Assembly (NCBI GenBank): GCA_028753945.1
Contig: JAPNXP010000015.1
Coordinates: 3,162,001 to 3,226,000 of the forward strand
Length of the DNA stretch: 64,000 nt
Origin: Hexactinellida sp. DTS-2022
Taxonomy: Eukaryota > Porifera > Hexactinellida
Direction: 5' to 3'
Below are positions 1 to 64,000 of this stretch, piece by piece. The notes under the pieces were generated by a model. That model did not search any database. It worked only from the letters and a program-made list of their open reading frames with translations, and had not been told where the DNA came from. Made by a program: the position numbers and the translations under genes. The first letter of the stretch is position 1. Every line of letters starts with the position of its first letter.

Positions 1-1134
1 AAATACAAAACAATGATTTGGCACTAAAATCAGACCAAAATATTTCCCCGTATTTAATCTACTCTGTTCCTCTTACGTTTCGAAAGCCCGAATAAACATC
101 ATATTGAAAATGGCTCACTTACTTTCTGGTGAATTCTAAAAAAATTTGATTATTCAATTCTAATTATTAAATTTGAATAGAAATATAGTCTGCTATAAAT
201 ATACAGTGTAGTACGGTATATAATATTACTCTGAATTTTATGTACTTTCTATACAACTCAGTTTATTTCTCTATAGTAATACAAATCATTTCTAAATTTG
301 CATTAGATTTGACTAATAATTGTAAATGTAGTCTTTGTTATTTAGGCACTTGATTACTCGTTGCATAACTGTTTGTGCCAGCAATTAACCACTAAGTTAA
401 TTTGGAAAATATTTGATTATTAGTCATGCTTTTGAACTACAAATTGTAGTTTAATTACTGTGATAATTAACCTAACTTGTTCTCCTAGCTTGTAGAACTT
501 GAGAATAGTAGACGCAAATGCACATTTATATTGCGTAGTTCTACTATATGTGTCAATAGAATTTTATCTATGTAATTTTCTCATTGCTTTGATTTCAACA
601 TCCACACTAACTGATAACATTTGTTTATCGTGTAGCTTTTATAGCGTAGGCTGAGTAGTTATTTAAACTAACGTAGTAACATAGTAAGTCGTTACTAAGT
701 AAATTCATGGTTAAACTACTTACGCCTGTTAGTAGCTGGTATATTTAATTAAACAATTTATATTGCATGCGAACAAGTAGTAAGTACACATTGAATTTAG
801 CTTTTTGGTCTGGAGAGCTAATCTGATTCATATGTCTCATAATTTCTGGTCACAGTGATTTAACGTGCGACAATAAATATAAATGGCTTCTATTTAGCTT
901 GTGTTATACAGTAAATCTTCAGAAAGTGAACACTCTGGGGACCAGAAAAAATGTTCACTTTGAGAGGTGTTCACTTTTCATGATTTATCATAACGTGTGT
1001 ATAAAGCAATGGGGAAAATTTGGGACCGAGAAAAAGTGTTCATATTTTGGAGTTGTTCACTTTTGGAGGTTTTACTGTTCTAACATAAATATATAATCAG
1101 ATACAATGGAGATAACAATACTTATTCTTTCCAG
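1..1134. other. Left-edge non-coding stretch
   Basis: No exon could be supported here. The interval may be intron or 5' flank of the PH-domain gene that follows. It holds one MITE at 909-1077, listed separately, and otherwise unique AT-rich sequence. An ATG at 1106 is in frame with the first visible PH exon, but the bases just before 1135 look like a polypyrimidine tract ending in CAG, so I read this as intron. Confidence 0.5.
909..1077. mobile_element. MITE with GTGAACA-type inverted ends
   Basis: The left end CAGTAAATCTTCAGAAAGTG is imperfectly inverted at the right end (TTGGAGGTTTTACTG). The interior repeats the words GTGTTCACTTT and GTTCAC. No coding capacity. The larger 4955-5531 element has the same subterminal words. 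Confidence 0.6.
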
Positions 1135-2149
1135 ACAACAATACAACACATCTAAACTTAAGCTAATCGAATACGAATCCGACAAACAGGCCAAGGACAA
1201 TGAGCGTCAGCAATTGCTAGCTACAACAGAGATTCAGGGCTGGTTGTATAAGCGGGGTGTCAGGGGGGTGACTGGTAAGAAATGGAGACGCAGGTACTTC
1301 CATATGGGACAAGGGTTTAAGCTGTACTATTATAAGTCCTCAACCATGCAATTCCCACAGGGGTACATCGATCTGGAGAAAGTAAGTTTAATTATATATA
1401 CAGTACTCTCTTTGGGAAATACAGTCTACTCTCGTTATAATGAAGTGTTTGGGACCTGTAAATTCCTTCGTTATATCCGGATATTCGTTATAAGCGGATA
1501 ATAGTTAATGCATTTAGTACTCTGTGGGGAAATCTCCATTTCGTTATATCCATACTTCGTTATAACGGGAGTTGAATGTATATTGGCTGATTGGAATTAC
1601 TTATATACCTACCACCGATATTAGTCGGTATCTCATCTATTGAAGACTATTCAATAAATTATAACTTATTATTATTATCCACGGAACTACTTATGTATCG
1701 GACAACACCTTTTCCAATGTAATTTCAGGCACTGACAAGGTGTTTTTAACATTAAAATCCACCCAGGTTTATATATTGAAAATATATAAGTAATTTCGAT
1801 GTGTATACTACTACTTCTATGGAAATATTTACACATGATTTTTCAAATTTAACTGTAAAATAACAGATTTACAGTTATGATTTTATTGTAGGTTAAGGGT
1901 GTGGAGCCGCAAGCACCAGACAAACAGGATAAGAACAACGCTTCTTTCAATATCTGCGTTGAAGGCCGCGTTTTCGAGCTACTCGCCCTAGATGTCCCAA
2001 TGCGAGACCAGTGGATAAATGCTGTTAACTTCCTAGTAGAGTACCGTAGCAAGTATAAAGTGGACGTACGTACCCTGTCAGGGTCAAAGGTTAAAGACAC
2101 ACCCTCTGAAACAGCTGCTGACGAAATACAACCAGTAAACAATCAGTAA
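1135..2149 (+). CDS. PH-domain protein, last two exons
   Basis: Two exons, 1135-1381 and 1892-2149, join in phase. They encode a pleckstrin-homology domain: strand-1 motif GWLYKRG, then a basic KKWRRRYF strand, KLYYYK, and in the second exon a long loop followed by FNICVEGRVFELLA and the C-terminal helix RDQWINAVNFLVEY with the invariant PH tryptophan. A polar tail of about 25 residues ends at TAA. The first visible exon needs two bases from an upstream exon, so the N-terminus is missing and may lie beyond the left edge. PH domains usually bind phosphoinositides or proteins at membranes; the basic strands suit lipid binding, but that is inference. I cannot assign a named family. A possible poly(A) signal AATAAA lies at 2533-2538. 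Confidence 0.75.
1422..1578. mobile_element. Tigger-like MITE, family C
   Basis: A TA-flanked element with left end CAGTCTACTCTCGTTATAAT and right end TTCGTTATAACGGGAGTTGAATG, in the intron between the two PH exons. Related copies lie near 14180-14251, 15375-15460 and 27195-27333. No coding capacity. Confidence 0.65.
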
Positions 2150-3915
2150 TACGTCGCCAATTGAAATATATATTTATGAATTGTGACCATTTACAGGAAC
2201 TAGTATATATATTGTTTATTTGTAGATTTTTAGGTTAGAATTTGGTAGTTGTTGTATCTGTATATAATCTATATATTTTTACCAATTGAATTATTCAATT
2301 TAATACACTGTAATATGGGGCTTTTTAGAAATGTTCATTGCAAGAAATTTGACCACATAAAGAAAATTACTTGTTTTGACCCCTTTATTTATTACAATCT
2401 CAAAAATATTTACATATTAAATATTAGCTATAGACTAGTGTTAAAATAATTAATTTTAATTGGTCTTGTATATTTACAGTATCAATATAATATTTGGGCA
2501 TTACCTTGGATCTTGTGACATTGAAAAATCAAAATAAAATCCTGCCTATTAAAAAAAAAATGGGTGATTAGTGATTACAAGTAATTTATTTCACATGGCC
2601 TCAGGTGCAATGTTAAATAATAAATTCCTTTAGGTTTAAAGGTTATTTGAAACTTAGCTTTGTAAACTTACTCAACTCCACCCTAAAACAACAAACATGT
2701 TTTTGCGTGTTGCGCAACATTAGCATAACCTGACTGATTACAACTGCATACATAATATTGTTTATTGTCGCAACCATTTTATATAAGTTATATAGATCCC
2801 TAACCATATTGCTCAATAACTATGGTTAATCATTTGTAATTATAAATCAACGGAGGTTTGATAGGAATTTGTAGTCCATATTGTTGCGTAGGATGATTCT
2901 ATTTCTATTCTAAAAACTTTGCAGTATCTATAAACAGTTCCTGATTTGTTGGAAAGACTAATATAAATTAAATTTATGCAATTGTCCGGACTTAATGATT
3001 AATTAAGACTGAATAGTTAAATATAAATCCAATTTTTTGGAAATGTATTATTGGATACATAGAAAATATCTTACATACGTACAAATGATCTTAGCAATTT
3101 TTAGCATTGAATATCATTATATACTTAACCATAGACTGACTACTGACTAAACACTTCTTAATGTCATTTGATTCCTGGCCAGGGCTAGTCACATCTCTTG
3201 GCATAGCATACGTTGTTGTTCGTAATTTCTTACGTTCTAACGAGTCCACTGCATTTGGTATTTAGAGCAAGGATAAAGCAGTTAAGCCTCTTACACAATG
3301 AAATGTAACTACATAATATTAAAAAATAACAATCCAACCAGGGGCTTTTCCCCTTCATGAAAATGATTATATTATTTTGATGTGATATAGTATTAGATTG
3401 AAGACCATTCTTATGAGGGTTAATTTTAAATTTATTTCAACCTATATTTCTCGCATTCTGCACAAGGAATCAATTGTATATGGCCAACATCTTTTCTAAT
3501 ACAATTTTCAGGGACTTGCAAAAAAGTTATTTTTTAGCATCAAAAAATTCACCTTTGGAATCCGAATTTTATATAAAGTATTTTGACCAATATACCATAT
3601 ATACTCTAATAGTAGCCCCTATTCGAATAATCGCCTACCTCTAATAATATCCCCCCCCCCCAAATAAGCGAATACAAATTTACTACCGGTACCCTGAGTA
3701 AATTTCTTTATCTAATATCAGTCGCAATACGAATATCAACCGACTATATACTAAATAAATTGTATAAACATGTGATATTCTCGAAAAGTCACATAAATTA
3801 TTGGTCAGAAAATGGCCTAAAAAACAATAATCGCCTAGGCTACTATTTGAATAAATACTGTAAGCACCACATTTGCTGTTATAAGAATTGCTATCAGTTC
3901 CCTACTGTATAGACC
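2150..3915. other. Spacer between PH gene and CFAP43
   Basis: The first part is the presumed 3' UTR of the PH gene. Near 3601-3870 sit inverted words (AATAATCGCCTA near both ends) around a run of ten C at about 3652-3661, a likely short element. The CFAP43 ATG follows at 3916. No further gene seen. Confidence 0.5.
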
Positions 3916-6900
3916 ATGGATAGCTACGGAAAGCTGGAGTTGGGCTGGCAATCAGTTCCTCTACCCACGCACAGTTCCCAGCTTAGCTATCTCAACAGAG
4001 ACTATCTGCTATACAACGCAGGGGTTAGCATAAACCTACTGAACGTACACACCGGTGCTCTTGTCAGGTTCGGGTCAGATGCCGGTGCTATATCCTGTAT
4101 AGCCGTGTGCAGGGGGAAGCGATGGGTAGCGAAGGCACAGCTGTCGATAGATCCTGACGTCACACTGCTGGACGAGCAGGGGGGAGTTGTGGGGAAGTTC
4201 GAGACAGGCGCACAGCTGGAGTATACGGCTCTGGCGTTCTCTTCGGACGGAAAGTATGCACAATGGATAGTAATAAGGGGATGTTCAAATAGTCGTATAA
4301 CCAATGTGTGGACAGACCATCTTACATTTATTGCAAATGGATAAAAAGAGTGGCATAGGAAGGGGCTAATTTTCGGGAATTTCGCGTATCGTAACGTTTG
4401 AACGGCCCCGAATAAGAATAATAATAACTTTCATTTGTTTTCAATAAAAGAGAAATATACTTACTTACAACATGCATTATAATCTGTGTAACTAGTTTGG
4501 TTCCAATAGGTTTCTCGCTGGGTCTTCTGGGATTCCGGATTTCAAGCTGTTCCTATGGGAAGTAGACAGCTACAGACTGGTGTGTAGTGTGGAGCTAGGT
4601 CTAGACACTAGAGTTAGAGAAATAGGGTTTGACCCTCTTAACTCCGCCCGTGTATCGCTTGTAACAGAGACTGGAGAGCTGTTTCTGTATAGGGTAGAGA
4701 GGTGTGGACATCTCTTCTCAAAGCTAACAAGAATAGATATTGGTAAGTACACAATAACACTCTAAATAATAATATTCTCCAATCTCAAAAAGTAACAAAA
4801 ATTGCATCATATAAGAATATATTTCCTCAATCCCTAGGTATTTCATTTAGCCGTGTATCCACTGTAGTAATTTTTTGCTAAATCTGGATTCTTAAAATGG
4901 TTATAACCTAAATTTTTTAGCCGCCAGAATTGAAGCCTAATTGTGATATATATACAGTCAAACCTCCAATAGTGAACACCTCTCATTAGTGAACGCCTCC
5001 AAATAGTGAACACTATATTCCGGTCCCAAATATTTCCCTATCAAATAATCTTAATAAGAACCTCTCTTTAATGAACACCTCTATATTGTGAATAGTGAAC
5101 ACCTTATGTGAACACTTCCTATGTATCTCAATTAGAATGAACCTCTAATTAGTGAACATGGGTCAGGTTTCTGAATACATAATAAATGGTGTTATATGAA
5201 AAGCGTGAATTATACATGTCATAGACTACTATATAATAAGTTATCAATGGGTATATTACGTACTACGTAGTTTTGAATTAGTCTATCAAGTCAAGTTAGT
5301 TTATTTATCTAGACTTAATGAAAATGCAGTTCAAAGGCAGTCAAAACTCACTGATTATTTAAATAAAATTAATTAATAGGTTATACACAGAGTTAACATT
5401 GCATACTTAAATCATCGGCTTAATAAATTTCATTTTATACTATTCCAATGTAACCTCTGATTAATGAACACCTCGCTATAGTGAACAAAAATTCCGGTCC
5501 CGAAGGTGTTCACTATGGAGAGGTTTGACTGTATATTCATTGCTATAGGGAGTGTTTTACATTTTTCAAGGCCTAGAGGTAAACATATTTAGATCTACTT
5601 AACTCATTAACTCACTATAATTATCTAATATCACTATAGCTATATAATATATCTAAGTACGTAGGTGTTTGTTTTTAAACAAAAGCTTTATTATCAAGCG
5701 CCTTTCACTGGTTATAACTACGTGTATTACCAATACTATAGTATTTTAACATTTCATCCAAACGGACACAAATTGAGATTTACTTTTTTTAGGAGTCATT
5801 CTAATTAGCCCAGATGAAGCCAATTTTGTTTATACAATAATCTCTTAATTCCTATAATAAGCAAGGAGTCTGAATACATTGTTTAGATTACTCCATTTAC
5901 TCAAGTGGCTTCATATTAGGAAATAAATACATTTATTTACAGGCCATTGCTCCTCTTAGAAGAGTGATCTCACTTCTCTCGGATGACTTAATTACTGATA
6001 ACATAAGATTAGCTATGGGCGTATCTGTATGGGAATTTCCTTTATTGAGGTTTCGCTAGCTAATTGTAGCTCTCGATCAAATATATATAATTTGTTCAAT
6101 CGATTTGATCACTTATTTCAATGTATTTTCAAAGCTCACCAATTCAATTTATTTTTGAGAAGACGCTATACTATATTAGCTTTCCTACAATATTACTCGG
6201 TGTTCTACAGATTATATTTCTCGCCATTGCATTATCTATTGTTATAGAGTCACTGTCTGTATTTCGAAAGCTAAAAAGTAAATTCGTCTCATCTTATATT
6301 CTTCCGTGTGATGAGGTGTTTCGTATTTTCTTATTGAACGAATCCATAGTCCGCTACTGTATATATTTACTCCTTGTACTATTTGAGCTCGTATTCTTTT
6401 CATGCCAGACTATTAACAGTGTTATATATGCTGCATACCTACATAAACCTGATTCAATACAACCAAAAACAATACAGTATAACTGTACATTAGCACCTGG
6501 TACGTTATTAGCTCAGCTATTTGATCCCCAATTTGTGTCTATAACATACTCGTGTCTCGATTCATTATCTAGGTTCGCATTTGCTATAATGGCATGGCTA
6601 TTCTTTGTAACTCTTATACACTTAAGTTTTGGTGCTAAGAATAAAATAAACCCCAGAATAATAATCTGTTTGATTCTATACGGAATTCTACAGGCACTTA
6701 TTATTCTCCCATTTCTACTCTCAGAATACATATCCATATTCGCTATTATTGTGTTCTCGTTTGTTAATCAAATGACTGTCGTAACCTGTGTATTTGCAGC
6801 ATATAATTTCTTCAATTTAATAAACCCAAAATCAGAGCCTTTATTTGTTATAAGAAGTGCGGGGTATCCACGGAGAAAACGTTTGAAGAATCAATTCAAA

Positions 6901-9900
6901 TGTTTAATTATATTTCTGGTTATTCTATTTGAGTGTTACGCGATTAAAGATCTGCTATTCTACAATAGTTATGTGTTGTTGGAATCAGTTAGCCTTAATT
7001 CTTGCTGGTTCCATTCTACATTCAATTTCCGCAGAATTTCATTCTCGCTATACTCTATAACGACAATGAGTATAATGAGCTCATTTTGTTTGGTTATAAC
7101 ACGTTTTTTCGAACTGTTATTCTCATTTGGCGTTTTACTTGTAAACTCGTATTTCAGTTGGAAATATTTGTTCGGAAAATGCTGTCGAGCGAAGTACAGA
7201 TTTCTCCCAGAAGATTTCCCTAACTATTCTATTTTTAGAAATAACAGGGATTAATGAATGAAGGGAACTGATGCAAATAATTGTATTTATTATATTGTAA
7301 CATTTGTTTATTATTATATGTTCTGTTATATATTGTTAAGTTATTATATTATACATTACAGCAATCTTTAACTGCAAAACTTGTGTATTCGCAATATTAT
7401 AGTATCTGGGAATACACCAAATTCGGCGAAAAAAATCAAGATTTATCGTTTCTGTGAATTAATTAAACCATGAAATTACAGTTAAGTCCGCTTATTATGA
7501 ACAACTTTTCGTCTGCTTAATATGAATGACTTTATTATGAACAAGCCATATGGTCCAAAATTAACCACTTATATTAAAAGTTGAGTTCGCTTTATCGCTT
7601 ACTATGAAGTCTCTATTATAAACAATATGTTTTGATAATGTTCATAATACAAGCAATGGAGTGTACCTTGACTATTTGTATTACGATTGTAACATTCCTT
7701 TCTCACTCTAGCGTTGCCAGACAGAGAGTGCCATACCGGGTACGAGAAGAATCCGGTTACCGATCAGCTGTCCCGACCGGATGTGCTGGCTACGCTGCAC
7801 AACCCGCTGCTGGCAGAAATGGAGTTCTATCCGTACAAGGTGGACCCCTCCCTCCTAGAGGCATCCGGGAAGAGCTCTGTTATCGCACAGGCCTGGACAA
7901 CTAACAGTCAGGTATAGGCATAGGCTTACTAACAGTCAGGTACAGTAGAACTCGGTTATAACGTACCCCCTCGGGAATGGAATAAGTACAGTTGAAACCG
8001 GTTTTTCTAACCAATTATTTGCATGGAAATAACGTAAGAAAAATCCGATAGTTAGAATAAACCAATTGAAATTAAACAATATTCGAATTTCTTTCATATT
8101 TAGAATAAATAATAGTTAGAAAAAAACGATTAGTAGGAAAATCAGGTGTTAGAAAAAAACTGTTTTGACTGCACGACGTGTCGTTAATACGCAAAATTTT
8201 GGTTAAGGAGTCAAGGTAGAATTTACCTAGCCTATACAAATTGACTATGTGTATATTTGACAGCTGTAAAGTTGAGTCGTATATGTATATTTGACAGCTG
8301 TACATTCTGACGTCAGAAGCTATATTCTGTGTGGAGGGAGAGAAAGGGAAACTGGTTATACTCCACCGCTTCTCAGACCCCTCCTCCATACCGCCCACCA
8401 CCGCCCAGTCTACTTCCCACAGAGACACCGTGACGTCACACTCACAGGCCAGAGTAGCATTTCCGGACCAGGTACAGGGGACAGAGGAAGTTGATAGGAT
8501 TGTATTAGAGGATACACTGCTGGCTAATCCATGGTGCATGGCTGTAACGAGTGAGGGGCTAGTGGTGGGGTATGCAGACGGTGTTGTTAGAGTGCTGGAT
8601 GATAAGAACCAGTTTGTGGCTAAGGGGGAAGTTAAGCTGGGAGAGAGACCCGAGTGTTTTATATTTCCGTCTGATTTCTCAACTCTAACAGCTGTCACAG
8701 AGAGCGGTGGTTTGTTCTCTATCGATGTGACGTCACTGAGAGAGCCGCAAGCGCACAAACTCAATACCATTAACAGGTACAGTAGAACCTCGTTAATACG
8801 AACACAAACGGACGGTCCAAATTTGTTCGTCTTATCCGGAGTTCGTATTAATTAACCGGAGTAATATCAATTGAATTGCTATTGTAGGGACCTGATTTTA
8901 TGTAAATATCTGTTCGTCTTATCCGGAAATTCGTATTAATCGTGTTCGTATTAACGAGGTTCTACTTAAGTTATAAATAGCTATTCACAGAGGGTAATTG
9001 GAATTTAATTGTCCACTTCTCTAATTTATCTGGCGTAATACAAATAGTCAAGGCACAGTCAGGTTGTTTTAGTATGAACATTCAAGGGACCAAAATTGTG
9101 TTCATAATACAGACTTTATAATGCGAACTCAACTTAATACAAACCCTATGTAAGTTGTTAAATTGGGACCATAGGGTTTGTTCATAATAAAGTGTTTCAT
9201 AATAAGCAGACGAAAAATCTTCTACAATAAGCAGACCTGACTGTATTACATTGCGACATAACTCTGCAACTAACGCGTTGTCACGCTACTATCTCTATAG
9301 AGCTCCCTCGCTCTCTATGGTGTGTCTGCTCTCGCTATCAGCTGACAGAGAGCTGGTGGTGACAGCCAGCGCAGAGGGCGCTATTCTAGTCTGGGAGGGC
9401 AGGGACGGCCAGCTGGTGTCTAGTTTGCACACAGAGGAGCCCTGTACCGCACTGGTGGGGGCCAAGCATGCGCCTCTCATCGTTACAGGTAGATAGGGTA
9501 CAAGGAATTATACAGGAGCGCGAGACGCTCCTTTTGGAGTATGATTTTAGGGAAAAATAATTAGGAGCCCGAAAAATGGGAATCTTCTCCTATACCGTAA
9601 CATTAATTTGTGTTTTAGGCGTATTAAATTGGATCAGACCTGGATTAGGAGCGTATTTACAAATGGCTGTATAATAGAGTGATTGGGTATATACAGGGGG
9701 TAGCGTAATAGCAAGTCGCATTTGCTTGAGATTTGTTGCTAATAGGCGAACTTGCTATTAGAGGAATAGAATTAACATTAAATGCTCGCTTGGGGACTGA
9801 TTATGACTTGCTATAGACAATACTGCTAATATAGCAGCTATTAGGCGAAACCAATTGTAGTTCTATTGAATAGCTAGAATAACGGAGTTGCATACATAGA

Positions 9901-12900
9901 ATTTATTCATGTTGTGGTCACAATATTAATTATCCTAGCCTATATATTACTTCAAATCTTACTTCAAATACCTACTTATTACCACTCATTTAAAGTACAT
10001 TTTTAATTTAATAATAACATACCAAGTTAGCAAAATAATTACTTAACAACCACTCATTTAAAGTGTCATAATTAATCCTAACATACCAATTACACCATTC
10101 AATCACCAGGTACCTCATCCGGGTATGTATGTGTGTTTGACTTAACACATCCCGAACAGCCTAAGTTAGTATTAACGAAGCGACTTCATAAGGAGCCTGT
10201 CACTGAGCTGGCAACTGACTTATACTCCCAAGTCATTATCTCAACCAGCAGTGATTGTAATCTGTTCATTTTGGATTCTCGTTTGAGTACAGATCTCGAT
10301 GTACTCTGTTGTATAACTCTGCATTCGAAGGTTAGTTGGATACCCTACTGGGCATCTGGAATGTTTGGTGTATGCTATAGTTCATTACTATATCCTGCGT
10401 ATTCATTACAAGCATGTAGCAGTCAGGTTTAAATGGTTAGGTTGAAACCTAACCGTAGCAATTTGCACTAAATTTAATCAAACCAAAGTTGGTCAGGTTC
10501 AAATGGATTACTGTACATTTTTCTACATCCTCACATTGCAACTATTCGAGCAATTTCATATTAAATAAACTGACCAAAGTATTTTAATAATTAGAATGTG
10601 GACACTCTCTAATGGTATAATTTAAAATGTTGATTATGGAATCAAATTCCCTCAATTTTAGATTTCTAATTAACTTACGGTTTAACAGTCCACCTGTTGT
10701 TTGTTGGGCTATTTTAAAGCAATTATATCATCCAATATGAATATATACGTGGTATATTTACAAGCCATAATAACATACTACACAAAATTACTCAAATTTT
10801 ATATCAGAGATTAGTAGGTAATGAATTTATTTATATTTAAGGTTAAGAAAGTTGCTTTAAACAGGCCAGGTCATGGCCTGACTACTCTTACATCACTAGT
10901 TAGACCAGTCAATGTAATGGCCTGACCACTTTATAACTGCTTCCGCTGGCCCTGCTGTTTGTCATTAAATAATAGCAAAATTTGTCGTTTACATATCTAT
11001 ACTCACGTTTAATACTAAAATAACCGAAAATATTGCAAACCAAACTAAAATCCCGTTCCGTAAATCCTGTGGTTTATTCACTCAATAAAGTTGGGTGTTT
11101 ACTGTACTTAAATGCACTTTACATTAATTATGGTGGATGAGACCATTGCATGAATTGTAGTCGTATGAAAGTCACTTTGTATCAAATTTCAGTAATACTC
11201 TATTACATAGCAGCACACTAGTATATATATTTCAGCACTGATTTGGGAACAAAATCGATTCTAGAATGGATTTAAATACAATTGAATGTCTTTTCTTTAC
11301 TACGGGTTTACAAGTTATATATTTAATTTCTGACCTCTAATTCTACCTACGTAGGTTACTAATTACTAATTAGCCCTCACATTGCCAATAATAATGTCAT
11401 GAGCCCTATTCATAGTGTATATAGCCATAACACATGTGACAGCATTCCTGGTGGGCTTAAGGTAACCACGGTATATTTCTCTTAATATATAAACAATCAC
11501 ATGTATAGTCAGTTCATTTATATGATATAAGCGTATGTTGTTGTCCAAATATTTAGTTTCAAGCTATGAATAATAATAAATCTAAGAAAAAATCAAATAA
11601 ACTTTCGCGTTTGGAAACAGTAGAAGAAGGCGGCGTTTTTATTCCTGTTTTGAAAGACTCAAATCCAACCAAAGACTCCAATTCTGTGAGAGATAAAGTT
11701 AGTATTAGTTTACAGAAAGATGTCCACAAACATTCGTTATTCCCAATGACGGTAGAAGAGGCTGTTGCGCCCACAGTTGTCACTCAACTCTGGCGAGAAA
11801 AACTACAAAAATACCTACGAAGTCTTCGTTTCCATGCGTTAGTGACTATTCTAGTGTTGCTTGATGTGTTCCTGGTTTTATTAGATTTACTCCTAACAGG
11901 AAATATACTCCACGGGGGGTGCATTGTAGACGAAGACTGCAAAAGGTCACTCTGTTTAAACTCTACTGTATCATCTAGCAATATAACGCTTTGTAGACTC
12001 GTGGGGTTTAAAAGGGAGTGTGTGGATGCGGAAGATAGAACAGTACCGATTATACTGATTTTGAACGGAATATCTCTGTTTATTTTGTTCCTATTCATAA
12101 TAGAAATCTCGCTTAAAGTAATCGCGTTTCGATTGAGATTTTTCAAGAAGTTTTTCGAAGTGTTCGATGCGGTTATTGTCATTACTTCTTTCGTAATGGA
12201 ATTCGTAAAGTACGGGTTTACAATGGAACAAGCTATTAATCAACAAGAAATAAACTCGAATCAAATTGAAAAATTACAATTTTTCGATCTCCTTATAGCA
12301 TTCCGTTTATGGCGAGTTGTACGTATAATCACAGGCGCATTAGCTAGCTATAATACCGCGAAAACACAGAGCTTCAAACACGAGGTACAGAAAATAGTTG
12401 CTACTGAAATAGAACGATACAACAAGCTATTCGTGGAATACCAATACACCAGTGATGAGATTCTAAGGCTCAGACAAGTGTTGCTGTCTATGAAAGCCAA
12501 CCCATTCCCAGCTGGATATCAGCTGACATTATTTGAAGTGCAAGAACTCGGGATTGATTCTAGCACGTACGATTTGGTAGAAAAGCGTGATCTTGTGTAT
12601 AATGAGACTACTATTTAATTTATTTACTGCGTTAATTGCCCTAATTGCATTCTACATATTTTGTGCGCAAGCTTTGTTATCATATTTCTACGTAGATTTT
12701 GAACGTTCATTATAGCCTTATCATAACATTATAATTGTTAATCTTGTATTATCTGCTCACATAGAGCTTCGTTGAATGCGTCGCTCAACCTAAGGACTTT
12801 CTATAGAAATGTTTGGAATAACAAAAAACATGTTTTAATCCATATAAAAACAAAGATTAGCCTAGCTAAGGCCATAAGGCCACGTTAGCATTTTGTGCCC

Positions 12901-15900
12901 CATTTAATTCTTAATTAAAAAGTGTACATACACTGTTCATTATGACAAAAGCTAAATTGATAACAGAGTTAATAGAAATATAATTTTGTAGGTCTCATGC
13001 ATTTCCATCTACACACCGAGTTACAAGGAATCCCTATATATAGCATTGCTTGGCGAGGATAATGAAGTAATCACATTCCAATTCAACCCAACTTGGGCTG
13101 TTGGTAACCTGAGCAATCATTACAGCGACCCGAGCACTAGACTATTGAACCGAGATAATGCAAGTTATTTGGTTAGCAAATTGGAAGCAACACCATTATG
13201 TGGCCTCTGTATATCGGGCCCTAGTTTGCTGTACAGTGTGAGTAGAGATAGCGGGGAGTTAGTACGCATTGTATTAGCTGAGGTTGAAACAGAAGAAGGG
13301 GAGAAACAGAAACTATTCCAGATAGAGGGCCGTTACCCCGCGCATCTTCTAGCGGGTGCTAGAATTAGCGATGTAGAGAATAGCAGTGTTGTTGTGAGTC
13401 CCACGCATGAGTGGGTATGTACTGTGTATAGAGACGGCCGTGTGTTAATGCATAGAGTATTAGACCCGGAAGCAGGCTGCTTAGAATGCAGTGTAGCGCA
13501 TTACTCTCGTGACAGCTTGTCAGCTGTTGTATTCTCAGAGAGTGTGCAGACTGTGTACTGTGTGTCTAGGTGGGGCGGGGGCCTGTCTTGTGTTAGAATA
13601 GACGGTAGCAACACTATGGTAGGGAGGCAAAAAGCGCAGGTCGCCCTTGGGAACAAAAAGATGAGAGAGAACGCAGTGAGGAGCACAAGGGATAAAGAAG
13701 TTAGCTATTTGGAAACTCTCTCGGGGATAGGGGAAATGAGCTATAGGGAGAAAGGAAGTGAGTTGTATTAGTAGTACGAATAATTTTAATTGATATTGTC
13801 ATGTGAGTAGGAAGCGGTGAAATGTGGAAGTTATACAATTCACATATATTTAGTAGATACCACAATTATATACTTACTTGCTTTCAATTGTATTTTATTC
13901 TCCATAAGGTGAATTAAAACAATGCAGTTTACATAATTTTAAAATTAGAAATAGACCCTTATTAAACCCTAACAATAACGTTATTCGTTGCTGAGTTTCG
14001 CAAAAGATATCTTTTTATAATATTAAACCACTTTTGTTGCACCAGCGCTTTTCCTATACATTTGGAAATTGTATAGTATACCATTCTTGCTTATTACTAC
14101 AATTATGTATTAAAGCCATTGGCGTAAATCCATATCAAAATTTGGGCCGATACACCATGCAACATGCGAAAAGTTGAGAATATATTTAAGTGCTCTGGGG
14201 AAAATTTCTATTTCGTTATATCCGACTTCGTTATAACGGGGGTTCACTGTATGTGATTTTAATACTACAGTGGATGCCGGTTATAAGCATAACGTCGGGA
14301 ACTCACTTGATGTGCTTATAACCGGCATGTTCTTATATCCGACATAAATTATATAGGGTTATGGCAACCGTTTTCCAACATAGTGTTCTTATAACTGGTG
14401 TGCTTATATCCTACATCTATGTATTACATTCGCATTGACCTTACTATATCGATATTCACTAGAGCTGGTAGCTCCATACATTTCTCTGAGCGCAGTTCCG
14501 CTCGCTACGGACTCAGACACCTGGCTGGAGGTGTGCAACCTAGCGAGGCAAGAGAAAGAGAGGACTGCCTTCACGTCACAGCGGGAACAGCTGATGAATG
14601 GACTTAACGAGTTGAGAGAGAGTGTGCTACAGATGATAGACAAGAACTACGATCTGCCCGAGATAGAACAACTGGATAGAACAGACTTTGTATTGGACTT
14701 AGATCGACAGCGGGAATTGAAACAGAAACAGGATGAGACTATTCAGGCTAAAGAGAATACAATACACCTACAGAATCTAGCTAAGCTGTATCTCACGGAG
14801 CAATTGAAAGATACCTGCTGGGAAACAATGATTGTGAGGTTTTGTATTTTAAAAACCAGAATAAGGATTTTTTAAAGAAATAAACTATTATAAACTATCT
14901 GGAATTTTAACAGATAACTTACAAATCTATAATTATGATCAGGGTACGATATATTGTACTTACTCTATACAGTATAATTTCGTTAGTACGAACACCAGGG
15001 GACCGTCAAAATGTGTTCGCCTTATCCGGTACTCATATTAACCAATATCATTTGTATTGAAAAGGCTTTGAAGGGGACTGAAATAGTGTTCGTACTAACT
15101 GTGTTCGTACTACGAGGTTCTACTGTAGTGTATATTAGGTACCAGGCAAGAAGGTGTACTCATTCAATGGTAAGACGGATGTATGTAACTACCCTCTGAG
15201 CAAAGTGAGTGAGAAAGAACGCAAGAAGAGACAGGCAGCTATAGACAGACTTGAGATTATCAGGGAGTGTATTGATGCTAGAGATGACCTAGAGGGAGAC
15301 ATAGGGTCTGGGGTATACAAGAGTCAGGTAATCAGTGTAAATTAATATCATTTCTATCACCCTTTATTGAGTTACAGTCAACTCTCTACTTATAACAAAG
15401 TGCTTGGGACCTGTAAATTCCTAAGTTATATCCGACTTCGTTATAACGGTAGTTCACTATATTAAAATATCAAGTCAATTATAAACAGTAAATAATGATT
15501 TTAATGAAAAAATATACACAAAATAGGCAGAAATCAATTAAATTTAAGAATGGAAGGAAAGAAGGGATCAAAATATCTGTAGACAGTCCTTAGCCGATTG
15601 AGTGACTACAATTATTCTTCCTTCTCTGTCCACTGTAATACCTGTAGGATAGGTAGAGGTAGATATTGTATGAATCTTGTTAAATTGAGGGTTGAAAATA
15701 TGAACAGAGTTCGAACTACGATCTGATATTATAATATTATCAGTTTGGTCAATGAAGAAGAAAAGAGAACAAACAAGATCCATTCCTTCGCCTCGAGATA
15801 TAACACTTTTCTGTAGAATGTGATTATAGTTGTAGAGATGGAGACAAGGATTAGATTCATCAAGAACGTAAATGTATTGTTTAGAGAGTTTAACATCATG

Positions 15901-18900
15901 TGGTGATTTAAGGGTATCTTTACCAAACTGAGATTTGAAAGAGAAATCCTTTGACAATATTTTAATACGATTATTGTTAAAATCACTAATATATATTTCT
16001 CCATTTGATTCATCAATTGCTATACCATAAGGAAAGTTAAATTCCAATTCTCCTTTTCCAGCTCTCCCTATTCTAGAAACAAACATCCCATTGAGTTGAT
16101 AATTGAGAATACAGTTGTTATATTGTGAAATAAGAATTATATTTCCACAAATAGCTATGCCTCTTGGGAAGAACATCTTTCCTTCACCTTCATTGTCTCC
16201 AAATTTGAACAAATACTTACCAGTATTATCGAATACTTTCACACAGTTATTACATTGGTCTGCTATGTAAATATTTCCTGTTTTATTATCAACTGTTACA
16301 CCTAGTGGCCAATAAAGTTGTTCCATTCCCTCTCCTCTCTCACAAACACTCACGAGAGGTTGTTTCTTGCTTTTATAGTCAATTCCACTTCTCACTTTGT
16401 CTACCAAATAACCCAACTTGTTCATTTCAACTACGATTTTGGTGCTATCACACTCAAAACTAATCATTTTAGGTTCTATCGGAGTGTCAATTGATTCTAA
16501 TTCTGTGTTTATTTCATTCAGTATTCTTTCGACGAAAGGTTTAACTGGTGAAGATATGAGTGTCTCTTGTTGTTGTTGTTTCATTACATTAAGACTTTCA
16601 ACTTTGTTTCTCACATTCTCAAATTCGCTTCGATAAGAGAGATAAGAAGTTAGAATATTATCCAATTCTCTCAACAGCTCACTTTCTCTAGTTTTCAAGC
16701 AATCAATTAATTCAACAAACTTAGTTTTAATCTTTTCTTTCACTCGACTCAATTCTAACGCGTAATTATCTTCTCTCAATGGATTAACAACAGCCATTAA
16801 TTTGTTCGTTAACTTATTATTCAAACAAAATAACAAGATATATATTACACTTAATTAATCAAATGACGATACTTTACCTATAGCTATTAGCTATTACCTA
16901 GGTAACCTGATCATAACTAGACACAAATTGTAATCTACGTTGATTAAAATGACATTAGTTGTATCCAAGGCATAATTAAACCAAGATTGAAACCGTTTCA
17001 ACCAAATATGTACTGATTGTTAAACTGAATAGTAATATTCGGTTGACCAAATATACAAATAAAGGAGATTCTAACATTAATGATATTTCAATATGTATGT
17101 AATACAGTAAAATCTACAATAATACAGAAATAAGAAAAATTAGAGAATATTTGGGGACCATATTTTGGATATGAAATACACAATCAAGTTTGCTGTTGTT
17201 GATTACAAGAGGAGAGGAAAACCATTTATCTTCATATTTTCGTGGTCTTATCGTATATAGAATTCTCCTTCGGAGAGAATACCTTGATGTTTCCATAGTC
17301 GTTATTAACAGTGTTATTACAGTGCCAGACAAAAGGATAACGATTCCCCTTCAAATCGCATTCCCATTTCTATTGTAACTAGGGAGCGGAGCTTCTTTCC
17401 CGAGAGAGTAAACACGTGTATGCAGGGATTGTTATAATGGCTAAACATAAATGTTTGAGTGTTTGTGAATTTAATATCATCAAGTGAAGTCATAGTTCTG
17501 TGTCGTAGCAAGCCTTGAAAGCTAATTTGTATATTGTTGTTTTTATATGTCACATAGAGGCGTTGATTTGGAGAGATGGCGAGTTGACTCGGATAATATA
17601 ACTTTACATTTTCAGGTCCTTCCTTTCCTACTCGCTTTATCATAGTGAGATCTGGCAGCTTGAATAGGAATATAGTGTGTTGTTATGTGACATAAACACT
17701 TCCAGATGGATTAATATGCCCCAGGCTTTATCAAGTGTTGGTGTCTGAATTGGTTGAGATAGTTTCCTGTTTCTGAGAATATTTGTATTCTTCTGTTAGC
17801 TGTTATTTATATCTGCCACATAAACGTGAGTTGATTGAGACACCTGTTAAACACCCCCAAGAACTGATCCTTCTTTCCCAACAGCACAATGGGTTGGTGG
17901 AACGTAGCATAATTTGGCATTTCTGGCATAGGTGATATGGAAGCAATCTCGAGTTGTACAACCTTTCTCTAGCCTAGGTCCCGTGTGTCGCAGAGGTAGC
18001 TCGCTTTTAAGGTTGTGTTGTTACCACTTGCAACTCTGCCATTTTAGATTCCAATCCTGTCACCATTTTATCCTGGATGGATTGAAGCAAATCATGTGCC
18101 ATTTGACCTCCAAAAATTCGCGGGTTTCTGCTATTTGTTGTTGCATTTGTTGACGCGCCACCCGATTGGCTCTGATTTCCTCTCGTCTGTCCGTTAAGTC
18201 GGACAATAGCTGGTGCCTTCTCTGCTCGAGAGAGAGTATTAACTTGTCTATCGATTGGTTGATTTGTATCGACACGGGGTCTACGATTGGCACTGGGATT
18301 AGTTCAGGTATTTGAGACGACATTTGTCAAGACGAATAGATTGTTTGCTCTCAGTGATTAATTGTTAATATTGAGTTGTTGTTACTTTGAATTTAAAGTA
18401 AAAGTGCACTGGTGTTCTACAAATAATTTGTTGAGAAGTATTATTAATCGTATACAGTGGATGCCGGTTATAAGAGCATCGTCGGGAATTGCATATAATG
18501 TTCTTATAACCGACATGTTCTTATAACCGGCATAAATAATATAGGGGTATATGGCAACCGTTTTCTAGTAGAGTGTTCTTATATCCGGCATGTTCTTATA
18601 TCCAATATCTACCGTATTTCAAACTGTTCCAAAAGGCCTTCAGGACTCCAAGCCCATAAGCCCTACCAATTTGTAACCACCTACAAATTGGCTTACCAAA
18701 CGCCATACAGAGTCTACGCCGCTGAATTAGTCATTTTCGACTCATTTTATCACAAAATGTTTACCAAACTAAACCAAGTGACATCCCGGCAAAAATTTCT
18801 GCGCGCCTAGATTAAGTTTGAGAGCGCTCAGAAGTGCCTAAATTACTCAATTTGTATTAAGTCTATGGGAGCATCTCTCGATTTTCGCGCGTCTAGAAAA

Positions 18901-21900
18901 GTTTTCTTTAAAAGTTACGTACGCTTGTACGCCTGGATGAAACCCTGCATGCAACAGAGTATGACATGTGACAGTAACAACGTGCTGCTGTGTAGATATG
19001 TCGCATCGAACAGAAGCCAGAGGAAGACGACGACACTGACGAGGTAGCCGGTGGCGGGGGGTCCAGAGAGGAGACTGTGGACCGAGAGTCGATAGAGGGG
19101 CGGAGAGCAGAGGAACACGGGGGGATCATGCTGCCCTCCCAGTTCTCCTCGCAGGGTCTCCTCTCGTACAGAGACATAGTGCTGATACTGCACCAGTCTG
19201 TATACAAGGTACTGTCTAGTGTTTCCCGGATTCTATTATGAAATTTGTGGAGTAAATATATATATATACAGCAGTAGACTCTTGTTAATACGAACATGGA
19301 TAAGGCGAAATATCCAGGATTTTATCCAGGTAAATTTCTGTCTGCCTAGATTTAGTTTGAGCTCGCTCACTCACGCCTAAATTATTCATTTAGTATTAAG
19401 TCTTTTTTTCTCGAACCATGGAAATATCGGTTAGGGAGAACAAATTTCCCCTAGACTATACAAATGCATGTAAGTGACTCCGAGAAATACAAATTCCCGA
19501 TAATACAAACATATTTTGACTGCCCCCTGATGTTCATATTAACGAGTCTACTGTATTAGAACTGTATTTATAATATAATCCCATATTTAGGTGAAGCAGT
19601 TCTTCAATCAGGAGTTCGACGAAGTTCTCAAAACTAAGCAGTCTGAAGTTTCGCGGATTAACGAGCGCTGCTATCGAATCAGACAAATAATGCAGGACTT
19701 AAAGTCCAAACACGGAATAGTCGTTAACACTAAGAGCGAGATGCTAAGTATGCATACTTATGAGGAGCCTGATAGACTATTGCAGGCAAGTGGTTAACTA
19801 ATTAACTCTAATTAATATTGTAAACAGATTATTACCATGCTTTTGCGTGTGTATGTATTGTAAATGTACTTCTATTAGTAGATCATGGAGAGTATACAGT
19901 AGAACCTCGTTTGTACGAAACTCCGGATAATACGAAACTCCGATTAATACGAGCCTTTTCAATAGAATGGTACCGGTTAATACGAACTCCGGTTAAAGCG
20001 AACACATTTTTACCGTCGCTTGGTGTTCGTATTAACGAGGTTCTACTGTATTTACTATAAGGTCCACAGTTGAAAAGGTTGGGAATCGCTGACCTAAGGA
20101 CTCATTTATGAATGCACCCAATACTAATACAGTTGAAACCGGATATTTTTAACACATTCTTTTAACGAAAATTTGTTAAAAATATCCGATTGTTAAAAAT
20201 ACCCGATTTTACAACAACAAAATAATTAATTATTTACAAGAAAATGTGTTAAATATATCCGATTGTTAAAAAATATCCGGTTTCAATTGTACCAGGATTA
20301 GGACTTTAGGAGCGTATTTACAAATGGCTGCATAACACCCTGCCATAGGTTAGCGACTCTGAGGTTCGCATCGAGAAGTACGAGACGGCTCTAGAGCAGC
20401 AGCAGAGACAGCAGCTGGCGCGGGTGGAGGAGGAGCGGATCCTAGCGGAGATGGGGGACCGGTGGCGGGAGCGGGGACTGGACATGATGATGGCAGGAAA
20501 GCTAGAGATAGACACCGAGGATGAGCTGTTCAGGGTAAGATACAGTATATCGTATAACGTAACTGGGTTAGTACAGTAGATGCCGGGTATAAGAATACCG
20601 GTTATAAGCAAGGACGGATCCAGGCTAGAATTAGTGGGGGGGTGCAAATTTAAAACATAGAGTAATTATCACTCTAATTTAGCTACCTGTGAAATGTGAC
20701 AGTCTCTGAGTCCAATCTCATGAAGAGTTGGGGAGGTGCGCACCCCCCCGGTGGATCCGTGCCTGGTTATAAGAACATTCTACTGGAAAAGTTGGCATAT
20801 ACATATACCCCTATATAATTTATGCCGGTTAGAAGTACATTATATGTAGTTCCCGACGATGTTCTTATAAGTATAACCGGCATCCACTGTACGTAATTCG
20901 GCTTAGAGGAATAATTTTTGACGAACTTTCGACTTGGTTAGTACGTACGTACTTACTAACGAGGTCTACTGTACGCAGGGCCGGATTTACCATTAGGCTA
21001 AGTAGGCTATAGCCTTCGGGCCACTAGAGGACCAATGTACAGGACCACTACCGACTAATGTCGATCATGTTCGGGCCACTTGTGTGGTTCAGCCTTCAGG
21101 CCACTCAAGGGTAAATCCTGCCCTGACTGTACGTATATTAACAATTCGATTTCCAGGAATTGGTTGACCCCGAGTTTCTCGACAGCGCTGCCCTGTCCAC
21201 AGACCCAGAGCTGCAGGCCAAGCGACAGGAGTGGCTGCTGCACGTGGCACAGGTCCGAGAGGAGAGAGACAAGCACAAGCGGGCCCTGGAGGCGGAGATG
21301 GGCAAGCTGGAGCAGGCTATTGTGGAGGTGTGTGTGCGTGTGGATGATAGGATCCTACAGCTGTATCGTAGCAAGATATCAGCTGACAAGGTCGTGTATC
21401 AAGAGGAGGTTAGGATACTCACGCTACTGGCAGCCGAAATGTTCACACAGGTAGCGTAATAGACAGAATGTATTTATGTATGCCACAGACATTGTATGGG
21501 AAATAGATTTGTTTAGATATTTAGCACAGGTAGGGTAATAGACAGTTCATACTATACGTATGTATGCCACAGACATTGTATGAGGGTATGGGAATATATT
21601 TGTTTAGATATTTGCAGTTAGGTAATTTATTATGAACATTCAAGGGACTAAATATTGTGTTCATAATAGAGAGACTTCATAGTAAGCGATCTCAGCTTAA
21701 TAGTAAATACAAACCCTATGGAAGTTGTTAAATTGGACCATAAGGCAATAAGGCAGGCTAGTTCATAATAAAAAGTTTTTCATGTTAACCAGACGAAAAA
21801 ATTGTTGTCAGTAACAAACCTAGCCAGGTTTAGACATTGAGGCAAAAAAAGTTACTTTTTTAAATTAAGTTTTTTGTTTAATTAAATTGACGTAATATTA

Positions 21901-24900
21901 TTGACAAAGAAACTGCCCTATTCCGGGTATAATTTGCTTAATATAATAGGACATAGGATTACATTTGCACTAGTTTTATGTAGTTAATACATTCAATATC
22001 ATTCTATAGGAACTTATCAAACAAGAAGAATTCCTATTGAAGGTCCTGGAGCAGAGCAGGGAATACAAACTGGTAGCTAACGAGCGAGTTAACGAGATTA
22101 AAGAGAGTCTGGATAAATCTACAGAGAACTATGCTACTAGTCAGATAGATGATAAAAACATAGACAGGTATTGATAGTAGACTCTCGTTAATAATATAAT
22201 ATTACTAATTAGCACGACTAAGTCGAAATATTGGTTAAGGAGTGGAAGGTTTTATTCCCCTGCCTATAAATGCATGCAGGTGACTCTAGTTAATACGAAA
22301 ATTTATTTATATGCAGTTAATTTTCCCACCCTTAAAATTCGCTTTTTATCTACGTTTTTTATTTGAATACTAAGATAAAAACTCCATTAAGTAAACTCTT
22401 TAGAGTAATAATATTATTTTTATAAATCGTATAGGAATTTCAAAAAGGAGCACTCAGATTTGGAGCCACACCTAGATGCCCTCTACCGACTATTCAGGAA
22501 GAGACCCAGAGTGCAGAAACGAACTGTACCAGCTGTGGCCCCTGGAGGAGGAGCTCTAGATATATTCCCGCCCAGGCCACAGTCTACCACACAGGTAATA
22601 GTACTACCCGTGTCGGGTACTGTATAACCTGCGTAATCCTACCCATATAAACAGGAAGTCGACATAATCCGAACAAATTTCCTATACCAATGAGCGTTGT
22701 ATAATGGAAATTTAACTCTATAAAGCCCTAATCGCACAAATTTCCTATCCAAATGGCAAATGAGCGTCGTATAATGGAAATTACACTATATAATCCGGAA
22801 TTCTCCTTAATGCGACAGATTTTTCATGTCCCAACGAGTGTCGGATTAGGCAGGTTCTTCTGTATAACTAATCCAGGTCCTTTTGGGACATATCTATATT
22901 ATTAACTTTAATTGTTCTTTGTTTGTCCGGATTATATTAAAAGTGATGGGTGGGGGAATTTAAACAGCATTTATAATTCAGATATAAAGTTAAAAATAAC
23001 TTCCAAATGTTATTACAGTAGAACCTCGTTAGTACGAACACCAGGGGACCGTCAAAATGCGTTCCGCTTATCTGGAATTTGTATTAAGGAATCTCATTTA
23101 TATTGAAAAGACTTTGAAGTCGACTGAAATAGTGTTCGTATTAACCGGATTTTGTATTAACAGTGTTCGTACTAACGAGGTTCTACTGTATCCCCTTACT
23201 TAATATACACCATGTGTATACGTACCGTGAATAAGTGTGTATGGCTAGGCAATGAGAGAGGCAATGGATGAGCTGAATGCGTATTCAAACGCGCCTGAGG
23301 GAGTAGAACAGGAGGCTTGGGAGCGGGTGGTGAGTGTGAGGAGAGATAAAATAGAGAGCGAACAGAGATTGAAGAAACTAGCGTTAGACCTAGCAGAAAT
23401 ACAGGCTTACTATCAGGAGCAAGTTAGAGAGGATGAACACGCTCAGGCTGAGACAGACGCTACTAACATAGAACTAGACCGACTCAGGAATGTTAAGAAT
23501 AGGCTCTATTTCAATGTACAGGTGCAGCTGTTGGTGAAACAAGGACAGGTAGGTAACAACCTATTGGTGTAAAAGGAATTTATAAAGAGCTTATTTATAT
23601 ACGAGCCAACACCTTTTCAATATAAAAACCCGGCTTCGCAAGGTCAATTTCTGATGGTGGAAATTTCCTTGACAGTGCCTGAAAATGCCATTAGAAAAGG
23701 TGTTGGTATAATATAAATATATAAGTAATTCTTTTATAAATGCAGTTCCCTTTTTAATCCAATTGCCTCACTCGCTGAATCTAACAAAATAGAAAAATGA
23801 TTTCAGATAAGTTGTCCACTTAATTAGTGAATTTCAATCTATACCAATGGTTGAGAAATGTTAACTGACTTAATTTCTCTCTAAATAGGTCGAGGTAGAG
23901 GAAACGGGTAACTTCCTAACTGGACACTCCGAGAGTATTCTTATCTTCAAACACATCGTTGACGAGCTGAACAAGCAGGTTAAGCTGCTGGGCAGAGAGA
24001 AGCTGGAGCGCATGCGACAGAACATGGATTTCAAGCGGGGAATCCATCTCCTCGAGTGGGAGCACCGGAAACTAAAGATGCAAGCTGAGGATCTGCAGAA
24101 GAAAGCTAAGGAAATACAGACCCTGAAGCTGACTAAAGAGATACAGATAAGAATGCAGGAGTCACAGAGTGCGGGGGGGAGTAGCAAAGCGGATATGGAG
24201 CTGCTGGAGAAAACTCTGGAGTATAAGAAGAAAGCGCATGATTCCAGGGTTAGTATATTAGAACTTTTAATGTAAAATATGCTTAAATTTGGGCAAAAAC
24301 TAATACTTAGAGCAGGGGTTCTCAACCGGGGGGGAATTTGGAGGATTTGGGGCGAAAAATTTTAACAATTTGGTCATACCTTATAATATCTCTACAAAGT
24401 AAAATCACATAAATACTTACAAAGGTGACCAAAATATACAAGTAACCTATTTACTATACAACACGATAAGTTTACTACTGATTCTTATTCATATTCTCTC
24501 TTGTTTGGAATGAATAATATAATACAATTTACAGTTAACAATTATGGTGGGGGGGGAAATGTCTAGAAATTTCGAAAGGGGGGTAACATGATTGTTTCGG
24601 TTAAGAACCCCTGACTTAGAGTATATTAGAGAATTACTTATTTATCAGTCAACGCCTTTTCTAATATAATTCGGAAGTATGTAAGGTCATTTTTCAATAC
24701 AAAATTTACTTTGTGAAACCGGTTTTTTATTTGAAGTGTAAATTTAGTTGAATTAAGAGAACCGAAATTACAGTAGAACTTCGTTAGTAACTTAGTACGA
24801 ATATGGTCAATACGAAATTCCGGTTAATATTATTAATTAAACACTATTTCAGTCCCCTTCAAAGCCTTTTCAATACAAATGATATTCGTTAATATGAATT

Positions 24901-25510
24901 CCGGATAAGACGAACACATTTTGACAGTCCCCTGGTGTTCATACTAACGAGGTTCTACTATTGTAGTTTTTGAAAGATAGTTTTAATTTTAGGAAGGTAA
25001 CAAGTATTGTTAATACCAGGCTTTCATCCAGGCAAAATTTTCTGCGAGCCTAGATTAAGTTTGAGTTCGCTCACACGCGCCTAAAATACACAATTTGTAT
25101 TACGTCTATGGGAGCATCTCTCGATTTTCGCGCGCACAGAAAAGATTCCTTCAAAATTACACGCCTGGATGAAATACATATTATTAAATTACTATTTGTG
25201 TATGTAGATATCTACACTGGACGCTCAGCTGTCGGACCTGAACAGAGAGATCTCAAAGCGCGAGGAGAACAACGGGAACCTGGAGGGAGACCTGCAAGAA
25301 GCCGCAGTGGCGGAGGCAGAGCGGTCTCAGCTGGTCGAGAGGGAGAGACCAGACCCACAGGAACTCGCGAAAAAGCGCGTGAGAGGCGTGATGCTCCGCA
25401 GAAGAATGCTGGACATGGTTAAAGCGCAAGCGAGAGAGATAGCCGCACTACGCTCCGAATTAGAGCGTCTCAGACTCAAAACCTTTCCAGCTCTCTTGCA
25501 GCTAGACTGA
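3916..25510 (+). CDS. CFAP43: Cilia- and flagella-associated protein 43
   Basis: Complete 18-exon gene of 1,717 aa: 3916-4253, 4510-4742, 7712-7911, 8298-8776, 9301-9488, 10110-10330, 12992-13757, 14463-14833, 15139-15327, 18996-19208, 19591-19785, 20349-20534, 21157-21450, 22010-22167, 22435-22594, 23249-23548, 23889-24248, 25208-25510. Every junction keeps phase. The first ~930 residues form WD-type beta-propellers (LAFSSDGKFLAGSSGIPDFK, GYADGVVRVLD, SAEGAILVWEG). The rest is coiled coil with family landmarks such as LPEIEQLD, VCNYPL, FFNQEFDEV and RGLDMMMAGKLE. Human CFAP43 is about 1,665 aa. The protein belongs to the tether/tether-head complex next to inner-arm dynein f in motile cilia, with CFAP44. 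Exons are GC-richer than the introns. Intron 11 uses a GC donor. Introns 2, 6 and 9 host other loci. Confidence 0.94.
4955..5531. mobile_element. GTGAACACC-rich MITE in CFAP43 intron 2
   Basis: TA-flanked ends CAGTCAAACCTCCAATAGTG and (inverted) CACTATGGAGAGGTTTGACTG. The subterminal word GTGAACACCTC is repeated several times inside both halves. No open reading frame of note. At ~577 bp it is the longest simple inverted-repeat element in the left half. Confidence 0.75.
6121..7254 (+). CDS. Orphan multi-pass membrane protein nested in CFAP43 intron 2
   Basis: A single uninterrupted frame of 377 aa begins at the first ATG after an in-frame TGA at 6106-6108. Seven or so hydrophobic helices lie at about residues 20-43, 79-105, 151-170, 179-200, 203-232, 260-282 and 306-342. 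An NCT glycosylation site follows helix 2 (N111), a basic cluster RRKRLKNQFK precedes helix 6, and the tail is basic and Cys-containing (FGKCCRAKYR). The layout is that of a seven-transmembrane receptor, but I see no rhodopsin-type DRY or NPxxY and recognise no family. It is intronless, on the host's strand, inside the intron 4743-7711. Codon use is AT-rich, unlike the CFAP43 exons. No function assigned. Confidence 0.6.
   Translation: MYFQSSPIQFIFEKTLYYISFPTILLGVLQIIFLAIALSIVIESLSVFRKLKSKFVSSYILPCDEVFRIFLLNESIVRYCIYLLLVLFELVFFSCQTINSVIYAAYLHKPDSIQPKTIQYNCTLAPGTLLAQLFDPQFVSITYSCLDSLSRFAFAIMAWLFFVTLIHLSFGAKNKINPRIIICLILYGILQALIILPFLLSEYISIFAIIVFSFVNQMTVVTCVFAAYNFFNLINPKSEPLFVIRSAGYPRRKRLKNQFKCLIIFLVILFECYAIKDLLFYNSYVLLESVSLNSCWFHSTFNFRRISFSLYSITTMSIMSSFCLVITRFFELLFSFGVLLVNSYFSWKYLFGKCCRAKYRFLPEDFPNYSIFRNNRD
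7479..7673. mobile_element. MITE, family D (TATGAACA type)
   Basis: Begins CAGTTAAGTCCGCTTATTAT and contains the family words TTATGAACAA, AAGTTGAGTTCGCT and TTCATAATAC. The right end is weak and placed approximately. It lies just upstream of CFAP43 exon 3. Confidence 0.45.
8780..8967. mobile_element. Tigger-like MITE, family A, abutting a splice donor
   Basis: The left end CAGTAGAACCTCGTTAATAC begins three bases into CFAP43 intron 4, whose donor reads AG|GTAC with the TA as the presumed target duplication. The right end inverts it (GTATTAACGAGGTTCTACTT). Other copies are at 14970-15125, 19897-20048, 23016-23188, 24771-24959, 27662-27819, 31394-31550 and 49733-49912. Confidence 0.8.
9056..9243. 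mobile_element. MITE, family D
   Basis: Left end CAGTCAGGTTGTTTTAGTAT and right end AGCAGACCTGACTG are inverted. The interior carries AACATTCAAGGGACC and TTGTTCATAATAAAG. Copies with the same order lie at 21615-21833, 35474-35638, 42429-42550 (partial) and 44737-44936. In CFAP43 intron 4, ~57 bp before exon 5. Confidence 0.7.
9508..9674. mobile_element. Short element, family E
   Basis: Starts TTATACAGGAGCGCGAGACG and ends AAATGGCTGTATAA, so the terminal inverted repeat is only about 8 bp (TTATACAG). The conserved core includes CTCCTATACCGTAACATTAA and TTAGGAGCGTATTTAC. Copies lie near 27948-28120, 35272-35436, 44088-44247 and 46425-46680. Confidence 0.55.
9695..9880. mobile_element. Short element, family F (AATAGGCGAAC)
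   Basis: Contains AATAGCAAGTCGCATT, CTAATAGGCGAACTTGCTAT and TCGCTTGGGGACTGA with an inverted GCTATTAGGCGAA word near the end. The same words recur near 28556-28670, 32140-32255 and 36283-36417. Ends are approximate. Confidence 0.45.
11566..12618 (+). CDS. HVCN1-like: Voltage-gated proton channel (Hv1-like), nested in CFAP43 intron 6
   Basis: Intronless, 350 aa. It is a lone voltage-sensor domain. S1 carries D100 (TILVLLDVFLV), the position of the Hv1 selectivity aspartate. S2 has E170 and K174 (FLFIIEISLKV). S3 has D181 (FEVFDAVIV). S4 is FRLWRVVRI with R227, R230, R233 and W229, the Hv1 signature spacing. There is no pore domain. A C-terminal segment (about 250-300) looks coiled coil, as in dimeric Hv1. 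The S1-S2 loop is unusually long, with five cysteines (119, 125, 130, 143, 152) and two N-glycosylation motifs. Hv1 channels extrude protons from depolarised cells. The gene lies in the intron 10331-12991 on the host's strand. Confidence 0.92.
   Translation: MNNNKSKKKSNKLSRLETVEEGGVFIPVLKDSNPTKDSNSVRDKVSISLQKDVHKHSLFPMTVEEAVAPTVVTQLWREKLQKYLRSLRFHALVTILVLLDVFLVLLDLLLTGNILHGGCIVDEDCKRSLCLNSTVSSSNITLCRLVGFKRECVDAEDRTVPIILILNGISLFILFLFIIEISLKVIAFRLRFFKKFFEVFDAVIVITSFVMEFVKYGFTMEQAINQQEINSNQIEKLQFFDLLIAFRLWRVVRIITGALASYNTAKTQSFKHEVQKIVATEIERYNKLFVEYQYTSDEILRLRQVLLSMKANPFPAGYQLTLFEVQELGIDSSTYDLVEKRDLVYNETTI
14268..14417. mobile_element. Tigger-like MITE, family B
   Basis: Left end CAGTGGATGCCGGTTATAAG, interior CGTCGGGAACT and ACCGTTTTCCA, right end TGCTTATATCCTACATCTA. 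Family copies lie at 18455-18613, 20574-20890, 26028-26152, 42372-42425 (partial) and 48357-48514. It ends 45 bp before CFAP43 exon 8. A partial family C element lies immediately upstream at 14180-14251. Confidence 0.7.
14970..15125. mobile_element. Tigger-like MITE, family A
   Basis: Ends CAGTATAATTTCGTTAGTAC and GTACTACGAGGTTCTACTG, TA on both sides. It ends 13 bp before CFAP43 exon 9, so the acceptor region of that intron is partly element-adjacent. Confidence 0.8.
15568..16797 (-). CDS. Coiled-coil/NHL-repeat protein nested in CFAP43 intron 9
   Basis: Single-exon antisense gene of 409 aa from the ATG at 16797. Residues ~15-110 form a coiled coil (LSRVKEKIKTKFVELIDCLK onwards) like the one in TRIM proteins, followed by at least five NHL blades: YWPLGVTVDNKTGNIYIADQ, FPRGIAICG, FPYGIAIDESNGEIYISD, SPHDVKLSKQYIYVLDE and YPTGITVDREGRIIVV. 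RING and B-box domains are absent, so it is a TRIM-NHL-like protein without the ligase part. NHL propellers bind RNA or protein; the target is unknown. Lineage-specific expansions of such proteins occur in several invertebrates. The intron 15328-18995 also holds a decayed relative. Confidence 0.85.
   Translation of the reverse strand: MAVVNPLREDNYALELSRVKEKIKTKFVELIDCLKTRESELLRELDNILTSYLSYRSEFENVRNKVESLNVMKQQQQETLISSPVKPFVERILNEINTELESIDTPIEPKMISFECDSTKIVVEMNKLGYLVDKVRSGIDYKSKKQPLVSVCERGEGMEQLYWPLGVTVDNKTGNIYIADQCNNCVKVFDNTGKYLFKFGDNEGEGKMFFPRGIAICGNIILISQYNNCILNYQLNGMFVSRIGRAGKGELEFNFPYGIAIDESNGEIYISDFNNNRIKILSKDFSFKSQFGKDTLKSPHDVKLSKQYIYVLDESNPCLHLYNYNHILQKSVISRGEGMDLVCSLFFFIDQTDNIIISDRSSNSVHIFNPQFNKIHTISTSTYPTGITVDREGRIIVVTQSAKDCLQIF
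17114..18323 (-). pseudogene. Decayed coiled-coil/NHL gene copy
   Basis: An ATG at 18323 opens an 87-aa frame with a TRIM-like coiled coil (SIDKLILSLEQRRHQLLSDL), then the frame breaks. Further along the same strand, NHL blades can be read in pieces with stops and frame changes: THVYVADINN, QIFSETGNYLNQF, and at 17317-17643 LAISPNQRLYVTYKNNNIQI. The order matches the intact neighbour, so this is a related copy in decay. Identity to the neighbour is low by eye, so the duplication is old or the parent lies elsewhere. Confidence 0.65.
18455..18613. mobile_element. Tigger-like MITE, family B
   Basis: TA-flanked CAGTGGATGCCGGTTATAAG to TCTTATATCCAATATCTACCG with the family core. Lies in CFAP43 intron 9 upstream of exon 10. 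Confidence 0.75.
18783..18947. mobile_element. Palindromic element, family H (GCCTGGATG ends)
   Basis: Left part CCCGGCAAAAATTTCTGCGC and right end TACGCCTGGATGAAA, with inner CGCGCCTAGATT and ATTTTCGCGCGTCTAG inverted. A better-preserved copy is at 25022-25175; fragments lie near 19326 and 40850-40938. It ends 49 bp before exon 10. Confidence 0.5.
20129..20290. mobile_element. MITE with GTTGAAACCGG ends
   Basis: Left end CAGTTGAAACCGGATATTTT and right end AATATCCGGTTTCAATTG are inverted, with TA flanks. Related copies lie at 7990-8170 and 45602-45768. Located in CFAP43 intron 11. Confidence 0.7.
20574..20890. mobile_element. Tigger-like MITE, family B, interrupted by a hAT-like element
   Basis: Starts CAGTAGATGCCGGGTATAAG and ends TATAACCGGCATCCACTG in inverted order. 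Bases 20609-20765 are a second element inserted in it, so the family B copy is older. In CFAP43 intron 12. Confidence 0.8.
20609..20765. mobile_element. hAT-like MITE with perfect 8-bp target duplication
   Basis: Ends CAAGGACGGATCCAGGC and GTGGATCCGTGCCTG are imperfect inverted repeats. GTTATAAG flanks it on both sides (20601-20608 and 20766-20773), the 8-bp duplication typical of hAT transposons. Confidence 0.85.
20976..21125. mobile_element. hAT-like MITE with perfect 8-bp target duplication
   Basis: Ends CAGGGCCGGATTTACC and GGTAAATCCTGCCCTG are inverted. ACTGTACG is duplicated at 20968-20975 and 21126-21133. It lies 31 bp upstream of CFAP43 exon 13 and beside a family A remnant. Confidence 0.88.
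24313..24613. mobile_element. hAT-like MITE with perfect 8-bp target duplication
   Basis: Ends CAGGGGTTCTCAACC and GGTTAAGAACCCCTG match the canonical hAT terminal sequence. ACTTAGAG flanks both sides (24305-24312 and 24614-24621). The 301-bp body has G-rich runs and no coding capacity. In CFAP43 intron 17. Confidence 0.9.
25022..25175. mobile_element. Palindromic element, family H
   Basis: TTTCATCCAGGC at the left is inverted exactly at the right (GCCTGGATGAAA). The interior is itself partly palindromic, with CTGCGAGCCTAGATT facing GATTTTCGCGCGCACAG. It ends 32 bp upstream of the last CFAP43 exon. Confidence 0.65.
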
Positions 25511-26589
25511 TACTATTTACGTCACTCTATTGTCTATTCTTATTATACTCTATATATCCAGTGTATCACTTAATATGTTACATTAAACGAAAGAGTAAAT
25601 TTCTAACATTGAGCCATGAGAGTAACTACAGTATATACTCGATAATATAAACACGGATAAGCCGAACAAAGTTGAACTCCCCTAGCCTATAAGATGTATG
25701 CAAATGCGATTGACTTCGGTAAATACACTAGATGCCGGATATAAGACAACGGTTATAAGAACATTATATGCAGTTCCCGTCAACTCCCGACGATGTTCTT
25801 ATATTATTGATTTTCTTTCGACGGTCCCCTGGTATTCGTATTAACGAGTCTACTGTATTCTAAAGAGGGGTGGGGTAAGGGAACAATTGCTTTATGACGT
25901 GGGAGCGTATAAGCCAAGGAGGCCGCCAGTTATAATGGTAAATTGGGCTATACGTATATTAGTAGCTAACCAAGTTCAAGGGTACCCAGGATATAAAATG
26001 CCTCGACTAATTATAAAATAACTAATACAGTGGATTTCGGTTATAAGAACATCGTCGGGAACTGCATATAATGTTCATTAAACCGGCATAAATTTTATAG
26101 GGTATATGGCAACCGTTTTCCAGTAGAATGTTCTTATATCCGGCATCTACTGTATTTCTATACAAAGCGTGTTCCCAATCTCCTACTTAATAAATAGTAT
26201 TATATTAAATGCAGATATTCGTACAGCGACAATGGACATTATTAATTTTAATATACGTCCTAGTGATAATAGCTGTATAAATATTATCTTAAATTACTAA
26301 AATAGAACTCATTAGCATATTTGCATATATGTATAATTAATAGATACAGCCTAATTCATTGCGAAATTCCGATAAAGTAAAGTTAGTAGAGCATTGTTCA
26401 CAAATCCAATGATCCGATAAATACACACAATCTTGATGAAGAAACCTGATACGAGTACTCACTATTAAAATAACAAATAACAGATTGGAACAGGCATACA
26501 AACACTCAGTCTCTTTATATATTAAACAACCTAGACAAGTTAAAAGGGTTGTAAATAACCTATTTCTCTTCTCTACATAACTTGACGGG
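25511..26589. other. Spacer between convergent CFAP43 and calcineurin A genes
   Basis: Tail-to-tail interval that should hold both 3' UTRs. ATTAAA at 25582-25587 could be the CFAP43 poly(A) signal. Degenerate Tigger-like sequence lies at ~25630-25855 and a family B MITE at 26028-26152. No gene seen. Confidence 0.6.
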
Positions 26590-29500
26590 TTAAGAGTTCT
26601 GATCCATGGTTGTAGCTTCTGGGAAAAGAATACCTGATTCTTTTCTGGGTGGCATTCGTTCGTTTCTTTTGTCTAAGTTTTTAGCATCATCGAATGTTTT
26701 GATTTCACAAACACCTTTTACTTTCAAATTTATTATAGCTAAATAGAAAAGTTTATATAAATAAAGAATTCGAATAAAACATAATGTCATTGTGAAACGA
26801 AATAAAACTGCGAAATATCATTGCAAAAAATATGGGATTATGAGAGAAATTCATATTCTCTATTCCACGATATTATTTTGAAATTTATTAGATTTGTCAA
26901 GGCACTGTTCGGAAAATTACAATTCTAAATAAAAATAAAATAGAGTTAAACCTGAGACCAGTCCCTCCTTCCCTTGCTGCAGGGTTCCATAGGGCAGTGT
27001 GCCCGTAGGAGTCAATCCCTTTAGTTGCACCACAGTCTCACTTTCCTCTCTGACAAAATATTAAACACATAATATGTTGGAATACAGTAGAACTCGGTTA
27101 TAACGTACTAGTATAATAGTAACCAAGTTTATAAAGCAGTATGTATTTCTATGTCGGGTAAATTCGGTTAGTATGTATACTCAGATAATACGTACAGTGA
27201 ACTCTGTTATAACGAAGTGCTTGGAACCTGTAAATTCCTTCGTTATATCCGGATATTCCTTATAAGCGGATAATAATTAACACATTTAGTGCTCTGGGGG
27301 AAATATCCATTTCGTTATAACGGGAGTTGACTGTACTTATTCTCATTCCCGAGGGGGTACGTTATAACCGAGTTCTACTGTACTTGTACAGAGTATTGGT
27401 AGCAGCAATCACACATACCTGAGAACTGAAAATACACGCTGTATCTTTCCTATTGCTCTTATTTTATTTTTTATAATTTCTTTCCTGTCAGGAGCTTCTG
27501 GCAGATGTACCTCTTCACCATCTAAGGAATTGTAAATTCAGGATTATCCGTTAGGCAGCTATCTCGATTATATCATTTATAGCTGTTCATTCCGCGCTAT
27601 GGGCGTTTCATATCTGCACTATTTCTTACCAAACTCTCTTATACTTCAAATATTTGATATTCAGTAGAACCTCGTTAGTATCGAACACGGTTAATACGAA
27701 CACTATTTATGTTCACTTCAAAGCATCTTCAATATAAATGACACCAGTTAATGCAAATTCCGGATAAGGCGAACACAATTTTACTGTCCCTTGCTGTTTG
27801 TATAAACATCGTACTACTGTATTAATTATATGTTGTTAGGTAGACGGAATAATGTGTTTATAGATCATCGTTTTTGGAGAAAATATTCAGGGACATACAA
27901 ATTCCTTTACTCATACATTCAAGAAATTATTCAGGCTCCTTTTGGAGCATGATTTTTGGAAAATTTGAATTTAGGGAGCTCGAAAATTTGGAATCCTCTC
28001 CTATACCGTAACATTAATTTGTGATTTAGGCGTATGACAATTGGATCAGCCAGGATTAGGAGCGTATTTACCAAATGGCTGTATAACACACTGTATAATA
28101 CCAGGATTTAAGAGCGTATTTATAAATGGTTGTATAATACACTGCATACATTGTAACCATGTAATCTACACTTGTGTATTAACTTACCATCATCGCTATC
28201 ATCACTGCCATCATCATCTTCTGGACAAATCTTCAAAACGTTAACTAACATCTCCGTTACCTTTTCCCCAACAAAAGGGAGGGACCAGGTGAACACATCC
28301 ATAAAGTTTGGGAGCCAGTAGGGGTGTGGGGAACATTGGAACTGTCTGATATTCATTACGTTATTCTCGTACTTCAATACAGCAGCTGTAGAACAATGAT
28401 ATATTAGTAGAAGTAATTATATACCAGTATAGTATAAAATAATTTTATATTTTTCTCTAACAAAATTATTTCATTGTTTTTGATGATTGATGGACATAAT
28501 TTTCCTCATGGAAGGTATACAAAATAATCTAATAATACATAAACCCCATGTAATATCAAGTCGCATTATATGTACACGGAATTTGATTGCTAATAGGCGA
28601 ACTTACTATTAGAGCAACAAAATTAACATTAAATACAGCAATGGTATCAAGTAATTATTGTACACAATCAGGTACAAATAACATTATTATAATATTGTAC
28701 TGGTTAGATTAATAATGTCATAAACAAATACCTTTGTTATTGTAGACATCGAGATAATTCGGAGCCGAGAATATAGTAATGAGAGATGGAAACCCTTTCG
28801 ACTTTTCATACATCTTATAACTAAATTGATTTGTATAATTTTAAACTATGTATAGACACATTTAAATTGCATAATATAATCCACGCATGTATTACTGCGG
28901 TTGACTGAATAGGATCGACTGGAATCTGATCGATCCATTGCCACGACTGGAATAAGATAAGCACTTTTAGTGTGTATTAAGGCTCATGATAAAACTCACG
29001 CTATTTTGGTGTGTATTATGGCTCAGGATAAAACTCAGGCTATTTTGGTGTGTATTATGGCTCAGGATAAAACTCGGGCTATTTTGGTGTGTATTATGGC
29101 TCAGGATAAAACTCAGGCTCTTTTGGTGTATATTATGGCTCAGGATAAAACTCAGGCTCTTTTGGTGTATATTATGGCTCAGGATAAAACTCAGGCTCTT
29201 TTGGTGTATATTATGGGAGATGTTGTCAATTGAGAGATGTTGTCGAATCGCCAACATCTCCCGCGGGAGATGTAGGCGATTTACCATTTATGGTTTCAGT
29301 TGTTTCTAATGATGGTTTCTATTATATAATACATATATGTATATTATTAGTTAGCAAACTTTTAATTTAGTTATCTAATTTATCATTTACGTAGATAATT
29401 AACCTGCAAAATACAATGGTTTATCTAGTAACAATTATTAATTAAATAAATAAAAATTATCGAATTGATTGAGGAACTGGTAAGAGCTACAGACTTGAAA

Positions 29501-32500
29501 TTTTGCATGGGTGTTGGAAATACCCATCTATAAACAACCAAGAAAAGTATCAACGACTTTTGTTCATTTTGTTTTGACATACTGTATTTGTTCCGGCTGC
29601 AAATTGATTCCGGTCATAAATTGTTCATTTAACAAACTAGTTCCGGACAAATTTAGAGTGTAAATCATTTCTATGGCCATGGGTTTGTCTATCCATAGCA
29701 AATTCGTTCCGGCTTAATTTATAACAGTAATCACACTTACACGGTTTCTTATGCAACACATAAGTAGCACTTTTTCAAACCAAGTTTTCAAAATAGTAGT
29801 GAAAATACAAATATATTTTATGTAAATAGGGGTTAGAATCCCGGGACCAGATATATTTCAGGGAATTGAATCCCGGGATTTCTTTCTAAATCCCAAGGTC
29901 CAATACTCAATTGGTTAATAGTTTTTCCTTGTTAATTAATTGACTTAACAACAGTTATAACATTGAATAAGTATGCAAAATTTTAATTGACAATATCTCC
30001 CATAACATATATTATGGCTCATGATAAAACTCAGGCTCTTTTGGTGTATAATATGGCTCATGATAAAACTCAGGCTCTTTTTTGGTGTGTATTATGGCTC
30101 ATGATAAAACTCAGACTATTTTTTGGTGTATATTATGGCTCATGATAAAACTAAGGCACTTTTTTGGTGTGTATTATGTGATAAAACCCAGGCTCTTTTG
30201 GTGTATATTATGGCTCATGATAAAACTCAGGCTCTTTTGGTGTATATTATGGCTCATGATAAAACTCAGGCTCTTTTGGTGTATATTATGGCTCATGATA
30301 AAACTCAGGCTCTTTTGGTGTATATTATGGCTCAGGATAAAACCCAGGCTCTTTTGGTCTTTTTGGTGCCTATCTTATTCTAGACGTGAAAATGGGTCGA
30401 TCTTATTCCAGTCGATACTATACAGGTTCCCCGTATTACTGCACTAAGTTACTGGGATATGCTATATGGATATTTAATAGGAATCCTCAATTGTTATTAC
30501 CCTGCGTCTTGTGCTTCGTGTGCTCTTATAACAGATAACAGCTGATTCTTAGTCAGGAAATCACACACAGCAGGATAACTAAATAGAAATAACAAAGGTT
30601 AACACAACTTTAACCGAATAGCAAATACTATTAATATTTGGGAAACAAACGAATATTGAACTATTCGGTTGCAACTTTGCATATACAGTAAAACATGTCA
30701 TTTACAGCCGGCGTTCCCAAAAATTGGTCGTAAACAATTTTAATATATTAAACCTGCGATTCCAAACATTTTAAAACCGTGGCCCCTTTAGCAAATACCA
30801 AACAATCTGTGGACCCCCTCCCATTGACGTAATACAAGTTCTGAGATCTTGTGGACCCCAGGTTGGGAACTATAGAACTAATTTATCAGCCGGGGAATTT
30901 AATAATTTCGTTATAATTGGCTATTTCGTTTCGTTATAACGGGAATTTACTTTACTGCAATTTGTGATTATATAGATTAGAGATAACTAAATAATATTCT
31001 CATTTACATCATTACCCAGTAGGTAGATATTATTCGATTAAACAATACAGAAACGTATCATTTTCCAGTAGATAAGTGTGAGTGACATTACCTGTAGAAG
31101 TATGAACACCCTCTAACTGTGTTGTGACTGAAGAACTCGGAAGAAGAGTCTTCGCTTCCGTATTTCTCGAGAGGGTCTGACCAGAGCAAGTCGCACATTA
31201 TCCCGCTGGGAGGGATCTCTTGATACCGATCGATCTAAGTAGCATAGTGCAACGGGTTAAATAGTAGTGGAATTAGCTGTATATCGGCCAATACCTTTTC
31301 TAATATATTCAGATACTATAAGGTCATTTTCTTAAACATAAAATTCACTTTTTCGAAGCTGGGTTTTATATTGAAAAGGTGTTGGCCGATAAACAGTAGA
31401 ACCTCGTCAGTACGAACACCAGGGGACCGTTAAAATGCGTTCACCTTATCCGGAATTCGTATTAACCAATATAATTTGTATTGAAAAGGCTTTGAGGGGG
31501 ACTGAAATAGTGTTCGTATTCACCGTGTTCGTACTAACGAGGTTCTACTGTATAACTAAGCCCTTAGTAGATTAGAACATAATATTGTTACACACCTGTT
31601 CGATATCCTTTAGGGAAGTAATTTCTGGAGAGAGGCCCCCGTGCACACAGAGGAACTGTTTGTTCATAATAGCCGCCAGGGGGAGACAGTCAAACGCGTC
31701 CATACACTCGTCATACAGAGCCTCTGAATACTTGATACTGCCTAATAGTACACAGTTACATAGTGATATTATAGCGAGATTGGTATTAGGTAGATCTGCT
31801 TAGAAGTACTTCGAATATCGCGGTTTTTGGTAATATTAAGCGCTTTAAAGGCCACTCATTTTATAGCAAAACATGTTATAAAAGATAATAAAATAACACT
31901 TTTTTAAATAATTATACTCGATTTTATGAATAATGATAACTTCCGCGTTTATTACACTCAATTCTTTATAAATACAAACCAAAGGCATTGAAGGGGGCCG
32001 AAATAACGTTCTATTTGTAACGATACACACTAGTTCGCAATAATAATCTCCATGGTCCGCTAATACTGATACTCTCAACAAAAGCAACCTACAGTGGTGT
32101 TTTCCTTAATTAATAGCAGGTGGCATTTGGTATGAAATCTTTTTATTATAGGCGAACTTGCTATTAACGAAATAAATCAACAGTAAATCTCGCTTGGGGA
32201 CAAAAAATAACTTGCTAATAGAGCTATTTTGCTATTAGACGAACACCACTGTACACCAACATGATAATATTACGTACATTCCTGCTTGAATGTGAAGTAC
32301 TCAGTGAGATGCCTGCACTCGTGGTTCCCGCGTAGCATGAATAGCGTGGTGGGATAGGCTATCTTTAGTGACCACAAATACAGCACACACTCAATGGAGA
32401 AATAGCCGCGATCCACGTAGTCCCCAAGGAATAGATAAGTTGTGGAATCGATAGGCCCTCCCACTTCAAATAGCTTCAGCAGGTCGAAGAACTGTCCGTG

Positions 32501-33525
32501 TACGTCTCCACACACTGTGACGGGACGGCTGCATTCTATTGTCAGAAGGTTGTCTTCCTTCCTCAGGAGCTCCTTTCCCTCTCGGATTATTCTGGGAGTA
32601 AATTGAGGATGTATAACGTTGTTCGATATATAAAAATGTAATACTTATATACGTGTATATGGGCCAACACCTCTTCTAATTAAATTTAAATTTTGGCATT
32701 GGCAAGATAATTTCCTTTCATTAGGAATTCACCTTTGTCAAGCCGGATATTTTAATGAGAAGTGTGACCGTTCAAATGTCACGTAACGCTTCCAAGGGGA
32801 GGTTAGCCTTATCTGTGACAAACCATCCTTTTAATTACAAATTGTCAAAAAACGGTGACATAGGGAGGGGGTCTAATTTGTAGGAATTTCGCCTTACGAA
32901 ACTTCCGAACGGCCCTAAGTAAGCCTTTATAAATGTATAATAACGAAACAGGTGTATTACCTGAGAGCTACATCGTCCTCTACCCTCCCCTCTTGTCTCA
33001 AGTGCTCCTTCAACACCTCGTACAACACCTTGCCCTCCTCATCGAACACCTGTTCCATCTTCAGGAATTCTACAGCTGGGTGAGGGACATCTGCAGACAC
33101 AATTCATAAATAAGAAATAACTTATATGTAGACGTTCTATTTGAGGATCGTCTATAAAAGCCCATACAAACTAAGCTAAAAATTTGTAGACCGTCTATAA
33201 ATTTTATAGACCAAAAGCTCCTACCTCTATGGGTAGAAATAACTTATATGTAAGAAAACCTGGTCTAAGTTAGTTCTATGTAGACCGTCTATTTCTAGAA
33301 CAGGTTATTTGACTAAAATACTATTACCCATAGACGGCAGGGGCTTTTGGTCTACATACTTTATAGACGGTCTACAATTTTTTGCATATTTTGTATGGGC
33401 TTTTATAGACAGTCTACATATAAGGTAGCTCATAAATTAATTACTCCATAAATATATTAGTTTGGATATAACATACCTGGTTTCATTCTACCCTTGGTCT
33501 GTGGAGCATCTTCCTTATTAGCCAT
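26590..33525 (-). CDS. PPP3CA-like: Calcineurin A, serine/threonine phosphatase 2B catalytic subunit
   Basis: Complete, 11 exons, 498 aa, from the ATG at 33525: 33477-33525, 32961-33090, 32278-32591, 31596-31741, 31092-31234, 30501-30578, 28732-28820, 28188-28385, 27419-27521, 26952-27049, 26590-26738. Phosphatase motifs are in order: CGDVHGQ (~residue 90), [40 protein letters not shown]. The calcineurin B-binding helix ([20 protein letters not shown]), the calmodulin-binding segment ([19 protein letters not shown]) and the autoinhibitory segment ([19 protein letters not shown]) follow, so it is a Ca2+/calmodulin-activated enzyme that works with calcineurin B. Its targets classically include NFAT-type factors. 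Intron 6 holds a composite repeat element. Confidence 0.98.
27085..27380. mobile_element. MITE (AACTCGGTTATAACGTAC type) with a nested MITE
   Basis: Outer ends CAGTAGAACTCGGTTATAAC and GTTATAACCGAGTTCTACTG are inverted and TA-flanked. A family C element (27195-27333, CAGTGAACTCTGTTATAACG to CGTTATAACGGGAGTTGACTG) sits inside, bounded by TA. A solo end of the outer type is at 7938-7965. The outer element lies 39 bp from calcineurin exon 9. Confidence 0.8.
28971..29215. repeat. 39-bp minisatellite, array 1
   Basis: Six full units of 39 bp and a partial one, each built on ATTATGGCTCAGGATAAAAC followed by TCAGGC, then TATTTTGG or TCTTTTGG. Because 39 is a multiple of three and the unit lacks stops in several frames, long repetitive open frames appear on both strands. 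These are by-products of the repeat, not evidence of a gene. Confidence 0.9.
30008..30362. repeat. 39-bp minisatellite, array 2
   Basis: About nine units of the same repeat as array 1, mostly with CTCATGAT instead of CTCAGGAT. Two units have an extra T in the T-run and one is shortened (TGTGATAAAACCC). Same orientation as array 1 and ~790 bp away from it. Confidence 0.9.
31280..31393. mobile_element. Palindromic element, family G (AACACCTTTTC)
   Basis: TATCGGCCAATACCTTTTCT at the left faces GAAAAGGTGTTGGCCGATA at the right, with an interior of AAGGTCATTTTCTTAAACAT and TTCACTTTTTCGAAGC. Copies lie near 1675-1795, 23587-23727, 24640-24720, 32650-32766 and 37755-37885. A family A MITE (31394-31550) follows immediately. 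Confidence 0.6.
31394..31550. mobile_element. Tigger-like MITE, family A
   Basis: Ends CAGTAGAACCTCGTCAGTAC and GTACTAACGAGGTTCTACTG are well preserved, with the typical core CAGGGGACCGT. In calcineurin A intron 4, 45 bp downstream of exon 4's donor. Confidence 0.82.
33121..33425. repeat. Foldback hairpin in calcineurin A intron 1
   Basis: Arms of ~115 bp face each other: CTTATATGTAGAC, TCTATAAAAGCCCATACAAA and TTTGTAGACCGTCTATAAA on the left are inverted on the right. An imperfect middle separates them. The transcript would form a long stem. No coding potential. Confidence 0.75.
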
Positions 33526-33960
33526 TATAAATAATATAATTAGACACCTGTGCTAAGCAATTGATAATAAAACTGTGGAAATTAAAAAGTTTACTCTACA
33601 GTCTCTACTAAAAGAATATAAATATTGTAGCATAAAATTCAGTAACAATTGATGGGTAAATCGTATAAATAGAAAATGTATATTGTTTTCAGAATCGGTG
33701 TTTATATATTTCAGTTACAAATCCGTTGGTCTACGTATTAGAACTTCCACGGGGCGTGAAAGATGAGTTAATAATTAATTAACTAACTGGTAAACTGATG
33801 ACTATAGTAAAGGAATGGAATCTAAACCACAAATTCAAAATAAACTGCTTCACTTATTGAATTAAATCAATGTGATACGATGCGTAATACAATAAGTAGT
33901 GTAAGTAATGTATACGTAATTACACTTATAGATCAATCTAATAATATCATAAGTAGTATG

Positions 33961-34248
33961 TTATTTCTTGGCTTCTCTCTCTTCTTGTCTCCGCTTGAGG
34001 ATGGCCATTACCTTATCCCTTTCCTCGGCTAACTCCGGTTCTCGTCGCCTACGATTTTCCATTATTTCTTCTGCCGCAGCCTCGGCGTCGTAATTCTTAT
34101 GGAAATTATTAATTCGGTCTCGTCGCGGTACTAAATACGCGTACCAGAATATCAGCCCACTTATAGTTGCTAGGACACTCCCGAATTGGACTTGACGGGA
34201 GAGATAGTTGGAACAGATATTCCGTAGCATTGGCTTAGGAATAGACAT
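33961..34248 (-). CDS. COX6C-like: COX6C-like mitochondrial inner-membrane protein
   Basis: Single exon, 95 aa, from the ATG at 34248. A short basic N-terminus precedes one transmembrane helix (about residues 22-40, FGSVLATISGLIFWYAYLV), then a matrix-type pattern RRDRINNFHKNYDAEAAAEE that resembles the helix and following segment of cytochrome c oxidase subunit 6C. COX6C is usually about 75 aa, so the charged ~25-residue tail (RRRREPELAEERDKVMAILK and on) is an extension. Subunit 6C is a small nuclear-encoded accessory subunit of complex IV. The match rests on layout and a short motif. A different single-helix mitochondrial protein remains possible. Confidence 0.62.
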   Translation of the reverse strand: MSIPKPMLRNICSNYLSRQVQFGSVLATISGLIFWYAYLVPRRDRINNFHKNYDAEAAAEEIMENRRRREPELAEERDKVMAILKRRQEEREAKK

Positions 34249-34645
34249 CGTTATAATATCTATCTACTGGGTAATGATGTAAATGAGAATAATATTAGTT
34301 CTCTCTAATCGATATTATCATAAATTGCAGTAAAGTAAACTCCGTTATAACGAATTCGGACAAAAGTAAATACCCACTTATAACAAAGGTCCCCCTAATG
34401 ATAAATTAGTGTATTTACTCTGCTTATAGCCAAGTAAATGAGAGGCCCTACGACTTCGTTATAAGATACATACACACAGTGGAATGAATAGTAAATGCGA
34501 CTATCCGATTGTTCATACCAAACGAATACATTTAGTTTGCAAACTTACTTTTAGTTGAAACTTGAAATACTATATTATTTAATGCAAGTGTTAAAATTTG
34601 ACTTTTCAAATGAATAACAAATAATCGTATCAATCTATTCTGTAG

Positions 34646-35206
34646 CTAATTTTTCTCAGATTGCTCCTTCCGCTTTCCTCTCTCTCTATCTTTCTTAACA
34701 TTATCCGCTCGCTTAATGCTAATGGCTATGTCTATGTAGTCTCCTATTTGGAACTTTTGGCTCGACAGAGTGTAGCTGTCATCTTGCCCACGCTTACCAG
34801 CTATCGTAACCCCGATTTCCTTTATTCTAAATATAGAATTACTCCTAACGCGACCGCCCGTGACGTATGGAAATACTGTAGCGAACGAGAATACAGTTCC
34901 TTTCTGCCGGGTGTCCGGATTAACCTCGTGGACCAGGGACATTAGCTCTTTCAGTGTACAGTCCATCCAAGTGTATATTTGCAGCTCGTCAGCTGGGACC
35001 TTCCCACTTGTGAAGTCCTGCGGTCTGTGATGTTTGCCGTTTGAGTTACAGAACACGCGTAGCAACAGGGGACACGTACGCTGTCTATCGATAGTGTTCG
35101 GGAGAAAACCAGGGAGGTTCCTCTCTCTGTCTCTGTCGCGAGGAGGCGCGTCTCTCAGGTTTACAGGGGAGCGGGAGCGGGACCGAGACCGACGTTTCGA
35201 CGCCAT
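34646..35206 (-). CDS. SAP18: SAP18 with an Arg/Ser-rich N-terminal extension
   Basis: Single exon, 186 aa. From about residue 42 it is an unmistakable SAP18 ubiquitin-like fold: DRQRTCPLLLRVFCNSNGKH, ELQIYTWMDCTLKELMSLV, FSFATVFPYV, RIKEIGVTIAGKRGQDDSYT, SQKFQIGDYIDIAI. SAP18 belongs to the Sin3 histone deacetylase complex and to the ASAP/PSAP exon-junction complexes with RNPS1 and Acinus or Pinin. Human SAP18 is ~153 aa and starts near the fold. Here about 40 extra residues include KRRSRSRSRSPVN, an RS-domain-like tract, and RDRDRERN. The tail is basic and charged. The gene is compact, about 400 bp upstream of the COX6C-like gene on the same strand. Confidence 0.95.
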   Translation of the reverse strand: MASKRRSRSRSRSPVNLRDAPPRDRDRERNLPGFLPNTIDRQRTCPLLLRVFCNSNGKHHRPQDFTSGKVPADELQIYTWMDCTLKELMSLVHEVNPDTRQKGTVFSFATVFPYVTGGRVRSNSIFRIKEIGVTIAGKRGQDDSYTLSSQKFQIGDYIDIAISIKRADNVKKDRERGKRKEQSEKN

Positions 35207-35271
35207 ACAAACAGATACACTATTCTATCTACAGACTACTTAGCATGTATAAACCAAGGAATTATTCAGGA

Positions 35272-35436
35272 CTCGAGACGCTCCTTTTGGAGCATGATTT
35301 TTTGGTAATTTTTAATTAGGAGCGGGAAAATTTGGAATCTTCTCCCTATACCGTAACATTAATTTGTGATTTAGACGTATGAAAATTTGATCAGACCAGG
35401 ATTAGGAGTGTATTTACGGGCTGTATAATACACTGG
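35272..35436. mobile_element. Short element, family E
   Basis: GACTCGAGACGCTCCTTTTG to GGATTAGGAGTGTATTTACG with the family core CTATACCGTAACATTAATTT. Upstream of SAP18. The adjacent 35474-35638 is a family D MITE (CAGTAAGATCTGCTTGTTGT to CCTGACTG). Confidence 0.55.
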
Positions 35437-35863
35437 TATAAACTCCTCATTAACTTGTATTATTAGCGAATTACAGTAAGATCTGCTTGTTGTGATTTGT
35501 GGACAATTTTTTCGTCTGGTTAATATGAAACTTTTTATGATGAACAAGCCCTATGGTCCCAATTTAACAACTTACATAGAGGTTTTGTATGAACACTATT
35601 TTTGGTCCCTTGAATGTCACAATAAAATAACCTGACTGAATAAGGAATTATGGCTCTAGTAAGTAATATTAAAATGGACGTGAGGAATATAATTACAACC
35701 GGCCTCTAATTGAAAATATCGCTGAGAATAAATAACATAACAATTGATCTAAAAAGTAACTAGTGGTGAAATCAGTTTCGAAACTAATACCCTAATAGAA
35801 CTGTACTAAAACGTACCTATATGTTATAATGCATTATAACTTGCTGCGTGACCCTATGTCTAG

Positions 35864-38124
35864 TCAGGAAGAGAGTTTCTTATGAATATTCTCACCCAGT
35901 TTGTCAATGAATTCGAATGTGTTCATATAATCTTCTCGCTGGACATTTGGTAAGCCTTTGATACAGGCAGCTAAATCCTTTGTCATGAATCCAGATTCAA
36001 TCGTTTCTATACACACTTCTTCTAAGCTGTCTGCGAATTTCGCGAGGGCAGGATTGTTGTCTAGCTTTGCCCGGTGCTGGAGTCCTCTGGTCCAAGCGAA
36101 GATTGAAGCGATTGGATTAGTCGAAGTCTCTTTGCCTACCAGATTAATAGAATGTTATAATGTGCTGTTCGTTAATATGAACACTGGGGAACCGTCGAAA
36201 TTTGTTCGTATTACATGAAAGTTTGTATTAACGAGAGTCACTTGCATACTATAGGCTATGGGAATCAAACCTTGTACGCCTTAACCAAGAATTCGCCTAA
36301 TAGCAAGTTATTTTCAGTCCAAGCGAGCATTTAATTATGTTCCTCTAATAGCACTTCGCCTATTAGCAACCAAATTTCTTGCAGAATGCGGCTTGCTATC
36401 ACTAACCCCCCTGGTATCACTGCCTATACACATTACCCTGCTGATGCTGCCTGTAGTGCCTGGTAACAGTCCCGTGTGCGGCCTCCGCCTCGACAGTCCT
36501 ACCGTCCGGACACACGAGCACGCTGGTCATCATGCCCAGAGATCCGTAGCCCTGAGCCACCGTGTCCGACTGCACGTCTCCGTCGTAGTTCTTACACGCC
36601 CACACAAACCCGCCCTCAGACTTTATGCAGTAGGCAACCATGTCGTCTATAAGTCTGTGTTCGTACCAGATCCGTTTCGCGACGTACGCTGTTTGGTACT
36701 CCCTCTCGAATATTTCCTATTTTTAGTAGGGACACAATTAGAATAGTGTAATTCAACTATATTCCAACAACTATATTCAATTGTATTTGGTCACTGTACT
36801 GGTTAAAGGCGGTTTACTCATATAAAAATGATAAACGTTTACTTATCCCAAACAACGAAATATCTTCATATCAAATATCTAAATGTGGAAAATCCGTTTC
36901 GCAATGGTTCTAAAATGCATACTTTTAAAGGTACATAGCAAAATAATATATATTAATTATACCTGGAATATGTCTTTAAACCTCCCATCATACTTCTTAA
37001 GAATAGTATTTTTAGTGGAGAGATAGAGCGGCCATTCCTTCTGCAGCGCTACCTTAAAGCAAGCGTGTGCAAAGTCCTCAATGGACTTATCTGTGTTATA
37101 CATAGCCATTGCCACGCCCCCTCCCTCATACTCGTACACCTGATAGCTCAGCTGTTCGCCCCCATCCCTAGGCGTATAGCTTATGGTAAGCGTGCCCGGG
37201 CCTGGCACTACAAAGTCAGTGGCTTTATATTGATCTGCGTGCGCGTGTCTGCCTATTACGATTGGCTTAATCCACCCAGGGACGAGACGAGGTATGTTCT
37301 TACAAATAATAGCTTCTCTGAATACAGTGCCACCCAGTATGTTACGAATTGTACCGTTAGGAGATTTCCACATTTTCTTTAGCTTGAATTCCTCCACGCG
37401 GTTTTCATCAGGCGTGATTGTAGCACACTTTATCCCAACGCTGTACTTCTTAATGGCTTCGGCACACTCAATTGTTACCTGTTAGGGAAACGTATTTATA
37501 ATGTTGTCACAGATGAACTATTTAATCAACTCTAGAACGATTGTTTTTTCTTAATCCTTAAGATGATAAATTTATTGATAGAATTATACCCACTAATTCT
37601 CCCAATCAATTTCGCGACAATTAAAAGAGTTGCGAATTTCCTTATAAATAGCCGTTAAATTACAACTTCTGGGTATATGCCCAATTTGACAACTGTTATA
37701 TAACACACATAACAATACCACACGATGCTATTTAGTAAATAAAGTATTCACAATTCCATGGTTTAATAAATTATGGACTGTTTCAATTACTAATGTGTGT
37801 ATTTTTCAAACACTAGTAAGGTCATTTTAACATTAAAAACTCACCTTTGACAAACCAGGTTTATATTGAGGGTATTGGCCGGTATATAAGTAAGCCCTTA
37901 AATGAGTGCTATTTCTATAAGAATCGTTAAACAGTTGATATAAATACAAATCTCACCTTGTCATCTGTCTCATCCCTATGTTCGATTCCCAGATCGAAAC
38001 TCTTGACATCTAGCTGCACAAAAGGATATATCAGCTTATCCTTGATGAGCTCCCAAATAACTCGTGTCATCTCGTCGCCCTTAACCTCAACCACTATTCC
38101 GCCTTGTATCTTGCTGCTGGCCAT
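35864..38124 (-). CDS. IDH1-like: NADP-dependent isocitrate dehydrogenase
   Basis: Complete, four exons, 411 aa: 37957-38124, 36963-37478, 36437-36716, 35864-36135, all in phase. The start is the ATG at 38124 ([20 protein letters not shown]); no ATG lies upstream in frame. Catalytic landmarks: [30 protein letters not shown], and [10 protein letters not shown] with the arginine equivalent to human IDH1 R132, then [39 protein letters not shown] and [15 protein letters not shown]. It converts isocitrate to 2-oxoglutarate with NADPH formation. With no clear presequence it looks like the cytosolic form; it lacks a C-terminal SKL-type peroxisomal signal (ends KKLSS). Exons are GC-richer than the introns, which carry family F and A-like repeats. 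Confidence 0.98.
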
Positions 38125-38624
38125 ACTGCTGAGTGAACGTAACAACGTAAGTGGTGGAATGGAATGTAAAGAGCTAGTACTTAATTTGAGTCTGAGAGTA
38201 GAAACTTGGGAAATAATTCTTCGAACTAAAGCCAGAATGGAGGCTAAAGCAAGTTTTCAACTAAACAAAGTTCTGAAAAGTAAATGCGGAATGGTCACAG
38301 GGATGGAAACAACCAAGCTGTTAACAGCAAATGAAAATCGAAGCTGTTAACAGCTAGATGCTGACCAATGCAATAATTGAAATATTATTATATAATCATT
38401 TAGTTTCAAATTTCACTGTTATGTAAATACGATATACAATTCGAATTTAAACATTTTTGAGTATAACTTTCTTTGCTTGTCCATTTTCCTTAATTTTTAC
38501 TGATACAATTATTGAATTTGAACAGCTCAAAATGGGCTGTTAACAGCTTAAATTGGCGTTGATTAACAACTTAAAGGCGACTTAAATGCAGTTAAGGTTG
38601 AATGCCAATTGGGGACGAATTCTT

Positions 38625-38768
38625 AGCTGTTAACAGCAAATAGTCAGCTGTTAACAGCAAATAGTTAGCTGTTAACAGCAAATAGTCAGCTGTTAACAGC
38701 AAATAGTCAGCTGTTAACAGCAAATAGTCAGCTGTTAACAGCAAACAGCCAAAATGGCTGCTAACAGC
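38625..38768. repeat. 21-bp tandem array of GCTGTTAACAGC palindromes
   Basis: Six units at exact 21-bp spacing (palindromes starting at 38626, 38647, 38668, 38689, 38710 and 38731), then a degenerate seventh. The unit is AGTCAGCTGTTAACAGCAAA plus T. GCTGTTAACAGC is a perfect 12-bp palindrome that most units extend with a CAGCTG E-box. Solo copies lie at 38317-38328 and 38343-38354, nearer the IDH start at 38124. Confidence 0.92.
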
Positions 38769-39048
38769 AGATTCACCACCCCTGTCCGAATGGACTATTC
38801 AAATGAATATAAATATATTCAGGAATGATTGATGGTAATTATATAATCAATTTGTAATCAATATATAATTTACAATTGTAGCGAAAATACACACATCCAT
38901 AGTCAATACAGTAAAGTTTAGAAGGCTTTTCTAGGCTGTTCAAACGAACTATTTCCACATGTGTATTTATTCTCAATACTATAATTATTATATATAATGA
39001 GATATTGGAAAGTAGTTAAATTTGGAAATTGCTGTGAAGAGGTCTGAG

Positions 39049-39818
39049 GTATCGTATATTGAGGAGCTGTATGATACACTAGTATAAATCATGGATATGC
39101 TATTACAAATTTACTGTTAAGTCCATATCTATTTGAAATATTGCGAGTCTTCACACCTGACAGCTTTACAGTATATACATTTGTGTAGCAACAAATCACA
39201 CCCTCTGAATCAAGAGTCTCCTCCACAGGATGATATCCCAGAGCTGAATATACTTGCAGGCTTCTGTAAGCACGCTACATGTATCTATATACCGTGTTAT
39301 AGCCTTGCTTCTTTATCGCGGAGTTCTACCATAAAGAGGAGTTCTACCATAAAGAGGAGTTCTACCATAAAGACGGGAGAGGGGAGTTCTTCGTTTTGGA
39401 GAAAGAATGAGTCGTCGTAGCAACAGCTGCGTACCATAGGAATGTCAGAGGAACAGACCCTGTTGAGATACGCAAGTTGTATATCGTGTCTGAGTGCAGG
39501 AGAGAGTGCCTGGGAAATGAACTGATGAATATGCTGGAAACCGCGATAAAGAAGCAAGGCTAGTATAAACACGGTATATAGATACAGGTAGCGTGCTTAC
39601 AGTAACCTGCAAGTATATTCAGCTCTGGGATATCGTCCTATGGAGGAGACTCTTGATTCAGAGAGATGTGATTTGTTGCTCACAAATGTATATACTGTAA
39701 AGCTGTCAGGTGTGAAGACTCCCAATATTTCAAATAGATATGGACTTAACAGTATAATTTGTAATAGCATATCCATGGTTTATACTAGTGTATCATACAG
39801 CGCCTCAATATACGATAC
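39049..39818. mobile_element. Foldback element with ~275-bp inverted arms
   Basis: Left arm 39049-39321 and right arm 39541-39818 are near-perfect inverted copies (GTATCGTATATTGAGG at the outer left, CCTCAATATACGATAC at the outer right). The ~220-bp loop starts with three 17-bp repeats of GAGTTCTACCATAAAGA. No transposase. No clear target duplication. Confidence 0.85.
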
Positions 39819-39882
39819 AACAAGTCTGATTATTAATATATCCCACAAAGTTGTCTGAACAGACTACACAATGTCACTATTC

Positions 39883-40040
39883 CAGGGCCGTAGCCACTGG
39901 TCCGGTAGGTCAGGTTTCAACCTGACCACTTTTGGCACCACTTGGTCAGTTTGGACAGGTTAACCTGACCACTTGGTCCTGTTGGTACTGTACCCAGCCC
40001 GGTCAAACCGGACCACTTTTAATTGGTGGCTACGGCTCTG
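39883..40040. mobile_element. Short inverted-repeat element
   Basis: Ends CAGGGCCGTAGCCAC and TGGCTACGGCTCTG are inverted, and TATTC directly flanks both sides. The interior has repeated GGTCAGGTTTCAACCTGACC-type words. The ends look hAT-like, but an 8-bp duplication is not seen. Confidence 0.6.
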
Positions 40041-40247
40041 TATTCATATGTACTGTAACTCTATCCTATAGTGCAGATTAGTGCCAGATTAACTTACAAC
40101 TCAATAATTAACTTGTCGAGTGGATAATAATTAATAACGCAAACTCAATTGAATATGACTAAGTTAATAAGTTGAGAATCTGTCGAGTATTGAATTTGTC
40201 ATAATAATATCAAGCAAGTTACCAATGTAAAAGTGGTCGGGTAACAA

Positions 40248-42335
40248 TCATTTGTCCAAAGAAGGAGCTAAAAAATGAGCCACATCCTCGAAAGCAAATC
40301 GGTCATTCAATAAACTAACTGTGACATCATCACCATCACCCGTATCAAGTTTAATATTACAATTGTTCGCTAATACGAGTGACGTTAAGAACTGACAAGC
40401 CACTTCGTTAGGCCGCATATCTTTAGTCAGCAGAGACCACACAATAGTGGAATTAGGCTGCGACTTCATTCGAGACACGAGACACAAGGAACTCTCTCGG
40501 ATATCGAACACAGAGACCCGAGCTTCGGTTTCTAGAATCGGACTAACGTACCGTCTCCACTCCTCCACGCGAGAGGAGAGCGCAGAGCTCTGCGCGTGTG
40601 TGTGTGCGCTCTGACGTATGTCATGCAGGTACTTCTTAACCTTACGAGCGTAGCCCTGGGTGCCGGGGTTGGGAACGCTGTCTGCGAAGAGGGGAGACTC
40701 TGTGTGCAGCTGGAAGTTAGGGATGTGCTGGGGAGGCAGGTCCTGCTCCGGGTTGGGATCAGCTGGGAAGTCAGCTGGGCAGTCGGCCTCTTCGTCTGAG
40801 CCGCAATCCGCGTTAGGGAAATCTGGAGAATAATACTGTCAGGCTTGCAAAATTTCTCACCCATTTATATTAAGTCTATGGGAATATCTGTCGATTTTGC
40901 GCCTATAAGTTTCCCTTCAAATTTACGTGCCTGGATGAAAATTTGATTAAATTCAAAATTATTTTAAAATGTGACATAAGGAAGGGGAGTCTAATTATCG
41001 GGAATTTGCGTTACGTAGCGTTGAAACGCAAAAAAAGTATCGACCTTTTTAATATGTACAGGAACGGACCGTCAAATTAGTACTCCTTTAACCGGAATTC
41101 CGTATTAACCGGTGTCATTTGTATTGAATAGGCTTTGGCTGAAATAGTGTACGTATTACCCGTGTCCGTACTAACGAGGTTATCTCACCCTGTTGCGAAT
41201 AGTACTTCACAATAGGGACACTGCTGTCTGCCCTAGATCTCTGCAGAGCCGCCAGCCTCTGCACTCGCTTGGCCAGCTCCCCTCTCCGCCTCTGTTCCAG
41301 CCAGAAGCCGGCCTCCAGCGGGAGGAAGGAGAGTCTCAGAATTAAACTCTTCGGGAAGTGCTTGCGCTCTGACCAGAGACAGCTGATCAGGTGCTCCACC
41401 AGCCCGCTCTCAGCTGGCTGCGGGTCTCGTCTCCTCTTCCCGGGAACAGCTGATGCGGTTAGCGCGGGCGGGAGCTTGTATGTCTTCCCGCGCTTGAACG
41501 GCTTGCTCTGCCCCCTGGGCTTATCGTAGGGATTTAGCACTGCTAGCATTGGGTGTCTGTGTATAGACAGCGAGCTGCTGGCGAGAACAGCTGACTGCAT
41601 TAGAGCCAGCGCTGCAGTGGGCGCGGGGGACCTCTGGGGGGTCGCGGGGCTGCCAGCTGGGGGCGAGTCGTACGCGCTCCTATCGCACCCAGCTGTGCTA
41701 TCAGGGGACGGGTAGGCAGGGGGGATAGTGGTGTCCGTAGAGCTGTGCTCTGTGAGGTAGCGGGCGAGACTCGGCTCCAGGAGGTGCGCTCCCGAGGAGT
41801 GGGGGGTCCCCGTGAGCAGGTTGAAGTCCTGGCGGTGTCCGCAGGCCTCTCCTGTCGAGGAGTAGAGCGGCGTGTTCTCTATGCAGGTGGGGGTGTCCAG
41901 CATAATGGCAGGTGTCTCTGTCATTAACTTCCGGTCTGTGATAGGCCCCTCCTCTCTCAGTATGGACACGCAGGTTGGTAGGTCATCAAGGGATAGCAAG
42001 TCTACGGTGTTGTTGTTGTTGTGTTTCCTAGCTGCTCTAGGGGAGGAGGGCTGCTCTGTTCTCTTTTGGTTGGTTAGGAGCTCTAGTGTCTGTACGACCA
42101 GTGTGTAGAGGTACTCTACCTTCTTGCTAAACACCTGTGTCGAGCCCTGTATTAGGAGAGCCGCCTCTACGAAGTCTATTCTGGTCTTGCCGTTATCGAA
42201 TGTTATCTCCAGCTGTTCCACCTCCTCGAGGTACTCCTCCAGCTGAGTGGCCAGGTCTATGTTCCAGTTCTCTGCCAGGTCCCGTATGGGGGCCAGCAGC
42301 TGTTGGAAGCGCTGGTTCTCAGAGTTCTGTGTCAT
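40248..42335 (-). CDS. NCAPH2: Condensin-2 complex subunit H2
   Basis: Two exons, 41189-42335 and 40248-40822, join in phase to give 573 aa (human about 605). The N-terminal condensin H2 domain is clear: RFQQLLAPIRDLAENWNIDL, LEEYLEEVEQLEITFDNGKT, FVEAALLIQGSTQVFSKKVE, YLYTLVVQTLELL. Next come the NTPLYSSTGE and FKRGKTYKLPPAL motifs and a C-terminal winged-helix-like part (ALSSRVEEWRRYVSPILETE, SLVLANNCNIKL). NCAPH2 is the kleisin of condensin II, bridging SMC2/SMC4 with NCAPD3 and NCAPG2 in mitotic chromosome compaction. The start chosen is the ATG at 42335, which matches the family N-terminus. A family A MITE end abuts the single donor site. Confidence 0.96.
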
Positions 42336-42695
42336 GCTGGTAATAATATTGCTGGATAGGGTAATGTTATACAGTGGATGCCGGTTATAAGCACATCGTC
42401 GGGAACTGCACTTAGTGTGCATAAATGCAGTCAGGTTCTTTTATTATAAACATTCAAGGGACCAAAAATTGTGTTCATAATAGAGAGACTTCAAATAAGC
42501 GAACTCAACTTAATACAAATTAAGTTGTCAAATTGGGACTATAGGACTTGTTCATAATTAAAATTTCATTTTAAATTAAATACACGTATTTGTAAATCGA
42601 AATAACAAATAAAAGGGAATATGAATCACAAAGCATACAGCTTTGCTTAGGGGACAGTTTACTCTCAAAAGCGTTAAAAATCGAATAAATAACGG

Positions 42696-43559
42696 TTATA
42701 AATACTTATCACTCGTCTTCCCATTGAGTCTATTGTATCGCTCATGAGCTGACTCGGTGGTGAACAGAATTCGGTGGTTTTCGAACTGTTTGGACTTCTT
42801 AAAGCGCGCATCAGTCCCTATGAGGCGATCTAGAATCTGGTAATTTCCGAAGTTACTGGTAAAGCTATAATGGTGAAAGTCATGAAATTCATTCGAATAT
42901 ACAAAGGGGAAATGGTACCCGGAATGGTCTACGATGTGAATAAAAAGAGTCAGCAAAGTCCACAAAATAATAACAAACATGTGTCCCCCTAGGAGGGTCG
43001 GACCTGAAATAGCAGACATTGAGTTCGATACTACATGCTCGATTGGATGCACGTAGAAACCGGTTATTGCACAGGGGGAAATCCACTCATGGTGGATCTT
43101 GTGAATGTGTTTGTATAAGAATGGAGTGTGGAGAAGTCGGTGCGAACAGTAGAACCAAACTTCCTGACAAATTATGTAGCCGATGAGGTAAATGGAAGAT
43201 TCTAGAAAAGAGGGAAGCTCCGGGCTGGTGGAAATACCGCGCTGTGTAACTGTGCCAGAAAAGGTAATCGTTAGCAAGAAACCAATCACTACCTGATTCA
43301 GGAAAGTGAGAGCCGCAGCACGCTTCAATCGCCCGATATCAATCGGGACGTTAGGCTGAATCTTATACTTTATAAGGAACTTAGGTCTGCCAGTTATATC
43401 AACAAATGTTAAGAAACCAACTAGAGTCCAATAGAAGATATTCATAACAACCCATGGTAGGATGGAGCACACCTTAAAGTGGTCGTGGCTACAAAGGTCA
43501 AGTGCCCAAACCCAGAGACGAGTGGTGTAAGAAGGCACGGCAAAAGCTTGTGAGTCCAT
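42696..43559 (-). CDS. FAXDC2-like: Fatty-acid hydroxylase-domain protein, FAXDC2-like
   Basis: Single exon, 287 aa, ATG at 43559. Four or so membrane helices surround the three histidine boxes of the sterol desaturase/fatty acid hydroxylase superfamily: HRLLH (140-144), HKIHH (153-157) and HDFHH (226-230), with HPIEHVVSN between. These bind a di-iron centre in the ER membrane. The arrangement and length suit FAXDC2 (C5orf4) or a C4-methylsterol oxidase-like enzyme. The substrate cannot be told from sequence. It lies about 360 bp upstream of NCAPH2, on the same strand. Confidence 0.88.
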
Positions 43560-44542
43560 TCACTTCTATTGCAGGAACTTAAATGTAGGAAGTACACTCG
43601 AAAGGAACTTTAAATAAACTACTACCCTAAGCATAATGCAATAATATCTTGCTTATAGATATCAAGTGATTAACACCTAGGTAATGAAACATATCCTTGC
43701 AAATAATTTAATTATCAGTGTTTCAATAGTGCATTTATATTCTCGATATGTTGTTCATAACTTTTCCTACCAACAACTGAATGAGCTCATCTTCATCGAA
43801 CAAAGTCAGATAATCAAAACCTGTCAGCACCCTCTGACGTCAGAAGATATGGACCTAATACTCTCCTCCAGCTCTTGGCAGTGGATGGAATTCTTTAGTG
43901 GGCGGGAAGGTGAGGGGACAGTTCTTATTTCCAAGGAAGTAAAATGTGAATAACAACTGAGTCCCAAAATTGCATTAGCTCAATTTTTGCCAGATATTAT
44001 TTCGATATATTCGCCTTGCAATCAGCTGATTATAACTTGGGTTATTAAAGCTAGCATACTAGGGTCGTAAATTACATACACAAGTAATTTCCAGGAGCGA
44101 AAAACGCTTCTTTTGGTGTATGTAGCCTGTAGGACATGGGAAAATATATGTTTTTGAATCTTTGTTATACCATACATTAATTTGTGATTTAGGTGTATTA
44201 AAATTTGTCGGATCTGGTTTAGGGGCGTATTCCTAAATGGCTGTAGACACTGAGTACCAGAAAATTATGTCTTAATGCAAATTAACAACTGTGCTAGGAT
44301 TAGTTAAACTATCAAATGTTATATTCTTATCATTTATAATTCAGTCCAGAAAGATGTGGCAATTAGAATAAACAAAGAAGAAATGCAAAAAATTGTAATA
44401 TTAACTAGTATCTAAAATAATTTACTGAATTTACAAATGAATTAGGAAAAATAAATATAAATTATGCCATTACAAAGCCTAGTGAAAATTCAATATACTA
44501 CGAAAATATTATAGATAGGACATCATATGTCTCGTTAGACGT
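43560..44542. other. Spacer between FAXDC2-like and RNF213-like genes
   Basis: Presumed 5' flank of FAXDC2-like and 3' flank of RNF213-like. A family E element lies at about 44088-44247. An 89-codon plus-strand frame at 43684-43953 (contains LTSEDMDLILSSSSWQWMEF) matches nothing I know and has no supporting context. Confidence 0.5.
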
Positions 44543-47500
44543 TTAGTGGTTAATTGGTATGTGAATATTATTCGAGATTATGTGTTCTTGTTTGGCTAAT
44601 ACAGCCCATGCAGCAGCACACTGAGCTAGCTTTATTCCTTCAGGGAAATGAGACAAGAATCCAGTAGGAAGCTTCCACTCCTTCTCATCAGCGTATTCAT
44701 TTATACTCTCTTTCAGTCTATGAGAGATAATGTTACAATCAGGTTCTTTTATATGAACATTTAAGGGATCAAAAATTGTGTTCATAATAGAGAGACTTCA
44801 TAATAAGCGAACTCAACTTAATACAACCCCTATGTAAGTTGTGAATTTGAGACCATAGGGCTTGTTCATAATAATACAAGATTTTCATAGGTGTATTAAG
44901 CAGACAAAAACTGTTCACAATAAGAAGACCTGACTGTAGTTAAACATACATCATATTATTTAAGTTAGAATTAAGCCGTTGGTTCATGGCTACTTACCCA
45001 TAACCCTTCTCTTCATCTCCTCTCTCTCGCAGAAAGAATAGGATGAACTCGTGGAGATACACCAGTACCTTCTCCACTGGAAAGTGATCACAGCTCTGTT
45101 CTATCTGTCTCCTCTCCTCCTCACTGACAGCTTCCCGAAACTCGTCTCTCAGAGATGAGAATGGGATCTGTAGAATATTAATTACATACCTATAGATGTA
45201 GGTAGGGTGACCATTGTCCAATTCTTAGCCTGGACAGTCCAGTTTTTTTACAATTATTGTGCGATGTCCAGTAAATTTCTAAATTGTCCAATTTTTTGCA
45301 GTAATTTTTATTATCATCCAATTGTCTCCGATTTGTTCATATTAAACTAATAATGTCCAGTTTTTTATAACCAGTGTCCAGGATTGGCCCGGATTTTGTC
45401 GAAATTTTGAGAAATGTCCAGGTTTGGCCCAAAATCCTCCGGTCACCCTAGATGTAGGGAATACAAGTACAAACCTGACCGAGGAGAGAGAGCTTACGAG
45501 CTTTCTCAACAGACAGGAAACTCCAGAAGCTGAGCACGTGTTTAAGTCTTAACACACCTTCTGCCTGTAGAACAACAGTTAACGACAAAATAATACAAAT
45601 ACAGTCGAAACCGGTTTATTCTAACTCGGGTTATTCTAACTTATCGGTATATTCTAACTATTAGCAATGCAATCCTTTGTAAGAAATTCCAACTATACTG
45701 TATTTTTCATCGGTTTTTTCTTACTATTTTTATCTGAAAAGAAATGGTTAGAAAAACCGATTTCAACTAATACAAAGCACGTACTCGTCTGCTCTGCAGA
45801 GGACCAGCTCCCTGGGTACCGTGAGGATACCTGAGAACGTCATGTAGATAGGAGGATACTCTCTGATCAGGGTCTCCTCCTGCTGAGGATAGGAACCCAA
45901 TTACCACATCCAGCACTAGGAGAACGTCACTCACGGACTCAAGAGAGTCTAAGTCTTCTCGTATTGCTCTCCACAGCATTTCCTTCAACTCAGTCTGAGA
46001 GAGAGAAAGAGAGAGAGAAAGTTATTAAATGAATTAGACCAGCAATGCTATCTGAATAACACAAGTCACTCACCTGCTGTACCTTGTGTCGCACCTGTTC
46101 AAACACACCTAGGTTGTAGGCCTCACGAGTGTACTCGAAGCGGAGATGTTCTGCCAGAATCAGAGGTCTGTTCTGGAACAGCTGTTCCATCAGTTGCTTC
46201 TCCACTCCCTCAAAGTCGTAACTCACGAGGCTCCCTTGTCCGAGAGCTAGCGAGTAGTGAGCGTGTGACAGCAGCAGAGGCTGCAGCTGCTCCTCGTACT
46301 CAATCACGTGGCGACCTTTCAACTCACGGAGTGGAACCTTGTCGCAGCGGGACCTGATGCAATACAAACTAAACACACATCTGTCTACAGCACACATGTC
46401 AGCTGTCACAGATAGGAGCAAGGAATTATTTTCCATGATTTTTGGAAAATTTGAATTTAGGAGCGCGAAAATTTGGAATCCTCTCCTATACCGTAACATT
46501 AATTTGTGATTTATGCGTATGAAAATTGTATCAGACCAGGATTATGAGCGTATTTCAAATGGTTGTATAACACACTGTATAATACCAGGATTAGGAGCGT
46601 ATTTACAAATGGCTGTATAATACATGTATAATACCAGGATTCTGAGCGTATTACAAATGGCTGTATAACACACTGGATAGGAGTATACCTACCCCTTCAC
46701 TCTGTCTCTGTAGGCGTGTACAAACGAGTTGTGCACCAGCACTAGGTAGTCAGTGAGTGAGGTGATCAGAACTCCCTCTCCTGTTGAGGATGCCAGCAGG
46801 TAGGCTAGAGGGGTGGCAGGAGTTATCTGTTGTTCAAGAGCGTCTTCCATTCTGAGACGCCCATTCCTCTTCACCTCCTCTCCTATCAATCTCCATGCTG
46901 TAGACAGACTCTCCACCAGTCGAGCGAACTCTGCTGATTCTTCTTGATTTTCTATAATAAAGCAGAGTACGTATTTAATGCTTATCGGGAAGTAGTTTAT
47001 TTGGTAGCTAATAGCTATATAACATTCACTACTTGCAACACAAGTCGTAACACTCCGACAAAGTTATTGAATTAGTGTATAGAAATTAAAAATTACTGGA
47101 GTGGATAAAAATCAAAGAGTTCTCGAATAAACGTTATAAATTCGGTGAAACTAAAGGGATCGTGAATCGATTCACAGAAACAGGAGTGGCCCAAGTTAAT
47201 ATTTTTGCTGGTAAACTAGACCAACTATTGACCAGTCAAGTTTATCCGATAACAATGATAAAGATCACGAAGATTTCATGTTGGCCGGACAAATCAAAAA
47301 TTATTTCCGCTATGCCTGCTGACCGTTAACAACTTAAATATTATATAATTATGCGCAAATGAGGACAAAACAGCAAATGAAAACTACGTAATACAGAATG
47401 ACCAACACTCAACAGGGCGTTTTAACATTGAAGTACGTACCACTCCTAATTTGTGCTAAGAACTGCTTAATGGTTGTGTTAGCAGCCTCTCTCCTGTCCA

Positions 47501-50500
47501 GTCTGTGTTGGAACCTATCTCCCACTCGTCTCTGCAGCTGCACAATATCTGGTAAGTAACGAGTCACAAACAATCGGGTTTCTTCTTTCAAAAACTTGGA
47601 GACTAGAGGACACTTCTCTTTCGTTGTGAGATTAGTTGTACTGAAGCTCTGAGAGAAATGCTCCAGACTCACAATAGTCCTGTAGCGCCATAGGTGAGGC
47701 AAGGGGTTATCTGCTTCAGGCTCTTCTCTCTCATACACGATTCTAAGTTGAGATACATTAAAGAGATAGTCACTAACCAGTTGTGTCTCTAACAGCAACG
47801 TATTAACCTGAGCAGTGGATTGTTAGCAATCCTCTTCTCACTGAGCACCTGTTGCATCTGTCTCTGTACATCTGTGTGTAGAGAGGTGAGTATTGGCTGA
47901 ATGAATTTCTTGTCAAACTCCCTCTCCCACTGCTCTCTCTGCTCACGCTGTGTCAGCCCAGTAGGAATACCACCTGTAGCATAGCAGTTAATCACAGCAG
48001 CTAATACCTAGCACTTAGACTGCTATATAATGTGTATGGAGAGTATACTCACATGGCTCTCCTGCTGTCTGCATAAGAGACTTGATGACCAGATGAAGAA
48101 GGAATGTGGCTTCTTCAAAGTTCTTTCCTATCAGTCCAGCTAAATCCCTCATATCTCTCTCCAGGTGTTGGTAGAAGAAGGTAGACAGGTCTCTGGGGTT
48201 TTCTAATCCTCCTTTCACCAGAGAAGGTAGAGCTTGACTCCTGTCAGTGGGATGTTTGGAACAAGATGACCAAATGAAGGATATGTCCATTAGGATACGA
48301 ATTAGAGATACGGATGCAGGAGAGAGAGATCTAGGTTTAAGTATTCATTGTTAATACAGTAGATGTAGGATATAAGCACACCGGTTATAAGTCATATCGG
48401 ATATAAGAACACTATGTTGGAAATGGTTGCCATATAGTACCCTGTATAATTTATGTCGGTTATAAGAACATTAAGTGCAGTTCCCGACGATGTGCTTATA
48501 ACCGGCATCCACTGTAGTGATTTTAGAACTGGTCCACTACATAGTAGTCGGCATAATAATAAAAACATCAGTAAATGAAAATATTTTCATTGTAATGCTT
48601 GAATAATTCTACCTTTCAGAACTTGGAATATTCTGTCTCTGATCCACCCTCCCCAGAACATAGCCGGGTTTAGTAGCATCAGCAGTGGTGTTGACTACAG
48701 TACCGACTTGTGTGACCCTGGGGTCCTCTCCTCCCACCCAGGAACCACAGTCTGGGCATATCTGAGCATGAGTAGGCTGGCCACACTATATAGGGTCCAT
48801 TATTGAAACAGTTTAAGTCTCATTTAATCTTACTTTAACAGTTAAGAACAGTATATTACAGTAGTTACCTCTCCAACGAAGTAGGCGTGGCCCTTATTGC
48901 AGAGGTACCATTGTCCCCTCCCCTCTGTCTGCTGCACAACTTGTCTCACACTGTGTAACTGATCATCCATCATTGTAGGAAACAGCTTATTAACAAGGGC
49001 ATTAGGATTCTGGTATAACAGAGAAATGGGGGAGAACAGCTGAGGGAAAGCACTAGTGGACAGCATTATGGCCATGTGGTATATTACTCGAGAGAGAGCC
49101 AATTGGTTGTGGTTGGATTGAGGAGAGAAATGCAGAGATTGGAGTATACCATCTCCCAAATTATTCGACAACATTTGAAGACCGATTTGTAGTAATTCAT
49201 TTTGAATATTGCTTAGATTTGTATTGAAGAGTTCTCTCAAAGCCAGATACTTCTATTGAATAAATATATCATAAATAAGTTAACGGGCGAGTAGTATCGA
49301 ATTATATGCACACGTATAAATATATTACATATACTGTACTTAGTATACTACATTATACCTCGGTTTGACTAACATCCCCTCTTGTTGCCGAATTAGATAC
49401 AACTTGGAAGATCGAGTATAGATAATATTCGACGTTAGTATCCATTTCCTGTAAAACAAAGTATTAATTATCAATCAATAACAATAAGTAATTAGTTCTC
49501 TTCACTTAAACCTACGCACATACCTGAGGACCAACTACGTCACTATCAAAGTACTGCAGGAGGGATTCCTTGCTCTGACTGACATTAGCCTGCTCAGCAG
49601 AATACTTCAACTTCGCATAATTGTCTCCGTATATTATGAAATAGTCTGGTGATACGTACTGTGACTAAATGAAGAAAAGTAGATATTCAAACACTACTTA
49701 ATTAGCTTAAACACATTGATACTATTTATAAACAGTAAAACCTCGTTAATACGAACACCAACGGACGGTAAAAATTTGTTCGCTTTTCCGGAGTTCGTGT
49801 TAACCGGAGTAATACCATTGAAAGCCATTGTAGGAACCTGATTTTGTGGAAATGTTTCTCCGTCTTAACCGGTAATTCGAATAACCGTGTTCGTACTAAC
49901 GAGGTTATACTGACATCCAAATTGAATAAATATTATACCTCGACCATCCTATCCATAACTTGTTTTGGTATAACCCATGAGCAGGTACGGTTAGAAGTGA
50001 TCAGAAGGAGCGTATCACTCCCTAACTGATGGTATACGTTCTTAAGTAGGAATACATGTAGATCCTCATACCCCTGCATCAAACAGATGTCTTTAAAGAT
50101 AAATATTAACCTCTGTCTCTCTCTCATTATATGATCAGGTGTATCCGATCGTGTTCTTATAAGGCCATAGCACTCAATGATCCAGTGAGATATGTGGATA
50201 CAGATAAATCTCAGACTAGCTATCTTCTCTAGTAACTCATAGGATAAATTGGAACGTTTAGAGGTTCCATGTATACCAGTGGATAATCTTTTTTCATTAA
50301 TAAGTATCATTTCTAATATATTATGTTGTTCTTCAGAGTTTTGCTGTTTAAAATGCTGGTGATGTGAATCCTGTAATATATTTATATTAATTAAGCTTAC
50401 AATGTCATCTGAATTCATAAGGGTAATAAGTTCATTCATACCTCTATTGATTGTATTATTATCATGTAGAGTTCCTGATTTGTTTCTAAGTTTTCTAAAT

Positions 50501-53500
50501 CCTGGAGAGGTCTGGAGAGTTTGTGAGAAATGATTTCTGTGAATACATCTCTCCTAGAAAACATTCTGAATAAAATAGGAAATTGGTTATATGAAATAAA
50601 GTGCATGCCTATGTTTGATCATAATTTGCAGCAAAAATGTTTTGAATGAGAGAGAGGGGTTGAGTCCATTCTTCTTAAACATGGTGATAGAACTCCTCTC
50701 ATTCCTTTCCAGCTCCTTCATATTATTCTTATCCAGCATTACAAGTCCCACCAGTAGCTCTATAAGGTCAGTATTGGAGTGGCCTTTTGGCAGACATCTG
50801 AATGTTAAGCTGGTAAGAATGTTAATGAAGAATCTAGTTGCGCATTCTCTCATCTTCTGTTTACGCGTAATTTCATTTCTATATAGTACAAAATTATTAA
50901 TTAAGTATTTAATTATTTGTGCACACAAATAAATATGCCACTAGAGTCGCTCCGCTTAAATTGAGTTAATTTGGTTGGGGAAAGTTTGACCTAATTAAGC
51001 AGATCATCCAATTAACCGAAAATATTACAAGCCAAACTGTGATTCTATTCAGTAAATCGTATAAAATGCTGGTCCATCTAACCGTGGCTCAATTAAGCGG
51101 AGTCTTCTGTAATTAATAAGGAGCATATTTTGCTCAATGAACTAAAATGACGTGATTAATGAATCACTAAGTTAATTGTAAAAGTAGAAATCAGACGAAC
51201 CTTTGACCTCCAGGTAAATTTTTCAAACAATTTGATAGGATATCAAGTATGTCTTGAATTGTCTGAACAGAAGTGAAGTCCGGTGTTTCAGTTAAAATCT
51301 AAGAAAATTATAAAGAATTAATATGAATCAGTTACTAATTATAATTGCAATATATTTTACCATAAATATTCTGTTGATACTACTCTCTGTACAACTTAAT
51401 CCTATTGACAGGCTACAATGTGATACGAATAGCTGCACTGCGATTATTCTGTTCCATTTAGATCTATAATATATGTGCATACAGTAAAATAACGTATCTT
51501 GGAATAAGTAGTAAACGAAACAAACTAGCCTACGAGTGTACAATAAAACGTACTTAAGTTTATCGACAGTTGTCTTGTATTCATGGTCATTTCGTCTATT
51601 AAAATTCAATCCCTTCTCCACAATTGGTTGCCACTGTCTGATTTCAGTCACATATTTCTCAGCTAACTCCTCTCCAGCAGTACGCTCTTTCCTATGGTAA
51701 CACAATGCTATTATCTCTTCTAACAGAACTAGTTCTAAACAAGTCAGCTTTTTGTCCTTTATCTTTCTCATTTCTGTGATAATTTTAAATATTTTATCCT
51801 CCAAAGTGCTCTCCAAAAAGAATGCCTCTTGCAAGAGATCTAACAACTGTTTCGATTCCTCATAAGCACAGTATATTTTAGGAATTGTAAGCTCTCGTTT
51901 TAAACAGTACTCGCTTCGTTCTCCACCATCAACTTCAAATGTTGGGAAGTGTTCGATACACAACAGAAGTACAGACTCGTATACCTAGCAGAGTATAGTA
52001 AAATTGTTGTAACAAAAATATATAGATGCATATAAAGTACATGTAATAATATAATTAGTAATTAAATATTATAAAATAACTACAATGATTTTGATGTGTA
52101 AATATAAAAAATTACTTTAGTTATAGATTTTTGACCAAACTGATCTATTAAGATCTTTATATGTCGGCTAGCCGACGCGACATTGTAGGCGGCTGACAAA
52201 TAAGTAATTCCAAGAAAAAAAGGGTTAGAAATAATTGGCACATGCACATTACACTCTATATAATTTAAGGTAAATGTACATACAAACGATAAATGCAAAT
52301 CTACACCAATTCCTACTTACATTGAATTGTAGTTGTCTTGAAGTAAGGATGTTCATTTGTATAAAATCCATCAGAAACTCAAGCAGACAATCAAAATAAG
52401 TATCATTGGACATAAAATTGCGGTTAATTAACTCTCCTAGCGGAGTTTGATTGAACAGGGATTCAAAATGGTACCAGACAGGTCCTGAAGTGTTTGCTAG
52501 AAATAAATAAAGCAATTACAGTAGTAAAACTAGTAATATACATACATATATACCGCATTATTGAAGACGGCATACCAAAATTTATTAACCAAATATTCAT
52601 TATAACAAATTGTAAGCGCGGGTTATGGTCTCAGCCCAATTTTCAATAAGGACAATTTGAGAATTGGTAAAAATATATTGTCCCAATGAAAATTAACTTA
52701 TACACTCATTATAGTATATACTAGGCCATGATATTATACGATTGTGTATTCACATACGTTTAATCGTAGCAAACTTCCGCCATAGCTCTTCCATTAATGT
52801 TCTGATGAGAAATGAGAACGGAAATCTAGACTCGAAGTATTTCCCACCAGCTCCATCACTCAACACAGGTACTCTCCTTCTAGGCAGCAGAGTGAGAGGA
52901 GATACTGTGTCTTTGTACTGCAGGACAAACAGACGGTCATCTCTGAATATATCTTGCCAGAGATTGTGTAGACACTCTGGCACTTCTTCATTACGGAGAG
53001 CTAGTTGTAGATTCCCATTTCTATCCAGACAAGCAATCAGCTCGGACAGGAGAGGAGTAATTGTATTGTTAATACGGAGATTAACAGCCTTGCGGAATGT
53101 ACCACAAGATTGTATGTCTTCTCCACAGTTAGCTGTCTGTAGTAACCAGTCACAGCTGATGTCCATTGATTCATATTGGTCTTTCAATAGAACTGTCAAT
53201 CTCTGACACAGTGTTTGGAAGAACACATCTATATACATATAAATAAATAAAAAGTAAATAAATCAAAAATGCAACAGAGGCTTACGGAGACAGACATAAA
53301 GAAAACAAGTACGGTATGTTGATTTCGTAAATTTCTATAATTACTATATTATTATTTAGGTTATTATTGAATTACTATATAATAGTTTGTAAAAGGCTAG
53401 GCTTTATCCAATAAATAAACTACTAATTATAATAATTAAAGCGAAAACCGGGTTGCAGTTGAGTGGTGCGCCGCGAAACGACCTAGGAGAACCATAATTA

Positions 53501-56500
53501 AGTAATCTTATATCAGTGTATAGATTTCAGGATGTATGACAGAGACACACTTACGATTATCGTTTTGCCCCTCAACTAGCTCAATAAAATCTTGCATTCT
53601 AACAAGAGTCCGCTTCTCACTTCCATCCTTATCAACAAGTCTTGAAACTGCAGACTGCATGCAATTTAGTAGTCTGGTCTTCTGACAAATAGTGGGCGGA
53701 ATTAATTCTCCAGATTCCTAAGCAAAGAATAGACATAAATGTGTGTTCTGGTTAAATTGTAAAATGCTCTTTGAGAGAAGTTGTATTTATAAATAGAAAT
53801 TAAAATCAAGCCGTGAGTATTTAAATATACATATTCCAAGGAATTCCTATAGGAAAATGGAAAGAAACATGGGAATTCCCATAGATATCCTGTGTGAATC
53901 TGGTTGCTGGAATAAAATATGGCATTGGCAGAACTACAGACTAACCTGTTCATAACCCCCGAATACTTGGTAGATCTTTAATCCAATCAGCTGTGATATA
54001 GGAGGCAGCTCTGTATAGTCCAGAGAACGTATATCATCGATATGCACTGTGTTCCAGTCTCCTCCACAGAAACTTATAAACTTACTCCCGTGTGCCTCTC
54101 TACTCAGTTGGACCAGGAACATTATAAACACATCACACTTAAACTCTCCGATCTGTTCCTCTCTCCAGTCCTTCAACTCATCCACTGTTTTGTGACGAGC
54201 ACAAGCAATTAGCTTAGCATTCTCTGCTCCTCTCTCACACTGGACAAGTAGTACCTTTTTCTCTCTCATCTCGCTCTCAGAGTCTCCTCTCAAGAACTTA
54301 TGAATCTCTCTGATGTACTGCTGTTCTGTCTGGAACTGCTGTAGAGACAGACTCCGCATTTGCACTGAATCTGTATCTCTAGACAGACGTTGTTGCAATT
54401 GATCTATGTCCCTCTCTGTGAGAAGTCGCGAGTGGGTTGTAGCGAGAGTGAGGTGTGCTACTGTATCATCTCCACAAATACCACTCAGTACTTGACTCAG
54501 ATACTCCTCTAGACTGCCTAACTGTAGCTTGAAATACTCGGATATAATCTGTTCCGACTGGATAGCGAGAAGACTGTTCTTAACACGCAGTATTGCATCT
54601 GTAGTAGCCATTCTAAGCAACAGAGTCTGACTTTTCTCTAAAACTGTTATCCTATCTACGCTAGGATCTGCAGCATGTGGATACATCTCTTTCATTACGT
54701 GAAATACAATGGAAGAAGGAGTATCAGTGTTATAACCAATAAAACAATCTCCGATTGTAAACTCCCCTCTCCTTTGCAATCCAATAGACTTAGCCCTATC
54801 GAGAGTCGAGAAGTCCTGAGCCCACTCAGCCAGCTGTTTAGATACTATAATACCGTCTGCAGTTAGGACAGTGGACATGGTGAGGAAATGTTTCTCAAGT
54901 CGATTGATGAGAGGAGTAGGGAAGGTGGTGTACACTGTATCGGAATCTGCGATTACGATAAGCTTAAAACTGTCATGGACTCTGCATTTCATTCTGTGCG
55001 TACCTAAACCAAGGTCTACATACCTCTGGTTATATATCTTCATGTAATACTGGTTTAGAGCGTCATACAAACTCTCATACAAGTTCTCCAAGTTCAGAAG
55101 GATCACAGTTTTCCCAGACTCCATACAAACTTTAATTTTATTTATATTCCTACATACCATCGAGTATTCTTGATCTCTAGGGAAGTTTGAACCGAATATA
55201 ACACGAATATCATCGAGCTTATATTCTGGCCACAAGTTGGTGGATTTAAGTAGAATGTTAAGAGCTGAGTAATTCTCCGTAAGAAGCAGCAGGTAACGAG
55301 TCTCCCCGTAAAAAGAGGTGGAGAAGCTCGCCAGGTTAGCTCGAATGAGCCCCAGGGGTGAGCTATCAGGGCCTACGGCACAATCTACTGGCAACTTAAC
55401 TGTTTGTATGAACAGCTGTAATTCCTTGTTATTAGACGCTCCCCCAAAGTTCCTATACACACAGTGCTTCAGTATAGGTAGAGTTAGCGTTGTTTTATAC
55501 TCATAGCATAGAAATACCAACATTTTGATTAGACTGTAGAAATCCCTCAAACCATAATACTCCCTGGATTTGTGCGTCTCGCGAATCAATTCAAGATACG
55601 CTTTGGACAAGTCAGGGATGCAGATTTCAATGCTGGCTACAATATCTGAGTCGACTGAGTTAGAACGACAGATCTCTCTGGCACTTGATAGCAACTCTTC
55701 TTCGCCAGGGTCTCCTCTCGATACCATAATCCCGCGGTTCATTTTAGCAGGGTCAAGAGACCAGTTGGAAATCCCAATAAACGCTACCTCTTCAGTATTC
55801 TCGTCCCTCTTCTCCTCAGATCCGTAACTACTGTCCTCTAATAGTGGGTGCAGTACCTTCAAGGGAAGGAGAGGAGAGTCTTCTGCCAGGCCCACCTCAT
55901 CCAGGACTACACAACAAACGAAGTTACTGCTCTGGGTTTTCTTTTGCATTTTCTTGCAGTTATCGAACACTCCAATGATTCCTTCGGCAGTAGACAGCTG
56001 GCTGCACTGGTAAGACATTATATGAATTTCTTTGAAATTCCTGAGAATGGAGCCATCTTGGCATTTATTTCCTTGCATATTATTAGAAATTATTGTCTTA
56101 GCCAGGGACTTGGAACTTCCCGGCTTTCCGACTACGAAGAGTGGAATTTTCAGTTCTATGCTCACGAACATCATAAATACATTCTCTTTAAGAGCTGTGT
56201 TTTTCGCAATGTGTTCCCCTACAGACATCTGATCTAGGATATTCTGTTGACACCTGTCTATCTCGATGTCTATCACCTCATAATTAGTTATGGGAGTAAG
56301 CGGGTTCTTAAAATGTTTTGAAATTCTCCGATCGAAATTTCTCCGTTTTTGTAGCCGAGCTCGATAGCACACGGCAATGGCTAGAAGTAAACTGTAGCTT
56401 ATTTTATCAATCCCTGAGATCCTGGGTACCCGTGGGATCTGTGGGGACGTTATAGGGAGTTCTAAGAGAGGAGCGACAGGTTGGGCAAGTGCTATTATTG

Positions 56501-59500
56501 GTGGCTTAACTCTAGAAGCTATTCTCAGAGGTGAAGTGGGGCTTGAGTGTGCGGAGGGAACTCTATATCTAGGAGGAGATGATGTTGGAGATTCTATTCT
56601 AGAACGAGAGTTTAACAACTCCATAAAAGGAGTATTTTTAACAGTTACATTAGAAGTGAGAGCTCCTTGTACAGTTAGGGTATCCTCAACTACAACCGGG
56701 TTATATGGCACTGCCTCTTCAAAATACTTTGGGACAATAAACTCAAGCTTAGCATAGAACCATAGCATCACCCTCATTGCTCTCTCCACATCTCTCAAAC
56801 TAACAAAGCTACACTCATCCTTTGTCTCTCTCATGTAACTCTGTGCACCAGCCAGAACATCACTTATCACTTCTATAATGTCATCTCGTGCTTCTATCGG
56901 GCTGTTACGGTCCCGTAGATGTTTCGCTACAATCTCTCGAGTATATGTCTTCTCTATGCTGTTACTCAACTGACCGAAATCCCACACCAATGGTCGTAAA
57001 CTAGCAGGAAGCTCCATCACTCGATAGACCAACTCACGGAGAGGAATGTCTCCCAATCTGTCTGTGGTTTCACTGGACTTGGTGAAGAACCCGAGACCAG
57101 CAGAACTCAGTTTGCTCAGCATCTCCTCTGTGTGTTTACGATAAGGATTACAGGCTGCTATGAACTGCAGTCCAATGTCAGTGCGGATGTGTCTACCGTA
57201 CATTCTCCTGTCACACATTATCTCTTTGATCAGTCCAATGGCTGGGCTCGTGTTGGCTTCATCAAAAAACAATACAGTATCAACTTGGTGTTCGCTATTG
57301 CTATAATTCTTCTGTGCTAGCTCCTCAGCTTCCGCTACCTTTGACTTCACATCCGACTCTGTGGTTCCGCCATGTACCTTCAGTATTAGCATGTTAGTAG
57401 CTCCTGTCTGTAGAGCTTGTAGGGAACACATGAATTGAATGAGGCGTGTCTTGCCACAGCCTGTCTCGCCCATTATAACAACGGGAATGTTACAACGGAA
57501 TCTCATCAGAATTGCTAGGATCTTCCTCATATTGTCAAGAGTTAATACATAACCTGGATCTGGATCTGATAGCCATTCAAGTTCCATCACATTGGCCAAT
57601 TTTTCTATCTTTGTACGTTTGTCTAACTGTTGATAGTCCTCATTAAAGTTAACTTTATTGAGCTCCAATATATTAAGTAATTTCGGATGTAGAATGTTAG
57701 CTTCAATGACATTAGTAGGGTCTTCAGAATCGCATAGATGGCCTTGTTTGGATATATGGAAACCTATGAATGTCATACTGTGTCTATCCGGATTGAAGAA
57801 TATGTAGGGATGTGAGGCGTTCTCCCATTTGCGTCTCTTAACAATTTCATAAACTTGTATCAGGTCTTTGGTCACAGTATCAATTTCTTCCCTCAGAGAT
57901 GGTGTAGCGAAATCTCGAGACATGTGAATAAGAAACTTAACTACAAAGGATTTGAATCCAAGCCATTCCTCACCTATAGTACAAAAATCAGAGTTATCAC
58001 AATCAGAAAGTTGTTTACTTAAGAAGGTACCAAAGTTATTAATTTCTAACCAGGAAGGCTGCTGGATACCACAGTACTTTAGCAATACCTGTAACATTTC
58101 AGGAGGACTCCTCCTATGGAAGGTTGTGCTGTCAAAAGTAAATTTATCAAGATTTTGACGTGCTTCCAACTGTTTCAAGTAAGCGAAAGTTCTTTGGAAT
58201 TCTTCCTTGTTCAATTCATTGATATTAATAGTTTGCATTCCTCGCGATTCTGAAATATTTCGTGTGTTTAGTGCCTGAATTGGCTGTATGCATTGCAAAG
58301 ATGGGAAAAGCTGACTGAATTTCACAAGTTGTTTAAATTTAGGGATAATGGTTGTTTCAATGACGTAATAGTCTTTACCATTTGTGTGCCATAGCTCACC
58401 TGATCTCTTACAAATCCCGCCTAATATGAGCAGTTTGAATATAACCGGTTCTATTCCTATCTGTACAGTAGATGCTATATCCACGTGGTACATGACTCCA
58501 TGCTTAACACCACTAGTACTCCTCGTAAGCAGTTGTTCAGCTAGATGTTCCTCAGAAGCTTGTTTACCGTGAATAGCTACAGTCACAGCTGATTGCTCTC
58601 TCTCCTCCTCACTCACTATACCCTGACTCACCAGGTCTGATTTGAGATTATTAATATAGAGAGACTTACCTGCCCCTACGCTATCCGATACTACCAGTCT
58701 AACTCGCGATCTCTCTTTGTCTACCATCCAAGCTGATGCACAACTATTATAGGATATTCTCTGATAGAACTTTTGTTGCAAATACTCACTGATACTTTTA
58801 AATACGTTATCATTGGTGACATGACTGGGTCTCTTGTAGTTCTCGAGAGCAGCTGCCATATAGGACTGCTCCTCCCTCTCTTCAGAACAAATAATAACGA
58901 GTTTATAGCAAGATTTAGCTTCCAACTGCAAGTACCTCCTCAGAATGCTCACAGACTGCACTGCTACTTCGTACTGCAGGTTCTCTACGGCAACCAAACA
59001 GTACAAGTATAAGTGATTATTGTTCGACTTGAAAATGACTCTTCTCCAGAAGATATCGAGCTCTTCCACCGTTGTGAGATCAGAGCAGAGCAATACTTCA
59101 CTGGAGTCGGGAAGCGGAAGTAGGGGGGACAGCTGGTAGAGAGAGAGGATCGATTCATAAATAAGATAATTCGGTATAAATATTAGATTTGGTTCTTGAG
59201 ACTTAAAAATAGTACAGAATGCCCTGTCTTCTCGGATCTTACTGTTTCCGCTGTTGTATACTACTTCCAGGAAAGCTCCCAGCTTCAAGATATCAATATA
59301 CTCTATCTCTGTTGTTACAATCTCTTCTGTTATTTGTACAGGAGTGTGAGTAGGAAGAGTGGTGCCATTCCTCTCCTCTGTATCATCCCAATCCATAGAT
59401 TCATCTCCAGAGCTGCAATCTTTCTCGTCGTTTTTAGTATTATTCTGCATGCACCACCTCATAACTGATTGTTCAGTAACAACCTCTGTCTCTCTCTTTA

Positions 59501-62500
59501 TTGCAGTGATGCCTTGGATACATAAAGAGAGAGAGAATCCGCAATGTGAACATAAATTCTCTACAATCTCCTTTTCACTATGAGAAAAGTTATCAGGAAC
59601 TTGAACCTCTTTACTCCCTTGTACCTGCTTTAGAGGTTTTGCTGGCTTCTTAACGGTATCTGCACCAATAAATAAGTATTGACTGGTGCGTGCAGTTGAA
59701 TGGAATCGAGTTTGTCTAGACCTAGAGGAAACAGCAGCAGTATGATGTGGATGAGAAAGTTGTGTAGAAGTCACAATGTTCGATTGCTTGAGAGCCAATT
59801 GTATCTCTTCTCTGGTTATATCGGCATTAAGAGAACTGAGCAAATGGTAGAGCTGTTCTTCGCTCTGTGGGTTTGAATTCTCAATGAAAGCTCGTACGCC
59901 TTTCTGGAGTAAAACTATTTGTTTAATTGTAAAGTAATTCAAGAAATAACAATTCGTCCTAGCTTCTTCTAGCCTTTGTTCGCACAGTTTCAGAGTATCT
60001 CGTGTTTTCTGTATTTCTGATTCTACTTTCGGTGCTTGTTGTAAGTCGCAAGAAAATGAATAGTTGAAGAATCGTATATTTCCTATCTCAGCTAAACTGC
60101 TTACGATGGTCGCGAGCTCTGAGATTAAGTCGAAGAGTTGATTGAATTTGCTGGCATTTTTCTTGCTATCACTCTTAGGTATAATGTCAGACTTTCCAAC
60201 CACAAGGGTTAGTTTGCTCCTCAGATCTTTCAGTTGTTCCATAGTATAAGTCTTCGTAACGGTTCCTTTTTTCTCAGTTGACAGAGCAACCATCTCAGTC
60301 GCATTGAACGTACTGTGTGTTGAAATAGTGAAGGTACCAGAAGAGACAATCTTCTCAAGCTGCATGAGAGCTCCTTCTTCCAAAGAGCCTTGTGACTTCT
60401 TCAACTCCTCCCAGAATGAGACATTCTTGGAAACATACTCAAGCATTCCAATCAACTCTTTATTAGTGTTAAAGACAGAGAATACCTCTATACACCTCGC
60501 AATGAGATAGTCATAGGTTGTATTTGTGTTAATTGGGAATATAATAGGAGCTAGATTAGTGCATACAGAATGCAGAATCATAATGCGGTCTGTTTCGGCT
60601 CCGTCTCCACTGGAGGTAGTCAACGCTATTTCAACGAAAGTCTTCAAATCATTTAAATCACGCATATTATTCTTAACCCATTTCAAGAATTCAATCCTAC
60701 TCAATATCCTCTCTAAAACCTCCAGATTCTCATATGTGAAATGTAGTAGGGAATCTGTAGTGTTTACTAACTCATTGTTAATGGCTGAAAGGGGCTTGTT
60801 TTGAAATTTTATTTTTACATTTTGAAGATTTTCAATGAGAGAGAAATCTCCCTCAATAGAAAAGGCATCTCTGAGCTTAATTAATTTTGAGGCAGCTTCC
60901 GAGTTTTTATAAATAGTAAAGTATAAAGCAATCTTCTCACTACATTCAGCGAGCTCAGGGTAATCTACAATTGGCTTAGATTGAGATTTCTGAAAACCGA
61001 AATAAAGAAATTTTAACTCATTGAAAATTGATCGATTATCCTGTATCTTACCGAAGTAATTTTGCACATCTGATAAGAGAATGGTCTGGTGAACAGTATT
61101 TTCAATAACTTTTGCAATAATGTTCAAAGTTGGGGTCCAAACTTTAGAATATAAGAATTCGAAATTCAACACTTTTTCATTGCAAATATCTGACTTTTCA
61201 TACAGGTTAGAAAATGAATGGGTAAAAATTGCAGAATCTTTAAAGAAGTAAACAGACTCGGACATAGTTAAGAAATGAGGAAAATTAATAATATTGTTGA
61301 TATTTGGAAGATTTTTAAACGAGAGCTTATCGTCACTGAAAACAATTTCGTTAAGACTAAGATACATAAAATTCATTGCAAGAAAATCTTCAATTGTCTT
61401 GAAGTTAACCATTGGAATTAAAGCAGAAAATTGTATTAATTCTTCAAATCTCGCACATTTGTCAGTTAGCCAGTTAGTAGCATCACTCCCGAATTTAATC
61501 GCAGATTCAACATCCTGCAATGTCGTTTTCTCTTTAGAATACTCAATTGCAAGTTGAGCAAGGGATAAGAACAAGTCTTGTTTTTGAGAAAATAATGATG
61601 CATCATAGAAATTCATTTGATGGGAACATAATGATTGAATTAGTAAATTAAACCTACTCAACGCAGATTCAAGCATAGTATGGGCTTCCTCACTTAAGTT
61701 TCGAAACAATTCAGGAATATTAACAAATTCAAAATAAGTTTCCCATGATGGCCATTGGAGTAAATGATGAATTTGGTCATTCACGAATGTATCTCGTTCA
61801 TCCAGTAAGATGGAACTAAATATTGTACTAAGACATTTAGATTTACCATAGTGGGATGATTTTAACCTGTTAACTACCTCGTTTCTATCATGTGTATTTA
61901 AAAACTTGAGTTTAGCAATCATTTCTTTAAGAAATAATTCTTTCAAACAATCACTAAGTTTGTCATGAACGAAGATTAACAATTCAATAAACAAGGACAC
62001 GGGTATTTCTTCTGTCTTCAACCGTTTCTCTAATAACTTTATGATCGAATCTGACCATTCAATAAAATGGGGAAATTTCAAATTTACTACTCTATCCCAA
62101 AATCGCATTTCTCTTTCAAGGTCAAATAGATTCTTTTTATTTGAATATATCTTATGTTTACACCACTTTTCAACAAACAAGAGTACCTCTTGGAAATTTT
62201 CAGAAGGAATTTTAGAAACTGCTGATGCACAAATTGTAGTACACTGATGGGCAATTAGTTGAAGTGTTATAAAAAACTCTTCTTCGCTAATTACAATTGA
62301 CAGTTGACTAGGTAACTTAAGTGTCAATTTGAACAAATGTTCAATCTCGAGAGGAGGAATAGACGTGGAAAGATCTTCTTGTGAAAATTTCGAAATTAAG
62401 AACTCCATGATGGACATGAACAAATCTCTATCATGGTTATTTTTAGATTGTCGAATTAATATTAAACTTATGAACCCAGAAAGAGGTAGAACAGTGGGTT

Positions 62501-64000
62501 GAGAAAGATGAAGCTTGTAAAATAGGTGTGCGTTATAGTAACTGATAGAATTATGAATAATACTGTAAGATAGGATTGAATCATACTGCAATAAATCAAA
62601 TGATTTCTGAATATCATCATTGGTAATATAACCGGTTTTATAGATTGTGAAATGAGCAGGAAATCCCCAGTATTCGTTGTCAGTGTAAGATAAACGATTC
62701 AAAGAATTAACATGAGTTTCATGGAAATTGAATAAACAGTGATAAAATGCCAAAAGTTGATAATATTTCGTATAAGATTTGGTAGGTAGTACATAAGTAT
62801 AGATAAATGTACAAAATACTTCATGAAGTTTATCCATTTGTTGAATATATTCCAAAGCAAAATTTTTAATGAGCAGTGATTCATTAATGATACTCCCTAT
62901 AGCATTAACCACCTTAAAAATAATATCTTCACCAGTCAATTTATAACTGCAAATTAAATAACAAGATAGGCATATGCGCATGAGCTTTTCCCTGAAACCC
63001 AATTGATCATTATTTAAATGGAGAGATAATGTAAATCTTTGAATCAAAGTTATTGGAGCCCTATCACGATAGAATTTCTGGTCATCCCATAGTCGTATAT
63101 CTCCCGCAATATAGCAAGGAGAAATGTAAAGTTGCGTAAATTCCTTAACTAAATTAGTTAAGGTTAGAAAAAAATCATCCAATTTTGTGCATTCGAGAGA
63201 ACAAGGAAAATATCCCATACCGAAAAACATTGGTAGAAAAGCCAGTAATGATAAAAACCTTCTATCATGAATATCTTTAAATGGAAGTTGATCGCTTCTA
63301 ACCACAGAAAATAAAGAGTATAGAGTATTCATTGAAAATAATCCATCCTCCTTTTTAGGACATTCAGGTAGAATCATCATATCAAATATAGTGACATGTG
63401 AATGCATTAAATCAGTAGAAATCTCAGGAATATTTCGATTGAAATGACGATTGAAGTTTACATTTTGATAATGATGTAGATCTTCATATACCCCTTCAAC
63501 GTTACTCATACAGAAGAAATATTTATAGGGAAATTTGAGCACCTTATTATGTATGAATTTAACCGGAACATTCAAACGTCCAGTAATTAGAACAAATTCA
63601 AACTCTTTGTTATTATTATTCAAATGTATAACTTTTAAGGGATGAAACTTACAATAGAGCCCTTTGAACTTGTCCATCCCTATTCGTAAGCACACAGCAT
63701 CAGTTTTATCCCATACTTCCTTCAAGACAATCGTATTAAATTGCAAAGTAAGGGAATTGGGGCAATTGGGTTCAACTTCTGACAAAATAGGGAGATTTGA
63801 GACCTCGCAATCAAAATAGGACGAATCAGTATCAGACTTGGAAGCCTGTTGGTCAGTATCGGATTTGGAAGCCTGTTTCTTAGTATCAGACTTGGAAGCC
63901 TGTTGGTCAGTATCGGACTTGGAAGCTAGTTGGTCAGTATCGGACTTGGAAGCTAGTTGGTCATCAGACTTGTAAATTGGTTTCTTAGTATCAGAATTGG
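44543..64000 (-). CDS. RNF213-like: RNF213/mysterin-like giant AAA+ E3, 5' end beyond window
   Basis: 23 exons, at least 5,020 aa: 53946-64000 (open at the edge), 53555-53717, 52758-53228, 52321-52496, 51554-51984, 51361-51463, 51201-51298, 50609-50878, 50442-50565, 49939-50370, 49524-49664, 49359-49448, 48869-49252, 48613-48785, 48053-48330, 47808-47973, 47441-47742, 46693-46951, 46074-46353, 45785-45994, 45475-45564, 44998-45167, 44543-44717. Counting from the first full codon: AAA1 Walker A GETGCGKT (2177) and Walker B FFDEAN (2246); AAA2 GKPGSSKS (2624) and LDEVGLAED (2700). A Pro/Ser-rich insert separates them. The RZ finger spans exons 13/14 (YLCNKGHAYFVGE, CGQP, ICPDCGSWVGG). No RING is found between exons 7 and 8. 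RNF213 is a ubiquitin ligase of lipid droplets and cytosolic pathogen defence. Confidence 0.95.
44737..44936. mobile_element. MITE, family D, in last RNF213-like intron
   Basis: Starts CAATCAGGTTCTTTTATATG and ends AAGAAGACCTGACTG (inverted). The interior carries AACATTTAAGGGATC and TTGTTCATAATAATAC. It nearly fills the intron 44718-44997 and begins 20 bp from the acceptor. Confidence 0.75.
45203..45450. mobile_element. hAT-like MITE with perfect 8-bp target duplication
   Basis: Ends TAGGGTGACC and GGTCACCCTA are perfect 10-bp inverted repeats. GATGTAGG is duplicated at 45195-45202 and 45451-45458. The inside repeats GTCCAG and GTCCAATTT. It fills most of the intron 45168-45474 of the RNF213-like gene. 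Confidence 0.92.
45602..45768. mobile_element. MITE with GTCGAAACCGG ends
   Basis: CAGTCGAAACCGGTTTATTC faces GAAAAACCGATTTCAACTA, with an interior of repeated TATTCTAACT words. In an RNF213-like intron, ending just short of exon 20 (45785). Confidence 0.65.
46425..46680. mobile_element. Family E element with iterated 3' end
   Basis: A family E body is followed by three head-to-tail copies of the 3' terminal unit (ATACCAGGATTAGGAGCGTA plus TTTACAAATGGCTGTATAAC). A two-copy version is at 28050-28140. In RNF213-like intron 18. Confidence 0.6.
48357..48514. mobile_element. Tigger-like MITE, family B
   Basis: CAGTAGATGTAGGATATAAG to TTATAACCGGCATCCACTG, TA-flanked. It lies in the RNF213-like intron between exons 14 and 15. 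Confidence 0.75.
49733..49912. mobile_element. Tigger-like MITE, family A
   Basis: CAGTAAAACCTCGTTAATAC to GTACTAACGAGGTTATACTG. It lies 26 bp inside the donor of RNF213-like exon 10 and occupies most of the intron. Confidence 0.78.
50944..51112. mobile_element. MITE filling RNF213-like intron 7
   Basis: AGAGTCGCTCCGCTTAAATT at one end faces AATTAAGCGGAGTCTTCTGT at the other. It takes up over half of the 322-bp intron between exons 7 and 8, the interval where a RING exon would be expected. Confidence 0.65.
63826..64000 (-). repeat. In-frame 27-bp coding minisatellite at the RNF213-like N-terminus
   Basis: Five 27-bp units and a variant sixth run to the window edge. In the gene's frame they encode nine-residue repeats such as DQLASKSDT, DQQASKSDT and KKQASKSDT, a polar Ser/Lys/Asp-rich, probably disordered stretch. 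The frame is open throughout and continuous with the giant exon, so the coding sequence certainly extends past 64000. Confidence 0.9.

Follow-up and report, generated by a model that had tools for sequence, protein, structure and literature searches.

A putative natural RING-less, RZ finger-bearing mysterin clade in a hexactinellid sponge genome

RNF213 (mysterin), which counts among the disease genes, encodes an immune ligase, and it is unsettled what the RING that gives it its name contributes. How much of what this ligase does depends on the RING? Auto-ubiquitylation of mouse RNF213 is reported to be independent of its RING (PMC7311170), and ubiquitylation of two bacteria is described as unaffected by deletion or mutation of the RNF213 RING (PMC11549300). 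The latter report also describes ubiquitylation of the Toxoplasma vacuole as partly impaired by RING inactivation and the isolated RING as active in vitro, which makes it doubtful that the RING can be dispensed with entirely. According to the same report, the RING has no identified bona fide substrate (PMC11549300). The laboratory forms with a deleted or mutated RING, as these reports present them (PMC7311170, PMC11549300), combine an AAA core and an RZ finger with no working RING. Among the matches listed from the open-access literature, outside which most subscription papers fall, no description of a natural RING-less RNF213 was found, and 'RNF213' and 'RING-less' occurred together only in work on the laboratory deletion. 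Naturally RING-less copies would be a counterpart of that deletion, and a RING-less clade under selection would constitute a natural experiment on the role of the RING.

The stretch of DNA analysed here (the window) spans 64,000 nucleotides of Hexactinellida sp. DTS-2022, the genome of which was searched as 112,398,167 bases in 18 contigs. The gene content (RNF213, SAP18, CAP-H2) likewise points to an animal. The minus strand of the window carries an RNF213-type gene, and the part modelled base by base comprises 16 exons whose phases agree and which encode 4513 residues without a stop. Exon 1 (53946..63998; all exons lie on the minus strand) is a single open frame of 4213 codons, 3351 of them inside the window and the remainder in the neighbouring locus L008. 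It is assigned to the stalk and AAA core by alignment to RNF213 chains, by Pfam AAA families and by its Walker motifs (Walker A GETGCGKT; Walker B VLFFDEAN and VVLDEVG), which are intact in this copy; the AAA4 Walker A variant, read by eye, is GKPGSSKS. The dynein-like AAA core of RNF213 is present, as is an E3 module that keeps the order of RNF213 at the RING and RZ sites (two stretches align, with a best E of 1.4e-71), and in both respects the gene resembles mammalian RNF213. No Pfam match to CBM20 was obtained at E up to 1 in the in-window part of exon 1, to which the scan was confined. The window protein differs from mammalian RNF213 in the long 9-residue repeats near its N-terminus: at L008 5-2381, adjoining window position 64000, a 27-bp unit is repeated ~88 times and encodes repeats of the SKSDTDQQA kind.

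The E3 module begins with exons 2 (53555..53717), 3 (52758..53228) and 4 (52321..52496), continues into the E3-back region with exon 5a (51554..51984) and reaches the RING site through exon 5b (51361..51463), which starts with SKWNRIIAVQLFVSHC; all five are supported by the gene model and RNF213 alignment, and exon 5b by paralogs as well. Exon 6 (51201..51298, ILTETPDFTSVQTIQDILDILSNCLKNLPGGQ) is the final exon ahead of the RING site and is placed by the gene model and by its presence in six copies of the gene. Joining exon 5a directly to exon 6 breaks the frame, which the paralog-conserved exon 5b (51463-51361) restores. Reading the open frame 51984-51331 as one exon was likewise rejected, as this place holds ~1.6 kb in paralogous copy C and, in copy D, a 73-nt gap that is not divisible by three. 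Beyond the RING site lie exon 7 (50609..50878), exon 8 (50442..50553; an alternative, phase-preserving acceptor would place its start at 50565), exon 9 (49939..50370), exon 10 (49524..49664) and exon 11 (49359..49448), all supported by RNF213 alignment in addition to the gene model except exon 8, which rests on the latter. Pfam and the gene model divide the RZ finger between exon 12 (48869..49252), which ends with its first half (WYLCNKGHAYFVGE), and exon 13 (48613..48785), which holds the second (CGQPTHAQICPDCGSWVGGEDP). The C-terminal part begins with exon 14 (48053..48330; gene model and RNF213 alignment) and continues in exon 15 (47810..47973; gene model), and conserved stretches from below 47810 to about 44400 represent additional C-terminal exons outside the 4513-residue model.

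The spliced E3 module was aligned to human RNF213 (8s24/9g08 chain, 5247 residues), and the two proteins align in two stretches around a gap. Window residue 432 pairs with human 3975 and residue 480 with 4091, such that 47 window residues (433-479) stand against 115 human residues (3976-4090). His4014, the RING His of human RNF213 (PMC11549300), falls inside this gap with or without the estimated offset of 40 between chain and published numbering. The strict RING pattern has no match on either strand of the window, and Pfam, applied to the spliced E3 module, returns the RZ family PF20173 and no RING at E up to 1. Neither the RING in the E3-back region typical of RNF213 homologs nor a C3HC4 or related RING typical of RING-type E3 ligases was found, and the window gene is without a RING. 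The exon junction on which the preliminary description had built its case is real: the exon closing with LSNCLKNLPGGQ (51298-51201) ends at 51201, its successor opens at 50878 with (R)NEITRKQKMRECATRFFIN, and these exons, then numbered 7 and 8 and here 6 and 7, are in phase across the model. The intron between them (50879..51200, 322 bp), where RNF213 carries its RING, contains no Cys/His-rich frame. It does contain the MITE described earlier, a MITE-like dispersed repeat (50950..51102, no strand assigned) whose 10-nt inverted arms occupy 50950-50959 and 51093-51102 and which has at least 42 matches in the genome including the window itself (640 first-look places, 40 scored). A profile of six RING-less copies matched RNF213 weakly (E 0.014), with the best stretch beyond the RING site, and any homology of exon 6 to the pre-RING stretch of RNF213 is therefore tentative.

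Is the RING-less junction peculiar to this gene? A search with the AAA3 stretch gave 10 matches in the genome (14 candidates scored). Six of them have 93-100% identity to the window gene, namely the window copy itself (W) and copies F (C7:2.06 Mb), C (C1:11.1 Mb), B (C7:1.52 Mb), D (C7:1.44 Mb) and E (C3:3.66 Mb), and four have 60-64%: A (C11:13.45 Mb), I (C1:12.18 Mb), H (C1:6.93 Mb) and G (C13:4.29 Mb). The E3 parts of B, E and A lie at C7:1.56 Mb, C3:3.78 Mb and C11:13.47 Mb. For B and E this separates the AAA and E3 parts by tens of kb to more than 100 kb, and from order and strand we infer that the two parts form one gene in each case. Exons 5b and 6 were found in all six close copies, with exon 6 followed by exon 7; the search matches to exon 6 were weak for B, C, D and E (E 3e-4 to 4e-3), yet the alignments made afterwards were good. 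A RING-less junction common to six copies supports a natural RING-less mysterin, as first proposed for the window gene, more strongly than a single gene could, while for the window copy itself the reading as a ligase is limited by its RZ finger and by the donor of exon 7.

The copies are not equally intact. Exon 1 has no frame breaks in C and F, whereas in D it is interrupted by a stop and three frame breaks. The frame around AAA3, the part of exon 1 read in copy B, is open for 1389 aa in B and for 3541 aa in copy E. Flagged stops in B, C, E and F, together with one of the two in D, lie at most one residue from an exon edge, as do two of the three in copy A, the third being eight residues in and near an intron; these stops are probably alignment run-over. 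Exon 7 of copy D is duplicated, the two lying ~4 kb apart (C7:1421888-1426084, L017).

The RZ finger of the window gene is recognised by Pfam at E 3.2e-16 and 59.1 bits (cut-off 27) over residues 935-981 of the spliced module, ~455 residues past residue 480 and close to the ~465 aa first estimated. In mouse RNF213, Cys4462 is reported as the nucleophile and His4483 as the general base of an RZ Cys/His dyad (PMC12075652), the latter corresponding to human H4537 (PMC11549300, PMC12075652). The four zinc ligands (Cys, His, Cys, Cys) and the nucleophilic Cys equivalent to mouse Cys4462 are retained in all seven copies read (A-F and W), as in mammalian RNF213. The general-base position is more variable: A, B and E have His, W has Pro, F has Gly and both C and D have Tyr, such that the His is missing in four of the six RING-less copies. 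The finger had been called complete; this holds for the ligands and the nucleophile of the window copy and fails at the general-base His, which is replaced by Pro. Compared with mammalian RNF213, the window protein therefore lacks both the RING and this His, and it is not the best candidate for a ligase that works through RZ alone. B and E, in which the RZ catalytic set is kept and no RING was found in the parts of the genes read, would be better candidates as judged by the catalytic His. As copies with and without the His occur in one genome, natural proteins are available on which the proposed dyad can be tested. The other RZ protein, ZNFX1, shares the finger and is not known to have an RNF213-type AAA core. 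A ZNFX1-like candidate gene at C4:304730-304867 (L001) has an RZ finger in a 2081-aa open frame with Cys-rich repeats and, unlike the window copy, has His at the general-base place.

Selection on the RING-less modules was estimated as pN/pS by simple counting over blast-aligned codons, for each of the 15 pairs that the six copies form. These values are rough: the pairs are not independent, E enters without exon 5b, other copies are gapped, and most pairs approach saturation at synonymous sites. Over exons 5b-11, pN/pS is 0.23-0.44 in 15 of 15 pairs, with pS above 0.64 in 10. Exons 12-13 give 0.26-0.67, with the highest values for B versus C and D (0.65-0.67) and 0.26 for W versus F, and exons 14-15 give 0.07-0.40. 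Rough as they are, the values point to purifying selection on the modules and, for the set as a whole, to no pseudogene-like drift. Divergence is uneven along the gene. In comparisons of W with B, C, D and E, synonymous sites of exons 5b-13 are near saturation and dS of exons 14-15 is ~0.18-0.27; the AAA3 stretch of W has 93-95% protein identity to B-E, and the whole AAA half of exon 1 has 69% to C and D. Such a mosaic (window 53946-47810) points to gene conversion in parts of the gene that flank E3 modules which have diverged.

We hypothesize that the RING was cleanly removed from the E3-back region in a clade of RNF213 paralogs that retained the AAA motor, the E3 scaffold and the RZ finger. 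By analogy with RNF213 without a working RING in mammalian cells, which serves as the model for their action, these proteins would be transthiolating RZ ligases that depend on Cys, are switched by ATP and have intracellular targets. For the window copy, the change of His to Pro would most likely result in weakened ligase activity or in a coat or scaffold role beside more active siblings. A natural RING-less, RZ-dependent mysterin clade with a weakened or scaffold-turned window copy is the probable reading. It would differ from the laboratory RING-less forms in being natural and common to six copies and, for the window copy, in lacking the RZ His as well. Counted against this explanation are the loss of His in the window copy and in four of the six copies overall, the GC donor of exon 7, the limits of the B and D frames, the high pN/pS of B versus C and D in exons 12-13, and the effects reported for the RING at the Toxoplasma vacuole and in vitro (PMC11549300). 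A more specific version, to which we give somewhat less than even odds, is that of an RZ-only mysterin family in which the RING was already gone in the ancestor of the six copies, the AAA3 stretch and the exons just past the RZ finger stayed alike, the E3 modules between them diverged strongly, and the dyad survived in two copies and was broken in the other four. If true, active ligases and inactive partners, all of them RING-less, would form a small repertoire in this genome, and the family would be natural evidence that the RZ finger alone can carry the function.

Alternatively, the window copy, and perhaps C, D and F, could be pseudo-ligases kept as AAA-driven scaffolds that form coats or regulate. 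Replacement of the general-base His by Pro, Gly or Tyr and the intact motor of the window copy fit this idea, as does a report that RZ mutants still formed coats on Toxoplasma vacuoles (PMC11549300). However, the nucleophile and all four zinc ligands are retained, and in mouse RNF213 the His mutant is reported with lowered auto-ubiquitylation ('< 10x') and the Cys mutant with complete loss (PMC12075652). This alternative is possible, though we consider it clearly less probable than the RZ-dependent clade.

A further question is whether the window copy is a decaying gene, in which the donor after exon 7 (50609) blocks splicing. W has GC at this donor where F and B have GT, and read-through past it meets a stop after seven residues, so that, if it were left unspliced, the protein would end ahead of the RZ finger. 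Another copy, D, with its stop and frame breaks, would be a precedent. GC-AG introns are, however, natural at low frequency, the 4513 modelled residues are free of stops and frameshifts, and the low pN/pS of W versus F over exons 12-13 argues against decay. Decay of the window copy is therefore considered unlikely, and its donor has no bearing on the other RING-less copies.

Could a RING exon simply have been missed, either elsewhere or split by an intron? An intron-broken RING would evade the pattern search, and ~22 kb between exons 5b and 6 of copy E lie outside the reading. The RING-site intron, however, measures 62 bp in B, 64 in C, 69 in D and 58 in E, which leaves no room for a RING, and the flanking exons are in phase across the junction. 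It is larger only in F (286 bp), the sister copy of W, and in W, and in both the enlargement is due to the MITE-like repeat that these introns contain. The full RING pattern is absent from the window and from the stretches read of all six RING-less copies, and Pfam, which does detect the RING of copy A, albeit below the cut-off, sees none in the spliced module of the window gene at E up to 1. On the paralog introns and the pattern searches we reject a RING concealed or divided within the intron itself, and a RING missed anywhere in the gene is highly improbable.

The direction of change can be read from the more distant copies. Copy A, like the window gene, is an RNF213-type gene with an RZ finger, and unlike the window copy it has a full C3HC4 RING, CFKCNKPPPDAIALSCLHFRCRSCAPSISPDAKCFDC, flanked by the counterparts of exons 5 and 7, along with the RZ His. 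Pfam scores this RING at E 2.3e-4, under the curated cut-off. Compared with solved structures, the region matches six sequences at E 0.09-0.91, five of which are known or presumed RING proteins and one of which is unrelated; RNF213 is not among these matches at E up to 1. Copy G (L026/L027, C13:4281500-4291500) has CLVCHIAPIDPVLLECSQVKCRTC at the RING site, a half RING with Cys-x2-Cys followed by Cys-x-Gln-x2-Cys-x2-Cys, in which Gln takes the His position and the last Cys pair is absent in that frame. An additional exon of G may carry this pair, and the half RING is perhaps a second, separate RING decay in the genome. In mammalian RNF213 the RING is reported between the same flanks (PMC7311170). 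A whole RING in A and half of one in G at the same place indicate loss, and taking mammalian RNF213 as the outgroup makes the RING-less state the derived one; on these comparisons we conclude that the RING is lost in the window clade. Gain of the RING in copy A could draw on the failure to find a RING in the stretches read of the distant copies H and I, but these are divergent and were read in part only, and given the shared flanks in mammals and the half RING of G, gain is the least probable of all the readings.

Elsewhere in the window, Pfam identifies a fatty acid hydroxylase (42696-43559), CAP-H2 of condensin II (40248-42440), SAP18 (34646-35224), an NHL-repeat protein (15568-16854) and an ion-channel fragment (11557-12618).
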